Below are positions 1-64,000 of a DNA stretch of 64,000 bases, in pieces. How positions within the stretch are numbered: position 1 is the stretch's first letter; every line of letters begins with the position of its first letter. Origin of the DNA: Diplonema papillatum. Its lineage: Eukaryota > Euglenozoa > Diplonemea > Diplonemida > Diplonemidae. The DNA lies in the NCBI GenBank assembly GCA_030068145.1, contig JAPJBO010000124.1, positions 1 to 64,000 on the forward strand, written 5' to 3'. A model generated the notes under the pieces. The model worked only from the letters and a program-made list of their open reading frames with translations, made no database searches and was not told the origin of the DNA. The position numbers were made by a program, and so were the translations under genes.

Positions 1-3000
1 CAGTCTCTGGGACAGGGCGCACGGCCCTCTTCCGGAGGAGTCACGGAGACAGCCTCTGGGAAGGGCGCACGGCCCTCTTCCGGAGAAGCCACATGGACAG
101 TCTCTGGGACAGGGCGCACGGCCCTCTTCCGGAGGAGTCACGGAGACAACCTCTGGGAAGGGCGCAAGGCCCTCTTCCGGAGAAGCCACATGGGCAGTCT
201 CTGGGACAGGGCGCACGGCCCTCTTCCGGAGGAGTCACGGAGACAACCTCTGGGAAGGGCGCAAGGCCCTCTTCCGGAGAAGCCACATGGACAGTCTCTG
301 GGAAGGGCGCACGGCCCTCTTCCGGAGAAGCCACATGGGCAGTCTCTGGGACAGGGCGCACGGCCCTCTTCCGGAGAAGCCACATGGACAGTCTCTGGGA
401 AGGGCGCACGGCCCTCTTCCGGAGAAGCCACATGGGCAGTCTCTGGGACAGGGCGCACGGCCCTCTTCCGGAGGAGTCACGGAGACAGCCTCTGGGAAGG
501 GCGCAAGGCCCTCTTCCGGAGAAGCCACATGGACAGTCTCTGGGAAGGGCGCACGGCCCTCTTCCGGAGAAGCCACATGGGCAGTCTCTGGGACAGGGCG
601 CACGGCCCTCTTCCGGAGGAGTCACGGAGACAGCCTCTGGGAAGGGCGCAAGGCCCTCTTCCGGAGAAGCCACATGGACAGTCTCTGGGAAGGGCGCACG
701 GCCCTCTTCCGGAGGAGTCACGGAGACAGCCTCTGGGAAGGGCGCAAGGCCCTCTTCCGGAGAAGCCACATGGACAGTCTCTGGGAAGGGCGCACGGCCC
801 TCTTCCGGAGGAGTCACGGAGACAGCCTCTGGGAAGGGCGCAAGGCCCTCTTCCGGAGAAGCCACATGGACAGTCTCTGGGAAGGGCGCACGGCCCTCTT
901 CCGGAGAAGCCACATGGGCAGTCTCTGGGACAGGGCGCACGGCCCTCTTCCGGAGGAGTCACGGAGACAGCCTCTGGGAAGGGCGCAAGGCCCTCTTCCG
1001 GAGAAGCCACATGGACAGTCTCTGGGAAGGGCGCACGGCCCTCTTCCGGAGGAGTCACGGAGACAGCCTCTGGGAAGGGCGCAAGGCCCTCTTCCGGAGA
1101 AGCCACATGGACAGTCTCTGGGAAGGGCGCACGGCCCTCTTCCGGAGAAGCCACATGGGCAGTCTCTGGGACAGGGCGCACGGCCCTCTTCCGGAGGAGT
1201 CACGGAGACAGCCTCTGGGAAGGGCGCAAGGCCCTCTTCCGGAGAAGCCACATGGACAGTCTCTGGGAAGGGCGCACGGCCCTCTTCCGGAGGAGTCACG
1301 GAGACAACCTCTGGGAAGGGCGCAAGGCCCTCTTCCGGAGAAGCCACATGGACAGTCTCTGGGAAGGGCGCACGGCCCTCTTCCGGAGGAGTCACGGAGA
1401 CAGCCTCTGGGAAGGGCGCAAGGCCCTCTTCCGGAGAAGCCACATGGACAGTCTCTGGGAAGGGCGCACGGCCAGAAGCCACATGGGCAGTCTCTGGGAC
1501 AGGGCGCACGGCCCTCTTCCGGAGGAGTCACGGAGACAGCCTCTGGGAAGGGCGCAAGGCCCTCTTCCGGAGAAGCCACATGGACAGTCTCTGGGAAGGG
1601 CGCACGGCCCTCTTCCGGAGGAGTCACGGAGACAGCCTCTGGGAAGGGCGCAAGGCCCTCTTCCGGAGAAGCCACATGGACAGTCTCTGGGAAGGGCGCA
1701 CGGCCCTCTTCCGGAGGAGTCACGGAGACAGCCTCTGGGAAGGGCGCAAGGCCCTCTTCCGGAGAAGCCACATGGACAGTCTCTGGGAAGGGCGCACGGC
1801 CCTCTTCCGGAGAAGCCACATGGGCAGTCTCTGGGACAGGGCGCACGGCCCTCTTCCGGAGGAGTCACGGAGACAACCTCTGGGAAGGGCGCAAGGCCCT
1901 CTTCCGGAGAAGCCACATGGGCAGTCTCTGGGACAGGGCGCACGGCCCTCTTCCGGAGGAGTCACGGAGACAGCCTCTGGGAAGGGCGCAAGGCCCTCTT
2001 CCGGAGAAGCCACATGGACAGTCTCTGGGAAGGGCGCACGGCCCTCTTCCGGAGGAGTCACGGAGACAACCTCTGGGAAGGGCGCAAGGCCCTCTTCCGG
2101 AGAAGCCACATGGACAGTCTCTGGGAAGGGCGCACGGCCCTCTTCCGGAGAAGCCACATGGGCAGTCTCTGGGACAGGGCGCACGGCCCTCTTCCGGAGG
2201 AGTCACGGAGACAGCCTCTGGGAAGGGCGCAAGGCCCTCTTCCGGAGAAGCCACATGGACAGTCTCTGGGAAGGGCGCACGGCCCTCTTCCGGAGGAGTC
2301 ACGGAGACAGTCTCTGGGAAGGGCGCAAGGCCCTCTTCCGGAGAAGCCACATGGACAGTCTCTGGGAAGGGCGCACGGCCCTCTTCCGGAGAAGCCACAT
2401 GGGCAGTCTCTGGGACAGGGCGCACGGCCCTCTTCCGGAGGAGTCACGGAGACAGCCTCTGGGAAGGGCGCAAGGCCCTCTTCCGGAGAAGCCACATGGA
2501 CAGTCTCTGGGAAGGGCGCACGGCCCTCTTCCGGAGGAGTCACGGAGACAGCCTCTGGGAAGGGCGCAAGGCCCTCTTCCGGAGAAGCCACATGGACAGT
2601 CTCTGGGAAGGGCGCACGGCCCTCTTCCGGAGAAGCCACGGAGACAGTCTCTGGGAAGGGCGCACGGCCCTCTTCCGGAGAAGCCACATGGACAGTCTCT
2701 GGGAAGGGCGCAAGGCCCTCTTCCGGAGAAGCCACATGGGCAGTCTCTGGGACAGGGCGCACGGCCCTCTTCCGGAGGAGTCACGGAGACAACCTCTGGG
2801 AAGGGCGCACTCTTCCGGAGAAGCCACATGGGCAGTCTCTGGGACAGGGCGCACGGCCCTCTTCCGGAGGAGTCACGGAGACAGCCTCTGGGAAGGGCGC
2901 AAGGCCCTCTTCCGGAGAAGCCACATGGGCAGTCTCTGGGAAGGGCGCACGGCCCTCTTCCGGAGGAGTCACGGAGACAGTCTCTGGGAAGGGCGCAAGG

Positions 3001-6000
3001 CCCTCTTCCGGAGAAGCCACATGGGCAGCCTCTGGGAAGGGCGCACGGCCCTCTTCCGGAGGAGTCACGGAGACAGCCTCTGGGAAGGGCGCACGGCCCT
3101 CTTCCGGAGAAGCCACATGGACAGTCTCTGGGACAGGGCGCACGGCCCTCTTCCGGAGGAGTCACGGAGACAGCCTCTGGGAAGGGCGCAAGGCCCTCTT
3201 CCGGAGAAGCCACATGGACAGTCTCTGGGAAGGGCGCACGGCCCTCTTCCGGAGGAGTCACGGAGACAACCTCTGGGAAGGGCGCAAGGCCCTCTTCCGG
3301 AGAAGCCACATGGACAGTCTCTGGGAAGGGCGCACGGCCCTCTTCCGGAGGAGTCACGGAGACAACCTCTGGGAAGGGCGCAAGGCCCTCTTCCGGAGAA
3401 GCCACATGGACAGTCTCTGGGAAGGGCGCACGGCCCTCTTCCGGAGGAGTCACGGAGACAGTCTCTGGGAAGGGCGCAAGGCCCTCTTCCGGAGAAGCCA
3501 CATGGACAGTCTCTGGGAAGGGCGCACGGCCCTCTTCCGGAGAAGCCACGGGACAGTCTCTGGGAAGGGCGCACGGCCCTCTTCCGGAGAAGCCACATGG
3601 ACAGTCTCTGGGAAGGGCGCACGGCCCTCTTCCGGAGGAGTCACGGAGACAGCCTCTGGGAAGGGCGCACGGCCCTCTTCCGGAGAAGCCACATGGACAG
3701 TCTCTGGGACAGGGCGCACGGCCCTCTTCCGGAGGAGTCACGGAGACAGCCTCTGGGAAGGGCGCAAGGCCCTCTTCCGGAGAAGCCACATGGACAGTCT
3801 CTGGGAAGGGCGCACGGCCCTCTTCCGGAGGAGTCACGGAGACAGCCTCTGGGAAGGGCGCAAGGCCCTCTTCCGGAGAAGCCACATGGACAGTCTCTGG
3901 GAAGGGCGCACGGCCCTCTTCCGGAGAAGCCACATGGGCAGTCTCTGGGACAGGGCGCACGGCCCTCTTCCGGAGGAGTCACGGAGACAACCTCTGGGAA
4001 GGGCGCAAGGCCCTCTTCCGGAGAAGCCACATGGACAGTCTCTGGGAAGGGCGCACGGCCCTCTTCCGGAGGAGTCACGGAGACAGCCTCTGGGAAGGGC
4101 GCAAGGCCCTCTTCCGGAGAAGCCACATGGACAGTCTCTGGGAAGGGCGCACGGCCCTCTTCCGGAGAAGCCACATGGGCAGTCTCTGGGACAGGGCGCA
4201 CGGCCCTCTTCCGGAGGAGTCACGGAGACAGCCTCTGGGAAGGGCGCAAGGCCCTCTTCCGGAGAAGCCACATGGACAGTCTCTGGGAAGGGCGCACGGC
4301 CCTCTTCCGGAGGAGTCACGGAGACAACCTCTGGGAAGGGCGCAAGGCCCTCTTCCGGAGAAGCCACATGGACAGTCTCTGGGACAGGGCGCACGGCCCT
4401 CTTCCGGAGGAGTCACGGAGACAGCCTCTGGGAAGGGCGCAAGGCCCTCTTCCGGAGAAGCCACATGGACAGTCTCTGGGAAGGGCGCACGGCCCTCTTC
4501 CGGAGAAGCCACATGGGCAGTCTCTGGGACAGGGCGCACGGCCCTCTTCCGGAGGAGTCACGGAGACAACCTCTGGGAAGGGCGCAAGGCCCTCTTCCGG
4601 AGAAGCCACATGGACAGTCTCTGGGACAGGGCGCACGGCCCTCTTCCGGAGGAGTCACGGAGACAGCCTCTGGGAAGGGCGCAAGGCCCTCTTCCGGAGA
4701 AGCCACATGGACAGTCTCTGGGAAGGGCGCACGGCCCTCTTCCGGAGGAGTCACGGAGACAACCTCTGGGAAGGGCGCAAGGCCCTCTTCCGGAGAAGCC
4801 ACATGGACAGTCTCTGGGAAGGGCGCACGGCCCTCTTCCGGAGGAGTCACGGAGACAACCTCTGGGAAGGGCGCAAGGCCCTCTTCCGGAGAAGCCACAT
4901 GGACAGTCTCTGGGACAGGGCGCACGGCCCTCTTCCGGAGGAGTCACGGAGACAGCCTCTGGGAAGGGCGCAAGGCCCTCTTCCGGAGAAGCCACATGGA
5001 CAGTCTCTGGGACAGGGCGCACGGCCCTCTTCCGGAGGAGTCACGGAGACAACCTCTGGGAAGGGCGCAAGGCCCTCTTCCGGAGAAGCCACATGGACAG
5101 TCTCTGGGACAGGGCGCACGGCCCTCTTCCGGAGGAGTCACGGAGACAGCCTCTGGGAAGGGCGCAAGGCCCTCTTCCGGAGAAGCCACATGGACAGTCT
5201 CTGGGAAGGGCGCACGGCCCTCTTCCGGAGGAGTCACGGAGACAGCCTCTGGGAAGGGCGCAAGGCCCTCTTCCGGAGAAGCCACATGGACAGTCTCTGG
5301 GAAGGGCGCACGGCCCTCTTCCGGAGAAGCCACATGGAGACAGTCTCTGGGAAGGGCGCACGGCCCTCTTCCGGAGGAGTCACGGAGACAGCCTCTGGGA
5401 AGGGCGCAAGGCCCTCTTCCGGAGAAGCCACATGGACAGTCTCTGGGAAGGGCGCACGGCCCTCTTCCGGAGGAGTCACGGAGACAGCCTCTGGGAAGGG
5501 CGCAAGGCCCTCTTCCGGAGAAGCCACATGGACAGTCTCTGGGAAGGGCGCACGGCCCTCTTCCGGAGAAGCCACATGGGCAGTCTCTGGGACAGGGCGC
5601 ACGGCCCTCTTCCGGAGGAGTCACGGAGACAGCCTCTGGGAAGGGCGCAAGGCCCTCTTCCGGAGAAGCCACATGGACAGTCTCTGGGAAGGGCGCACGG
5701 CCCTCTTCCGGAGGAGTCACGGAGACAACCTCTGGGAAGGGCGCAAGGCCCTCTTCCGGAGAAGCCACATGGACAGTCTCTGGGAAGGGCGCACGGCCCT
5801 CTTCCGGAGGAGTCACGGAGACAACCTCTGGGAAGGGCGCAAGGCCCTCTTCCGGAGAAGCCACATGGACAGTCTCTGGGAAGGGCGCACGGCCCTCTTC
5901 CGGAGAAGCCACATGGGCAGTCTCTGGGACAGGGCGCACGGCCCTCTTCCGGAGGAGTCACGGAGACAGCCTCTGGGAAGGGCGCAAGGCCCTCTTCCGG

Positions 6001-9000
6001 AGAAGCCACATGGACAGTCTCTGGGAAGGGCGCACGGCCCTCTTCCGGAGGAGTCACGGAGACAGCCTCTGGGAAGGGCGCAAGGCCCTCTTCCGGAGAA
6101 GCCACATGGACAGTCTCTGGGAAGGGCGCACGGCCCTCTTCCGGAGAAGCCACATGGGCAGTCTCTGGGACAGGGCGCACGGCCCTCTTCCGGAGGAGTC
6201 ACGGAGACAGCCTCTGGGAAGGGCGCAAGGCCCTCTTCCGGAGAAGCCACATGGACAGTCTCTGGGAAGGGCGCACGGCCCTCTTCCGGAGGAGTCACGG
6301 AGACAACCTCTGGGAAGGGCGCAAGGCCCTCTTCCGGAGAAGCCACATGGACAGTCTCTGGGAAGGGCGCACGGCCCTCTTCCGGAGGAGTCACGGAGAC
6401 AACCTCTGGGAAGGGCGCAAGGCCCTCTTCCGGAGAAGCCACATGGACAGTCTCTGGGAAGGGCGCACGGCCCTCTTCCGGAGGAGTCACGGAGACAACC
6501 TCTGGGAAGGGCGCAAGGCCCTCTTCCGGAGAAGCCACATGGACAGTCTCTGGGAAGGGCGCACGGCCCTCTTCCGGAGAAGCCACATGGGCAGTCTCTG
6601 GGACAGGGCGCACGGCCCTCTTCCGGAGGAGTCACGGAGACAGCCTCTGGGAAGGGCGCAAGGCCCTCTTCCGGAGAAGCCACATGGACAGTCTCTGGGA
6701 AGGGCGCACGGCCCTCTTCCGGAGGAGTCACGGAGACAGCCTCTGGGAAGGGCGCAAGGCCCTCTTCCGGAGAAGCCACATGGACAGTCTCTGGGAAGGG
6801 CGCACGGCCCTCTTCCGGAGGAGTCACGGAGACAGCCTCTGGGAAGGGCGCAAGGCCCTCTTCCGGAGAAGCCACATGGACAGTCTCTGGGAAGGGCGCA
6901 CGGCCCTCTTCCGGAGAAGCCACATGGGACAGTCTCTGGGAAGGGCGCACGGCCCTCTTCCGGAGGAGTCACGGAGACAGCCTCTGGGAAGGGCGCAAGG
7001 CCCTCTTCCGGAGAAGCCACATGGACAGTCTCTGGGAAGGGCGCACGGCCCTCTTCCGGAGGAGTCACGGAGACAGCCTCTGGGAAGGGCGCAAGGCCCT
7101 CTTCCGGAGAAGCCACATGGACAGTCTCTGGGAAGGGCGCACGGCCCTCTTCCGGAGGAGTCACGGAGACAGCCTCTGGGAAGGGCGCACGGCCCTCTTC
7201 CGGAGAAGCCACATGGACAGTCTCTGGGAAGGGCGCACGGCCCTCTTCCGGAGAAGCCACATGGACAGTCTCTGGGAAGGGCGCACGGCCCTCTTCCGGA
7301 GGAGTCACGGAGACAGCCTCTGGGAAGGGCGCAAGGCCCTCTTCCGGAGAAGCCACATGGACAGTCTCTGGGAAGGGCGCACGGCCCTCTTCCGGAGAAG
7401 CCACATGGGCAGTCTCTGGGACAGGGCGCACGGCCCTCTTCCGGAGGAGTCACGGAGACAGCCTCTGGGAAGGGCGCAAGGCCCTCTTCCGGAGAAGCCA
7501 CATGGACAGTCTCTGGGAAGGGCGCACGGCCCTCTTCCGGAGGAGTCACGGAGACAGCCTCTGGGAAGGGCGCAAGGCCCTCTTCCGGAGAAGCCACATG
7601 GACAGTCTCTGGGAAGGGCGCACGGCCCTCTTCCGGAGAAGTCACGGAGCAGTCTCTGGGAAGGGCGCACGGCCCTCTTCCGGAGGAGCCACGGAGACAG
7701 TCTCTGGGAAGGGCGCACGGCCCTCTTCCGGAGAAGCCACATGGACAGTCTCTGGGAAGGGCGCACGGCCCTCTTCCGGAGGAGTCACGGAGACAGTCTC
7801 TGGGAAGGGCGCAAGGCCCTCTTCCGGAGAAGCCACATGGACAGTCTCTGGGAAGGGCGCACGGCCCTCTTCCGGAGAAGCCACATGGGCAGTCTCTGGG
7901 ACAGGGCGCACGGCCCTCTTCCGGAGGAGTCACGGAGACAGCCTCTGGGAAGGGCGCAAGGCCCTCTTCCGGAGAAGCCACATGGACAGTCTCTGGGAAG
8001 GGCGCACGGCCCTCTTCCGGAGGAGTCACGGAGACAGCCTCTGGGAAGGGCGCAAGGCCCTCTTCCGGAGAAGCCACATGGACAGTCTCTGGGAAGGGCG
8101 CACGGCCCTCTTCCGGAGAAGCCACATGGGCAGTCTCTGGGACAGGGCGCACGGCCCTCTTCCGGAGGAGTCACGGAGACAGCCTCTGGGAAGGGCGCAA
8201 GGCCCTCTTCCGGAGAAGCCACATGGACAGTCTCTGGGAAGGGCGCACGGCCCTCTTCCGGAGGAGTCACGGAGACAACCTCTGGGAAGGGCGCAAGGCC
8301 CTCTTCCGGAGAAGCCACATGGACAGTCTCTGGGAAGGGCGCACGGCCCTCTTCCGGAGGAGTCACGGAGACAGCCTCTGGGAAGGGCGCAAGGCCCTCT
8401 TCCGGAGAAGCCACATGGACAGTCTCTGGGAAGGGCGCACGGCCCTCTTCCGGAGAAGCCACATGGCAGTCTCTGGGACAGGGCGCACGGCCCTCTTCCG
8501 GAGGAGTCACGGAGACAGCCTCTGGGAAGGGCGCAAGGCCCTCTTCCGGAGAAGCCACATGGACAGTCTCTGGGAAGGGCGCACGGCCCTCTTCCGGAGG
8601 AGTCACGGAGACAGCCTCTGGGAAGGGCGCAAGGCCCTCTTCCGGAGAAGCCACATGGACAGTCTCTGGGAAGGGCGCACGGCCCTCTTCCGGAGAAGCC
8701 ACATGGGCAGTCTCTGGGACAGGGCGCACGGCCCTCTTCCGGAGGAGTCACGGAGACAGCCTCTGGGAAGGGCGCAAGGCCCTCTTCCGGAGAAGCCACA
8801 TGGACAGTCTCTGGGAAGGGCGCACGGCCCTCTTCCGGAGGAGTCACATAGACAACCTCTGGGAAGGGCGCAAGGCCCTCTTCCGGAGAAGCCACATGGA
8901 CAGTCTCTGGGAAGGGCGCACGGCCCTCTTCCGGAGGAGTCACGGAGACAGCCTCTGGGAAGGGCGCAAGGCCCTCTTCCGGAGAAGCCACATGGACAGT

Positions 9001-11630
9001 CTCTGGGAAGGGCGCACGGCCCTCTTCCGGAGGAGTCACGGAGACAGCCTCTGGGAAGGGCGCAAGGCCCTCTTCCGGAGAAGCCACATGGACAGTCTCT
9101 GGGAAGGGCGCACGGCCCTCTTCCGGAGAAGCCACATGGGCAGTCCTGGGACAGGGCGCACGGCCCTCTTCGGAGGAGTCACGGAGACAGCCTCTGGGAA
9201 GGGCGCAAGGCCCTCTTCCGGAGAAGCCACATGGACAGTCTCTGGGAAGGGCGCACGGCCCTCTTCCGGAGGAGTCACGGAGACAGCCTCTGGGAAGGGC
9301 GCACGCCCTCTTCCGGAGAAGCCACATGGGCAGTCTCTGGACAGGGCGCACGGCCCTCTTCCGGAGGAGTCACGGAGACAACCTCTGGGAAGGGCGCAAG
9401 GCCCTCTTCCGGAGAAGCCACATGGACAGTCTCTGGGACAGGGCGCACGGCCCTCTTCCGGAGAAGCCACATGGGCAGTCTCTGGGACAGGGCGCACGGC
9501 CCTCTTCCGGAGGAGTCACGGAGACAGCCTCTGGGAAGGGCGCAAGGCCCTCTTCCGGAGAAGCCACATGGACAGTCTCTGGGAAGGGCGCACGGCCCTC
9601 TTCCGGAGGAGTCACGGAGACAACCTCTGGGAAGGGCGCAAGGCCCTCTTCCGGAGAAGCCACATGGACAGTCTCTGGGAAGGGCGCACGGCCCTCTTCC
9701 GGAGGAGTCACGGAGACAGCCTCTGGGAAGGGCGCAAGGCCCTCTTCCGGAGAAGCCACGTGGACAGTCTCTGGGACAGGGCGCACGGCCCTCTTCCGGA
9801 GGAGTCACGGAGACAGCCTCTGGGAAGGGCGCAAGGCCCTCTTCCGGAGAAGCCACATGGACAGTCTCTGGGAAGGGCGCACGGCCCTCTTCCGGAGGAG
9901 TCACGGAGACAGCCTCTGGGAAGGGCGCAAGGCCCTCTTCCGGAGAAGCCACATGGACAGTCTCTGGGACAGGGCGCACGGCCCTCTTCCGGAGGAGTCA
10001 CGGAGACAGCCTCTGGGAAGGGCGCAAGGCCCTCTTCCGGAGAAGCCACATGGACAGTCTCTGGGAAGGGCGCACGGCCCTCTTCCGGAGGAGTCACGGA
10101 GACAGCCTCTGGGAAGGGCGCAAGGCCCTCTTCCGGAGAAGCCACATGGACAGTCTCTGGGAAGGGCGCACGGCCCTCTTCCGGAGAAGCCACATGGGCA
10201 GTCTCTGGGACAGGGCGCACGGCCCTCTTCCGGAGGAGTCACGGAGACAACCTCTGGGAAGGGCGCAAGGCCCTCTTCCGGAGAAGCCACATGGACAGTC
10301 TCTGGGAAGGGCGCACGGCCCTCTTCCGGAGGAGTCACATAGACAACCTCTGGGAAGGGCGCAAGGCCCTCTTCCGGAGAAGCCACATGGACAGTCTCTG
10401 GGAAGGGCGCACGGCCCTCTTCCGGAGAAGCCACATGGGCAGTCTCTGGGACAGGGCGCACGGCCCTCTTCCGGAGGAGTCACGGAGACAGCCTCTGGGA
10501 AGGGCGCAAGGCCCTCTTCCGGAGAAGCCACATGGACAGTCTCTGGGAAGGGCGCACGGCCCTCTTCCGGAGGAGTCACGGAGACAGCCTCTGGGAAGGG
10601 CGCAAGGCCCTCTTCCGGAGAAGCCACATGGACAGTCTCTGGGAAGGGCGCACGGCCCTCTTCCGGAGAAGCCACATGGGCAGTCTCTGGGACAGGGCGC
10701 ACGGCCCTCTTCCGGAGGAGTCACGGAGACAGCCTCTGGGAAGGGCGCAAGGCCCTCTTCCGGAGAAGCCACATGGACAGTCTCTGGGAAGGGCGCACGG
10801 CCCTCTTCCGGAGGAGTCACATAGACAACCTCTGGGAAGGGCGCAAGGCCCTCTTCCGGAGAAGCCACATGGACAGTCTCTGGGAAGGGCGCACGGCCCT
10901 CTTCCGGAGGAGTCACGGAGACAGCCTCTGGGAAGGGCGCAAGGCCCTCTTCCGGAGAAGCCACATGGACAGTCTCTGGGACAGGGCGCACGGCCCTCTT
11001 CCGGAGGAGTCACGGAGACAGCCTCTGGGAAGGGCGCAAGGCCCTCTTCCGGAGAAGCCACATGGACAGTCTCTGGGAAGGGCGCACGGCCCTCTTCCGG
11101 AGAAGCCACATGGGCAGTCTCTGGGACAGGGCGCACGGCCCTCTTCCGGAGGAGTCACGGAGACAGCCTCTGGGAAGGGCGCAAGGCCCTCTTCCGGAGA
11201 AGCCACATGGACAGTCTCTGGGAAGGGCGCACGGCCCTCTTCCGGAGGAGTCACGGAGACAGCCTCTGGGAAGGGCGCAAGGCCCTCTTCCGGAGAATCC
11301 ACGTGGACAGTCTCTGGGAAGGGCGCACGGCCCTCTTCCGGAGGAGTCACGGAGACAGCCTCTGGGAAGGGCGCAAGGCCCTCTTCCGGAGAAGCCACAT
11401 GGACAGTCTCTGGGAAGGGCGCACGGCCCTCTTCCGGAGGAGTCACGGAGACAGCCTCTGGGAAGGGCGCAAGGCCCTCTTCCGGAGAATCCACGTGGAC
11501 AGTCTCTGGGACAGGGCGCACGGCCCTCTTCCGGAGGAGTCACGGAGACAGCCTCTGGGAAGGGCGCAAGGCCCTCTTCCGGAGAAGCCACATGGACAGT
11601 CTCTGGGACAGGGCGCACGGCCCTCTCACT
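1..11630. repeat. 48/49-bp minisatellite array
   Basis: Uninterrupted tandem array, about 240 units judged from length and period. A unit starts CAGTCTCTGGGAAGGGCGCA. Two subtypes alternate, one ending GGAGGAGTCACGGAGA and one ending GGAGAAGCCACATGGA, giving a 96-bp dimer. A 49-bp variant (GACAGGGCGC instead of GAAGGGCGC) recurs at intervals of 145, 193, 241 or 337 bp, so there is higher-order structure. The plus strand of the unit has no stop triplet in any frame, so all three forward frames stay open for more than 8.5 kb. The only stops come from rare CACATAGAC variants near 8845, 10335 and 10820. Local deletions occur near 1471, 2808, 9143, 9170 and 9303. The array runs off the left edge of the window. 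Confidence 0.97.
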
Positions 11631-12085
11631 GATTTTCCGAGGGAACCTGCGAGGCTTGACGAATCTACATACAGGGGGTCGGTTCGGATTTCTTCATTCC
11701 TTTCCTCTCATTGAACGAAACCCGCTACTGCAATGCACGGCAGCAATGCCGGACCGCATTGTCCAACTGCAATGCAGACCTTGCAGAGCTCATGGCCCTC
11801 TTCCGGAGAAGTCGCTGAGGACGTTCTCTGGGACAGCAAGAACTTCGTTGCAAAACAGCATAGTCCTCCCTCGAGAACGTGTCGCCGGACGCCGACACCA
11901 TACTGCCGCCACCTGCAACCAAGGACTTGCCGCGTCCGTACTCGCTTTTCGGTTCAAGTCAGTTTCGGGAAGCGACAGTCACGAGATACCAAACAAAATC
12001 GGAGGAAGGTGCTTGGTAGATCTCGCTCCTGCCGGCGCTTGCGCGAAATTAGCTGAATTAAACGCCCATTGAAGCCTGGACCATC
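11631..12085 (+). other. Unique flank of the minisatellite with one stray unit
   Basis: The array ends abruptly in unique sequence. A diverged single unit sits at about 11784-11836 (CATGGCCCTCTTCCGGAGAAG then TCTCTGGGACAG). One forward frame leaves the array without a stop and continues to 12072. It reads the stray unit as HGPLPEK, the same peptide that this frame gives throughout the array. That could mean a repeat protein with a unique C-terminus, but the 49-bp units shift frame and there is no independent support. I treat this as array edge rather than a gene. Confidence 0.35.
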
Positions 12086-12511
12086 CCCCCCCCTAGGCAT
12101 AGTGGTCAAACGATTCGCATTATCGCATATTATCGCATTTGGGATTTTGGCGCCGATTATCGCATTTTCATTCGCATTATCGCACGATTATCGCATATTA
12201 TCGCGTATTATCGCATATTATCGCACATTATCGCATGTGCGATAATGATTATCGCACGATTATCGCACATTATCGCAGAATCCTTTGGGGCACCCGGAGC
12301 GAGGCAGGATGGCTTGACAGGCGCAGAAAGTGAGAAAACGAGTCCGCGGAGCTCGTCGTGAGCCCTTCTCACTCGCGCCATGCTACCGTGACGCTTCGAC
12401 AACTGACATCCGACCACTACCAGTATCACCTAACTTGACAACTGCATGGCTCGATCCCTTCTTGGTCAACAAACGTGCAAGCTCTCTTTCGTTGTCTTCA
12501 TCAACGACTTA

Positions 12512-13236
12512 AGCTTTGCCGACACGGGAGCCTCACGGGAGCCTCAGCCTTCCCCGGGAAGTGGCGACAAGGTGTACAATGCCGAGATTCACACACCACC
12601 CACGTTTTACAGCTGGAAGGAGGACGAAACTGCTGTTAAACGGCATAGAAGCAGTGTGTCCGCAGGACGTACCCTTCGCTCAATGAAAACTGAAGTTTCC
12701 CATAGCCGCCGCCGTAGGCCGTGCCGTGACGTTGTGGGTGTCTATCAAGCTCACAGTTCCTTGTATTTTCTCCTGCTTCATCCGGAAGTCGTCCAACGAA
12801 ACAACTTTTGCACTGGTAGGGCGCCGCCTGCCATATCATGACTTTGCACCCACTTCCGTACCCTACTCATGGCCGAGACCATCGTCAGCAACCCGACGAC
12901 AGACAGATGCCTCTTGCAATGTCAATCTCTGGCTGGCGGGTGAGCTCGCCTCGCGGGGGATCGCGCATTGTCGCGCTGTGGGCTCTCTTCTTCTTTGTGA
13001 CTGCACGGCCAACGGCCTTGATGAGAAACTTCAGTTTCCATTGAGCGAAGGGTACGTCCTGCGGACACACGGGTTTGGCTTCGTTCCAGCGGTCCTTGGA
13101 GGCAAGCTGCTTCTATGCCGTTTAACAGCAGTTTCGTCCTCCTTGTGGCGTATCCAGGCAGCGTAAAGAGCATAAACCTTGTCGCCACTTCCCGGGGAAG
13201 GCTGAGGCTCCCGTGTCACCAACGCTTAAGTCGTTT
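12512..13236. repeat. Large interior inverted repeat of element 1
   Basis: The left arm from CGACTTAAGC at about 12505 reappears in reverse complement ending at about 13236. The arms share ACACGGGAGCCTCA, CTTCCCCGGGAAG, ACTGCTGTTAAACGGCATAG and CCGCAGGACGTACCCTTCGC, with several indels between them. The unpaired centre is about 12740-12995. Both arms carry a copy of the same peptide-coding stretch, described in the next entry. Confidence 0.8.
12985..13155 (-). pseudogene. Unrecognised conserved coding fragment
   Basis: The minus strand reads WNEAKPVCPQDVPFAQW, then KLKF..KAVGRAVT. The other arm at about 12640-12730 (plus strand) encodes the same CPQDVPFAQ followed by a stop and KLKFP. A third, more diverged copy lies at 40990-41127. 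Substitutions between copies are conservative (E/D, K/R, V/A), which suggests descent from a real protein. I do not recognise the family. It may be a transposon gene fragment or a captured host exon. Confidence 0.4.
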
Positions 13237-13695
13237 TGGTGCCGGTGCGTGGACATCTCTCACGCCGGGCTTTTGTCTGGTTCCGGCTGTTTCACTGGGG
13301 CTCGCCGAACATGGTCTTCCCTCGTAGGTCTTGTTTCGGCGGTTTGTCAAGTTCCAGAATGACACTGTCTTCTGGAGACCCCCAGTGTGCTTCTTGCGTC
13401 TGGGGAGCATCTGGACAACTTCAGCTGTCGTAGTATCAGCTGGCACGATCGATGGGGCGGCAACGGAATCTGGATGTGGTTGCCAGAAAGGACAGGTTCT
13501 CATAGCACTCTTGCTACAAACCCCAGAGAAAGTCACAAAGCTTTCTCCCGGAACCCACCCCTACAGGGGTACATCCTCTGTACAAATAGAGTATAATGGA
13601 TTATCGCTTATTATCGCATGCCGATTATGTGCGATAATTTTGTGCGATAATGTAATAATTATTATCGCATGCGAATCGTTTGACCACTATGCCTA

Positions 13696-14868
13696 GGGGG
13701 GGTCAATCTGTGTCCCAATTGGGCATTTTTCAAAGTTCATCATACTAGGGCCTTCTGGGGACCTGGCCCCCTGTAGAGCACCCCACACCGTCATTTCCAC
13801 AGGGTTTTCGAGCCTAAAATCGAGTGTAGAGCCCTAAAACGAGTATAAAACGCGAATTCAAAATTGCTGTCCAAAGTCGTGCCACCCTTTTACCCCACCG
13901 CAGAATTGCAAAAGGTGGGTGGTAATGCAGCTCAAGGCCACCACACAGGCAGCAAAAAAGTAGAAAAAAAACGCTTGTCTCGCGCACCATGCCTCACCAA
14001 TACAAGAAGAAAGGGGGTTCATTGGTCGCGGAGACGCCCATATAATGGCAGAACAGCTAGAGTGAGATTGTGCTCTGTAGGTTCGAATTTTCTTTCAGCA
14101 GTGCTGAAGGACACGATGCTCCTACGTGTAGGAGGGAAGGACAGGCTCGGATCGAGGGAAAGCGGGGACAGCGGGGCTACCGTCTGTGCTTGTCGTCATG
14201 CAAAAATGTCGAACCGTTTTTCTTCCTCACTTTCCACAAAGCGTGTCCCAGAACTGCACGAACATTGGTCTGAGCAGCTCTTCTCCGGTACTGCGTGCCG
14301 CCTATGAGGACGACAGGAATGTTTTTGCAACGATTCAGAAGCAGCATTCACCCCTTCACATCTGCCAAGGTGGCACAAACTGGACCTTACGTCTACCTGA
14401 GGGGCTTCTTTTGAAAATGCAACGCACGGAGCTGGTTAATCTTGCGACAGGGCTGCAACTGCCTTGCCGTACAAAGGCATCAGCGTTGACTTACGGCTGC
14501 AGCTCGGTGATGCTCTCTTTGATCGTTAAACTCAGTCTCCCCTAGCCTGGCGTAGCAAAATAGCGTTTTTGCTGGTGTTTTCCACCGCAGATGAGGGCCT
14601 CCTGGTCTCCCAGTATGAATTTAAAGTGAATTTTGGCGGTTGAAGTAGCCTGGGGTAAAAGGGTGGCACGACTTTGGACAGCATTTTTGACACCCTTGTT
14701 GAGCAACCATTCAACGCCCGTTGGGTGCACATCCAGCGGTATTACGTGCAGAATTGGTGTTTTGCACCCGAAAATCCAGTTTTCGGAGCCGGCTTTGTCG
14801 TTATATTTGAAGGTTGAAAAATGGTCCATTGGGACACTTTTAAACAGTAGATTGACCCCCCCCCCCCC
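13696..14868. mobile_element. Foldback element 2
   Basis: The left end is GGGGGGGTCAATCT followed by GTGTCCCAATTGG. The right end is its inverted counterpart (CCATTGGGACAC ... AGATTGACCCCCC). The imperfect arms extend inwards to an especially good match, GCTGTCCAAAGTCGTGCCAC at about 13867 and its complement at about 14663. The left G tract is shared with element 1. No target duplication can be read because the ends are homopolymers. One ORF lies inside. Confidence 0.65.
14186..14545 (+). CDS. Possible element-encoded protein, 119 aa
   Basis: Open frame between the two arms of foldback element 2. I do not recognise a domain. The C-terminal two thirds, from AYEDDRNVFATIQK onward, has mixed protein-like composition, while the first 30 residues look less convincing. 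It could be cargo of the element, a fragment of a captured gene, or a chance frame. The arms themselves are not coding. There is no similarity to the ORFs in the neighbouring elements. Confidence 0.25.
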   Translation: MLVVMQKCRTVFLPHFPQSVSQNCTNIGLSSSSPVLRAAYEDDRNVFATIQKQHSPLHICQGGTNWTLRLPEGLLLKMQRTELVNLATGLQLPCRTKASALTYGCSSVMLSLIVKLSLP

Positions 14869-15167
14869 CTTTGCGAAGTTTATATACGAGGCTGAACATC
14901 GACTCTGATATATGAGACGATGCCAAAGGGGGGGGGGGGGGGGGCGGTGATGTAGTTTTTTATTCAAAGGGGGGGGGGGGGGGGGGGGTTGGGCAGATGT
15001 TTTCTGGTATAGTAAGATACTGGGCATGTGGGGTATAGGACCCATACCCCCCCAGAAACCATGTTTTCGGGCCGATTTTGGGGTCCAATGCCCTCGGAGA
15101 ACCTTTTTCTGAGCGCAAAACTCAGTTGTTGTGGACTTTGAGGCCCCAGGTAGGGTTACGACTGTAC

Positions 15168-15724
15168 AATGGCTACGGCGGCAGCACCCACCCAGAACAG
15201 GAACTTAACTCTGTTCTCAGAATGCGTGACTCGTAAATGCGTTTCGTTCGAAGAATTGGCTCAAAAATTTGCAAGGCAAGACGCACACGAAGTACGATAG
15301 GTCACAGGGCTCCATGCGGAGACACTTTAGAGCGACGAGAGCCTTTCTGATGAAAGCTGCAGGAGTTGACCCGATTGCGCCCGGGGTCTCTGTACAGAGG
15401 GCGACCGACAAAGGTGACCCATGAGGCAGCAGGCATTCGACGATCTCGTGGAGGCAACCACCGACGTCGTGGGTCACGGAAACACTGTCGTGCACAAGAC
15501 GTTCGTCGCACAAATCCTTCTAGCACAGGCTGGTGGACGAAGAAGGCCAACTAACGGCAAAGGTGTCGTACAACACGTACCGCCAGCTACGTGGTGCCCG
15601 GTTCGAACACCTGGCCGGACGTGTGCGACACCTGCAGAAGGGAACACGATTAACCATCGCCTTCGTGAGGTTACCAGCAGCAAACTCACTTCTTTCGATC
15701 CGACAAGCCGATTTCTGCCAATAA
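15168..15724 (+). pseudogene. Frameshifted coding remnant in element 3
   Basis: A start at 15168 opens MATAAAPTQNRNLTLFSECV and stops at about 15299. Protein-like sequence continues in other frames: MRRHFRATRAFLMKAAGVDP, then VVHKTFVAQILLAQAGG, then DEEGQLTAKVSYNTYRQLRG to a stop at 15724. Successive frame changes with sensible peptide on both sides suggest a decayed gene. The family is not recognised. Confidence 0.35.
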
Positions 15725-15851
15725 AAGTTGCCAATACTGCCAGAAGAACCTGGGGTCAGCTTTTTTAACAACCAGGGGCCTCGCCTCCTTGATGATTGAT
15801 TTGCGTTGGACGACAGGTGACTCGATCCAACTTGGGGAACTGTTTTAGCTG

Positions 15852-15965
15852 GTGTACAGTGGGTTTCACACTGGATTTGCGGGTGTCACACTGGATTCCG
15901 CACTGGATTTTTGGGTGTCAGTGGATTTCACGCTGGATTTGCGGGTGTGGCACACTGGATCTAGC
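15852..15965. repeat. Short imperfect tandem repeat
   Basis: About five imperfect copies of a motif around CACTGGATTTGCGGGTGT, with unit lengths that vary, inside foldback element 3. Confidence 0.7.
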
Positions 15966-16221
15966 AGGTGTGCCCACGCCCGACACTTTGGCCGCACAGT
16001 TAACACCCCCACACGATGCTGGAGTGCACCGTGCGGGGCCTCGAAACCCACAGAAACAGAGTTTTGCGCTCAGAAAAAGGCTCTCCGAGGGCATTTGGCC
16101 CCAAAACCGGCCCGAAAAAATTGGTTTCTGGGGGGATATGGGTCCCATACCCCACATGCCCAGTATCTTACTGTGCCATAAAACATCTGCCCAAACCCCC
16201 CCCCCCCCCTTTTGGCATCGT

Positions 16222-16630
16222 ACCACATACATAGACACTGATCGCCACGTTTTCGCGGCTTCTTCCGAGTCGTGCTTGGCCTCTCTGAGGCTTCGGTTCA
16301 TGCAGGCTTTGGGTGGGTGGGTCGTTTCTTGCTCTGCGCAACAAGTATGTTTTCGGATGACTTACAAAGTATCGCGAAGGGTGAGAAGACGCAGACAGTG
16401 TGGCTTTGGTGGTTGATCGACCAGGACTCCTGTCCTGAAGAAGCAACGAGGAAAAAGAAACGGGAATGGAAACGGGAGATCGATTAACGATCACGCACAG
16501 AGAAAACGAAGCGCCTTTCATTTGCTACAGCGTGTTTGAATCCATCCTCAGGTGTGCTTGCAGTTCGTAGTGAGAGGAGGAAACACGCCCGCTGGGATTG
16601 GCGGGGCTCTTTACTCAGTGCATCGACAAG
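16222..16630. other. Non-coding spacer
   Basis: No gene seen. A stretch at about 16232-16285 (CTGATCGCCACGTTTTC...CTTCTTCCGAGT) recurs at about 19675-19710, so part of this spacer is dispersed repeat. Confidence 0.4.
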
Positions 16631-16830
16631 GGCAGGGTCGCCTATGGAGGCGTGTGTACTGTGAGGCGATGGAATGTATTTGGAGTGTAGTGTGTTTTGC
16701 AGGGAACACAGTGGAGCCCGGCCTCTGGAGGGCAGGGTCGCCTATGGAGGGGTGTGTACTGTGAGGCGATGGAATGTATTTGGAGTGTAGTGTGTTTTGC
16801 AGGGAACACAGTGGAGCCCGGCCTCTGGAG
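16631..16830. repeat. Two-copy 100-bp tandem duplication
   Basis: Two nearly identical 100-bp units (16631-16730 and 16731-16830), both starting GGCAGGGTCGCCTATGGAGG. They differ by a single base near position 20 of the unit, so the duplication is recent. Confidence 0.95.
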
Positions 16831-17202
16831 AAGCTGGAGCTAAAAAAAAGCGGGTGCCGCGTCACACACGTGTGTTCTGGGTGTAGCACAGCCCACCTTC
16901 TTTCAGGCAGCTTGCTTCCTGCGAGCCTCGACTCCGCCGTGTAGGATAAAAGAAGTGCGTAGCTTTGTTGTAGACAAGAGAAAACATAAAAGAAGAGAAA
17001 TAAGAGCGCGTCACTCGCAACAAAATGCCGTGACGAGCTTCTTATTTTGTTTTTTCCTGCCTTTTTTTCACGTTTTGTACCAAGTACCGTGTTTTCTACG
17101 CACAGAGCAGAACTGGATGTCGGAAAGGGGAAAAAACTCGTGTATGTGTGGGGCAGGGGGGCTGGCGGGTGACCACGACGACCACGTACTTGGAAAGCAC
17201 TG

Positions 17203-17380
17203 TTGAGCCGGTCCGTCCCTATCTCTTGAAACTGCATTGAAGTGCCTGCCGTTGTTTATCACAGTGAATCACGGTTCACCACGGTCTATCAGGTCCATCC
17301 CTAGTCCCTAGAGCTGCATCGAATTGCCCGGTGCTTTATTCTTCGGTCTATCACGGTCTATCAAGAGGGGACCGGCTCAA
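17203..17380. mobile_element. 178-bp MITE, copy 1
   Basis: Short non-coding element bounded by the inverted ends TTGAGCCGGTCC and GGACCGGCTCAA. A second copy, nearly identical over its length, lies at 59879-60057 inside an intron. The interior contains the repeated phrase ATCACGGT(C/T)(C/T)A. No clear target duplication at this copy. Confidence 0.8.
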
Positions 17381-17815
17381 TTGTGCAGCTGCGAAATACC
17401 ACGAGAGAAGTACATTTGGAAAAGAAAGTTGAAGTATGGCTAAAGATAAAGTGGTGTCACCTGAGGGGGTAATCTCAGGGCCGCCCACGTGATAAGCCGT
17501 TAAGCAGCGGCTGCCGGCTTATCCCGTGACACCTTTTATATGTACGTAAAACAGAGGCAATGCCAGTGTTAAAAAAAAAACGTAAAGCTTGCAGCCAACG
17601 TACTTGTAACTCGACTGCTGCTTCGTGCTTCGTCAGTCCACACAAAAGCAAGAAGTACGCGTGGTGTTTGGCCGGGGGGAAAGGAAGGGGGTGGGGTGCT
17701 GCATGAACACTGTTTCATGCAGCACCTTCATTCAAGGTCGAGCTCGGATACACGAGCGTGGCGACGGGGAGGACCGCTACACGAGTCGGAACAGCACCTG
17801 GGTGGTGAGGGAGTC
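17381..17815. other. 3' flank of the surface-protein gene, with hairpins
   Basis: No gene seen. Two inverted repeats stand out. In 17453-17534, GGTGTCAC and GTGACACC enclose GATAAGCCG/CGGCTTATC. At 17695-17726 there is a 13-bp perfect stem, GGTGCTGCATGAA and its complement, with a 6-nt loop. The second lies about 90 nt past the stop codon of the minus-strand gene, so it would be in that gene's 3' UTR or termination region. Confidence 0.5.
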
Positions 17816-18796
17816 TCACAGCATTGCACACACAGCGGCGATTGCCACGAGAAGAGACAGAGCAGGGGTGCCCGCAGGAGAACCGACAGTGTCGAGGACA
17901 TCGGCACCGTGGGCAATCTCGTTCGCGAATGTGGCGGAGGTGACGACGGCCAGGACCACAGACGACACGCCCCCGGTGAAGAGTACACCTTCCGCCGGCG
18001 TGTAGTCGCACAAGGCGCCAACCACCGCCATCGACGGCGAAATCAGGGCGTGCATCGACATAGTGTCGCTTGCCTTGTTGCACTGGCCAGCAACGAACCC
18101 GATGGAGGACTCCTGAATCGCGCAAGCGTTGTCGCTGAACTCCTCGAGGGAGATCACACTCCGACCCCGGAAGCACGTCATCATCTGCTTGTAGGAACCC
18201 GGTGCCAGCACGCAGTCATCCGAAGCTCTGCGGCAGCAGAACCCGTCGCAGACGTTCTCGCACTTCGAAGCGCCGACCGGGGCAGGAGCCGTCGACTGCA
18301 CAAACACCGGAACCGTTTCAACGGACGCTGCGTTGCCCTCGCATTTCCCGTTGTTGTACTCGGTCAAGATCACCTCCTGCCCGTAAAGCTTCGCCTGCAT
18401 GCCGGCCATTTCGCACGCCTCCACTGCGCCGAGAGTCGTCTGGAAGCGAACTGAGAATTCGTCGAAATGATAGCACTGGCCTTGGATCAGAATGACGCGC
18501 GTCCGTTTGTTTTCGTCCGTGCAGTCTGTGGAGCTGGTCCAGTAGTCCATGGTCCATGTGGTAGCCTTGTCACCTTTGGCTTTGCACTCCGCCAGATCTT
18601 CGTTCGCGGTGAATTTCATAGATGCCGTATTCCAGCGCATGCAGTTCCCGATACTAGCCCTCGTCGTCGGAACCGAGTCACCACATGCTGCCATCCCGGT
18701 CCCGGAACCTGCGAACAGAGTCGGCACAAGGTTCGGTTGGAAGACCTGCGCACTGGCAGCCGCCAGGAGGGTCGCGAAACAGACAAGCTTCTGCAT
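17816..18796 (-). CDS. Secreted, probably GPI-anchored Cys-rich protein
   Basis: Intronless frame of 326 aa ending in TGA. The N-terminus MQKLVCFATLLAAASAQ is a classic signal peptide with a likely cut after ASA (residue 16). The C-terminus ends in a hydrophobic tail, ALSLLVAIAAVCAML, with no charged residues after it. It is preceded by small residues (GSPAGTP), the pattern of a GPI-attachment signal. The mature part carries many cysteines, including CENVCDGFCCRR near the middle, so disulfide bonding outside the cell is expected. I recognise no enzymatic domain. A surface coat or adhesion protein is an inference. It could alternatively be retained as a single-pass membrane protein. The start is the only Met before the signal sequence. 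Confidence 0.8.
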   Translation of the reverse strand: MQKLVCFATLLAAASAQVFQPNLVPTLFAGSGTGMAACGDSVPTTRASIGNCMRWNTASMKFTANEDLAECKAKGDKATTWTMDYWTSSTDCTDENKRTRVILIQGQCYHFDEFSVRFQTTLGAVEACEMAGMQAKLYGQEVILTEYNNGKCEGNAASVETVPVFVQSTAPAPVGASKCENVCDGFCCRRASDDCVLAPGSYKQMMTCFRGRSVISLEEFSDNACAIQESSIGFVAGQCNKASDTMSMHALISPSMAVVGALCDYTPAEGVLFTGGVSSVVLAVVTSATFANEIAHGADVLDTVGSPAGTPALSLLVAIAAVCAML

Positions 18797-19262
18797 CTCT
18801 TTTTAGACTGTAGTCTGTTGGTTTCTTTTTTTGTTTGTTGGTTTGGTTGACTGTCGTTTGCTTGTGTGTTTGGTTGGTTCTGTTTTTCCTCCTCTTGTTC
18901 CATGGAACTCGTGCTATCCTTTCAATCTGCGACTCGAGAGGTCGTGAATCAAATGCTCCGGGTGTGCGGAGGTGATTCTGTCTTGTTTTTGCATTCTGCA
19001 GCCATTATTTCAGCCTAAACGAGCATCCGACCAGTTATTTTGGATTTCCCGAGCATTCTAGGACCACCCGAGTGGTAGGTTTCTAGTTTTGGGCTGCTGG
19101 GGCCCCCCTTTTTTCGGCAAAGCAGGGGTCTTTCAGGGTCCTTTCAGGGTCCTTTCGGAGCAGGGTGTAGTCGTGCCAATGACGTTGTGGCCTTCCTATC
19201 CAACATTTTCGCAGCCGGTGATCTACAACTCATTCAGACGGGACGAACTTCGAGGTTGTTTG
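18797..19262. other. 5' flank of the surface-protein gene
   Basis: Upstream of the minus-strand start at 18796. T/G-rich low-complexity sequence at about 18800-18895. No gene, no obvious TATA box. Confidence 0.4.
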
Positions 19263-19382
19263 GTTGAACGCTTACGCCCATGTAAACGCGCCTGTGCTTC
19301 GTGTGGGCTACAGCACATTTACCTCCTTCGATATTTTGCAACTGGCAGCCTCCTGAAGTATTTCCCACAAAGCAGGTGCTCG
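19263..19382 (+). repeat. Dispersed SINE-like repeat R1, diverged copy
   Basis: Diverged copy of family R1. It keeps GAACGCTTACGCCC, TCGTGTGGGCTACAGCACAT, TTGCAACTGGCAGCCTCCT and ACAAAGCAGGTGCT, but lacks the A-rich tail seen in other copies. Confidence 0.7.
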
Positions 19383-20110
19383 TTTGGCACAATCAGCGCG
19401 GTGGGTGTTGAGTTGAGTCAGCTTACTGTGAGTAACACCAAAGGCAGCCCTTACAAAGACCAGCCACAGTCAACGCCGCGTGGGTGCGGGCTTTGATATT
19501 AATCATCCTGTTTCAAACCCCCGATTGCGCGTGACCTGGAAGCACCCAGAGGGTGTCGGTGATACAAAGGTGCAGTTGCCCGCATCCATCCGGCAATCAG
19601 CTCGCTTCGGGAAGGTGACGCTGGACAAGGTGTCCCGCGCTGCCCCAAGAATATGTGCTTGCTCTTTCCGCCCACTGATCGCCACGTTTTCACTGCTTCT
19701 TCCGAGTTATGCTGTTGGCCTCTCAGATGGTCTGTTCGTTTCTTGTCTCCCCGGTGTGCCGTGGCTTGTATTGCGCTTCAACGGAGCTGGAATTGGAGAT
19801 GCTTGCGGACCAAACCACGGCCTGGCGCCCGGAAATATTCCATGGACGGCTGGATCCCACTTGGGATCGCCTCGCCTTTTGAGTGCGCTGGGGCAGATTT
19901 CAGGTCCACTGTTTCGCTGTTTTCTCCTCTCTTCTCGCAAGAAACTTCAGCCGCCCGCAAAACTGGCACTGGTTCGTTTCTGCCCCCCCCCGAATATTTC
20001 CGGGCAACGCGCGAACAGTCCTCTCTCGCTCTCTCTTTCGACGGCGGATAAAGGAAGTGAATGGGAAGCAGCGGAGGAGAGCGGGCGAGCGAGCAAGGAA
20101 TGAGAGAAAT
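19383..20110. other. No gene identified
   Basis: Several overlapping open frames, none protein-like to my eye. Shares a short stretch with 16232-16285. Confidence 0.3.
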
Positions 20111-20250
20111 GAACGCTTACGCCCGCCACTAAACCCAGAAAACCCTGTGTTTCGTGTGGGCTACAGCACATTTGCCTCCTTTGATCTTTCGCAACCGGCA
20201 GCCTCCTCAAGTATTTCCTACAAAGCAGGTGCTTTTACAAAAAAGAAAAA
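20111..20250 (+). repeat. SINE-like repeat R1, well-preserved copy
   Basis: Reference copy of the family: GAACGCTTACGCCCGCCACT, ..TTTCGTGTGGGCTACAGCAC.., ..CCTCCTTTGATCTTTCGCAA.., ..ACAAAGCAGGTGCTTTTACA, then an A-rich end (AAAAAAGAAAAACG). Most copies end in A-rich tracts on the same side, which suggests spread by reverse transcription. No pol III A/B box was convincingly identified. Confidence 0.75.
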
Positions 20251-21464
20251 CGAGTCCGAGGAGCGGTTGCCCACCTCAGCAGCAGTCGCGGGATCCCTTC
20301 CGTTGGTGCACTTGGCATCACGGGGTAGTTGGCAGCGCAGTGAGGTTCTCGTTTGTTAAAAGGGTCTTCGAGAGGCCCCCAAGGGAGGTGGAAGGCGAGG
20401 CTGCATCGCTGCACCGCACGTGACTGGGAGAAGACAGGAAAAGCGCGAGCGTTGGCAGAGAATGAAGTTGCTCTTCGAATGAAAGTTCGCTTGAAACTCC
20501 GGGGTTTCAGAGTATCCGCATGACTTCTAGAACGCTGCGTACCCAGGATATTTTTAAAGGTGGTGGTTACACGGGAAGAGTACCTTTGTGGACCTTTTGC
20601 CATTGATCGATTGTTGGCTGGCGTTGGTGGTTGTGCCCACCTGCCAGCAGTTCGTGATACACGAGTTTCTTGTTCTGCGACGGAATCTCATCTCGTTTGT
20701 TGGAGAGAAGTACGGGTCGTAGAGGAGTCTAGTTCACGCATTTACTGGAAAGGGATTTGAGGTCAAGTACATTTGCTGGGACCCGAAAGGTAGTGAACTA
20801 TGCCTGAATAGGACAAAGCCGGGAGAATCCCTTGAGTCCGTTGCGGTGTTGACGTGCACTCGCTCGTCAAAGCTGGGTAGATAGCTGGCTGGTTCACTCC
20901 GAAGTTTCTCACGGAATAGCTAGTGAAACCGGAGATGATTGGAACTGTGAAACAGCGGCGTTTTCAAATACTTCACAGATCCGTGGATTCGGCAAATGGC
21001 CTTCGAACAAAATCACTAAACAACAGCTGCGCCCAGTTGACGTGTTGCCTCCGCTTTACTCAAAAGGCGCCCATGGTCTTTGCGCTTCTCCTCTTGTCAT
21101 TTGATTGCGACGGGACGATCGTCAAAGTGTGACCGGCCGCGAAGTACTATTGGTTGCTTTGCTTTTGCTGCTGCGAAGAAGGGGTTGTTTTCTTCTCTTT
21201 TTTCTCCTTCTTCTCCTGCTCTCCTCTTCTTGCTTTTTTCACGCTTTCTTGGCGCTTGTCAAGTTTTCTCTTTTAGTTCGAGTTTTAAGGATCCGTGGTT
21301 GTATGTCTCCAGTAGTGACGGCGGGTTTTGGGGGTTCGTTCATGTGCCTTGTTCCTTTTCTTTTTCTGCAGGGCCCGGGGTTCGCCACCTCTCGTACCTT
21401 CGCGCGAAGTATCGTCATTGAATTCTGCTTGGGCGGAGCCATCAAAGCGCGCAGCGTGGTACAT
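20251..21464. other. No gene identified
   Basis: No convincing coding sequence. A stretch at about 20470-20525 (AAAGTTCGCTTGAAACTCCG) recurs at about 56570-56610. T/C-rich tract at about 21180-21250. Confidence 0.35.
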
Positions 21465-21612
21465 TCTACGGAAGGGATCGTTCGCGATTCAAGAAGAGGG
21501 ATGCCGATTAGAATGAGTATGAATGGCATACCACATGCTCGAAAGACATGGAGGGAAACAAACAAATGAATCGGTCATGTGCCAATGAAAATGCAAAAGT
21601 CAAGACCGTCAT
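21465..21612 (+). repeat. rDNA 5' spacer (ETS) fragment
   Basis: Matches, in reverse complement, the sequence just upstream of the 18S 5' end at about 46035-46170. Shared words include GATGCCGATTAGAATGAGTA, CTCGAAAGACATGGAGGGAA and AATGAATCGGTCATGTGCCA. It is a displaced piece of ribosomal spacer, not an rRNA gene. Confidence 0.8.
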
Positions 21613-22324
21613 CGAAAACGATCCCAAGAGAGTTTAGAAGCATCCAGAACTGCTGGCTACAGCTGATCTGCACACATGCCAAGTCGACTCTGGCGGACTA
21701 GCAAAGGGTCCGCTGTTACTTTAAAAAAGCCACACCCACCGGCCGCAGGGGGGGGTCACACGCTAGAGTGTAGTAACGCGCACGCTATCGGGTGCGTGTA
21801 CGTACACAACCTCACGTAGCACAGCTGCAATAGCAGTGCTCAGACATGGTTCTAAGAAGCCATGGCGGCATCAGTAGAAAATCAAGCGGTGGTCCATTCT
21901 GTTACGTTGAGCAATCCGACGCCGAGCTGGCACGGGTTGACGAGGGATCCGAAGCCCACTTATTTTTGGTTCGGTTCTGAGAGGTCCAGAAGCCATTCTC
22001 GACAAGTACACGAGGGAAGGAAACGACAAAAAGCAAAAGAAAAGAGAAAAAAAACGTTGTGCGGATTTAAGAAGACCGCCACTAAATATAGCCTGCGCCG
22101 GCCAATGGGAGGGAAGGGAGGCGTGATCGCTATCCTGTGGGTTGTACAGAAAAATCCACGGACTCAGGCTTGCACGCCTCGTCCCTTGATTTGGCCGTGA
22201 CGATGCACATCGGTCCCGGGCGGGCAGAACGGTCGCGCTTCATCGATATATTCGGGGGTCGACAGCCTCGCACGCGAGAAGGTCGAGGCCCTGACTATTT
22301 CTGCTCAAGCGGTAGATTGTAGTA
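21613..22324. other. No gene identified
   Basis: No convincing coding or structural feature. Confidence 0.3.
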
Positions 22325-22600
22325 CTAACAATCTTGCGGGTTGCCCTTCAATGTATTGTGCAGGCTAAAAAGACGTAGGCAAGCGTGTTTTGGTGGTTGA
22401 GCAGAATCCCTAACCTGACACAGGGTAAAAACACTATGTATTGTGCAGGCTAAAAAGACGTAGGCAGCGTGTTTTGGTAGTTGATCAGAATTCCTTACCT
22501 TAATATACACAGGGTAAATACAAGTGGGAAAACGATCACCCGGCACGCACAAACAAAACGAAGCGCCTGTCTTTTTGCGCTTCCCGGCGACAATATTCCC
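22325..22600 (-). repeat. Dispersed repeat R2, two partial copies
   Basis: Minus-strand copies of the family also found at 49895-50030 and 55480-55660. Key words in plus orientation are GACAGGCGCTTCGTTTTGTT, CCAAAACACGCTGCCTACGT and TTAGCCTGTACAATAC. The terminal part (AGACGTAGGCA...GTGTTTTGGTGGTTGA) is present twice here in tandem. The left end TAACAATCTTGCGGGTTGCC is shared with 55620-55660. Confidence 0.8.
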
Positions 22601-23320
22601 CAGCTTCTGAGGCTGGGCTCCACCGTGTAGCTTTCCGACAGGGGTTGCTGCCATGCGAGATGCAGCAAGGGCATGCACAAACCTTTTGAGGACTCTAAAA
22701 GTTATGTGCTGGTCACCGCCGCTCGAGGCAGAAGCTTGTTCAAAAAGAAATGCCCGCCACCCACTTCTCGTATGCCAACCGGGGGGTGCGCTTGTAGACA
22801 ATGCGAACCGCAGACGACCGCTACCCAACACGCCCTGCGCCGAGTGCAACGGCTGCGACACGCGGTCCTCACCCCGCCCCAAAAGATCTTGCCGCACGAC
22901 CCGCGTTGGTATGGATTCACATGCTGAGTAACGTCGCATGTGATCACATGCCTGCAAACAGGTAATATTATCCTCCTTGGCGCGCGCTTTGCACTGCGAC
23001 TGGCTTTAATCACAGTGCCGGGAAGGGATAAGTAAGCGAACCAAGTGGTGTGCTCGTCACGTTTTCATCCCATCATAGCGCCTCAGGACACGGAAAGCAA
23101 GGGAGGAGGGGAGGACAGTGGCAAGCAAGAGGGTGAGGCGTTGTGTAAAGGGAGAAGTACCTGTACCACAGTATGTTGGTCGGATAATAATAATCCTCCA
23201 ATCGACCAACAGGCGCGGTTTTTTCTTTGTGCGATTCAACCTACGTGCGTTCAGGTTAAACCGCTGCCATCGTTCTTTTTAGCTGTACCAAATTGTGGGA
23301 AGCAGTTTGGCTGTCGCAAA
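22601..23320. other. No gene identified
   Basis: No convincing coding sequence. Confidence 0.3.
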
Positions 23321-23702
23321 AACACTCGAGGGGCTGCCTTGTGCTCATTTCGACGGAGGCTAGAGCGATTGTTGAACGCATACGCCCGCCACTAAACCCA
23401 GATTAACCTGTGTTTCGTGTGGGCTGCAGCACATTTTACCTCCTTTGATCTTTGATCTTGGAATATTGTTGCGATAGTGGGGAGTCATCGGCATGCCGAT
23501 GAGTACCACACTATGCTTGCCTTTCGCTACGTGACACCGGATGGGTCACTCTTGGCGCGCTTCCGTCGTGGTGCAACCCGCGACGGCTGCATCTGCTGGT
23601 AGCTTGTGGCTAGTTCGTAGTCAGATTGCCTCCTTTGATCTTTCGCAATTGGCAGTCTCCCCAAGCAATTCCTACAAAGCAGGTGCTTATACAAAAAGAA
23701 GT
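23321..23702 (+). repeat. R1 copy split by a 175-bp insertion
   Basis: The 5' part of R1 (with CTCGAGGGGCTGCCTTGTGC) runs to 23453, and the 3' part resumes at 23629 and ends in an A-rich tail near 23702. The two parts overlap by the 15-bp direct repeat CCTCCTTTGATCTTT (23439-23453 and 23629-23643), which is the target duplication of the insertion between them. Confidence 0.8.
23454..23628. mobile_element. Palindrome-end element inserted in R1
   Basis: A 175-bp insertion flanked by a 15-bp direct repeat. It contains GTTGCGATAGTGGGGAGT, then the perfect 16-bp palindrome CATCGGCATGCCGATG (23486-23501), then AGTACCACACTATG. The same order, with a different palindrome, forms the ends of the element at 32301-33597. 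Sequence after the palindrome (GGGTCACTCTTGGCGCGCTT, CGTCGTGGTGCAACCC) also matches that element, so this is a truncated member. Confidence 0.7.
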
Positions 23703-23893
23703 AGGTGGGCGCTGCCGCAGCAGGTGCAAGGCCGCGGACGGCAACACCCAACACGCGGAGGCCACGCAGTTCTCCGCCGAGTGCACGACGTCGGCGCCGA
23801 GCTTCTGAGCCCTCCACGACAAAATGTTGTAGAACGGCGTCTTGTACGCGTGCGCGACGGTTTCGTCGCCTTTCATCTCTTCGTACGCGGTGA
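23703..23893 (-). pseudogene. Captured fragment of lipase A
   Basis: About 187 bp nearly identical to 24269-24453 inside the 3' part of lipase A (the region reading KTLFYNILSWRAQKLG to RCRQ...). It is bounded on the left by the A-rich end of an R1 copy. On the right it ends with a partial palindrome (CCATCGGCATGCCG) that joins directly to another R1 fragment. It cannot be translated as a functional enzyme. The few differences from the source suggest a fairly recent copy. Confidence 0.85.
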
Positions 23894-23907
23894 GCCATCG
23901 GCATGCC

Positions 23908-23967
23908 GCCTCCTTTGATCTTTCGCAACTGGCAGCCTCCTCAAGGGCAGGTGCTAAACAAAAATTA
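23908..23967 (+). repeat. R1 fragment
   Basis: 3' portion of R1 (CCTCCTTTGATCTTTCGCAA ... GCAGGTGCT, A-rich end), shortened by a small internal deletion. Confidence 0.75.
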
Positions 23968-24090
23968 GTATGGCGCTTTCTTTTGTTTGTGCGCACTAGC
24001 GGAACTCACCTGCTTTGGTAAGTTTCATGTTGACGCTGCCAACTACTAATTTTTAGTACTAACAATGAATTGTTAACACAAAAAAAGTAG
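23968..24090 (+). repeat. Dispersed repeat R3
   Basis: Contains TAGTATGGCGCTTTCTTTTG, GCACTAGCGGAACTCACCTG, GTTTCATGTTGACGCTGCCA and AGTACTAACAATGAATTGTT. Other copies are at 41389-41504 and 50138-50325. It often follows R1 directly, so R1 and R3 may be parts of one larger repeat. Confidence 0.7.
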
Positions 24091-24105
24091 GTGGACAGAA
24101 GCTCG

Positions 24106-25920
24106 TCAGTGCCACTTCTCGCGCGTGGCGAGGTCGATGTTTTTAGCGTACGCCGACGGGATGTGGTCGTAGACGAACGACGGCATGAGGGCGACGCTGA
24201 GCAGGGTGAGGAGGGCGCTGCGCAGCTCGCTGTCCTCGCCGCCGATCAGCTCGCGCAGGGGCGCACGCCAGCGCTGCCGCAGCAGGTGCAAGGCCGCGGA
24301 CGGCACCACCCAACACGCGGAGGCCACGCAGTTCTCCGCAGAGTGCACGACGTCGGCGCCGAGCTTCTGGGCCCTCCACGACAAAATGTTGTAGAACAGC
24401 GTCTTGTACGCGTGCGCGACGGTTTCGTCGCCTTTCATCTCCTCGTACGCGGTGAGCTCGGGGTACCCGACGCATTGATGCGGGGGCCTGCCGAAATAAT
24501 CGAGCCGGTACTCACGCCCCACTTCGCCCCAGTTCGAGATGCTGCAGAAGTTCTGCTTCGGCATCACGTCCGATCGGGAGAGGACCATCGACCACACCCG
24601 GAACATCTCGGCGAGCAACCCCGTGCCCATGGGGACCACCCCGACGATGTCGTTTCCGTTGCGGAAGCGCCGGAACGGGACGCGCAGGCGCTCCAAGGCG
24701 CCGTTCACCTTGTCGGCGAAGGCGCGATCCCCAACGCGTGGGTTGCCGAAGGTGTAGACTCCCGTGAGGGACGCGCAGAGCGTCGTGAGGATCTTGGCCC
24801 AGTCCTTTTCGCCGACGACCCGCGACGCCTTCCTCTCCCTGCAGATCTCCGGGGAGACGACGAACGCGGTGAGCATCGTCGCCAGAGCCGCGCCGAGCGA
24901 GTGCCCCGTGATCCAAAGCTTGAACTCCTTCCCTGAGCCCTTCGCCATGTCCGCGATCCGCGACAAGATCATCAAGATCTTCATCAGCGGCGGGTGCTCG
25001 TCGCCGCGCAGGACCTTCTTCACGAACGCGTTGTAAAACCCTTCGTGCACCCTCCCGTGCACGCCGAGCCCGCTCACCCCGAACCCGTATTCCGCCAAAA
25101 ACGTATAGTCGACCACCTTCGCGATCCGGCAGTCGGACATCCACTCGTTCAAATCGAAGGGCGACGTGCCCTTGAACACGACCGCGGTCACCACGCAGTC
25201 GCCGACCTCCCTGAACACGATCGTGCAGCTGCAGCTGTTCTTGTGCAGCACCCGCACGCGCTGGTGGTCGGAGTACCCGAGGTTCCGGAACAGCTCGTCG
25301 TGGACCTTGTTGCCCTCGTAGACGGCGCACGAAAGCATCGCGAAGTACTTCGCGAGGTTCAAATCGTAGGCGCCGTCCACTGGACCAGGGTCACTCGTGA
25401 GCAACCGGTCCAGCTTGCCCTGGCAGCTCGGCGTGAAGTCGCGCGGTTTGTACCCCCTGATGTACGGGATCCCCGTCACGTTGACGGCCGAGTGAGAGCT
25501 GCCCATCACGTTCGTGCCTGCCGCTTTGACCGGGGACGCCTCCTTGCCCTGGCCCGACGGCACGACGACGTCGAGCGCGCAGCGCCAGACCCTCTCCAGC
25601 GCGTCGAACGTGCCGGAGACGACCTTCCGCACGAAGACTTCGAAGATGAATATGCCGATCCCGACCAGACGCAGCGCCACGAAGATCGCCAGCGAGAGCA
25701 CCGCCGTGCTCAGGTCCTCCACGGCGACCAGCAGCCACACGGCGGAATGCTTGGTGAACTCCCCGTACGACGTCCAGTCGTCGAGGTCCATCTCCCCGTC
25801 GCCCAACACATCCGAGAAGTCGATCCCGGCTTTTGCCCCATGTCCGTTGGTTTCCTTGACCTGGTGCACTCTAGCTACAGGTGTGACCTGCTGCACCATG
25901 TACATTCGCGCACCATCCAT
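24106..25920 (-). CDS. Class-3 lipase-like hydrolase A, membrane-anchored
   Basis: Uninterrupted 604-aa frame ending in TGA. Alpha/beta-hydrolase of the fungal-lipase/class-3 type: nucleophile elbow GHSLGAALA with Ser341, acid in NGNDIVGVVP (Asp424), and a candidate base in PPHQCVGYP (His481). A hydrophobic stretch at about 59-100 (VWLLVAVEDL...IFIFEVF) predicts a membrane anchor or re-entrant helix before the enzyme domain. The start at 25920 (MDGARMY) fits the N-termini of the two paralogues; an upstream in-frame Met at 26073 would add 51 poorly conserved residues. It hydrolyses ester bonds, probably of acylglycerols, though the substrate is not readable. The C-terminal signature is LRSALLTLL...PSFVYDH.PS.YAKNID, shared by all three paralogues. 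Confidence 0.88.
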   Translation of the reverse strand: MDGARMYMVQQVTPVARVHQVKETNGHGAKAGIDFSDVLGDGEMDLDDWTSYGEFTKHSAVWLLVAVEDLSTAVLSLAIFVALRLVGIGIFIFEVFVRKVVSGTFDALERVWRCALDVVVPSGQGKEASPVKAAGTNVMGSSHSAVNVTGIPYIRGYKPRDFTPSCQGKLDRLLTSDPGPVDGAYDLNLAKYFAMLSCAVYEGNKVHDELFRNLGYSDHQRVRVLHKNSCSCTIVFREVGDCVVTAVVFKGTSPFDLNEWMSDCRIAKVVDYTFLAEYGFGVSGLGVHGRVHEGFYNAFVKKVLRGDEHPPLMKILMILSRIADMAKGSGKEFKLWITGHSLGAALATMLTAFVVSPEICRERKASRVVGEKDWAKILTTLCASLTGVYTFGNPRVGDRAFADKVNGALERLRVPFRRFRNGNDIVGVVPMGTGLLAEMFRVWSMVLSRSDVMPKQNFCSISNWGEVGREYRLDYFGRPPHQCVGYPELTAYEEMKGDETVAHAYKTLFYNILSWRAQKLGADVVHSAENCVASACWVVPSAALHLLRQRWRAPLRELIGGEDSELRSALLTLLSVALMPSFVYDHIPSAYAKNIDLATREKWH

Positions 25921-27504
25921 TCTGCTTTTCCTTTGTAACCTTCCGCGACTTCCTGCTTGTGACGGTGTTTCGATGGGAAATAGGCACTCAATTTCAGCAG
26001 ATGAAGCGAGGTGGAACCCAGGACGGGCAACCCTCGACGCACGTCGCGTGGATGCAATGATGAAGGTTCGCACATTTTCGTGCTGCGTGACGATCAGAAA
26101 GAGTGTCGCGTGGCGCCAGTTGCGCTCAACAGCTTCACGAAGTAGACTCGGACGGGTTCAACTCATGAGCCGGCTTCGTTCTTTGGAAAGATAGGCGATC
26201 TGTGGCCAGGTCCGCTTCGGAAGCTACTTTTGTTTGTGTGTACGTGTAAACCCTGTTTTGAGTGATTTAACACAGCACGCTGCCATCCGACACTTTTTGA
26301 TATAGACAAGCAAGCTTTGTTACCATAAGAAACAGCAATAAAGCTAGGGCCAACGCTGGCAGGTCGGGTCAAGCGGGGTGAGGAGGGAGTAACGATGAAG
26401 TATTGGTGCCAAATGTCTCGTCTTACAAATACAGACGCAGCTCCTCTAGACTCGCAAAGGTGGTCCTTGCCACCCATTCAAATTCACCCGGTTGAACAGG
26501 GCAAGCGCCACGCTGGGAGCCCGATCGAGAACTGTCGACAACTAGCCAAAAAAGCAAACGGAGCAAATAACTTGGAAAACCCCCCCCGTCTGTGCCGATG
26601 CATTGGGGGGAGCGGGGGGAGGGAGAGAGAAGGGGCGGCGGGGCCCAGGATTGCTTGGTCGCAAGGAGGTAAAGAAGGAACGCGCAGTTTTCCCTTCGTG
26701 TCCCGGCTTCAGCAAGAGAGAAAGGCGTCGCGGTGCTAGGAGCCAACGCCCACGCGCTCGCCCACGCGGCCGGAGTGGCGAATGCCAGCGTGGTGCGGAA
26801 AGGTGGGCAACGGGTAAACGCCGGGGCGCAATTCCTTATTTTGGTTGAACGGCATCGCTGCACATACGCACACCAGATCGCAGATCGAGTTGACGATAGC
26901 GGGTACATTATTGACACCTCAGGTGCCACTTGCACAGATGCGGGCTATGTGGGGGGGTTACGAGAGAAGATGGGCCAGTTAACTGCCAGCTAACTCGTAC
27001 TATAGTGTAAGACGATCGCAAAAGAAGAAATGCGCCAACAAAAGACTTGCTTGGCACAGTTTGAGCAAGCAGGCCTGCGTCCGGAAAATGACAGACGAGA
27101 AGTGTTTTCGTCGTGAAGGCCAGACTAGATCCAAAGGATCTCGGCTCGGCCAGCCGGCGTTCCCGAGTCGGTTTGGCTTCCCACGTATGAAAGGCGATGT
27201 TTGAACACGTCACATGCGGTATCACACAATAACAGAATGAGCAAAGACCCTCGTGGGTTTGCTCTGGTTGAGGAGAGTGTCCAGGGCGCGACACAGCGAG
27301 ACCAGGAACCGTTCACAAGAAGTCCCCGCCGGGACCGCGCTTCGTTCTGCTTTCCTGGCAGCACAACCGGCAACTACTTTGTTGCCAGGCCGTTGTCGGA
27401 AACAAACTTGCTTGCCCATCGGAACGCGCCAACCACAACCCATCCGAGTTCGTGGTCAGGCGCGGTAACAACTGTCGACCCGCTACCCGGTGGCAAAGGA
27501 ATGC
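25921..27504. other. Intergenic between lipases A and B
   Basis: About 1.6 kb without a convincing gene. Small open frames on both strands lack protein-like content. A short C/G tract pair lies at about 26580-26615. Confidence 0.45.
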
Positions 27505-27725
27505 GTCGGCCGTCACTCACGGCGGTCGATGTCTCGGCGTTCTGAGACGGCAATTTGTCGAGGACAAACGACGGCGTGAACAACAAGCTGGGGAGAGCGG
27601 GGACAGCTCTGAGCTTGTCTTCTTCCCTGCCAATGCAACGGAGCACTCAGGCGCTGCCAAATCGGGTTGAAAACGGCTGAGAGCAGAGGCCGTCTTTTGT
27701 CGGAGGTCTTCTGAGCCCTCCCGCC
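27505..27725 (-). pseudogene. Degenerate 3'-end copy of lipase B (distal)
   Basis: Diverged copy of the last ~220 bp of lipase B: GGTCGATGTCTCGGCGTTCT, ACAAACGACGGCGTGAACAA and CAGGCGCTGCCAAATCGGGT match the 3' coding region at about 28090-28250, with indels that break the frame. Ends around GAGCCCTCCCG. Confidence 0.75.
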
Positions 27726-27776
27726 GAGAAAGTAAGCTGCGGCCCATTCACGCCGAGAGAGGAACAAACGTCGCTA

Positions 27777-28012
27777 CGACGGCTGTCTGCCGATCATCAC
27801 CGCCACATTTCGCGTGTTGCTCAGATGCTCTTGGCGTAGTGAGACGGCAGGTGGTCGTAGACAGACAAACAACGGCATGATATAACAAGCTGACGAGAGC
27901 AGTGACAGTTCTGAGTTTCTGGGGATGTTTTCTTCCGCGACGGAGCAGTCGCCCAGATTTGCACCTGCCAAATCAGGGTGAAGACGACCGAGAGCAGATG
28001 TCGTGTTTTTGA
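27777..28012 (-). pseudogene. Degenerate 3'-end copy of lipase B (proximal)
   Basis: Second copy: GATCATCACCGCCACAT at the stop region, GGCAGGTGGTCGTAGACA, ACGGCATGATATAACAAGCT and GCCAAATCAGGGTGAAGACG match 28065-28260 in order. The AAATCAGG block is displaced and the frame is broken. Together with the neighbouring copy it forms a decayed tandem series just past the gene's stop codon. Confidence 0.8.
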
Positions 28013-28068
28013 GCCCTGACAATGTCACCAGCTGCCCAGAAGTAATCCGATGGCTGCCCGTCGGATCA

Positions 28069-29901
28069 TCACCGCCACATGTCGCGCGTTGCTCGGTCGA
28101 TGTTCTTGGCGTACTGAGACGGGAGGTGGTCGTACACAAACGACGGCATGAACAACAAGCTGAGGAGAGTGAGAAGAGCACTTCTGAGCTTGCTTTCTTC
28201 CCCACCGATGAACTCGTGCAAAGGTGCCGTCAGGCGCTGCCAAATCAGGTTGAAGACGGCCAGCGGCAGCTCCCAGCAGAGGGAAAGGAAGCAATTCGAC
28301 GCCGAGAGCAGCACGTCCTCCACCAACCTCTCCACCCTCCAAAACAAGGCGCCGTGCACAAGCGCCCCGACCCCGCCGACGGCGCCGGGGCCGCCCGTTT
28401 CGCCAGACACGGTCGACGAGGGGTACTCGACGCTTCTGTGGGGAAACAGGCCCACGTACCCGAGGCGGAACTCTTTTCCGACCTCGCCCCAGTCCGTCGC
28501 GCTGCAGAAGTCCTGCGTGGGGAGGGCGTTCGAGGTTGAGACGACGGACGACCACAGCCGGTGGATCTCGGCGAGCAGCCCCGTGCCCATGGGGACCACC
28601 CCGACGATGTCGTTTCCGTTGCGGAAGCGGCGGAACGGGACGCTCAGGCGGGACAGTGCGCCGTTCACGTTGTCAGCGAACACGCGGTCTCCGACTCGGG
28701 GGTTTCCGTAGGTGTACACTCCCGCGAGCGATTCACAGAGGAGCTCGAGGACTGCAGACCAGTCTTCTTCACCCTCCACGCACGGCGCGTATCTCTCCTT
28801 CGCGATTTCAGGCGAAACGACGAACGCTGTGAACATCGTCGCGAGGGCGGCGCCCAGCGAGTGGCCGGCGACCCAGAGCCGGAGCCTTTTCCCGCGGTTC
28901 GGCTCCGCGTTCGCGACGCGGGAGAGGACCGACAGGATCTTTTTCAGCGGCGGCCGCCCTTCCCCGCGCGCGGGCTTCGAAACGAACGCGTCGTAGAAGC
29001 CTTCGTGCACCCGGCCGGGCGCCCCGCGGCCGCCGACACCGAAGCCGTATTCGGCCAGGAACGCGTAGTCGGCCACCTTCCCCGCGCTGCAGTCCGCCAT
29101 CCACTCCTTCAACTCGAACGGGGACGCCCCCTTGAACACGACCGCCACCACCAGGCAGTCCCGGACCCCCTTGAACCCCACGGTGCACCCGCAACCCGGC
29201 TCGGCGATCCTCACGGTCTGGCCCTCATCAAACCCCGAATTGCGGAAGACTTCGTCGTGCATGGCGTCCCTTTCGTACACCGCGCAGGACAGCATCGCGA
29301 AGTACTTGGCGAGGTTCAGGTCGTGGACCGACCCCTGCAGCCCCGCGTCTCCCGCGAGCATGCGGTCGAGCTTGTCTCGGCACTTCGCCCCGAAGCTCCT
29401 CGGCTTGTACGCTTTGATGTACGGAATCCCCGTCACATTCACCGCGGAGTACGAGCTGCCCAGTGCGTTCGCTCTGCCGGCGTGGGTGTCTGGCTTCATC
29501 TCGTACGCAGGCCGTGAGGAGGGGTGTGGGTGGCCTCTGACGATGTGGTACCAGCGCCGCTCCAGGAGATCAAACGCGATGGCCACGACGTTGCGGACGA
29601 GGCACTCGAAGAGGAGGACGCCCGCGCCGACCAGGCGCAGCGCGGCGCAGAACGACAGGGACGCGACGGAGGCGGCGATGCCGCCGACGCACCCCAGGAG
29701 CCAGCCCGCCGTGTCCGTCACGTACTCACCGCACGTCGTCCGGTTGGGCCCCGGCTCTGCCTGACCGCCGAGCACGTCTGAAAAGTCGAACGGCTCTCCG
29801 AGTCGGTCGTCAGACACAGGACGCCGTCCTTCGCACGCCAAAACACCATGCTCCCCTGCTGCGAAGCGATCGCTGGCCGTGTTCCAGAGGGTCGCGTCCA
29901 T
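28069..29901 (-). CDS. Class-3 lipase-like hydrolase B, membrane-anchored
   Basis: Uninterrupted 610-aa frame, TGA stop, paralogue of A and C. Catalytic set: GHSLGAALA (Ser348), NGNDIVGVVP (Asp431), FPHRSVEYP (His488). The hydrophobic N-terminal segment is at about 66-108. Conserved landmarks in order are NVTGIPYI, LNLAKYFAMLSCAVYE, VVFKG.SPF, RVHEGFYDAFV, YGNPRVGDR and the C-terminal signature PSFVYDHLPSQYAKNID. The N-terminal 55 residues (MDATLWNTAS...) diverge from A and C apart from FDFSDVLG, which A also has. Two decayed copies of the gene's own 3' end follow it. The role is as for A, with substrate unknown. Confidence 0.88.
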   Translation of the reverse strand: MDATLWNTASDRFAAGEHGVLACEGRRPVSDDRLGEPFDFSDVLGGQAEPGPNRTTCGEYVTDTAGWLLGCVGGIAASVASLSFCAALRLVGAGVLLFECLVRNVVAIAFDLLERRWYHIVRGHPHPSSRPAYEMKPDTHAGRANALGSSYSAVNVTGIPYIKAYKPRSFGAKCRDKLDRMLAGDAGLQGSVHDLNLAKYFAMLSCAVYERDAMHDEVFRNSGFDEGQTVRIAEPGCGCTVGFKGVRDCLVVAVVFKGASPFELKEWMADCSAGKVADYAFLAEYGFGVGGRGAPGRVHEGFYDAFVSKPARGEGRPPLKKILSVLSRVANAEPNRGKRLRLWVAGHSLGAALATMFTAFVVSPEIAKERYAPCVEGEEDWSAVLELLCESLAGVYTYGNPRVGDRVFADNVNGALSRLSVPFRRFRNGNDIVGVVPMGTGLLAEIHRLWSSVVSTSNALPTQDFCSATDWGEVGKEFRLGYVGLFPHRSVEYPSSTVSGETGGPGAVGGVGALVHGALFWRVERLVEDVLLSASNCFLSLCWELPLAVFNLIWQRLTAPLHEFIGGEESKLRSALLTLLSLLFMPSFVYDHLPSQYAKNIDRATRDMWR

Positions 29902-30092
29902 TACAGTTTGACCCAGCTATACGGCTGTCGGACACAGTTTCAGAGCTAGCGGACACAGTTTGGGCAAGCCCTGTCGTTTCTCCTTCCCCTCAAGGGGTGC
30001 CTGAGTCCTGCGTTTTTGTGTTTCCGACGATCCCGAATGGACGTACAGATTCTTTTTTGTTTTTTCAAGCTCTCGACAGATCGGGGGTGTCT
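29902..30092. other. 5' flank of lipase B
   Basis: The stretch at about 30008-30050 (TTTTTGTGTTTCCGACGATC, CCGAATGG, GTACAGATT) recurs inside the 18S-embedded element at about 44977-45022. This copy directly precedes an 18S fragment. Confidence 0.45.
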
Positions 30093-30255
30093 GTGCCGAT
30101 CTCGTTCGCTAGCGGAATCAACCTAACAAATCACCCCACCAACCAGGGGCGGCCGTGCACCACCGCACAATTCATCGAGAAAGAGCTCGCAATCTGTCAA
30201 CCCTTGAGATCGTCCTGATCTAGTAAATTTCCCCGTGTTGTGTCAAATTCGCATC
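30093..30255 (-). rRNA. 18S rRNA fragment (relic)
   Basis: Matches the antisense of 18S around the universally conserved GTTAACGAACG and AATTTGACTCAACACGG segments. It parallels 42098-42245 in this window with scattered substitutions (for example GTTCGCTAGCGGAATCAACC against GTTCGTTAACGGAATCAACC). About 160 nt only, therefore non-functional. Confidence 0.85.
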
Positions 30256-31160
30256 TTGCGGGGGGACAGCGCCGCTCACCTGTCCGCTTCACCATTGACT
30301 GCCCCGGTGATTGGTCGTACAAAGGGTCAAAGACAGAAGGGCATGGGAGCGAGAGAACAAGAGATAGAGTCTCAGAGAGTGGGGGAGGAAAATGGAGGTC
30401 GCAGCGCGTTCTCTATGAAGGAGCTTTTGTAGCTTTTTCCGCCAATCCTGCTAGGAAACCCTGCGCCGGCTGTTAAGAACGTTCGGGGAAGAAGAGAAGA
30501 AAGAAACAGAAAAAAAAACGTTCAGGAAGGGACAATGGGCACGAGTGTCGGTGCGTCTTTCAGGCCCGAAGTAGACCCTAGCTGCATTGTCGCTGGCAGC
30601 GCTGGAGCGCGTGGCATTCGAGGCACGTGTAATTTGGTCCCCAGGGAAGGCCAGGCCAGTGCCATGAGGTGCTGGCCCGGCACTTGTGCTGCATTTCGTG
30701 GGTTTGTCTAGCACGAGCAGAGATTTGTTATGTGGCGAGATTTTGCTTTCTAGCGGACTGCTTTTTTTGATTTAAAATCCTTTTCCCACCGACGTTTCTA
30801 CAATGCGGATGGCTACTTTTCGACACGTTTGGCCATTTGGTGGAGAAGGTGCCAGAGTCTGCTAGTTGCAAGATGGTGCACGGCCAGGCGAAGCACGAGT
30901 AGCGCTACTGATACTTAGAGCTTTGATTTCCTAGGCTGAAGATCGAGTGCCCAGGAGATCAAATTCCTGGGCATGGAGTCGCAAGGGCCTGACACAAGTT
31001 CTGTGCCACGGGCTCGGTTCAAAGTCCTACGTACAACACTACGGTTTCACCAGAACTTCGGCGCTCAAGCTGCATCTGGAGCTGCACCGGCTGGACGTGC
31101 TGCAGAGCAACGCCCCCACTTGCCTTCGGAGCAGACTGCAAATACGGCATCTTTCGCATT
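30256..31160. other. No gene identified
   Basis: No convincing coding or structural feature in about 900 bp. Confidence 0.35.
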
Positions 31161-31162
31161 CA

Positions 31163-31292
31163 AAAAGTAGCCCCAATGTCTTGTCCTCTGACAGGTAGAA
31201 AGCTCATCACCAAAAAGTAGCCCCCATGTGACAGGTAGAAAACTCATCATCTTTCCACCTCGAGAAGTTGTTCTCGAGGTCGGAAATCTCGA
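31163..31292. repeat. Short duplication plus hairpin
   Basis: AAAAAGTAGCCCC(C)AATG...GACAGGTAGAAA.CTCATCA occurs twice (about 31163-31210 and 31213-31248). Immediately after is a hairpin, CCTCGAGAA-GTTG-TTCTCGAGG. Confidence 0.7.
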
Positions 31293-31321
31293 GTAGGAAG
31301 ACCCCACTTTTCTCTCGGAAA

Positions 31322-31550
31322 ATACTCGAGGGACTGCCTTGTGCTCATTTCGAAGGAGGCTAGAGGGGGAGAAAACAATACAACTACAAAGTGGGTCTTT
31401 TTTGTTGAACGCTTACGCCCGCCACTTAACCCAGATTTACCTGTGTTTCGTGTGGGCTACAGCACATTTACCTCCTTTGATCTATCGCAACTGGCAGTCT
31501 CCTCAAGCATTGCCTACAAAGCAGGTGCTCATACAACAAAAAAACAGCTG
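31322..31550 (+). repeat. SINE-like repeat R1, longest copy
   Basis: Includes the 5' extension CTCGAGGGACTGCCTTGTGC and GGAGGCTAGAGGGGGAGAAA ahead of the GAACGCTTACGCCCGCCACT body, ending ACAAAGCAGGTGCTCATACA plus an A-rich tail. The extension recurs at 23325 and 50333, so the full-length repeat is at least about 225 bp. Confidence 0.8.
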
Positions 31551-32300
31551 TTCTTTTTAAGCTTTTCTTTTTTGCACTTGCTTGCAGCCTCTTCTCAAGC
31601 GGAACGCCCGGGGCTCCTCGAAGCGAACGGGAGTTCGGCGACCGCACTGGCCGATGTCCAGTACCAGCATCAGCCCACCACTTCGCGAAAGCATGGGCTG
31701 GATGCTTAGTCCTGGACCGCCAGGATCAGAATCGACCCCCGACGGAAGAAGGGGAAGGGGAGTTGTCCAATGCGGAAAAGTCCTTCTGTATAAACGAGTG
31801 AACAGGGCAATCATTGGTCATTTTTGACGTGTCGAGGCGCATTGTCCGAACTCGAGTTCGGGTTCGGACTTTTTCGCGATGAATATTTCGCTTCGTCTTC
31901 AAAGACCAGCCCCCCCAACCTCCGACTAGCAGCGGGTGCCCGCTGAGGAGGCTAAGAGCCTTTAGCAGTGCGTTTCTTTCTTTGCTTTCTGGGTTCCTTT
32001 GTTCGTTCGCGTTCGGTTCTTTTTTTGTTGTGTTCCTTAGATCGGGGTTCTACTTGAACTCCGGGATTTTTCGGTGCCTTCAGAGTGGCGAGCAGGGGGC
32101 CGTTGCGAATGGTTCAAAGTCGGGTTGACTGCAGAGGCTTGGGGTGGGAGAAAAGGTGGAAGGATGCTGCTCGTGTCAGGCGATGTGTCAATCCATCGGA
32201 ACCCCTCGTTGGCTTGGACGCTGTCAGCCAGAGCTAGCCTGTGTTCGCGAGGGTAAACACGTATAAGTGAAACAAACCTGGTTTTCCGCAACATTACGTT
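31551..32300. other. No gene identified
   Basis: No convincing gene. An open frame reading out of the palindromic repeat at 32336 (minus strand, MHANDSPPTQQE...) extends to 32037, but only its first 12 residues, encoded by the repeat, recur elsewhere. Confidence 0.35.
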
Positions 32301-32944
32301 TTCTTGTTGCGTTGGTGGAGAGTCATTTGCATGCAAATGAGTACCACACTATGGCAGCTTCCAGACTCCAGGAGGGTCACTTTTTCCGCGCTTTCGTCGT
32401 GGTTCAACCCTTGTCGGTTACACTGTCAACCGTCACTTTGATGATGACAACCGGTTGTTACCATATACATGAGCCAATTCACCTACCCCCTGATCGAGTG
32501 TAATCGAGCGTAATCGAGTGTAATCGAGTGTAATCGTTTGGATTAGAATGCAAAGAATCTGTGGCGATAATCTGCATCGCAGTGTAATCGAGTGTAATCG
32601 AGCGTAATAGAGTGTAGTAGAGTGTAGTAGAGCGTTGTAGAGTGTGATCGAGATTGACACTAGTATTTTGGGTTCGACCACTGGTGGACCCCTGACTGGC
32701 CCATGGGCGACGATGTTGACCACTGTCTGGCCCAAGACGTGCCAAGCATAAGCATACGAGGGACGGAAACCGCAGGCAAGTGGGCGATGTGCATATGAGA
32801 CCGGAAGCTCTCGAGATGAAGATGTTCTAAATCATGGCAGCGAGCACGGGGACTGCAGGCGGGTTGGTGGCGAAAAGGGACAGAAAGATCTTCGAGCGAC
32901 TGTGAGCAGCCTAGCAAGACGGGATGATGAATGATGAAGAAGCG

Positions 32945-33418
32945 CTAAGTGATCGCAAAGGTCCTTGTCTGGCGACCGACCTTCCTTGAAAGGAAGGTCG
33001 GTAGCCAGACATTTTTGGACGGCTTTGTCAGCAAGGTGCAGGCGATGCACGGGCTCCATGATGACCTCGTCAACGGCCCCACAGGCGTACACTCACTAGC
33101 CGTCGTGAAGAGGCCTCTGTCTGTAACCACCTTTTTCATCCTTGGGAGCAGTGCATCGCCAGGGAGATCGAACCCCAAGGCAAGGAGCGACTCTTGCAGC
33201 TTCTGAAAGTAATCCAGCACGTACTGGAGATACTTGGTTGTCGTTGCTGGATCCTTCTGCCGCACAAGTGCTGCAAACACAAGCCGCATCCTCCATCTCT
33301 GCTCCATCGTGTCCAGGTACGAGAACGTCAGGCAGAGGATATCTTTGCTCCCCGGAAGCTCTCCTGCATCCCCGGCAATGACGAAGTCACCACCCCCAAG
33401 CCGGAGCAGAAACTCCAT
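32945..33418 (-). CDS. Element-encoded protein, 157 aa, unrecognised
   Basis: Frame inside inverted-repeat element 4. The central part (MEQRWRMRLVFAALVRQKDP, then KYLQYVLDYFQKLQESLLAL) looks like a genuine helical protein. The last ~45 residues run through a perfect DNA hairpin at 32969-33008 and may not be original. No catalytic motif seen. It might be a remnant of a transposase or recombinase, or cargo; I cannot tell which. Confidence 0.4.
   Translation of the reverse strand: MEFLLRLGGGDFVIAGDAGELPGSKDILCLTFSYLDTMEQRWRMRLVFAALVRQKDPATTTKYLQYVLDYFQKLQESLLALGFDLPGDALLPRMKKVVTDRGLFTTASECTPVGPLTRSSWSPCIACTLLTKPSKNVWLPTFLSRKVGRQTRTFAIT
32969..33008. repeat. 40-bp near-perfect hairpin
   Basis: CTGGC.GACCGACCTTCCTT, a 3-nt loop (GAA), then the complement AGGAAGGTCGGT.AGCCAG. 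The stem is about 18 bp. It lies near the 3' end of the minus-strand ORF. Confidence 0.9.
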
Positions 33419-33561
33419 GTCACCGAGGACAAGGTGCCTACCGAGCGCTCGGCGAACACCCTATCGCCTGGAACTGGCCCGCACCGAATGCCTAAAGGCT
33501 CAAGTACTAACTGCGCTAAATTTAATATATGCGAGCTATTGCGAGATAGTGTGGTACTCAT

Positions 33562-34272
33562 TTGCATGCAAATGACTCCCCACTGACGCAACAAGAAGAC
33601 GCCGATGCTCTATCGAATCACGCGATGGATGAGGTTCAGAGACGAGCGACAGCCGAGTATCGGGACTCGGCGACCGCGAAATCGTACGCGATGAAGAGCG
33701 CGATGCGACGGCTGACGAGTATCGTGCAGACGCCGATTCACCCGGCGCTTGAGATGCAAGTCAACGTCCTGACGTCTCTCGGAGGCGGGAACATGGCCGG
33801 ACTCAACAAGAGACCACAAATAGCAAACCAGCAGGCGTTTGAAGCTGTGATGCGCGCCTACGAAGCCGCCGCACGAGAGCAGACGGCGAAGTAGGCCGGC
33901 GACAAGGTGCGAGCCGTACCGCAGGCTGGGCTCCACAAAGCTGCAACACTGAATGGCAGTTTTCGACCGCAGACGCATTACCCGTCGGGATGGGAGCGCA
34001 AGCAGGCTCGATGGAATCACGAAGTCAAGCAGGAGAGACGAACTGCGCAGACTGAGCGCAAGACGTGCACCAAGGGCAGACCAGGACGTTGGGACCGTGC
34101 GAAGTCGAAGAAGGAGTCCAAAAGCGAAGCAACAACACCAACGCGGAAACGCAACTCGAAGGCAGCCAAGCGGGCCTCCAGTGAAGTAACGAAGCTCATC
34201 CGAGTGTCCGATGAAACCCCTTGTCAATACCACCCAACGACTGCGACGCGCGTGCGAAATGTCGGACGCTAG
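33562..34272 (+). pseudogene. Element coding region with one in-frame TAG
   Basis: Frame from within the right palindrome (MHANDSPLTQQE..., or Met at 33625, MDEVQRRATAEY) to a TAG at 33892. It then continues in the same frame to 34272. Part 1 is 110 aa with a helical C-terminus (NQQAFEAVMRAYEAAAREQT). Part 2 is very basic (WERKQARWNHEVKQERRT, then many Lys/Arg), like a nucleic-acid-binding tail. A second copy of part 2 plus its downstream flank lies at 51889-52287, with a 23-bp insertion that changes the reading frame. Either a nonsense-mutated gene, a readthrough gene, or two adjacent short genes. Family not recognised. Confidence 0.45.
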
Positions 34273-34762
34273 CGTCTGTCAAGAGCATGCGTGACTCAGC
34301 CGTGTTTTAAAGGTGAGATGAGAGGCACCGGCTCACTCTGTCAAAGGACTATACTAACGCAACAAGAAGACGAGCTAATGCGAGATAGTGGTACCCGAGC
34401 CCGTACGCACTCGACAACCTGCTTCCGTGAGTCAGCCCGAGCTTCCTGGTCTCCAGCTACACTGCCTGTCGCGGTCATTTTTTCAGACTAATATTCTTGT
34501 TTTTATTCCAATTTCAATATCCTGTCATCAGCACCTTTTTAGCCCCGGAAGAAGGTGCGTTAGTGGGCCCGTTGAACCGGCCTATCAAGATTGGCTGAGT
34601 GTCACGCCTTTAATCAATTACTGCAGTACCCCCCCAATTCATCCAAATGTTGATCGAGTGTAATCGAGCGTAATCGAGCGTAATCGAGTGTAATCGAGTG
34701 TAATCGACGCGTAATCGAGCTAAAGTCACTTTCAGGGGGGCTAGGTGAATTGGCTCAATACA

Positions 34763-35250
34763 ATAGGTGAAACACTCGGATAAGTGAAAACAACACAGCT
34801 TCCGATTTACATTTTCCGCAACGTTGCAATATTTGGTAAAACATCAGGAGGTGCCGCCGAAACTCAGTTCGAAGGAGGAAACTATGAAAGTCCCTTTTTG
34901 TTGATCGTTTTCCCACCTACCCTATTTATTTTCAGGTTAGGATTTCTGATCAACCCCCAAAATACGCCGTCTTTACGTCCTTTGATCTTACGCAACTGGC
35001 AGCTCCTCAAGTATTTCCTACAAAGCAGGTGCTGATACATACGAAAAAACGAACCCAAACGTCGATGATTTTCGTGGACTGCCACAAAATCCAAAAGGCG
35101 AGAGCGATGACCAGATCTGACCTTTGACAAGCCGATTTGAGAGGCAGCGTCGGTCAAAAGCCATCTGCCAGTGTTAACGCGAGACGAATTGGGTAAGCTT
35201 GCTAAGAAGGTAGAGAGAAGAGTGCCGCCGGCGTGAAAAGGAACATGTCG
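34763..35250. other. Spacer with an R1 fragment
   Basis: Contains a 3' fragment of R1 at about 34976-35045 (TTTGATCTTACGCAACTGGC ... GCAGGTGCTGATACA, A-rich end). Otherwise no gene. Confidence 0.6.
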
Positions 35251-35257
35251 ACTTGGA

Positions 35258-35740
35258 GGTATCACTGACCTTTGCGGCTCAGTCTCACACAGTCGACGTT
35301 CTTGGTCGTCCTGGCGTACTCAGAAGGGGAGTGGTCGCGCACGGAAGGAAGGCTGACCAGCGTGCTGGGAGGGCGCTGCGGAGCTCCCTCGAGAAGGAAC
35401 AGCGATTGGAAGGTATCACTGGACCTGCTCAGGAACACGCAGTCGATGGGTCCTGGCGTACTGAAACGGGAGTGGTCGCACATGGTAAAGGAAGGCGACC
35501 GACATGCAGAACAGAGCGACTAGAAGGTATCACTGGACCCTTTTCCTCAGGATCTCGCGGTCGATGTTCCTAGTCGTCCGGGCGTCTTAGACGGGGGTGG
35601 TCGCACATGGAAGGAAGGCTGAGGTATCACTGGACCCTTTTGCTCAGTCTCACGCGGTCGATGTGGTCGTCCTGGCGTCTTAAACGGGAGTGGTCGCACA
35701 TAGAAGGAAGGCTGACCATCATGCTGAACAGAGCGGCTTG
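35258..35740 (-). pseudogene. Four decayed tandem copies of the lipase C 3' end
   Basis: Successive copies start at about 35258, 35413, 35525 and 35621, each opening with GGTATCACTG(G)ACC in place of the real GGTATTACTGAACC. Each follows with versions of CTCAGTCTCACGCGGTCGAT, GTTCTTGG, CTCAGACGGGGAGTGGTCG and GAAGGAAGGC. They correspond to the last ~35 codons of lipase C plus its stop, each with different indels and stops. The intact copy at 35751 is next in line, so the series sits directly downstream of the gene in its own orientation. Confidence 0.85.
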
Positions 35741-35750
35741 GTAGAAGGTA

Positions 35751-37493
35751 TTACTGAACCTTTTTGCTCAGTCTCACGCGGTCGATGTTCTTGGCATACT
35801 CAGACGGGGAGTGGTCGTAGATGAAGGAAGGCGTGACCAACGTGGTGAGGAGGGTGAGAAGGGCGCTGCGCAGCTCGCTGTCCTCGCCGCCGAACAGTTC
35901 TTCCGCCGGCGCCTTCAGGCGCTGCTTGGCCAGGTTGACCGCGGCGTTCGGCAGCAGCCACCAAACGGTCGCGGCGCAGTTCTTCGCCGAGACCACGACG
36001 TCCTCAACAAGCTTCTGCGCCCTCCAATACAGGATGTTGTGCAACAGCGTCCGCACCGCGTTGTTGACCGTCGCCTTCTCCCGAAACCGCTCATACGGCG
36101 TTCGGTCCGGGTAGGCGGCCGTCTGAGTGGGAGCGGCGCCGAAGTACCCAAGCCGGTACTCCCGACCCACTTCACCCCAGTTGGTGAGGCTGCAGAAGTC
36201 GATCTGAGGGAGGACGTCCGACCGGGATATGACCAGGGTCCACACCTGCCAGAGCTCAGCGAGCAGCCCTGTGCCCGCTGGCACGATGCCGACGATGTCG
36301 TTTCCGTTGCGGAAGCGCCGGAACGGGACGCCCAGCCGGTCCAACGCGGCGTTCACTTTTTCGGCGAACACGCGGTCCCCGACGCGCGGGTTGCCAAAGG
36401 TGTACACCCCCGTCAGCGCCGAGCAGAGCGCTTCGAGGCCCGTCGGCTCGCCGGCCACCGGCCGCCGGCCGCCCTGCGCGGCGTGCATCTCCGGCGCGGC
36501 GACGATCGCCGTGAACATCGTCGCCAGCGCTGCACCTAGCGAGTGCCCCGTGACCCACAGCTTCACCTTCGTCTGCCCAGTCGCCTTGCCCGCCTGGACC
36601 ACCCCCGCGACGGCGGCGAGGATCTTCGCGAGCGGCGGTTCGTCGTCCCGGCGCGACGCCTTCTTCACGAACGCATTGTAAAACCCTTCGTGGACCCTCC
36701 CGTGCGGTGTGAGCCCGCTGACCCCGAAGCCGTACTCGGCGAGCAGGGTGTAGTCGACGACTTTTTTGATCCTCGCGTCGGACATCCACTCGTTCAAATC
36801 GAACGGCGACGTCCCCTTGAACACGACGACGACGACCTGGTAGTCCAGCACCGCCTTGTGCAGCACCGTGCAGCTGCAGCTGTTCTCGCTGATGATCCTC
36901 CTTCTCTGCTTCCTCCCGAACCCCCACTTGTCCAGCAGCTCGTTGTGGACGGCGTTGCCCTCGTAAACGGCGCAGGTGAGCATCGAAAAAAACTTCGCCA
37001 GGTCAAGATCGAACACTTGGTCCACAGGACCCGGATTCTCCGTGAGCATCCGGTCGAGCTTGTCCTGAGACCCCGAGGGGTCGTAACCCATGATGTACGG
37101 TATCCCGGCCAGGTTGACCGCGGAGTGCCGGCTGCCCAGGGCGCGGGCTCGCCAGAACAAGGGGGGGGCGTTCTCCTTCCGGTCTTCGCTGGGCGGGATG
37201 ATCGTCCGGACCGACGTGCGCCAGAGGCTTTCGAGGAAGTCGAAGGCTGCGGAGAGCACTTTGCGGACGAAGACTTCAGTGATGAGGATCACGACGCCGA
37301 GCAGGCGGAGCACAACGAAGACGAGGAGCGCGATGAAAGCGGACACGAGGTCTTCCAGCGACACGATCAGCCACACGGCGGAATTCTTCGCGAAGTCGCC
37401 GTATGACGTCCAGTCGTCGAGATCCACTTCGTCGTCTCCGTCGGGGTCAACTCTTCTCACCGCACTCAGCGGCTGTATCGCTTGGGGTACCAT
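35751..37493 (-). CDS. Class-3 lipase-like protein C, catalytic His not seen
   Basis: Uninterrupted 580-aa frame, TAA stop, closest to lipase A (LDDWTSYG.F near the N-terminus, VFKGTSPFDLNEWMSD, RVHEGFYNAFVKK). The Ser elbow GHSLGAALA (Ser318) and acid NGNDIVGIVP (Asp399) are present. At the position where A and B have His (PPHQCVGYP, FPHRSVEYP), C has APTQTAAYP with Thr456. Unless another His substitutes, C may be inactive or altered. Hydrophobic segment at about 38-80. The start at 37493 gives MVPQAIQPL, similar in position to MVQQVTP inside lipase A. It is followed downstream by four broken copies of its own last exon-like segment. Confidence 0.87.
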   Translation of the reverse strand: MVPQAIQPLSAVRRVDPDGDDEVDLDDWTSYGDFAKNSAVWLIVSLEDLVSAFIALLVFVVLRLLGVVILITEVFVRKVLSAAFDFLESLWRTSVRTIIPPSEDRKENAPPLFWRARALGSRHSAVNLAGIPYIMGYDPSGSQDKLDRMLTENPGPVDQVFDLDLAKFFSMLTCAVYEGNAVHNELLDKWGFGRKQRRRIISENSCSCTVLHKAVLDYQVVVVVFKGTSPFDLNEWMSDARIKKVVDYTLLAEYGFGVSGLTPHGRVHEGFYNAFVKKASRRDDEPPLAKILAAVAGVVQAGKATGQTKVKLWVTGHSLGAALATMFTAIVAAPEMHAAQGGRRPVAGEPTGLEALCSALTGVYTFGNPRVGDRVFAEKVNAALDRLGVPFRRFRNGNDIVGIVPAGTGLLAELWQVWTLVISRSDVLPQIDFCSLTNWGEVGREYRLGYFGAAPTQTAAYPDRTPYERFREKATVNNAVRTLLHNILYWRAQKLVEDVVVSAKNCAATVWWLLPNAAVNLAKQRLKAPAEELFGGEDSELRSALLTLLTTLVTPSFIYDHSPSEYAKNIDRVRLSKKVQ

Positions 37494-38631
37494 TTTTCCT
37501 GTTATAAACTCGCTCGCTTCAACAAGCCGGTGTCTTTCTTTGTTATTCTGGAGAGAAAGTTCGGTTTTGAACCCCTACTGGACTGCTTGGGCACGCGCCC
37601 AGCGTATTCCGCTGTGGTGAGCTGCACACAGGACAAGGAAGAGCTCCCCAGCGAGTATCTGGTCCTACCGGTACTACTTTGGCGGGTGTAACTCCTGCAG
37701 CTTGGCAAACACTGTCACTAACGCCCATCGATCGATGCAGAATCTTGCACGAAAACCAAGCCTAGCCATCACAGGCGTCAGGTAGGCGGTCTCGGAGTGC
37801 TTTTGTTTGTTGTCTTCGGCTGCATCATCTCTTCCATCCAGTCTGCCTGGAGAACACTGTTTTTGCCCATGCTCCTGGCAAGGCAGCTGCTCAACACTGG
37901 ACACAGGAAAGTGACACCAATGGGTGGTGGTATTTTAGTTCATGGCCTTCCAACACCAGACAAACCCGGTTGGCGGTTACGAAAGACCGTTGCTGCTTTC
38001 GCCAGAGGGTATATGGCCATCTCCTCAAGTATTTCCTACGAATCAGGTGCGTTTACAAAAGAAAAACGCTGAGACGAACGGCGGTGCTGAAGCAGTTGTG
38101 GCCGGGTCGCAAGGAGCATCGTGCAAAAACATTTTGCGAGTCATCAGCAGCAAGGGTCCCGCTATTTTGTAACTAACAGATGCCGGCTCACAAAACGCCA
38201 GCGCTGCACACGGAAAGGCGGAGCGTTGCGGTCGTTTTCTTGGGGAGGGCTTCTTTTTTTTTTTTTTCGTAGAGGAACAATCTGCAATCAGATGAATCTA
38301 ACCTTTTTTTTGGTTGTAGGACTTTGCACAAATACCCGCCCGAACTCGGGCGATGTCTGCAGGGGGCGCAAAAAAGGGTGCTTAGTTCGCAGAAGATTGT
38401 TGCGGCGGTTTGCGCGTCGAGAGTAACGATATGCCCGATGCGTGGGTAGTCATTGAGAGATACTGTGAAGTGATGCTCCACGCCTCACCTTTTATGCACG
38501 GCGTGCGCCGCCGATTCGTTGATGCGGATGGAATTGCTTGCTGCGAGATGGAGCCATGGCTCTCATTTCGAACATGATGCCCAAGAGTGGCGTGATTGAC
38601 GATGCCTCTTCTTACTTTTTACCTAGACTGG
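37494..38631. other. Spacer with dispersed repeats
   Basis: Contains repeat R4 at about 37732-37838 (CAGAATCTTGCACGAAAACC, AAGCCTAGCCATCACAGG, TCAGGTAGGCGGTCTCGGAG), which recurs at 40522-40620. An R1 fragment lies at about 38015-38065 (CTCCTCAAGTATTTCCTACG, A-rich end). No gene seen. Confidence 0.55.
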
Positions 38632-38816
38632 GTTCTGGCTTAGAGGCGTTCAGCCATAATCCATCCAGTGGTAGCATCACTGTCCGATCGAACAACCGTA
38701 GATACCAGGGACTAGAAACGGGAGTTCCTCTCGTACTACCCCGTATTGCTGTCGGAATGCGCTGGCCCGATGGGCTCTCTCTCCATCAGTAGGGTAAAAC
38801 CAACCTTTCTCACGAC
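38632..38816 (-). rRNA. 28S rRNA fragment (relic)
   Basis: Antisense of a strongly conserved region near the 28S 3' end: TTCTGGCTTAGAGGCGTTCA, GCCATAATCC, GTTCCTCTCGTACTA and CATCAGTAGGGTAAAACCAA then CCT.TCTCACGACG. About 185 nt, diverged between the conserved blocks, so a displaced pseudogene. Confidence 0.85.
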
Positions 38817-39367
38817 GTGCACACCGGTACCAGACACCGGCACCCTAACGTGGTGTCTCTGGAGATGCCGACGTGGGTTTAGACACTCTCAAATCTGATG
38901 CCTGTGAAGTGACTGCACGCAAACCGCAAACGAACGCCACGCCAACAATGTATCCAACGTAAAGCCAAGCGCTGCGCAGGGAACTGGATGGGGGGGGGGG
39001 GGAAGTATCTAGGCGTACACACGAAATATTAAACAAGAAGGAAACAGAAAACGAAAGTAACTGAAACGCAAGGGAGCGCCTGCGTGATCGTGAGTAAAAA
39101 AAAAAAAGGAACATCGACAGATATTGTGGTTGGTACTCACAACCTTGTGTGGCTGCCGTACAAAGCACGTGTTCGAGGAGCTAGCGCGGCTCACCTGGTC
39201 GTCCGCATTTCCTCCAGCACTGCCCCACTGTGCTAACGCAGAGCGCGCGGACGATTTGCACTGGAGCCGCAAACTCTTAGTGGGTTGCCACAGCGATTTT
39301 TTCGGGTGCGTCATACGAAGGCTCGAGAATAGAGAATGGAAGGCTCCCACAACCCGCCGCGGTGGGG
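38817..39367. other. No gene identified
   Basis: G tract at about 38992-39002, A tract at about 39096-39107. No convincing gene. Confidence 0.35.
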
Positions 39368-39652
39368 GACGAGAGGTGAAATGAGATCGTAGGACGAACT
39401 TCCGCGGGCATTCACTCAGCGAATGTCTTCTCATCAAGAACACAAGAGCGTGGGATCCGAGATGGTCTGATACCGTCGTAGTCCACGGCTGTAAGTGATG
39501 TCGTCTCAGGATCGAGGGAAGACGAGCTTCTGCTAAAGCATTCGACAAGAATGTTTCTGGATCAAGAACGAGAGCGTGGGGATCCAAGATAATCAGAAAC
39601 CGTCGTGGTCGACTGTCGCAAACCAAAGCCGTCTCAGGATCGAGGAAAGTCC
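39368..39652 (+). rRNA. Two decayed tandem copies of an 18S segment
   Basis: Two consecutive degenerate copies (about 39368-39520 and 39521-39652) of the 18S region found antisense at 42380-42545. Shared words are GATCGTAGGA.GACGAACTTC, GCATTCGACAAGAATGT, AAGAACGAGAGCGTGGG, ATACCGTCGTAGTCCAC and CGTCTCAGGATCGAGG. They are in opposite orientation to the main 18S gene. Non-functional. Confidence 0.85.
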
Positions 39653-39877
39653 TCGAACAAGAATAATTCTTTCTTTCTTTTGTTACGGTCGCCAAGTAAA
39701 ACGCAAGGGTTTTCGGCGCAAGCAGCTCGAAACAGCCGCCATCGGCGGGCAACGTTCTGATCGCAAAGCGAAGAACCCGCGGCAGCCCGCACCACGGATC
39801 GCAGGTGCCCCCGCTCCTTCGCCTGCCCGATCAGCACCGTCGGATAGCGTGAGAACGGGGTCAAGGAACGATGCATT

Positions 39878-40046
39878 GTGCATTCCCTCCGTGTCTTTCG
39901 AGCACGTTGTATGCCATTCATACTCATTCTAATCGGCATCTCTCTCCTTGAACCGCGAACGATTCTTTCCGTGGAATGTGAACACCGCCATTTGAGTATC
40001 GAGGCGAGGTCATGCCAGGTTACTTAGCCATGTCTCAAGAGCGGAG
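39878..40046 (-). repeat. rDNA 5' spacer (ETS) fragment
   Basis: Close copy of 46076-46250 upstream of 18S (ATTCATACTCATTCTAATCG, GCGAACGATTCTTTCCGTGG, GAGGCGAGGTCATGCCAG, AGAGCGGAGT). Its edge coincides with the stop codon of the coiled-coil exon at 40047, so it would form that gene's 3' UTR. Confidence 0.85.
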
Positions 40047-40468
40047 TCACCCTGCGGTCGTCTGCTCGGCCGTGAGGCGCTGACGCATCTGCTCCTTGAG
40101 CTGCTGCAGGCGCTTGATTTCGTCGAGGCGCGACACGGACGGAGACGCCGACCGGTGGTAGGGCGAAGGAGACGCGCTGTAGGCAGCCGGCGACGGCGAC
40201 GCGCGCGCGAGGCCGGCCCCCGCGCCGCTGGTGGAGTGCTGCCTTTGGTACGTGGGCAGCCCCTGCGAAGCCGCGGACGGCACGTACTGCGGCACCTCCG
40301 CCGACACACTGCGGTGCCCCGAGCTCCTGTCCCGGAACCGCTTCAGCCGCGTGTGCGTGGTCAGCCCCGGCCCGGGCACGTCGCTTTCTTGCAGCTTCTT
40401 CAGCTCGTCGTTGAGGATGACGTTGAGTTGCTGCGAGCTGCTCCGGCTTCGCGTCGCCGCTTGCGCCG
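40047..40468 (-). CDS. Probable last exon of the WW/coiled-coil gene
   Basis: Acceptor CCCCCCACAG at 40469-40478, then a frame starting in phase 1 and ending in TGA at 40047 (140 codons including the stop). It encodes a Ser/Thr/Arg-rich linker (RSRSSSQQLNVILNDELKKL ... SPSPYHRSASPS) and a short terminal coiled coil (RLDEIKRLQQLKEQMRQRLT). The phase matches the donor at 48379 of the gene to its right, which gives a 1223-residue product divisible by three overall. The 7.9-kb distance, filled with rDNA, leaves open that this exon belongs to another transcript. An upstream Met in frame (40523) would require ignoring the acceptor. Confidence 0.6.
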
Positions 40469-40521
40469 CTGTGGGGGGTTTCGTTTTTCGACGTTGGTAC
40501 TCGAGCAGTTTGTCAAATACC

Positions 40522-40840
40522 ATTCGATACAGAATCTTGCACGAAAACCAAGCCTAGCCATCACAGGAGTCAGGTAGGCGGTCTCGGAGTGCTTTTATTC
40601 GTTGCCTTGGGTAACATCATCTAATGCGGGCCGCCGCCCGTCAATCGACACCACACCAATACTTCGACAACACATTGCCTTTTGGTTAGAAAAGGAATGG
40701 GTATGCAAAAATGGGAATAGTTGACTTGCAGCTCTTGACAAAGATAGAGAGAGTGACGAGTTAGAGTGCAGGGACCATCTCTCCGAGGAGTATCCGGTCG
40801 CCCCACTACTATCCCGTACTACTACGGCGGGCGCGGGAAG
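40522..40840. repeat. Dispersed repeat R4, second copy
   Basis: 40522-40620 matches 37732-37838 (CAGAATCTTGCACGAAAACC; GTCAGGTAGGCGGTCTCGGA). A second, weaker match links about 40772-40830 with 37625-37690 (GAGTATC.GGTC, CGTACTACT.CGGCGGG). In both places the pair lies upstream of a minus-strand coding block. Confidence 0.6.
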
Positions 40841-40989
40841 TCGTTGCGCCGTGGGCGCGGAGCGAGCCGTGTCAAAGATGAGTGTTGCACCGATGGTGGC
40901 GCAGCCGGGGGCGTTCTGACTGGCGGACGAGACCGCCTGGCAGGCGTGTGTTGACACGTTGTTTCGCGGGCTCTCCTCCTTTTGGCAAT

Positions 40990-41127
40990 AGCCCGCCCTA
41001 TGGCGGCGGCTAGCATCTTGACGGAGAATCTCAACTCCCACTGAACAAAGGGAACGTCGTGCGGATATTCAGGCACGGCATCGTTCCAGCTGTTACAGGA
41101 GCAAATTGTTTCCAGCTTGCCTAACAT
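40990..41127 (-). pseudogene. Copy of the DVPF-QW peptide fragment
   Basis: The minus strand reads SWNDAVPEYPHDVPFVQW, then ELRF..K...AIGRAIAKRRRARET. This aligns with the fragment in foldback element 1 (WNEAKPVCPQDVPFAQW, KLKF, K.VGRAVTKKKRAHSAT). Conservation is at the amino-acid level. The frame stays open to 40822, but the tail is low-complexity. Located in the large putative intron. Confidence 0.45.
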
Positions 41128-41388
41128 CCACTCAGTCTTCCGTCCAGCCGCAAAGCGTGGGCGGTGGGTACAACACGGCGCACCACAACAGCGGAGGGAA
41201 CAGACCCCCCTGACGCAGATAGATGGAAAAAAGAAGGTGTTTATTATTCTTCGCTTTTTCTCACGAACGGGGGGGGTCGGTCCTGCTTTTGGCTTTGTAG
41301 GTTCACCCGACTCCCCAATTCGTGGTTAGCACAAACTCAAGAGGTCTAGACAACTATTCCCTGCAGTATTAGCATACTTTTAAAAAAT

Positions 41389-41504
41389 TAGTATGGCGCT
41401 TTCTTTTGTTTTGTTTGCTGCGCACTAGCGGAACTCACCTGCTTTGGAAAGTTTCATGTAGTACGCTGCCAACTACTATTTTTTAGTACAAACAATGCAT
41501 TGTT
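41389..41504 (+). repeat. Dispersed repeat R3
   Basis: Second copy of the family at 23968-24090 (TTAGTATGGCGCTTTCTTTT, CACTAGCGGAACTCACCTGC, ACGCTGCCAACTACTA, AACAATGCATTGTT). It ends exactly where the next inverted-end sequence begins. Confidence 0.75.
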
Positions 41505-41599
41505 AGGGCAGACTATTTTTTTTTTTTTTTTTGATCCGCGTCCTAGCGCGCGGAAATTTTTGGGAAACCGGGGAAAAAAAAATAGTTGAAAAAAAAAAT

Positions 41600-42097
41600 A
41601 TTTTTTCTTTTTTGCTGTGGGAGGTACAACAGGGTGCCATGGGGGGACTCCAGATGGTCACTGAAGTCCGAGCTTCGGCTGCGGAAACACCAAACCCCGC
41701 TCGTGGGGCCAACGACACGTCAGCGGAACGCCGGATGCGAATCTCTAATTTGTTTTGACCCCCTGACCTATCTGTTGCTGCACCACGAAAGCTGTGACGC
41801 CGGCAAATTTCACCTTGACTAAGTGAGTGTTGCTAATGCAAAAACAGGGCACAAGCAAAGGGAAGGGACACTGCTGTGTTTTTGCGCCATCGATGTTGAG
41901 ATTGCAAGGATCGACACCTCCTTGAGATCAACGACCTGTACCCACTTGCAGCGGCTTCACGCGGGCTTGGCTCTTTTTCACAGGTCGAAGGCGTTGACAG
42001 GTGTTCGCTTCGGGAACTTTTGCTTCACAACGTACCGAACCTCCCGGTACTGCATGGAGTCCATGGCCTGCACAGACACACACTCCTGCTATGATGC
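41600..42097. other. Non-rRNA sequence at the broken 3' side of 18S
   Basis: Where the rest of 18S should continue there is unrelated sequence. The minus strand at 41978-42064 gives a short protein-like tail, MDSMQYREVRYVVKQKFPKR..., ending in TGA. No other feature. Confidence 0.3.
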
Positions 42098-42274
42098 CGT
42101 TCGTTAACGGAATCAACCTGACAAATCACTCCACCAACCAGGAGCGGCCATGCACCACCACACAATTCATCGAGAAAGAGCTCTCAATCTGTCAATCCTT
42201 GAGATCGTCCTGACCTAGTAAAATTCCCCGTGTTGAGTCAAATTAAGCCGCATACTCCACGCCTGGTGGTGTCA

Positions 42275-42307
<33 letters not shown>

Positions 42308-43597
42308 ATGTACTCCCCCCTGAACCCATAATCTTTGATTTCTCGTTCGGGGAGTGCCGTGGGAGCCAAAATGACTTCCCTCGATCCTGAGACGGCATCG
42401 TTTACAGCAGTGGACTACGACGGTATCTGATCATCTTGGATCCCCACGCTCTCGTTCTTGATTAATGAAGACATTCTTGTCGAATGCTTTCGCAGAAGTT
42501 CGTCTTCCTACGATCTAAGAATTTCACCTCTGACGTAGGAGTACGTACGACCCCGGCAGTCCCTATTGATCCCGCGCAACGAGGCCTTAGACGAAACTCA
42601 AAAGAGAACCGCTAAGAACTTCGTTTTGATTATTCCTTCTCGGGTTAAGAGACCAACAAAAAGAGTCGAGAGAATCGATCCCTTGTTATTCCATGCTTTA
42701 TCATTCACGGCGAACGCCTGCTTTGGGCACGCTGGTTTGTTCACAGTAACATCGGTGGTCGACCCGTATGCGTATGGTGTACGCGTAAGCGCTTTCATCC
42801 CGATGAAGAGATTACTTGCAAGGCACCATTACCACCGTTCATAGAGCACAGGTCTTGATGCGAGGGGTTGATCCCAGCCTTCTGAATACCAGCAGTACGC
42901 TGATGCCCAGCAAACTGGGCCACCTTGCAACCTGAGCTCTGGATCCAACTACGAGCTTTTTAACAGCAGCAGCATTAATATACGCTATTGGTGCTGGAAT
43001 TACCGCGGGTGCTGGCACCAGACTTGTCCACCAATTGTGTTCATTGACAGGTTTAGATATCATCCATTGCTTCTAACGTACTAAGTACGTGTCGAGGCTA
43101 TTTCTCTTCGCTGCCTCAGCAGTGTTGCTATTGGGCAATTTGCGTACCTGCTGCCATCCTTAGATGTGGTAGCCGTTTCTCAGGCTCCCTCTCCGGAATC
43201 GAACCCTAATTCCCCGTTACCCGTTACAGCCACGGTAGTCCACTACACTACCGTCAAAAGCTGATAGGGCAGAAGCTCTTGCGGGCTTGCACCGACTTGA
43301 AGTCGTGTGCTATCACTCGATTGACCTGTTTCATCCACACACCGCTGCTATTGCTAGCGTTGGTTCTTATCTCGGTCAATTGTATCCACCTCGACCCCGC
43401 GGTTTTAAGGCCACGGGGTTGAATCGAGTTGGATTCTTCGGACATGTATTAGCAATGGAGTTACCATTGGTATCCAACTGGGCCCAAAAGGCACCTTCCC
43501 CGCGTAGATTGCCACCGATTTAATGAGCCGTCTGCAGACCCACTGTTAATCCATTTACTCTGAGACTTGCATGGCTTAATCCTTGAAACAAGCATAT

Positions 43598-45725
43598 CAT
43601 AGATGGCCGGTTGATAACGTTATATAACGTTATATAACGTTATAACGGTGATAACGTTATATAACGTTATATAACGTTATATAACGGTCGAAAACGCAAA
43701 ATAACGGAAAAAATAACGCAAATAACGGTTTTTAGAATTTTTCCGATTTTGGCCATGTTTCCAGATTTTTGTCATTTTTTCCTCATTTTGGTCCATTTCG
43801 GCCATTTTTTCCGATTTTGGCCATTTTTGCCAGATTTTGGTCAATCTTAGCCAATTTTTCCAGACTTTTGCCGATTTTTTCAGGTTTTGGCCATTTTGCC
43901 GATTTTTTCCAGATTTCGGCAATCTTTGCCGATTTTTCCAGATTTCGGCCATTTTTGCCGATTTTTCAAGATTTTGGACAATTTTGAGATTTTGGCCACT
44001 CTGGCCGATTTATCCAGATCAGTCAATTTCGGCCATTTTTTCCGATTTTTCCAGATTTCCCGATTTTCCAGATTTTGGTCAATTTCGGCCATTTTTGCCA
44101 ATTTTTCCAGACTTTTGCCGATTTTTGGATCCCGGTCACAAAAACTGTTCGGAAACAAACCCTGGTCCGAAAAGAATTCGTAGTAACCGGTCCTCAGGGG
44201 TCCGTATAGCCCCTCCCCAGAGCTTTTTCTCTTTTACTTATTTTCTTGCGGACTTCCACCCAAGCGCGACAAACGCGATCCTTCCGGATTCACATGACTC
44301 TTTCACTGTGCGATGTTGTTCTTGGGATGTGGATGTCTGCAGTTTTGGGTTTCCGGCGCGTGTCCCTCAGTCGGTGGCCCGTAACGGTCGTTTGCAGTGT
44401 CCTTCGTGAGGCAGCAGATGTCACCAGCATGATCCGGCCACTGGAGTCCAACTTGTCCAAGCTTGTCCACTCGGCAGACCGTTGCGTACTATGCCAGTCA
44501 GACAAGGTCCCAGTACCAAATATGGGTGCATGATGAGCACGAGACATGCAAAGTCGAGCAGTCACAGCTGGCGCTTCCCGTAGAACCCAGCCAGCCCGGG
44601 GTCGGTTTTCTTGATCCGGTCGATGAATCGTTGTTCCGGGCTCTTACTTGGTGGTTTCGTGACAGGGAGAACGCTGGGGCCAGTCAATGCCAGGTCGCGG
44701 GACAAGGCCTCGACGCGCAGCGTTTCCGCCACCTTCTTCCTTCCGCGTCGCGCCTTTGCAACCGAGGCGCTGCTGCTGCTGCTGTTGCTATCCGTACTTT
44801 CGGCGCGAGGCCGTTTGCGCTGTGTACCTGGGGTCTTCGGCTGAGCTTTCGGCTGAGCTTTAGGTTGAACCTTCGGCTTCGGCTGGACCTTCGGGGAGCT
44901 TTTCGCAGGCATAGTCGATATTCCCTTTGGAAAGACTAGTGTGGCTGAAATCGAAGCGGGTGGGGCGGTACACGTGTTTTTGTGTTTCCGACGATCCCGA
45001 ATGGGTGTACAGATTGGTGTCTTTCGACCTTTTTTTTTTTCCGCGCACGGACTGCCTGTTCGAGCTTGTGCGGGTTTAAGAAACTCAGACAAGAATAGCT
45101 CTGGTGAGGGGCAGGGCATAAATGACCAAAACCCTGGAAAAATCGGCAAAAACGGCCAAAATGGGCAAAGTCTGGAAAACATGGCAAAACTGGCCAAAAA
45201 TGACCAAAACCTGGAAAAATCGGCAAAAATAGCCAAATTTTTGAAAAACATGGCAAAAATGGCCAATCCTGGCCAAATCGGTAAAAACGGCCAAAATGGG
45301 CCAAAATCTGGAAAACACGGCAAAACTGGTCAACATTGACCAAAATCTGGAAAAATTGGCAAAAATAACCAAAATTGGCCAAAATCTGGAAAATGTGGCA
45401 AAAATGGCCAAAAATGACCAAAATCTGGAGGACAGTGTGACCTCCCATGGACTGGTAAAAAACCGTTATATAACGTTATATAACGTTATATAACGTTATT
45501 ATACCGTTATTATAACGTTATATAACGTTATATAACGTTATATAACGTTATATAACGTTATATAACGTTATAACGGTCAAATAACGTTATGTTTCGACCA
45601 AAAATGGCAAATAACGGTTTTATAACGGTCAATAACGGGTTTTCTGGATTTAGGGGGGGGGTAACAAATAACTCCGGGAATAACGTTATATAACGTTATA
45701 TAACGTTATATAACGGCCATCTATG
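43598..45725. mobile_element. Foldback element 5 inserted in 18S rDNA
   Basis: 2128 bp between a perfect 6-bp target duplication GCATAT (43592-43597, 45726-45731). Terminal inverted repeat CATAGATGGCCG, followed inwards on both sides by palindromic tandem repeats of TAACGTTATA (about 43615-43685 and 45465-45715). Next come complementary arms of a degenerate ~20-30-bp satellite, TTTTGGCCATTTTTGCC on the left (43740-44130) and GGCAAAAATGGCCAAAA on the right (45115-45430). The ends can therefore fold into a stem of several hundred bp. The middle (44150-45100) is unique and encodes one small protein. No transposase. Confidence 0.9.
44562..44912 (-). CDS. Small basic protein carried by the 18S element
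   Basis: 116-aa frame in the unique centre of foldback element 5. The N-terminal third is a Lys/Pro/Gln tract with repeats of KVQPK and KAQPK. Then come QRKRPRAEST, a serine run, a second basic cluster (KARRGRKKV) and a more ordered C-terminus (PEQRFIDRIKKTDPGLAG). The two basic clusters look like nuclear-localisation or DNA-binding tails, resembling linker-histone or nucleolar proteins in composition only. The frame is also open upstream to 45323, but that part reads the satellite arm and is not credible. Role unknown; element-encoded DNA-binding protein is an inference. Confidence 0.5.
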   Translation of the reverse strand: MPAKSSPKVQPKPKVQPKAQPKAQPKTPGTQRKRPRAESTDSNSSSSSASVAKARRGRKKVAETLRVEALSRDLALTGPSVLPVTKPPSKSPEQRFIDRIKKTDPGLAGFYGKRQL

Positions 45726-45756
45726 GCATATGACTACTGGCAGGATCAACCAGGTT

Positions 45757-46400
45757 TCTTGTCACTCAAACCAGGCTGGACCGAGGAAAATCTGACGAAT
45801 CAAAGATTCCCCGATACCAGAGATTGTATCGTGTCAAGCCTAGATTGATGCATGATCATTCTATTCATTCTTCAGCTTTCAAAAGGGGCAGTCCTCGATC
45901 GTATCTCTACGACCGATAGCTTTCCTCGATTGCCTTTTTTGTATTTCACCATCGTGTCTTCCCGATTACCTTGACCATTTGATCGAGCGCATACGAGTAT
46001 GCTAACTCGGATCTGGAACGAGTCCACGGGAGAGGAACGGTCTTGACTTTTGCATTTTCATTGGCACATGACCGATTCATTTTGCATTCCCTCCATGTCT
46101 TTCGAGCACGTGGTATGTCATTCATACTCATTCTAATCGGCATCCCTCTTCTTGAATCGCGAACGATTCTTTCCGTGGAATGTTAACACCGCCATTTGAG
46201 ATTATCGAGGCGAGGTCATGCCAGATTAGTTAGCTATGTCACTAGAGCGGAGTGCTGCTCCGATTCAGAATGTGATTGACTCACTCTAGTGATTAGCGTT
46301 CTTGCCTTATGAATACCAGTCTCTTTCATCTGCCAGTCTTTGATTTTCATTTCATGCGTGGTTGACCATCATATTACCAACAGGAGAGGTAGTGATCCTT
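45757..46400 (-). other. rDNA 5' external spacer
   Basis: Directly upstream of the 18S 5' end. Parts of it (about 46010-46250) are found again at 21465-21612 and 39878-40046. No coding content. Confidence 0.7.
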
Positions 46401-46497
46401 CCGTCCTCCTGGAGCTCTAGAGCTTCCAGGAGGGGAGGACCCCCTTTCCTATATTGGGCATGACCCCTTTTCGCGAACTGGGGGGGTCGGCGACGCG

Positions 46498-46592
46498 CAC
46501 GCGTCCCTCCCCCCCCCCTCCCCCCCCCTTCCCTCCCCCTACAGTTGCCTGTAGGAGAGAGAGGAGAGAGGAGAGAGAGAGGAGAGAGAGCA
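46498..46592. repeat. C-rich tract and GA microsatellite
   Basis: CCCTCCCCCCCCCTCC-type tract (46504-46540) followed by GAGAGAGAGGAGAGAGG-type repeats. Confidence 0.9.
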
Positions 46593-46888
46593 GCGCACGA
46601 GAGTCACCTGGCAACAACGCGCCCACCTCATACCCTTGCTCCTGAGCACAACACCTCCATCTCCAATCTTCTCCGCGCCGGGAAGCTCCCGCACCGGCCC
46701 AGAGCTCAACCTTTCTACAAAGGGAGCCGAGGGCCAGAACAGGAACTTTGACGCGAAAAAAAATGGCGAGGGGGTGAGGGCCTGAAAGAGGGCATTTTAG
46801 CGGGCGAGGGGTCACCGAAATGTGTTGGCCTTGCCGTGGGTTGCAGAGCTGAGGTATTCTCAGCATCCACTGCAGGGAACTGCAGGAA

Positions 46889-48011
46889 GTGAGAGATGTG
46901 GTGTGTACCTGTATCGTCACGCAGCAAGCGCAAAACCAACAGCGCACTGAGCAACGCAGTGCGGGAGTTTCGTCCAGAAACCCTGTTTGCGACTGGGAGC
47001 AGTCCATCGTGAAAGCGGAGGGGTCTTCTTCTTGGGGAGAGCTGGAAGGGCAATTCGCCGAGGCAATTCGAGCCGTTTTCACTGGACCGTGCCCAGCCTC
47101 TCTGACGATCGCCGTGCTCGGTTCAACCAGATCCACGGAGTAAAGACGAGCTTCCCCTTCGGTGTCCACAAATACATCGCTGGGGGGCAAGCGCTTGGTG
47201 CCACCGAGCGACCGCCGCCTACAGGAGGATGTCGCAAAGGCGTTCAAGTCGTGCATCGGGACGGGGAAAAGGTTCCACACCCCGGCCATGAGGATGAAAT
47301 TCGTCGAGGTCTGGAAGTCATCTGGGGTTCCGCGTACCATCCTCAAGACGATGTGTCATGCAGGGTCAAAACCTTGTGTCTTTTTGGAAATGGCCAAATT
47401 TTTTTTTCCGGAAGAAAATTGGGTTTTTTGAATTTTTAAATTTTGGAACAAACTCTGCGGTAATTTTTGATGAGGTTGAGCAACTTTTTTTTCCAAATTT
47501 TTTTTTTGGAGGCCATCGGCTCCGCGGGAGCGTTTTAAAAAGACACAAGGTTTTGACCCTGCATGGTGTACACATGTTCGTGACTGGAGATGTGAACCCC
47601 CTGCGCACACCAACCGAAAGCCACCTGGCTGAACTCCTCACAACTGATTTCACCCCAGTGAGGTTGCATTCCGAAGCTCGTCAAAAGAGTACAAATACGA
47701 CAGCTACTGGGACGCCATGGGCCGCGTTCTTGAGAAGTGCGGTGCTGTCGTGGACGAGAGGCGTCATGGAGAAGTTTCACGCCTCACGTTGGGGGCCCGC
47801 AAGCATCCGGCTTCTCATGGAAGAAGTGCAGAAGCGGCTTCCGGCCGATGCCCACGTCCCGTCCGAAACGTGGGTACGATACCAATTCTGGCCGTGTACG
47901 CCGAACAACACGGTTGCTCCCAGGCAGTCGCAAGGCCCACGACTAGACGCCTACTACTGTCGGTGGCAGCAGCTCTACGCTGAAGGCTCACCTGGTCCCT
48001 CCGTACAATAA
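46889..48011 (+). pseudogene. Decayed transposon-like gene split by a MITE
   Basis: Protein-like pieces in order: 46889-47143 (SWGELEGQFAEAIRAVF...), an in-frame stop, then 47162-47352 (LQEDVAKAFKSCIGTGKRFH, VEVWKSSGVPRTILKT). A 209-bp insertion follows, then EYKYDSYWDAMGRVLEKCGA...ERRHGE in one frame and KFHASRWGPASIRLLMEEVQ..PSETWVRYQFWPCTPNN in another, to a stop at 48011. From memory, the ERRHG / WVRYQFWP pattern resembles the N-terminal part of large uncharacterised repeat-associated proteins in some animals and protists. That is not checked. The frameshift, stop and insertion make it a pseudogene. Confidence 0.45.
47357..47565. mobile_element. 209-bp MITE with 4-bp target duplication
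   Basis: Inverted ends CATGCAGGGTCAAAACCTTG (continuing TGTCTTTTT) at both sides, flanked by GTGT (47353-47356 and 47566-47569). The interior is A/T-rich and non-coding. Inserted in the decayed gene. Confidence 0.92.
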
Positions 48012-48379
48012 AAGCCTGAGCACATGCAGACGACGGTTATTTCCCAGTGCAAAAAGTCGCCGAATAATCAAAGTGAGGGGCGCGTGCCCCTCCGGGCCCA
48101 CCCCCCGACCGCTTGCCACCAAGACCACCCCCCTCCACATAGGAACCCACAGGACAGGTGACTTGCCAAACTATTTTTTTTTAAAAAACTATTTTTTTTT
48201 GCGCGCGCGCGCGGAAAATTTTCAAGGGTCGGGGGACGCGGATCAAAAAATAAAAATAGTCTGCCCTTCACACAAAAAAGAAAGTGTACAGCTCCCAAAA
48301 TCAGATATGCTAGAGGACACTAGGGGCGGCAAGTCTTCTCGAATGTTACACAGCAAGGAAAAGGGCGGGGTGGGCACAC

Positions 48380-51300
48380 CGGCGAGGCCGTCGGGCCGCT
48401 GGGTGAAGTCGGAGTACGCGGACGCCGTGTCGTGCGCGGGGGTGCCGGGGAGCGGCGTGTTGCCGACGCTGCGCGACCGGTTCGAAGCCTCCGACGGCGG
48501 CGGTTGGAACGAGTCGGCTCGCGCCCCGGCGGCGGCGGCGGCCGCCGCGGCGCGCTGGCCACGGAGCTGCGCGCTCTCGGCCGCCTTCTGCAGGATCTCG
48601 ACCTGCCGGCGCGCGTCGCGGAGCTCTATCTTCAGGTCCGCCTTCTCCTGCTCGTACTGCTCGCGCAGCAGCGCCACCTCTGTCGCGTGCCGCTCCCGCG
48701 CAGCGGCCAGCTCGTCCGCCGACGACGCCGCGTGGGCCTCCTTCGCCCGCTTCTCACTCGACAACGCATCGCTGAGCGCTTCGACCTCCCGCGCGTGCTC
48801 TTGGGTGAGAGTTTCCTTCTCGAGCCGGCATCGCTCAGTGAGAGCTTCGATGTCGCGGCGGTGTTCGACACGCACCGTCTCCTTCACCTCGTGCAGCTGC
48901 GCCCTGAGGCGAGCCACATCGCGCCTGTTGGAGTCGTCGGCCTGCTTGAGCTCGCTGTTGTGAGCGTCTTGGATCTCGGAGAGTTCGAGGCGGAGGCGGA
49001 CGACTTCCTTGCGGAGCTCCTCGTTCTTGCGCTCGGCGCGCTCCGCTTCGGCGCGGTGGTGGGCGAGTTTCTCGCCGGGCGGCGACGCTCCCGCCCGCAG
49101 CTCGTCCAGCTTGGCGGTCAACCGCGCCGCGTCGTCCTGCGCAGCCCGCAGCATCGCCGCCTTCTCCTTCTCGTGCTCGACTCGGAGGTCCGCCAGGGCC
49201 CGCTCCACCGCGTCCAGCTCCGCGTCCTTCTCCCCGAGCCGCCGCTCCGCGTCCCGCAGCCGCCCCTCCGCACCGCTAACAGCGGCACCCTCGTCTCTGC
49301 TCCGCTGCGACCCGTCCCGCGGCAGCGATAGAGCCGGTGTCAGGCTCCGATCAGTTCTGCGTGTGGGTGAAAATCTTGCTTCTATGGTGGTTCGGCAGGA
49401 CACTGCCTCTCATGTTTGATGCTAGCATTAAGTCTTCTTCGAAGGAAGTGGACAACAAAGTACCGTTTGCGAGTCTAAAGGAATACCTCCTGAATAGGGG
49501 TACTACGGGTTTCCCGGAGAATGGGGATAGCTCGCTAGAGTGCTAAATTTGTGAATTTCAAATTGAGCTAACCTCTAGACTCGGAAGAGGGAAAGGGGCC
49601 GCAGAGTGTAAGACTCCGCAGGTAGGGTATGGACCCTTGCGCTTTTCGAGACATTGCAATGTACTCCAAAAATGTAAGCCTGGGCAAAGAGCGAACCAAC
49701 ACCGTACTGAAGATCATGTCACTGTCACAGTTTACATGTCTGTGCTTCAGTGTTGTGCACCGCCACGCTCTTCGTTTCGCTCGTGAACGCAGACCAATCC
49801 AAAGTGTCGGTCTTTTGGACAGGGGGGAGAAAGGCCGCGTCTTCCTGCGACACAACGACATATACGACGGGCTGCCTTGTGTGCTTATTTCCAAAAAAAA
49901 AAGACAGGCGCTTCGTTTTGTTTGTGCGTGCGGGTTGATCAGATTTCCACTTGTATTTACCCTGTGTCGAATGCTGACCAACCGCCAAAACACGCTGCCC
50001 TACGTCTTTTTAGCCTGTACAATACTTACGCACGAACCCAGATGTACCTGTGTTTCGTGTGGGCTGCAGCACATTTACCTCCTTTGAGAGTTCGTAACTG
50101 GCAGTCTGCTCAAGTACTTTCTACAAAGCAGGTGTTGCTAGTTTTGTGCGCACCAGCGGAACTCACCTGCTGCTGGTAAGTTTCATGTAGTACGCTGCCA
50201 ACTACTAATTGTTAGCGTTATTTGTGGATTAGAAGGTCGGTATTTTAAAGTCTCCGGTTGACCGTAGAGGCTTGGGTTGAGAAAAGTGAGAGGGTTTTTA
50301 GTACCAACAATATGCATTGTTGACACAAAAATACTCGAGGGACTGCCTTGTGCTCAGTTCGAAGGAGGCTAGAGGGGGAGAAAACAATATATAATAACTA
50401 CAAAGTGGGTCTTTTTTGTTGAACGCTTACGCAGGTGCTTTTACAAAAAAAGAAGCACACTTGAGGGCGCCGTAGAGCTCCGCCTTGAGCGCATGCAGCT
50501 GCTGGACGACGTCTTGTTGGAGGGCCTGCTGGATCTCGTTGACCCGCGTCTCCCGCTGCGCCTCGCGCCGCTCGTAGTCGAGCTGGAGGTCGCGCTGCTG
50601 CTGCTGGAGCATCGTCAGCGCGTCTTCCTTGACCCGCGCGAACCGCCGCAGCTCCTCGCCTATTTGCGCGGCGGCGGCGGCGTCGGCGGCGGCGTCGCGG
50701 CCCTTGGACGAGAGCCGAGCGGACGCCGGCGAGAGAGGTTGCGGGGCGTCCGAGCCCGCAGCGGGACGCGGCTGCGACTCGCGCCGCCGCGGCGGCGTTT
50801 CGAACGCGCACGCCGGCGGAGACGCGCCGCTGCCGGACGCGACGCGGCGGCCGCCGGCCGGCGGCGAAGCCGCTCTATCGTCTTCGCGGGGCGTCTGGTC
50901 GAGACCGACCGCGCTCGGCGGCGGCACGTTGCCGCGTCTTTTGCTCTCGTTGATCTGAAGGGGTTATGGCGCTGGTAACACTCTTTTTGGCGGTGGTCTC
51001 CGTCAGTTCGATAGTTTACGCTACCTCCGCTCTTTTACACTCGTACTCTTCTCTACTCACTACTGTGAGTACTCTTTCACTCTTTTATGAGGGGAAGAGA
51101 ATCTTAGTCGTGAAGATGTAACACGGAGATGAAAATGGGAGGAAAAGGGAGTGCAAGACTTCGCAAATAGGAATATGACTTCTCGGGGGACTGGTACGGG
51201 AGTCGCGGCCCTTGGACGAGAGCCGAGCGGACGCCGGCGAGAGAGGTTGCGGGGCGTCCGAGCCCGCCGCGTCCCGCTGCTGCGACCCGCGCCGCCGCGG

Positions 51301-54300
51301 CGGCGTTTCGAACGCGCACGCCGGCGGAGACGCGCCGCTGCCGGACGCGACGCGGCGGCCGCCGGCCGGCGGCGAAGCCTCTCTGTCGTCTTCGCGGGGC
51401 GTCTGGTCGAGACCGACCGCGCTCGGCGGCGGCACGTTGCCGCGTCTTTTGCTCTCGTTGATCTGAAGGGGTTATGGCGCTGGTTTTGAGGAAAGGCAAG
51501 TTGTCTCCATCGGTTCGATAGTTTACGCTACCTCCGCTCTTTTACACTCGTACTCTTCTCTACTCACTACTGTGCGTCCTCTTTCACTGGGGGGGGAAAA
51601 TCTTAGTCGGTTTCGAAGAAGATGTAACGAAAATGGGAGGAAAAGGGAGTGCAAGACTTCGCAAATAGGATTATGACTTCTCGGGGGACGGATATGGGGG
51701 TCGCGGCCCTGGGACGGGAGCTGCGAGCGGACGCCGTGACAGACGTGCAATACAGCGCACCTGCCCTCTTTGAAATGCAATGCTCTGAGCCGAAGTAACT
51801 CCACAGTCTGAGCGGAGCTCGGGCTGTTTTCTGCTCCAAGCTGCACACGCTGCCACGTATTGACGCTCGTTTTCAATAGTGCACCACTAGGGCACGGAAG
51901 GGGGACCGCAAGCAGGCTCGATGGAAGCACGAAGTCAAGCAGGAGAGACGAACTGCGCAGACTGAGCGCAAGGCGTGCACCAAGGGCAGACCAGGACTTT
52001 GGGACCGTGCGAAGTCGAAGAAGAAGTCCAAAAGCGAAGCAACAACACCAACGCGGAAACGCAACCCGAAGGCAGCCAAGCGGACCTCCCAGGGCAGGGG
52101 GGAACCTGCGGCAGTGAAGTAACGAAGCTCATCCGAGTGTCCGATGAAACCCCTTGTCAATACCACCCAACGACTGCGACGCGCGTGCGAAATGTCGGAC
52201 GCTAGCGTCTGTCAAGAGCATGCGTGACTCAGCCGTGTTTTAAAGGTGAGATGAGAGGCATCGGCTCACTCTGTCAAAGGACTATACCACTAGAGCACGG
52301 AAGGGTAACGAAGCACGCCTCCCTCCCCCCCCCCTTTTCCCCTCCCGAGGTACGGTTATTCGGGGTGCACACCACTTTACTTTCAACGTCGCGCCGGGCG
52401 GTCGTCAGCGCCTGCGAGGTCTGCAAGTAGAAGTCGTTGACGTCGGCTTGCAGCTTCTCCTGCTCGACCCGCAGCTCCGTTTCCGCGGCGACGCGAGACG
52501 GGGTTCTCCGTATGTCGTCTTCGATCGACGCGATCCGCCTTTCCCGCGCTTCAAGTTCCCTGTGCGTGGAGGTTTGATAAAGGAAATGTGCGAGAGCTCC
52601 GACGTGTGTACAACTAGGGAACAGTGTACAATACCTTAAATGGTCTGCTACAAAAGGGGTGGAATCACTTCGGAATCACTTCGGAAATGGGGTAATACGT
52701 GCAGGGGGTCCGGGGTGCACATCCCAGCCCACCGAAAAGCGACTGTCTGCACCCCTTGTGTTTTGGAGAGAGGAATCACTTCGGAATCACTTCGGAAATG
52801 GGCCCGTGTGTGGCAGACCATTAAAGGAACCTTTCCGACAAGCCAGCGAGGCCAGCCCAGAGACATTACACCCCGGATCTCTAAGCGAACTTAAACTCTA
52901 AATGCCAAACGTTTGGCGTTTGTAAGCTTGTCGCTTGTCAAAAGCTTGCCGTTCGTTCCTAACAGAAAGGGCGTTGAAGTATGGTTAAAGGAGAAAAAAC
53001 ACGTCTTTGTAACTGACGTCGCTAGCGCAAGGGAATGTTGAGTGGCTGTCTGAACTCGGGGAAACGAGCTTGGTCGAGGTCACCGGGGTTGGGGAGGGTG
53101 AAAACTTTACTTCTCGAACCAATTACGGCCTGAAGGCTGTGTGAAGTTCTCTCTTCGATGCAGATTATCGTGACAGACTCTTTGCATTCTCACCCTAACT
53201 CTCATCGACTTTCGTGGTGCATCAGCTCCCTCACCCGCGTGCAAGCGCGGGCCCGCCTCGTGCAGGCGGAGAATTGCTATCAAAAGTAACGCCACACCTA
53301 GCTCGCAAATCGACCGCGGAATGCAGGTCGGCTACCGTACCGTCGTTCACGATGCCTTTGTCGGCGAGCTCCCGCCGCTTGTCGGCTTGCAGCTTTTCGA
53401 GCTGCCGCGCCGTTTCCTGTGCAAGGGGGAAATTTCTAAGGGAAGAAATACAACGAGCGACACGACTTCCGTGAAGGTGTATGCGAGTAGCACACACACT
53501 TCCTGAAAGCTTAAACTTGAAGTTGAATGCTTGGGCAGAGAGAAATGCCTCCTAGATGGTCTCATGCATTCGCGAAGTGGCCCATTCGGTTGCCTCCTTT
53601 TCTCCTTTTTTCCGATAGCAGCCGCAATTCTGCGCTGTAATAAGTACACACGAATACACATTCGCACCCAGTACCACCACTGTAGTCAAATGCTGGGAGA
53701 AAAGGTAGGCGCGTAGGACTGCGTAAAAATGGCTCGAAATGAAACAGCAGCACACCTGCAGCTTCAGCGTCTCCATTTCGTGCTCCTGCTCCAGAGCCAG
53801 GGCGCGCATGGTGAGGTAGTCTTGGTGCTGCCGGTAGGCTTCGACTTGCTGCTGCTGCTGCGGCTCGAGGGCGCCGGTTTCTTGCTGGTACTTGGCCCGC
53901 GAAAGCTGCGCCGCAAGGCTTTGGAGCTCGGCGTGCTGCTCCAGGTGCTGGGCGCGGCTGTGCAGGTCGCGCTCCTGCTGCCTCAGGATGTCGTGCATGC
54001 GCTCCAGGGCGCTGACCCCCTCGTCGCGGCTGTCGAGGTTGCCGTCCCGTAGCTCCGCGTTGATGGAGCCCGTCGCCTTCGCCGCCTGCCGCTGCAGCCG
54101 CTCTCGCTCCTGCAGCAGCTTCGACTCGAGCGCGTCGAGCTTCCTCTGCACGGCGGCGTCGTCCGATGCGTCCGTCCACTCGTCGCCGCAAACGTCTGAG
54201 GCAAGCAGGTGTTTGTCATAAGGATCAAAAAAGCTCACCACCCCCCGCTTGTGCTGATGCAGATGGAGCAGGGGAAATCTTACTTTAGGGTTTGCGCAGG

Positions 54301-56258
54301 GAGTCGTTGTAGATTAGTCTGGCTTCAAGAAAATTGGAAAAGGGTGGGGGGGGGTTGCAAGAACGTGCCGAAATGGATCCGCGCTGGTCCCTTCTGCACC
54401 GTGTTTCGGTCACGGACGACCAAAAGGCGGACCACTATCAGCACGGAACCTGAGTGTCGGCAGACAGGACAGCAGTGTGAGTCTCGTTTGTCAGGCGGCT
54501 GTTCGTAGCTCGTCACAGCCAGAACAACCGTGCTACCAGAGCACATGCACCGAAGGGGGGGAGTGACCGCAGTACTTCTTTGAGTGGAACACACCTTCGA
54601 TGGAGCCTTGCAGCAGGGCTCCTCGTTTCTGGTACTGCTGCTCCTTGTGTTCGAGAGCCTGGATGGTGCGGCGATACTGATCGAGCTCGCTTTCAAAGAA
54701 GTCCGCTCCGCCAGCAGCGGCTGTTCCCGGTGACGGTGGCGACGATCTGGGCTCCTGAGTGTATGGAGTGTATGGACATTCACGTGCGCACGACGCCTGA
54801 AAACAAAGTATGGCCCGACACCTTTCTACAGTCCGACACGCTGCTGTTCGCCGACTCCTCTGTAAACAGTGCCCTGGTAGCTGCAGCATCGTGGAACGTT
54901 GCTTTCAAACAAACTGAATGACCGTATTCGTGTCCAGTTCTCTACGTGACTAAGATGTGACATCGTGGAAACGTATTCGAGGAATCGTTGTCCGGAACTC
55001 GAGTCGCAATCTGCTCGGACGGAGGCACGCCCAAAGCGTAGTGTGGAAAAGCGAAAGGCATACCTTGACATCCGGAAGCACTGTCGCCTTGACCCGTGTC
55101 CAGGGGTTGACGTACACTTTCACGCCGTTCCGCTCCACTCGCTCTTTCCACACGTGCGCTTGGTCCCGGACGGGGTCCATGCCTTCGAGTACCCAATTTC
55201 CACCGATCTTCACATACGTCGACGATCCCGCGTGCGTACGCTGCAGCGGCTCGGGCGACTCTACGGCACGTGTGGGCTCCGGCTCTACTGTGGTCACGGA
55301 GATGGCAGGATCCAGTACCCACTGCGTGCCTGAGTACGCAGTCCTGTGTGTATTAATGTCGTACTTCCCCGCGCTTGAATTGGACCCTGAGTGTAGAGGT
55401 GCAGGACAGAGGGCAAAAGTGACAGTCCCCTCCGCCAAAATGAATGGATCTCTCGGTGGCTTAACAGCAAAATGAGAGAAAAAAGACAGGCGCTTCGTTT
55501 GGTTTGTGCGTGCCGGTTGATCGGTTTCCCGCTTGTATTTCGGGTGGGGGTATTCCAGGTAAGGAATTCTGATCAACCACCAAAACACGCTGCCTACGTC
55601 TTATTAGCCTGCACAATACATTGAAGGGCAACCCGCAAGATTGTTAGTACTAGAGACAAGAGACCCGTTAGAGTGCAGCCAGTCTCGGAACTGACTGCAG
55701 CCCCAGACCTTCCGGTCGAGGAGAGAAAGAAGAAGAGGCAAACCATTGCAGCACTTGTTGCGGCATGAACCCGTGGTGAGGCTCAGCGGACATGACCCAT
55801 CCGGTATCCGTCTGCATCGACGTAACGGTGCCGATGACCCAGTTGCCTTCGGCGGTGGAGTACAGAGCCGAGCCTTTGCGGGTGGTCCACAGAGGCATGC
55901 CATTCCGCCCGTCGGCGGACAGCGTGAACACGCCCTCCGCCTCCCGTTTATTGCGCGACCTCACCAGCAACACGACAGGGCGATTCCCCTCGTATCTCTT
56001 CGGCAAAGCCCCGTGCAGCAGCCCTTCGGGCGACTCATTGGAGAGCAGCCGGTTCTGCAGGTCTGCCTCCACTATGTCCGGCAGCTCCCACACCTTCTTC
56101 CTCGCGTTGCCTTGATTCACATAGAACGCCTGCTTCTGCTGGTCGACCTTGACCCGCCAGCAGTAGTCGGCGTCAGCTTCGGTCTTGCCTTGCAACACCC
56201 ACAGCTTGCCGTCTTCGCTGTAATACGTGCTTTTGCCTACATGCTCCGTCCGTACCAT
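48380..56258 (-). CDS. WW-domain coiled-coil protein, exons 1-8
   Basis: Exons 56258-55709, 55386-55064, 54754-54595, 54195-53756, 53416-53298, 52559-52373, 50954-50461 and 49356-48380. All junctions have acceptors ending CAG and compatible phase. With the exon at 40468-40047 the product is 1223 aa. The N-terminus has a WW domain (W34, FYVN, W57-E-L-P60). A second, similar module in exon 2 (STYVKIGGNWVLEG..., VYVNPW) has lost the second Trp. The phrase YY..DGKLWVL / YSTAEGNWVIG / GTQWVL recurs. Exons 3-8 are mostly coiled coil (QLEKLQADKRRELADK; EKEKAAMLRAAQDDAARL). The layout, an N-terminal WW then a long coiled coil, recalls centriolar appendage proteins such as CEP164. That is a suggestion only. 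The exon 1/2 boundary is the least certain. Confidence 0.75.
49895..50030 (+). repeat. Repeat R2 in intron 7
   Basis: AAGACAGGCGCTTCGTTTTG ... CCAAAACACGCTGCCCTACG ... TTAGCCTGTACAATAC. Followed immediately by R1. Confidence 0.8.
50024..50455 (+). repeat. R1-R3-R1 repeat cluster in intron 7
   Basis: R1 at 50024-50137 (TGTTTCGTGTGGGCTGCAGC ... CTACAAAGCAGGTG), R3 at 50138-50325 (GCACCAGCGGAACTCACCTG ... ACGCTGCCAACTACTAATTG), then the 5' extension of R1 at about 50333-50455 ending in an A-rich tail. The tail stops 6 bp before the exon 7 donor, so this repeat supplies most of the start of the intron. Confidence 0.75.
51183..51740. repeat. Tandem duplication of exon 7 and its flank
   Basis: 51195-51464 repeats the 5' half of exon 7 (50693-50954), including the acceptor CCTTCAG and the frame. 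51465-51735 repeats the adjoining intron (GTTCGATAGTTTACGCTACC, AAAATGGGAGGAAAAGGGAG, GACTTCTCGGGGGAC). A third, short piece starts near 51705. In the copied exon the protein diverges after RLSSKGRD, where the duplication breaks off, so it lacks the coiled-coil half. Confidence 0.9.
51889..52287 (+). mobile_element. Fragment of inverted-repeat element 4
   Basis: About 400 bp nearly identical to 33990-34350, covering the basic-protein region and the downstream TCCGATGAAACCCCTTGTCA ... GGACTATAC segment. It carries a 23-bp insertion (CAGGGCAGGGGGG...) relative to the other copy, so the basic frame here ends early in TAA. Lies in intron 6. No inverted ends here. Confidence 0.85.
55480..55660 (+). 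repeat. Repeat R2 in intron 1
   Basis: AAGACAGGCGCTTCGTTTGG ... ACCAAAACACGCTGCCTACG ... GCACAATACATTGAAGGGCA, with the same right end (AACCCGCAAGATTGTTAGTA) as the minus-strand copy at 22325. Confidence 0.85.
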
Positions 56259-57190
56259 GCCAGCGCTGCCTCAGCTGTCAGACACGCACTCCGCGCCGCT
56301 TCCTACCGCGCGCGGCCGCCTGGTGAAGCGGACGGGATGGATACGCCCTACTCGGTTTCCCCTCTGAAGGGTTGGGTGGGGGTGGTGTTTTTCTTGTGGG
56401 GGGTCCTGTTGTTCGGTGCAGTGCATCACGTCCTGTTTAGCGCGTGGGTCGTCGCATACTGCCTTCTTACAGTTTTGTAGCACAGAATGTGGCTGGACCG
56501 GAAGAAATGCGTAGAGTTTTGGTTTATTCTCTCCAACTCCCCCTTGCGAGTTTGACTAGTCATTTTCAGAGTTAAAGTTCGCTTGAAATTCCGGGGTTTT
56601 AGGGTCTGTGTGACCGTTGTTAAATTTTTGTGACTCTCTGAACGGGTATTTTTCATCTTGCTCCGTGCGCAAGATGAGTGCGCCGGCTCCCTCCATTTCT
56701 CCCTGCTGTGGTCGGCCTGAACCCGCTAGCAGCTGTCGGTGTCAGCTACAGTCTTGCCCTGCAACGCCCATTGCTTGCTGTCTTCGATGGAACACCTGCT
56801 GTAGCCACCCCGCCATTTTTTACCGATGATGTGAGATTGATGTAGCATCATCTTGCTCGTACGCTACGTACTCACGCACGCCAGGCATTGTGATACCAGT
56901 ACGGGTGCAGCAAGTGAGTTGCAACATACTCATCACTGGATGCAGACTTCCACGGCCACCGTATATTCGAGACAAGGTGAAAATAGTTGGGGGCTATTTT
57001 TCCCCGTCGGTGTTTTTTTTCTTCTGTCTTAATAATATTTCCTGTTTTTTAAAGGTTCCCCCCCTCATGGGAGGACGCGAAGCTAGCGAGACTGGCGAAA
57101 TACAAGCATTAAGTCGGATTTTGTGTTTCCCTCGGCTTCTTTCGTTCTTTCCTTTTTTTGATACAAACTTGCTTTAGGTGGCCGCCAGGT
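56259..57190. other. 5' flank of the WW/coiled-coil gene
   Basis: No further exon recognised. AAAGTTCGCTTGAAATTCCG at about 56573 recurs from 20480. A phrase at about 56725-56785 (GCTGTCGGTGTCAGCTACAG, CTTGCCCTGCAACGCCCA) resembles exon 1 around 56165-56205, suggesting a small decayed duplication of it. Confidence 0.4.
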
Positions 57191-57370
57191 GCGAATTACA
57201 AAATCATCAGTGGAGGATTCATCAGCATGCCGATGACACCACTGACGCAACAGGAGCCCTGAGTGTCCGCGAAGCCCTTCGTCAATATCACCCAACGGCT
57301 GCGACAGGCATTGCGCAATGCTGCGCGCTAGCGTGCAAAAAAAGCATGCCGCAACCGTAACTGAAGACTG
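57191..57370. mobile_element. Relic of palindrome-end element
   Basis: CATCAGCATGCCGATG (57220-57235, one mismatch from perfect palindrome) followed by CCACTGACGCAACAG, as at the right end of 32301-33597. It is followed by GAGTGTCCGCGAAGCCCTTC, ATATCACCCAACGGCTGCGA and GCGCTAGCGTG, a diverged version of 34200-34285 and 52135-52215. Confidence 0.65.
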
Positions 57371-58714
57371 GTGAGACGAGGTGAGGAACACTGATATACA
57401 AGGAAGCAATTTGCTGTAACCCCCCACGAAAGAGAACACAGAGAACCTTGGGTTCCAGGAAAAAAAAAGGCCTATTTTGTAGTTGTGTTGTCTTTTCAGG
57501 TCCTCACTCGAGATAAGGCGGAGCCTCTCCGAGAGTATTGTTGTTGTTGCTCGCTCCGTGTCAGATTGAGCTGCTCTCTAGTCAGTCGGTAAAGTGATGG
57601 ATGGCAGTGTGGTGGCAGCATGGACAAGTGGTGGCTATTGAAGTGGAAGTGCGGCGGAAGGCATGAATTTGTGAAGGTCGTGAGGTCCTGCTCTGTGAGA
57701 ATTCCACGATCACACGAGAGGTGGTTCCGGCCAGTAACCCTCCGAATTCCCACACAGTGTTTACATTCCATTGCCACACGAAAACTGTCAGTCGACACAA
57801 GCAGAACATAAAACTGGCGGCGGCATCTGGTCACGCGCACAGATCTTCAGTTCGTTGTGGCAATATTTCGGTGTTGAGACCTGAACCCTTTTGATGTCAG
57901 CTCTGGTGGAATCGTACTCAACAAACCCTACAATTTGGTACAGCGCGGAGTGCGCTCACTTGATTGAAATTGCGAATCCACTGAGCATTGATCTACCGCT
58001 TGGTAGATGTGCAATAATTCTGACTACACAGAACCTTGAAGGCGGTGAACGGAAGAGACCCCCGGTTCCTGCAAGTCAGATGATGTACCGCTCGGCGTCG
58101 GTGGTTCTACACCTTTTCGGAGACAGGAGTCGGTTGCCCTTTTGCCTGCCGTGGTGCCCTTTCGGTTCTCCTCTTTGCATTGGTTGGGTCGGATCACGTG
58201 TCCGCAGCATCGCCGCCACAACGGACGCGTGATCCGAACTACTCGTGCATCTAATGAACTTTACAGAGTGAAGAAAGAAGGGGGAAGGGGAGATGGGAGA
58301 GGTCCCTGTTGGCAGGCTCGAACGCGCCCACGCCTCCGGAGGGACAGGCAGCAAAAGGGGTCCTCGTACTCCCCAGGGATGTTCGTCGACGTCGAAGCTT
58401 TTTCCCCGGGTCTTTTTGGTTCTAGCGGTCCTGAGGGAAACTTTGAAGTGGACCAGCTACCGCCAGAAAAGCAGGGCTTCGGTTTGGACGCAAGAACACG
58501 AACAGGGGTTCCTATGGAGTTGAGAGGGAAAAAGACTTTCGTGCGTTCGCCCCGAAGGATGATCATGTGTCACAAACTGCTTCAAGTCGCAAGGGGTCCA
58601 TCGCACAGTCGTAAATTTGTTGCATTAGTGTGATTGTCAGGCCGACTACCCTGAGCAACGCACTGCCAACAGTCGATGTAGCCAGATCACAGCGACGAGT
58701 CAAACGCCTAGTCT
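57371..58714. other. No gene identified
   Basis: An open plus-strand frame at 58142-58633 has mixed composition with no recognisable domain or splice context; I do not call it. Otherwise nothing. Confidence 0.3.
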
Positions 58715-58999
58715 TTAACCACATACGGACGAACTACGCCATATGGCGTAGGTAATTCATTCCTTCGCGGGTATCTGCAAGAGGCCACGGGTGCCCGTCC
58801 TGGGTCACTTCCACGTGTATTCATTCAACGTCGAGGTGCGCATTTGAAAGATCTGCCACGAAATCTTTCCAATGCGCCCCTCGGTTCCCTTTTTTGACCT
58901 ACGAAACCCCCTCTTGACCTTTTGAGTATGGCCCAAGGTTTGCCTTGAAAAGTCCATTTTCTCAAAATTAACACCCACCCTCCGTCCGTATGTGGTTAA
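58715..58999. mobile_element. 285-bp MITE with TCT target duplication
   Basis: Perfect 17-bp inverted ends TTAACCACATACGGACG (58715-58731) and its complement (58983-58999), flanked by TCT on both sides. Non-coding interior with CTCTTGACCTTTTGAG and related phrases. Confidence 0.9.
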
Positions 59000-59450
59000 T
59001 CTGCATCCTTGGATCGATGCCTTCTGAACGTCACGGGAATCGGGTGCTCTTGAGTTGCGCAAACAAAAGCGTCTCACAGCGCCGACTTCTGCACAGCTGA
59101 ATTGGCTGAACTGTATGTATGCCCGGATACCACCTAAAGAGGGCTTTGCGCCCTTCTTCTTCAACGGCAGCGACAAACTCGTAGCAAACTCAGCAGACAT
59201 CAGCGCCAAGGCAGCCCCCAAAAGCAACGCGAAGGCAAAGGTAGTCAAGGAGAGAGGGCCTCAGTGGTGCCCGTTGCCCGCCGGACAAGCCCTCCTATAC
59301 GCGAGGCGAGTCAGATAACGCTGACGAGCACTACCTTACGCACGTGAAATATCGAGAGCAGGCCCATCCTATGCCACACGCTGGGAGGTCTGGACCTATG
59401 ATACGAGGCGTCGCTGAAGGCAACGGACCGCTGAGCACATGGCTTAGGAA

Positions 59451-62400
59451 TCAGCCACCTTTAGCCTCGCGGAGCCGCTGCTGCGCCTCCTTGACCTCGG
59501 TCTTGAGGCCGTTTCTCTCAGCGATCACATCTCGTAGCTGCTCCTTCAAACTTTGAACCCGCATGGTGCGCTTGTTCTCCTCCTCCTTCAGCTGCGGGGT
59601 GGGTTTTAAGGTAAGCTGTTGTTAACCTAAAGGCTTGCTTGAAAGAAGAAACCGCCAGGTTTACAGAGTCTCCGGATGACGTTCAGCGATAGGTACAGCG
59701 TCGGCTTTCGGGTGGTGTTTTCAGCCATCAGCCTTACAACCGGCAGGCTGCTCGATTGCCTTCTCTCTCTGTGCGTGCTTCGCTCACTTCCTACACGGTG
59801 GAGCGTTTCCAAATTTTGCCGGAATTTTCTCGGCCGGATACCGACGGGTCCACTAAAACAAAAGAGGAATCGCGTAGGTGAGCCGGTCCGTCCCTATCTC
59901 TTGAAACTGCATCGAAGTGCCTGCCGCTGTTTATCACAGTGAATCACGGTCCACCACGGTCTATCAGGTCCATCTCTAGTCCTAGAGCTGCATCGAATTG
60001 CCCGGTGCTGTATTCTTCGGTCTATCACGGTATATCAAGAGGGGATGGACCGGCTCAGTAGCTATGCTGGGCGCTGACAGCGCGTAGCCAGAAATCGTGC
60101 TTGGGCCAGGATGTCAACTCCGCTGCCTTGCTCCCCTCTGCCCCCTTTTTCGAGTTAGGAACTCCGATCACGGGGGGTTTCAGCCACTAAAGCGGTTGTG
60201 CGCGGGCGAACCGGAAAAGCTTGGAACAGTTTGATAGGTAAAGTAAGTGTACCTCGATTTCGAGCTTGCAGACTTTCCCCGCCACGCTCTGCAGCTGTTG
60301 CAGGCGGGTGCGGTACGCGGACGTCAGCTTGGAGTTGGTCTGCAGGAGGGACAACGTGTACTGGGCGGCGGCGACCGCGCCGGCGGCGTCAGCGGGCCGC
60401 GCTTCGAGGTCGGCCCGCAGGGCCTCGGCGGCGGCGCGGTGCCGGTCGGCTTCCGCGTCCTTCAGCTTGCCCGCGGCCTCCTGCTGCGCGACCTTCTGCT
60501 GCAGGATGCCCACGAAGCTCTTCAACCGGCCGACCTCCTCGTCCTTCGCCGTCGACGACTGCGCCGCCTGCTTGCCAGCCGCCTCGCCTTCCCCTGCGAG
60601 CCCCTCCAGCTCCCGCACCCGCGCCTCCAGCCGCTCGACGGCGTCTGCGCGGGCCTTCGCTGCGGCTTCGGCGTCGGCGAGGTCTCGCTTTCGGTCGGCC
60701 GCTTCCCGCTCGAATTCGACGCATCGCTCGCGCCATTCGCCCTCCGAGTGCAGCAGGGCCGCTGTTTCTTTGCTGCGTCGGTCGGCCTCCTCCGCGTGCC
60801 GGGTTTCGGCTGCCTTCAGCCGCTGGCACTCGAGCTTTAAGTCGTCGACCTCCGCCCGCAATCCATCCGCTGCTTCGGCCTCGCGCGTGAGCCCCGCCAC
60901 GCGCGCTTCGACCTGCGCCTCGAGCTGCTCGTGCATCGCGATCTTCCCGAGGAGGCTGCCCCGCTCGGTGTCCAGCGCATTCGCGCGGGACTCCGCGGCG
61001 GCGGCGGCGGCCTGGTGCGCGGATGCCCGCGATTCGAGGGCCGAGAGCGCGGCGGCCGACGCGGCGGCTTCGTCGAGGAGCCGGGCTAGCTGTGGCTGGT
61101 GGTCCGGCACCGCGCGCGAGGCCGCTTCGCGGTGCAACGTCTCGGCTTCCTCCGTTTTCGCGCGCAGCTCTGCCTGCAGCGTCGTGAGGTCGTGTTCAAG
61201 CCGGCTGACTTTCGCCTGGTGGTCATCCGACACCGTGAGAGCGTCGACCTTGCGCTGCAACCTCTCGGTTTCCTCCGTTTTCGCGAGCGACTCTGCCTGC
61301 AACACTGTGAGGTCGTGTTCAAGCCGGCTGACTTTCGCCTGGTGGTCGTCCGACACCGTAAGAGTGTCGACCTTGCGCTGCAACCTCTCGGTTTCCTCCG
61401 TTTTCGCGCGCAGCTCTGCCTGCATTGTCGAGAGGTCGTGCTCAAGCCGGCTGACTTTCGACTGGTGGTCATCCGACACCGTGAGAGCGTCGACCTTGCG
61501 CTGCAACCGAGATATTTCGTCGGCCTTTTCGCTCAGCTCGGCCGAGGAGCTGGCCGCGCTGGCCTTCCACGCCGCCGCTTGCTCGGCGAGTTCTCGCTCG
61601 AGGCGGCCCGCTTTCGACTGGCGCCCGGAGCCGGCGTCCAACTCGCCCCGCAGCCGTTCGACTTCGGCCGCCGCTGCTTCCGCGTCCGCCGCGCGTTCGT
61701 CGAGGGCCCGCTCAAGGTGGGCGATTCGCTTCGACTGTTCGGCGCACTGCTGGCTGGGGTCGTCGGCGGCGGGCGGGGGTGCGACGGCGGCTGCGAGCTT
61801 GCCCGAGACGAGGGAGAGGATCGCCGCGAAGTCGGCGGTCGGCGGCGCGGAGGCGAGGTTGCCGAGCTTCCAGACCTGCAGTTCAAGCTCGCGCTTCGCT
61901 TCCTTGGCCCGCTCCAGCTCCTCGTGCACGGTGCCGGAGGTGCTGCTCGCGGCGCTGGCGCGGCTCTGGTTCAACGCGTCGCGCTCGGTCGCCGCTTTAT
62001 GCGCCTTGGCCTTCCCCCGTGCTTCGGACAGGCGCCGGTTCAGCTCCTGGTTCTCCCTATGCCGCAGCTGGATCGCTTCGATGGCTAGGTTCAGGTGCTC
62101 GCGGAGCTCTTTCACCTGGCCCTCCGAGTCCTTCAAATCCATCACCTGTCGGGTTGGGGGGGTTGCAAGAACGTGCTGTTGGAGAGGATACGTGCGCCAC
62201 ATTGCAAGAACGTGCTGTTGGAATGGATAAGGATACGTGCGCCACATTGCAAGAACGTGCTGTTGGAATGGATACGTGCGCCACATTGCAAGAACGTGCT
62301 GTTGGAATGGATACGTGCGCCACACAGGTTGGGAGGGTGGCTCGTTTAGTAGTTCATTGGATGATGTGGACTTGAGATGGAGCAACAAACTGCACAAATC

Positions 62401-63358
62401 GCGACCGACTACCTTTTTTCAGGCGTCGTGCCATGCTTCGGTCGCATCTTGCCGCGCGTGCCAAACGCAGGCCCCACCGGTTGCCTCCTTCTGTCTGCTG
62501 TCTGTTCTTCCCGATTGATCTGTCCCCCACATTTTCCCCGTGACTTTGACGGACTTTCCTGTCTCTCCTGTTGCTGCTGCAAAAAACAGCCGAGAGATGA
62601 CGGAACAGCGGAGAACGGAGCCGACTTCCCAGGAATAGCGAAGAAACAGAAGGGATTCCCCACCTTTTTCCCCATGTCTTCGACGGATGCTTCTCCCTTT
62701 GCTCTGCTGCGATAAACAGCTGGGAGATAGCGGAACAGCCAGAACGGAGCCACACGCGTTCTATCGACTTTGCAAGGAAGAGCGAAGAAACAATAGGGAT
62801 TCCAACACACACACACGCACACACAGACACACACAGAAACAATACCAGTTTTTGGATCATGCTATCCTTGCCCTTCAGAACCTGGTGCAAGTTGCCGAGG
62901 TCCAGCGCCAACTCTTGGTCGTTCAGATGGAGCAGCTGCAAGTCCCTGTAGTTGCCCTGCGTGGCCTCGAGCTCGGTCGTCGCGATGTGCAGCTTTTTGC
63001 GCAGCGAGTGCATCTCTTCTTCGAGCTTCCGCACCTGCTCGAACTGCAGGTCCTTGCTCCGGCAGTACTCCTCTTGGTACCGCTTCTTCATCGACTCGAC
63101 GCGCTCGGCGGCGTTCTGCTCGAGGACCCGCTTCATCGTCTCGTACTTCTGCACCAGCTCCACTTCAATGGCTGCCGACGACATGCCGGAATATCCGGAA
63201 TCGTAGCCACGACCCCTCGCCTTTTTCTGCACGGTGCTGACGTCGAGGGCGAGCCTGTTGAGATCGGACGTTATCTCGCGGTCCTTCTCGCGCGCTTGCT
63301 TTTCGAGGTAGCTCGTCATGGCCGCCGAAGACGAGGGGGTGGGCGCCGACCTAGACAC
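59451..63358 (-). CDS. Long coiled-coil protein, three exons, 848 aa
   Basis: Exons 63358-62846, 62145-60253 and 59591-59451, all joined in phase 0. Introns are GTATTG...GACAG (700 bp) and GTACAC...CGCAG (661 bp). Stop TGA. The protein is coiled coil almost throughout: exon 1 (QKYETMKRVLEQNAAERVES; VRKLEEEMHSLRKKLHI), then a long Ala/Glu/Arg-rich exon 2 with a near-repeat of about 41 residues three times (KVSRLEHDL.T.QAE, EETERLQRKVD.LTVSDDHQ). The tail is LKEEENKRTMRVQSLKEQLR. The start is at 63358; Met14 (63319, MTSYLEKQ) is an alternative. Structural or scaffold function, possibly flagellar or centrosomal, is inferred from architecture only. Confidence 0.8.
59879..60057. mobile_element. 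MITE, copy 2, inside an intron
   Basis: Same element as 17203-17380: ends TGAGCCGGTCC and GGACCGGCTCA, interior nearly identical. Possible 4-bp target duplication GTAG. It lies wholly within intron 2 of the coiled-coil gene and is removed by splicing. Confidence 0.85.
60960..61515 (-). repeat. Internal coding repeat of the coiled-coil gene
   Basis: Three to four direct ~123-bp units (starting about 61200, 61323, 61446) sharing AAGCCGGCTGACTTTCG, TGGTGGTCATCCGACACCGT and GTCGACCTTGCGCTGCAACC. Unit length is a multiple of three, so the frame is kept. Heptad spacing suggests expansion of the rod by 41 residues per unit. Confidence 0.85.
62159..62335. repeat. Intron minisatellite, four copies
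   Basis: Four direct copies of TTGCAAGAACGTGCTGTTGG plus (A/G)A(T/G)GGATACGTGCGCCACA, with a GGATAA insertion in copy 2, located in intron 1 just upstream of the acceptor. A related single unit (GTTGCAAGAACGTGCCGAAA, TGGATCCGCGC) lies in intron 3 of the WW gene at about 54354. Confidence 0.9.
62524..62840. repeat. Imperfect tandem copies and CA repeat in intron 1
   Basis: Two diverged ~135-bp copies (GAAGAAACA(G/A)(A/T)AGGGATTCC, ACAGC.G.GAGAT..CGGAACAG, GAACGGAGCC), then an (AC)n tract at about 62806-62835 next to the donor. Confidence 0.75.
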
Positions 63359-63660
63359 CCCCCCAGTCGCCGGTGCTCACTGCGCACGCCTCAATAGGGA
63401 AGGCTGCGAAGAACACCCTGTTGACCCTACCAGGCTACTCGGCAATGTGCCCGGCCACAAAGCTGGTGGACCAGCGTGGGCTTGTATTGGCAGACCTTTT
63501 CCCTTCTTTTTTTGAAGCCGCAACGGCCGCGCGGGATGCCGTCTTTTTGCGTTGCTGTAGGATTCACCCTGCAGCGCTGCGGCCCGGAAGCTTGCCGCAG
63601 CCCCTCGGCACCACAATCTCCCGAAAACGGGGAGGGAGGAACTGCCTGGATTGAGTGGAT
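63359..63660. other. 5' flank of the long coiled-coil gene
   Basis: Upstream of the minus-strand start. No gene or promoter motif that I can defend. Confidence 0.35.
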
Positions 63661-63662
63661 TG

Positions 63663-63803
63663 AGTAGAGCGGGGTTGCACGTTTGGCCTTGAAAATGCAA
63701 GTGGTCCACTGAGCAGAGCGGGGTTACACGTTTGGCCTTGAAATGCAAGTGGTCACTGAGCAGAGCGGGGTTACACGTGGCTTGAAAATGCAAGTGGTCC
63801 ACA
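63663..63803. repeat. Three-copy ~50-bp tandem repeat
   Basis: AGAGCGGGGTT(G/A)CACGT, TTGGCCTTGAAAATGCAAGT and GGTCCACTGAGC repeated three times with small deletions (a base or two in copy 2, TTTGGCC shortened in copy 3). Confidence 0.9.
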
Positions 63804-64000
63804 ACAAGGTGGCTCAAGACGCTGTGTGTGGACAGACCCAAGACGTGTGCTAAGCATCCAATCCTTGCGGATGCACCGCTAAACCCGCAGTCTTCGATTT
63901 CGTCCTGGGAGTTCGTGGGGACCAAAAAGTTTATGGGTGCTTGGACACACCGAAGGTGCCGTGTTGACCAAGCCGTGTTGCTGGCGTTTGAGCGATCCGA
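63804..64000. other. Right edge, nothing identified
   Basis: No supported feature. Confidence 0.3.

Follow-up and report, generated by a model that had tools for sequence, protein, structure and literature searches.

The 2,128-bp insert in the 18S rRNA sequence of the analyzed stretch (64,000 nucleotides of Diplonema papillatum contig JAPJBO010000124.1, hereafter the window) is, with high confidence, a Ds-like non-autonomous derivative of a D. papillatum cut-and-paste transposon of the hAT superfamily; this confidence extends to the mechanism proposed below. Ends in common with a transposase-bearing parent element, 6-bp target-site duplications, the parent gene itself, an internal deletion and amplification of the deleted form were all observed.

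The features of the insert and its surroundings are listed in Table 1. The GCATAT duplication and the inverted ends described in the initial annotation were both exact, and at up to one mismatch CATAGATGGCCG matched the window only at the two element ends (0.20 matches expected; two or more in 2 of 100 shuffles). The self-complementary blocks noted near both ends correspond to 19 copies of AACGTT in the element, against 0.62 expected from base shuffles, 6 of them lying within 83 bp of the left end and 13 within 254 bp of the right end. The satellite arms were also found to be inverted and complementary, for example at 88% over 59 nt and 70% over 131 nt without gaps. The small basic protein placed at the centre exists as an open reading frame, and its nature is that of a transposase start. 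A Pfam scan of three window ORFs found no domain.

Table 1. Coordinates of the insert, its host sequence and the parent transposase (window positions unless a locus is given).
Feature	Position	Strand	Basis or remark
Probable non-autonomous hAT element, 2,128 bp	43598..45725		Two-ended copies with duplications elsewhere; alignment to 5,203-bp parent
Target-site duplication GCATAT, left copy	43592..43597		Equals 6-bp overlap of flanks on intact unit
Target-site duplication GCATAT, right copy	45726..45731		Equals 6-bp overlap of flanks on intact unit
Terminal inverted repeat CATAGATGGCCG, 12 bp, left	43598..43609	+	Zero mismatches to right end
Terminal inverted repeat, right, reverse complement of CATAGATGGCCG	45714..45725	-	Zero mismatches
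Subterminal AACGTTAT array, left, 6 units	43616..43680		Putative transposase binding sites
Subterminal AACGTTAT array, right, 13 units	45472..45709		Putative transposase binding sites
Left degenerate satellite arm	~43737..44127		Also in parent
Right degenerate satellite arm	~45120..45429		Inverted relative to left arm; also in parent
116-aa ORF	44562..44912	-	111 residues of transposase N-terminus, then 5 past deletion
CGTA at deletion junction	44579..44582		3,119 bp of parent absent here
18S fragment (host target), truncated at 42098	42098..43597	-	99.9% to intact unit; unrelated sequence beyond
First ~31 nt of 18S and external transcribed spacer, same fragment	45726..46495	-	Match to intact unit
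793-aa transposase ORF of parent	L074:3530-5908	-	hAT dimerisation domain

A second copy had been called for in the initial annotation, and many were found in a search of the whole genome (271 Mb, 2,910 contigs). The search returned at least 215 matches, with 40 of 1,567 candidates scored, and the 40 best-scoring copies, all near full-length, were read. Both ends were present in 37 of the 40, spaced 2,050-2,250 bp apart. An exact 6-bp duplication flanked 31 of these 37 copies at 29 distinct sites, L009, L021 and L022 having one site in common. When the flanks of different copies were paired as a control, matches were obtained in 5 of 1,332 combinations, some of them due to that common site. 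Among the other six copies, L003 showed an 8-bp duplication, and L002, L008, L010, L013 and L023 showed none that was exact. Target preference was weak: of the 29 sites, 20 had T as the final base of the duplication and 17 had T as its third base. Divergence of the core (element positions 530-1520) among the 37 copies averaged 0.1% with a maximum of 0.2%, values that come from the best-scoring set and thus overstate identity for the family as a whole.

The ends were also examined independently of the core. The CATAGATGGCCG 12-mer occurred exactly 617 times in the genome, compared to 9 times for the reversed pattern, and the first 100 of the 617 places gave 38 facing pairs with lengths of 99-14,633 bp, of which 13 measured 2,081-2,148 bp. 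Among 19 further pairs of other sizes with both flanks read (up to 14.6 kb, including the parent of 5,203 bp and a pair with a spacing of 7,288 bp), 11 had an exact 6-bp duplication and 8 did not, one of the latter (L080) showing 7 bp. One 99-bp pair, L076, was kept out of the counts as a palindrome formed from a single end, its flanks being inverted. The ends and AACGTTAT arrays recurred around a different core in L077-L080 (447-798 bp), indicating that other non-autonomous subfamilies exist. One further copy (L034, contig C250) lies within a AACGTTAT-type array and is apparently nested in another copy.

A probable autonomous partner with the same ends, which the initial annotation had proposed to look for, was reached by way of the 7,288-bp pair (L071). 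Transposase-like frames were present in L071; when the genome was searched for one of these frames, 36 matches were obtained, and four of the places had an open frame of 832 codons. One of the four, L074 (contig C277), measures 5,203 bp and has the same ends, its own exact TCATTT duplication and a 793-aa ORF. The hAT dimerisation domain (PF05699) was detected at residues 690-767 of this ORF with an E-value of 7.1e-10 and a score of 39 bits, the cut-off being 21.4. Because an element with identical ends encodes a hAT transposase, the earlier view of the insert as an undescribed type is not supported; it is a new family within a known superfamily. L071 itself was dropped as the parent: it has the same ends, but its transposase region is rearranged and split over different frames. 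A Mutator-type transposase, suggested by a weak Transposase_mut match in L071 (E 0.11), was dropped as well, since DIPPA_27064 and the full frame show the hAT domain. The ends of other transposase-bearing copies were seen in part: C57 had an exact duplication, ATTTTA, outside its two ends, with both ends (one with a changed base) and flanks alike at 5 of 6 bases on C493, and one end each within the 201-bp pieces read on C203, C2040, C94 and C943.

In the protein searches, DIPPA_27064 of D. papillatum was the only protein to match the transposase piece at an E-value of 0.001 or below, and no relative outside D. papillatum reached this threshold. The best solved relative of the 793-aa protein was Hermes, with an E-value of 0.077 for the single sequence and 4.5e-5 with a profile of the D. 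papillatum relatives. Besides the dimerisation domain, the ORF contains C-x2-C at residues 146-149, H-x3-H at 167-171 and C-x2-H at 367-370. A second hAT-like transposase family was observed at four places (L082-L085), near-identical and with open frames.

The window element was collinear with this parent apart from the internal deletion and retained the ends of the transposase-bearing element. Its first 985 bp correspond to parent positions 1-934 (85% identity) and its last 1,147 bp to positions 4050-5203 (93%), and the CGTA tetranucleotide stands at both edges of the missing 3,119 bp. What remains of the transposase corresponds to parent residues 1-118, and the 116-aa ORF is 85% identical to the transposase N-terminus over 123 aligned positions. 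The exact 24-mer across the deletion junction occurred 149 times in the genome, whereas the matching undeleted 24-mer occurred 15 times, so that a single deletion event most likely founded the subfamily. Together with the ends common to L074 and the CGTA deletion, these counts identify the element as a Ds-like non-autonomous hAT derivative that was recently amplified.

Target duplications of hAT elements are usually 8 bp long; the predominant 6 bp observed here, with 8 bp in one copy of 37, departs from this norm and fits a described group. hAT groups with 5-, 6- and 7-bp duplications have been described (PMC12730594), the group with 6 bp being hAT6 (Kapitonov and Jurka 2007, cited in PMC12730594). 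Like hAT6, the D. papillatum elements combine a hAT dimerisation domain in the parent transposase, short inverted ends and 6-bp duplications; unlike it, the third catalytic acid is apparently D. The terminal inverted repeats of hAT elements are given as 10-25 bp (PMC3942097), and those of the window element and the parent are both perfect over 12 bp.

In the alignment with Hermes, the candidate catalytic residues of the 793-aa protein are D279, D343 and C367xxH370, with D736 at the place of Hermes E572 (counted from the 612-aa Hermes chain). The active site of hAT transposases consists of a catalytic D-D-E with a C/DxxH motif. Around the third acid, L074 reads AADSVFS and L083-L085 read ECDSFFS, against ASERTFS in Hermes, and the two D. 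papillatum families, which are approximately 25% identical, both have D at that place. The alignment comprised the parent and four of six relatives (L083-L086); L082, with frame changes near its end, was excluded, as was the broken close relative L087. L083-L085 hardly differ from one another and form one family, in which the hAT domain falls below the Pfam cut-off (E 0.13-0.14), and L086 is without the third-acid region. Two structure predictions gave mean pLDDT values of 39.4 and 33.8, too low for use. Since L083-L085 count once and lie below the cut-off, L086 does not cover the region and neither structure is usable, a D-D-D active site can only be suggested for the D. papillatum hAT. Steps of transposition are lost in the Hermes mutants E572A and E572C (PMC2533014). 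The elements might represent a private diplonemid hAT lineage with 6-bp duplications and D-D-D instead of D-D-E that is still mobile, a tentative proposal that we consider somewhat doubtful; its last part rests on the deleted copies, which are too alike for an element long dead.

Among the possible mechanisms, cut-and-paste by a hAT transposase acting in trans has the best support. The CGTA-to-CGTA deletion has reduced the transposase gene to its beginning, and intact copies would supply the transposase. We infer that this transposase is active and binds the ends, that is, the 12-bp inverted repeat and the AACGTTAT arrays as binding sites, perhaps via an N-terminal C2H2-type zinc-finger-like motif. 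It would then excise the element and insert it at a target whose two strands are cut with a 6-bp offset, and copy number could grow through repair or replication timing. Several points weigh against this explanation, namely the 6 of 37 and 8 of 19 pairs without an exact 6-bp duplication, the 8 bp usual in hAT and the D in place of the catalytic E; movement is deduced from sequence, and the structure predictions add nothing to it.

The insert had been described as lying in the 18S rRNA gene. With the intact unit L081, which comes from this genome and has its 18S, 5.8S and 28S complete, as the reference, the flanks were 99.9% identical over 1,500 bp and 99.2% identical over 770 bp, and they overlapped each other on the unit by exactly 6 bp. 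The flanking sequence is 18S and rDNA, but the gene copy is truncated and not whole: its match to the intact gene ends after 1,525 of 2,051 nt, and the remainder of the rDNA unit appears in the window only as scattered pieces. These rDNA-derived fragments (30-200 bp, 81-97% identical to L081, both orientations) were observed at 20740-21609, 30098-30249, 38623-40047 and 56874-58460. The genome paper describes many scattered rRNA gene pieces in D. papillatum (PMC10161547). We infer that the window insertion was one transposition event into a dispersed, truncated rDNA fragment.

The initial annotation considered the element possibly rDNA-targeted, which would mean a transposase that selects a fixed 18S site, as in Dada or R1/R2. 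This reading is highly improbable. The window copy does lie within 18S, and rDNA-like sequence adjoins 3 of the 37 two-ended copies (L001, L007 and L028), but these three targets are at different positions of the unit. The proposed count of rDNA units carrying the insert at the same nucleotide was made in the assembly: the junction between element and 18S occurred once, against 146 uninterrupted 18S sites, and the copies read had 29 different targets. A fixed 18S target site is thus refuted for this assembly. The background near such ends is itself rDNA-like at 5.9% of 46,000 bases, or 2.6% (1,139 of 44,000) without the window's own locus; moreover, the window was chosen for its 18S and the remaining targets are diverse. 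There may be a mild general rDNA bias of insertion, although the numbers are small, and it is apparently by chance that the window copy lies in a broken rRNA gene. Dada, described as having no terminal inverted repeats, fixed sites in small RNA genes, 6-7 bp duplications and a D/CxxH-type DDE transposase (PMC3706591), resembles the element in duplication length and, apparently, in transposase type. It was rejected on the perfect 12-bp ends, the 29 different sites and the ratio of 1 to 146 at 18S.

An independent foldback class, in which the satellite arms themselves drive movement, is more improbable still. The arms are inverted and complementary, and Foldback-like elements with long, repeat-rich ends do exist, yet the transposase-bearing parent also has the arms, which, being inherited from it, need no role of their own. 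In addition, L075, an element of 99 bp, has nothing but ends and arrays, although the flanks of this element are alike at 5 of 6 bases and not exact. Galileo has long, repeat-rich inverted ends of this kind, with 7-8 bp duplications, and its P-type transposase assigns it to that superfamily (PMC4168063), so that the foldback form defines no class; the parent here encodes a hAT transposase instead. An assembly join without any real insertion is the least credible reading, for although high-copy repeats and rDNA are error-prone in assemblies, a perfect 6-bp duplication stands directly outside both ends and the flanks are collinear with the intact unit, overlapping by just those 6 bp. A LINE of the R1/R2 type was ruled out with the other readings, as the scanned ORFs of window and parent, like eight ORFs of L071, contained no reverse transcriptase domain. 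The part of the initial annotation that described a non-autonomous DNA element, truly inserted with a target duplication and no LINE, thus stands.

The derived hAT element has a counterpart in Ds of maize, an internal deletion derivative in the same superfamily. MITEs of the BuT2 type are likewise hAT-derived (PMC3942097). As in these systems, the ends are kept, the internal part is deleted, a full transposase is lacking and the derivative outnumbers its parent; in contrast to typical hAT-derived MITEs, the element is long (2.1 kb) and carries satellite arms and a leftover 116-aa ORF.

Diplonemids are abundant marine flagellates. Among the mostly open-access papers listed by our literature search, there was no report of hAT elements from Euglenozoa or diplonemids. 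The DNA transposons named in the D. papillatum genome paper include TATE, MULE and Helitron (PMC10161547), a 2025 paper cites that genome for low transposon diversity (PMC12278014), and Merlin has been reported from kinetoplastids (PMC8101967). The present data document a diplonemid hAT whose transposase frames are open and whose deleted copies multiplied very recently, that is, very recent activity in a lineage thought poor in such elements, and take a supposed rDNA-targeting element out of consideration. For insertional mutagenesis, the family is a candidate native to the species, and the D-D-D site, if real, would provide a test of hAT active-site variability.

Two further features of the window were noted. 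Its first 11.6 kb (1-11626) are occupied by a long 48-bp satellite, which has a higher-order unit of 241 bp, and an open reading on the minus strand at ~36000-37500, with a GHSLG motif recognized by eye, suggests a class-3 lipase-like gene.
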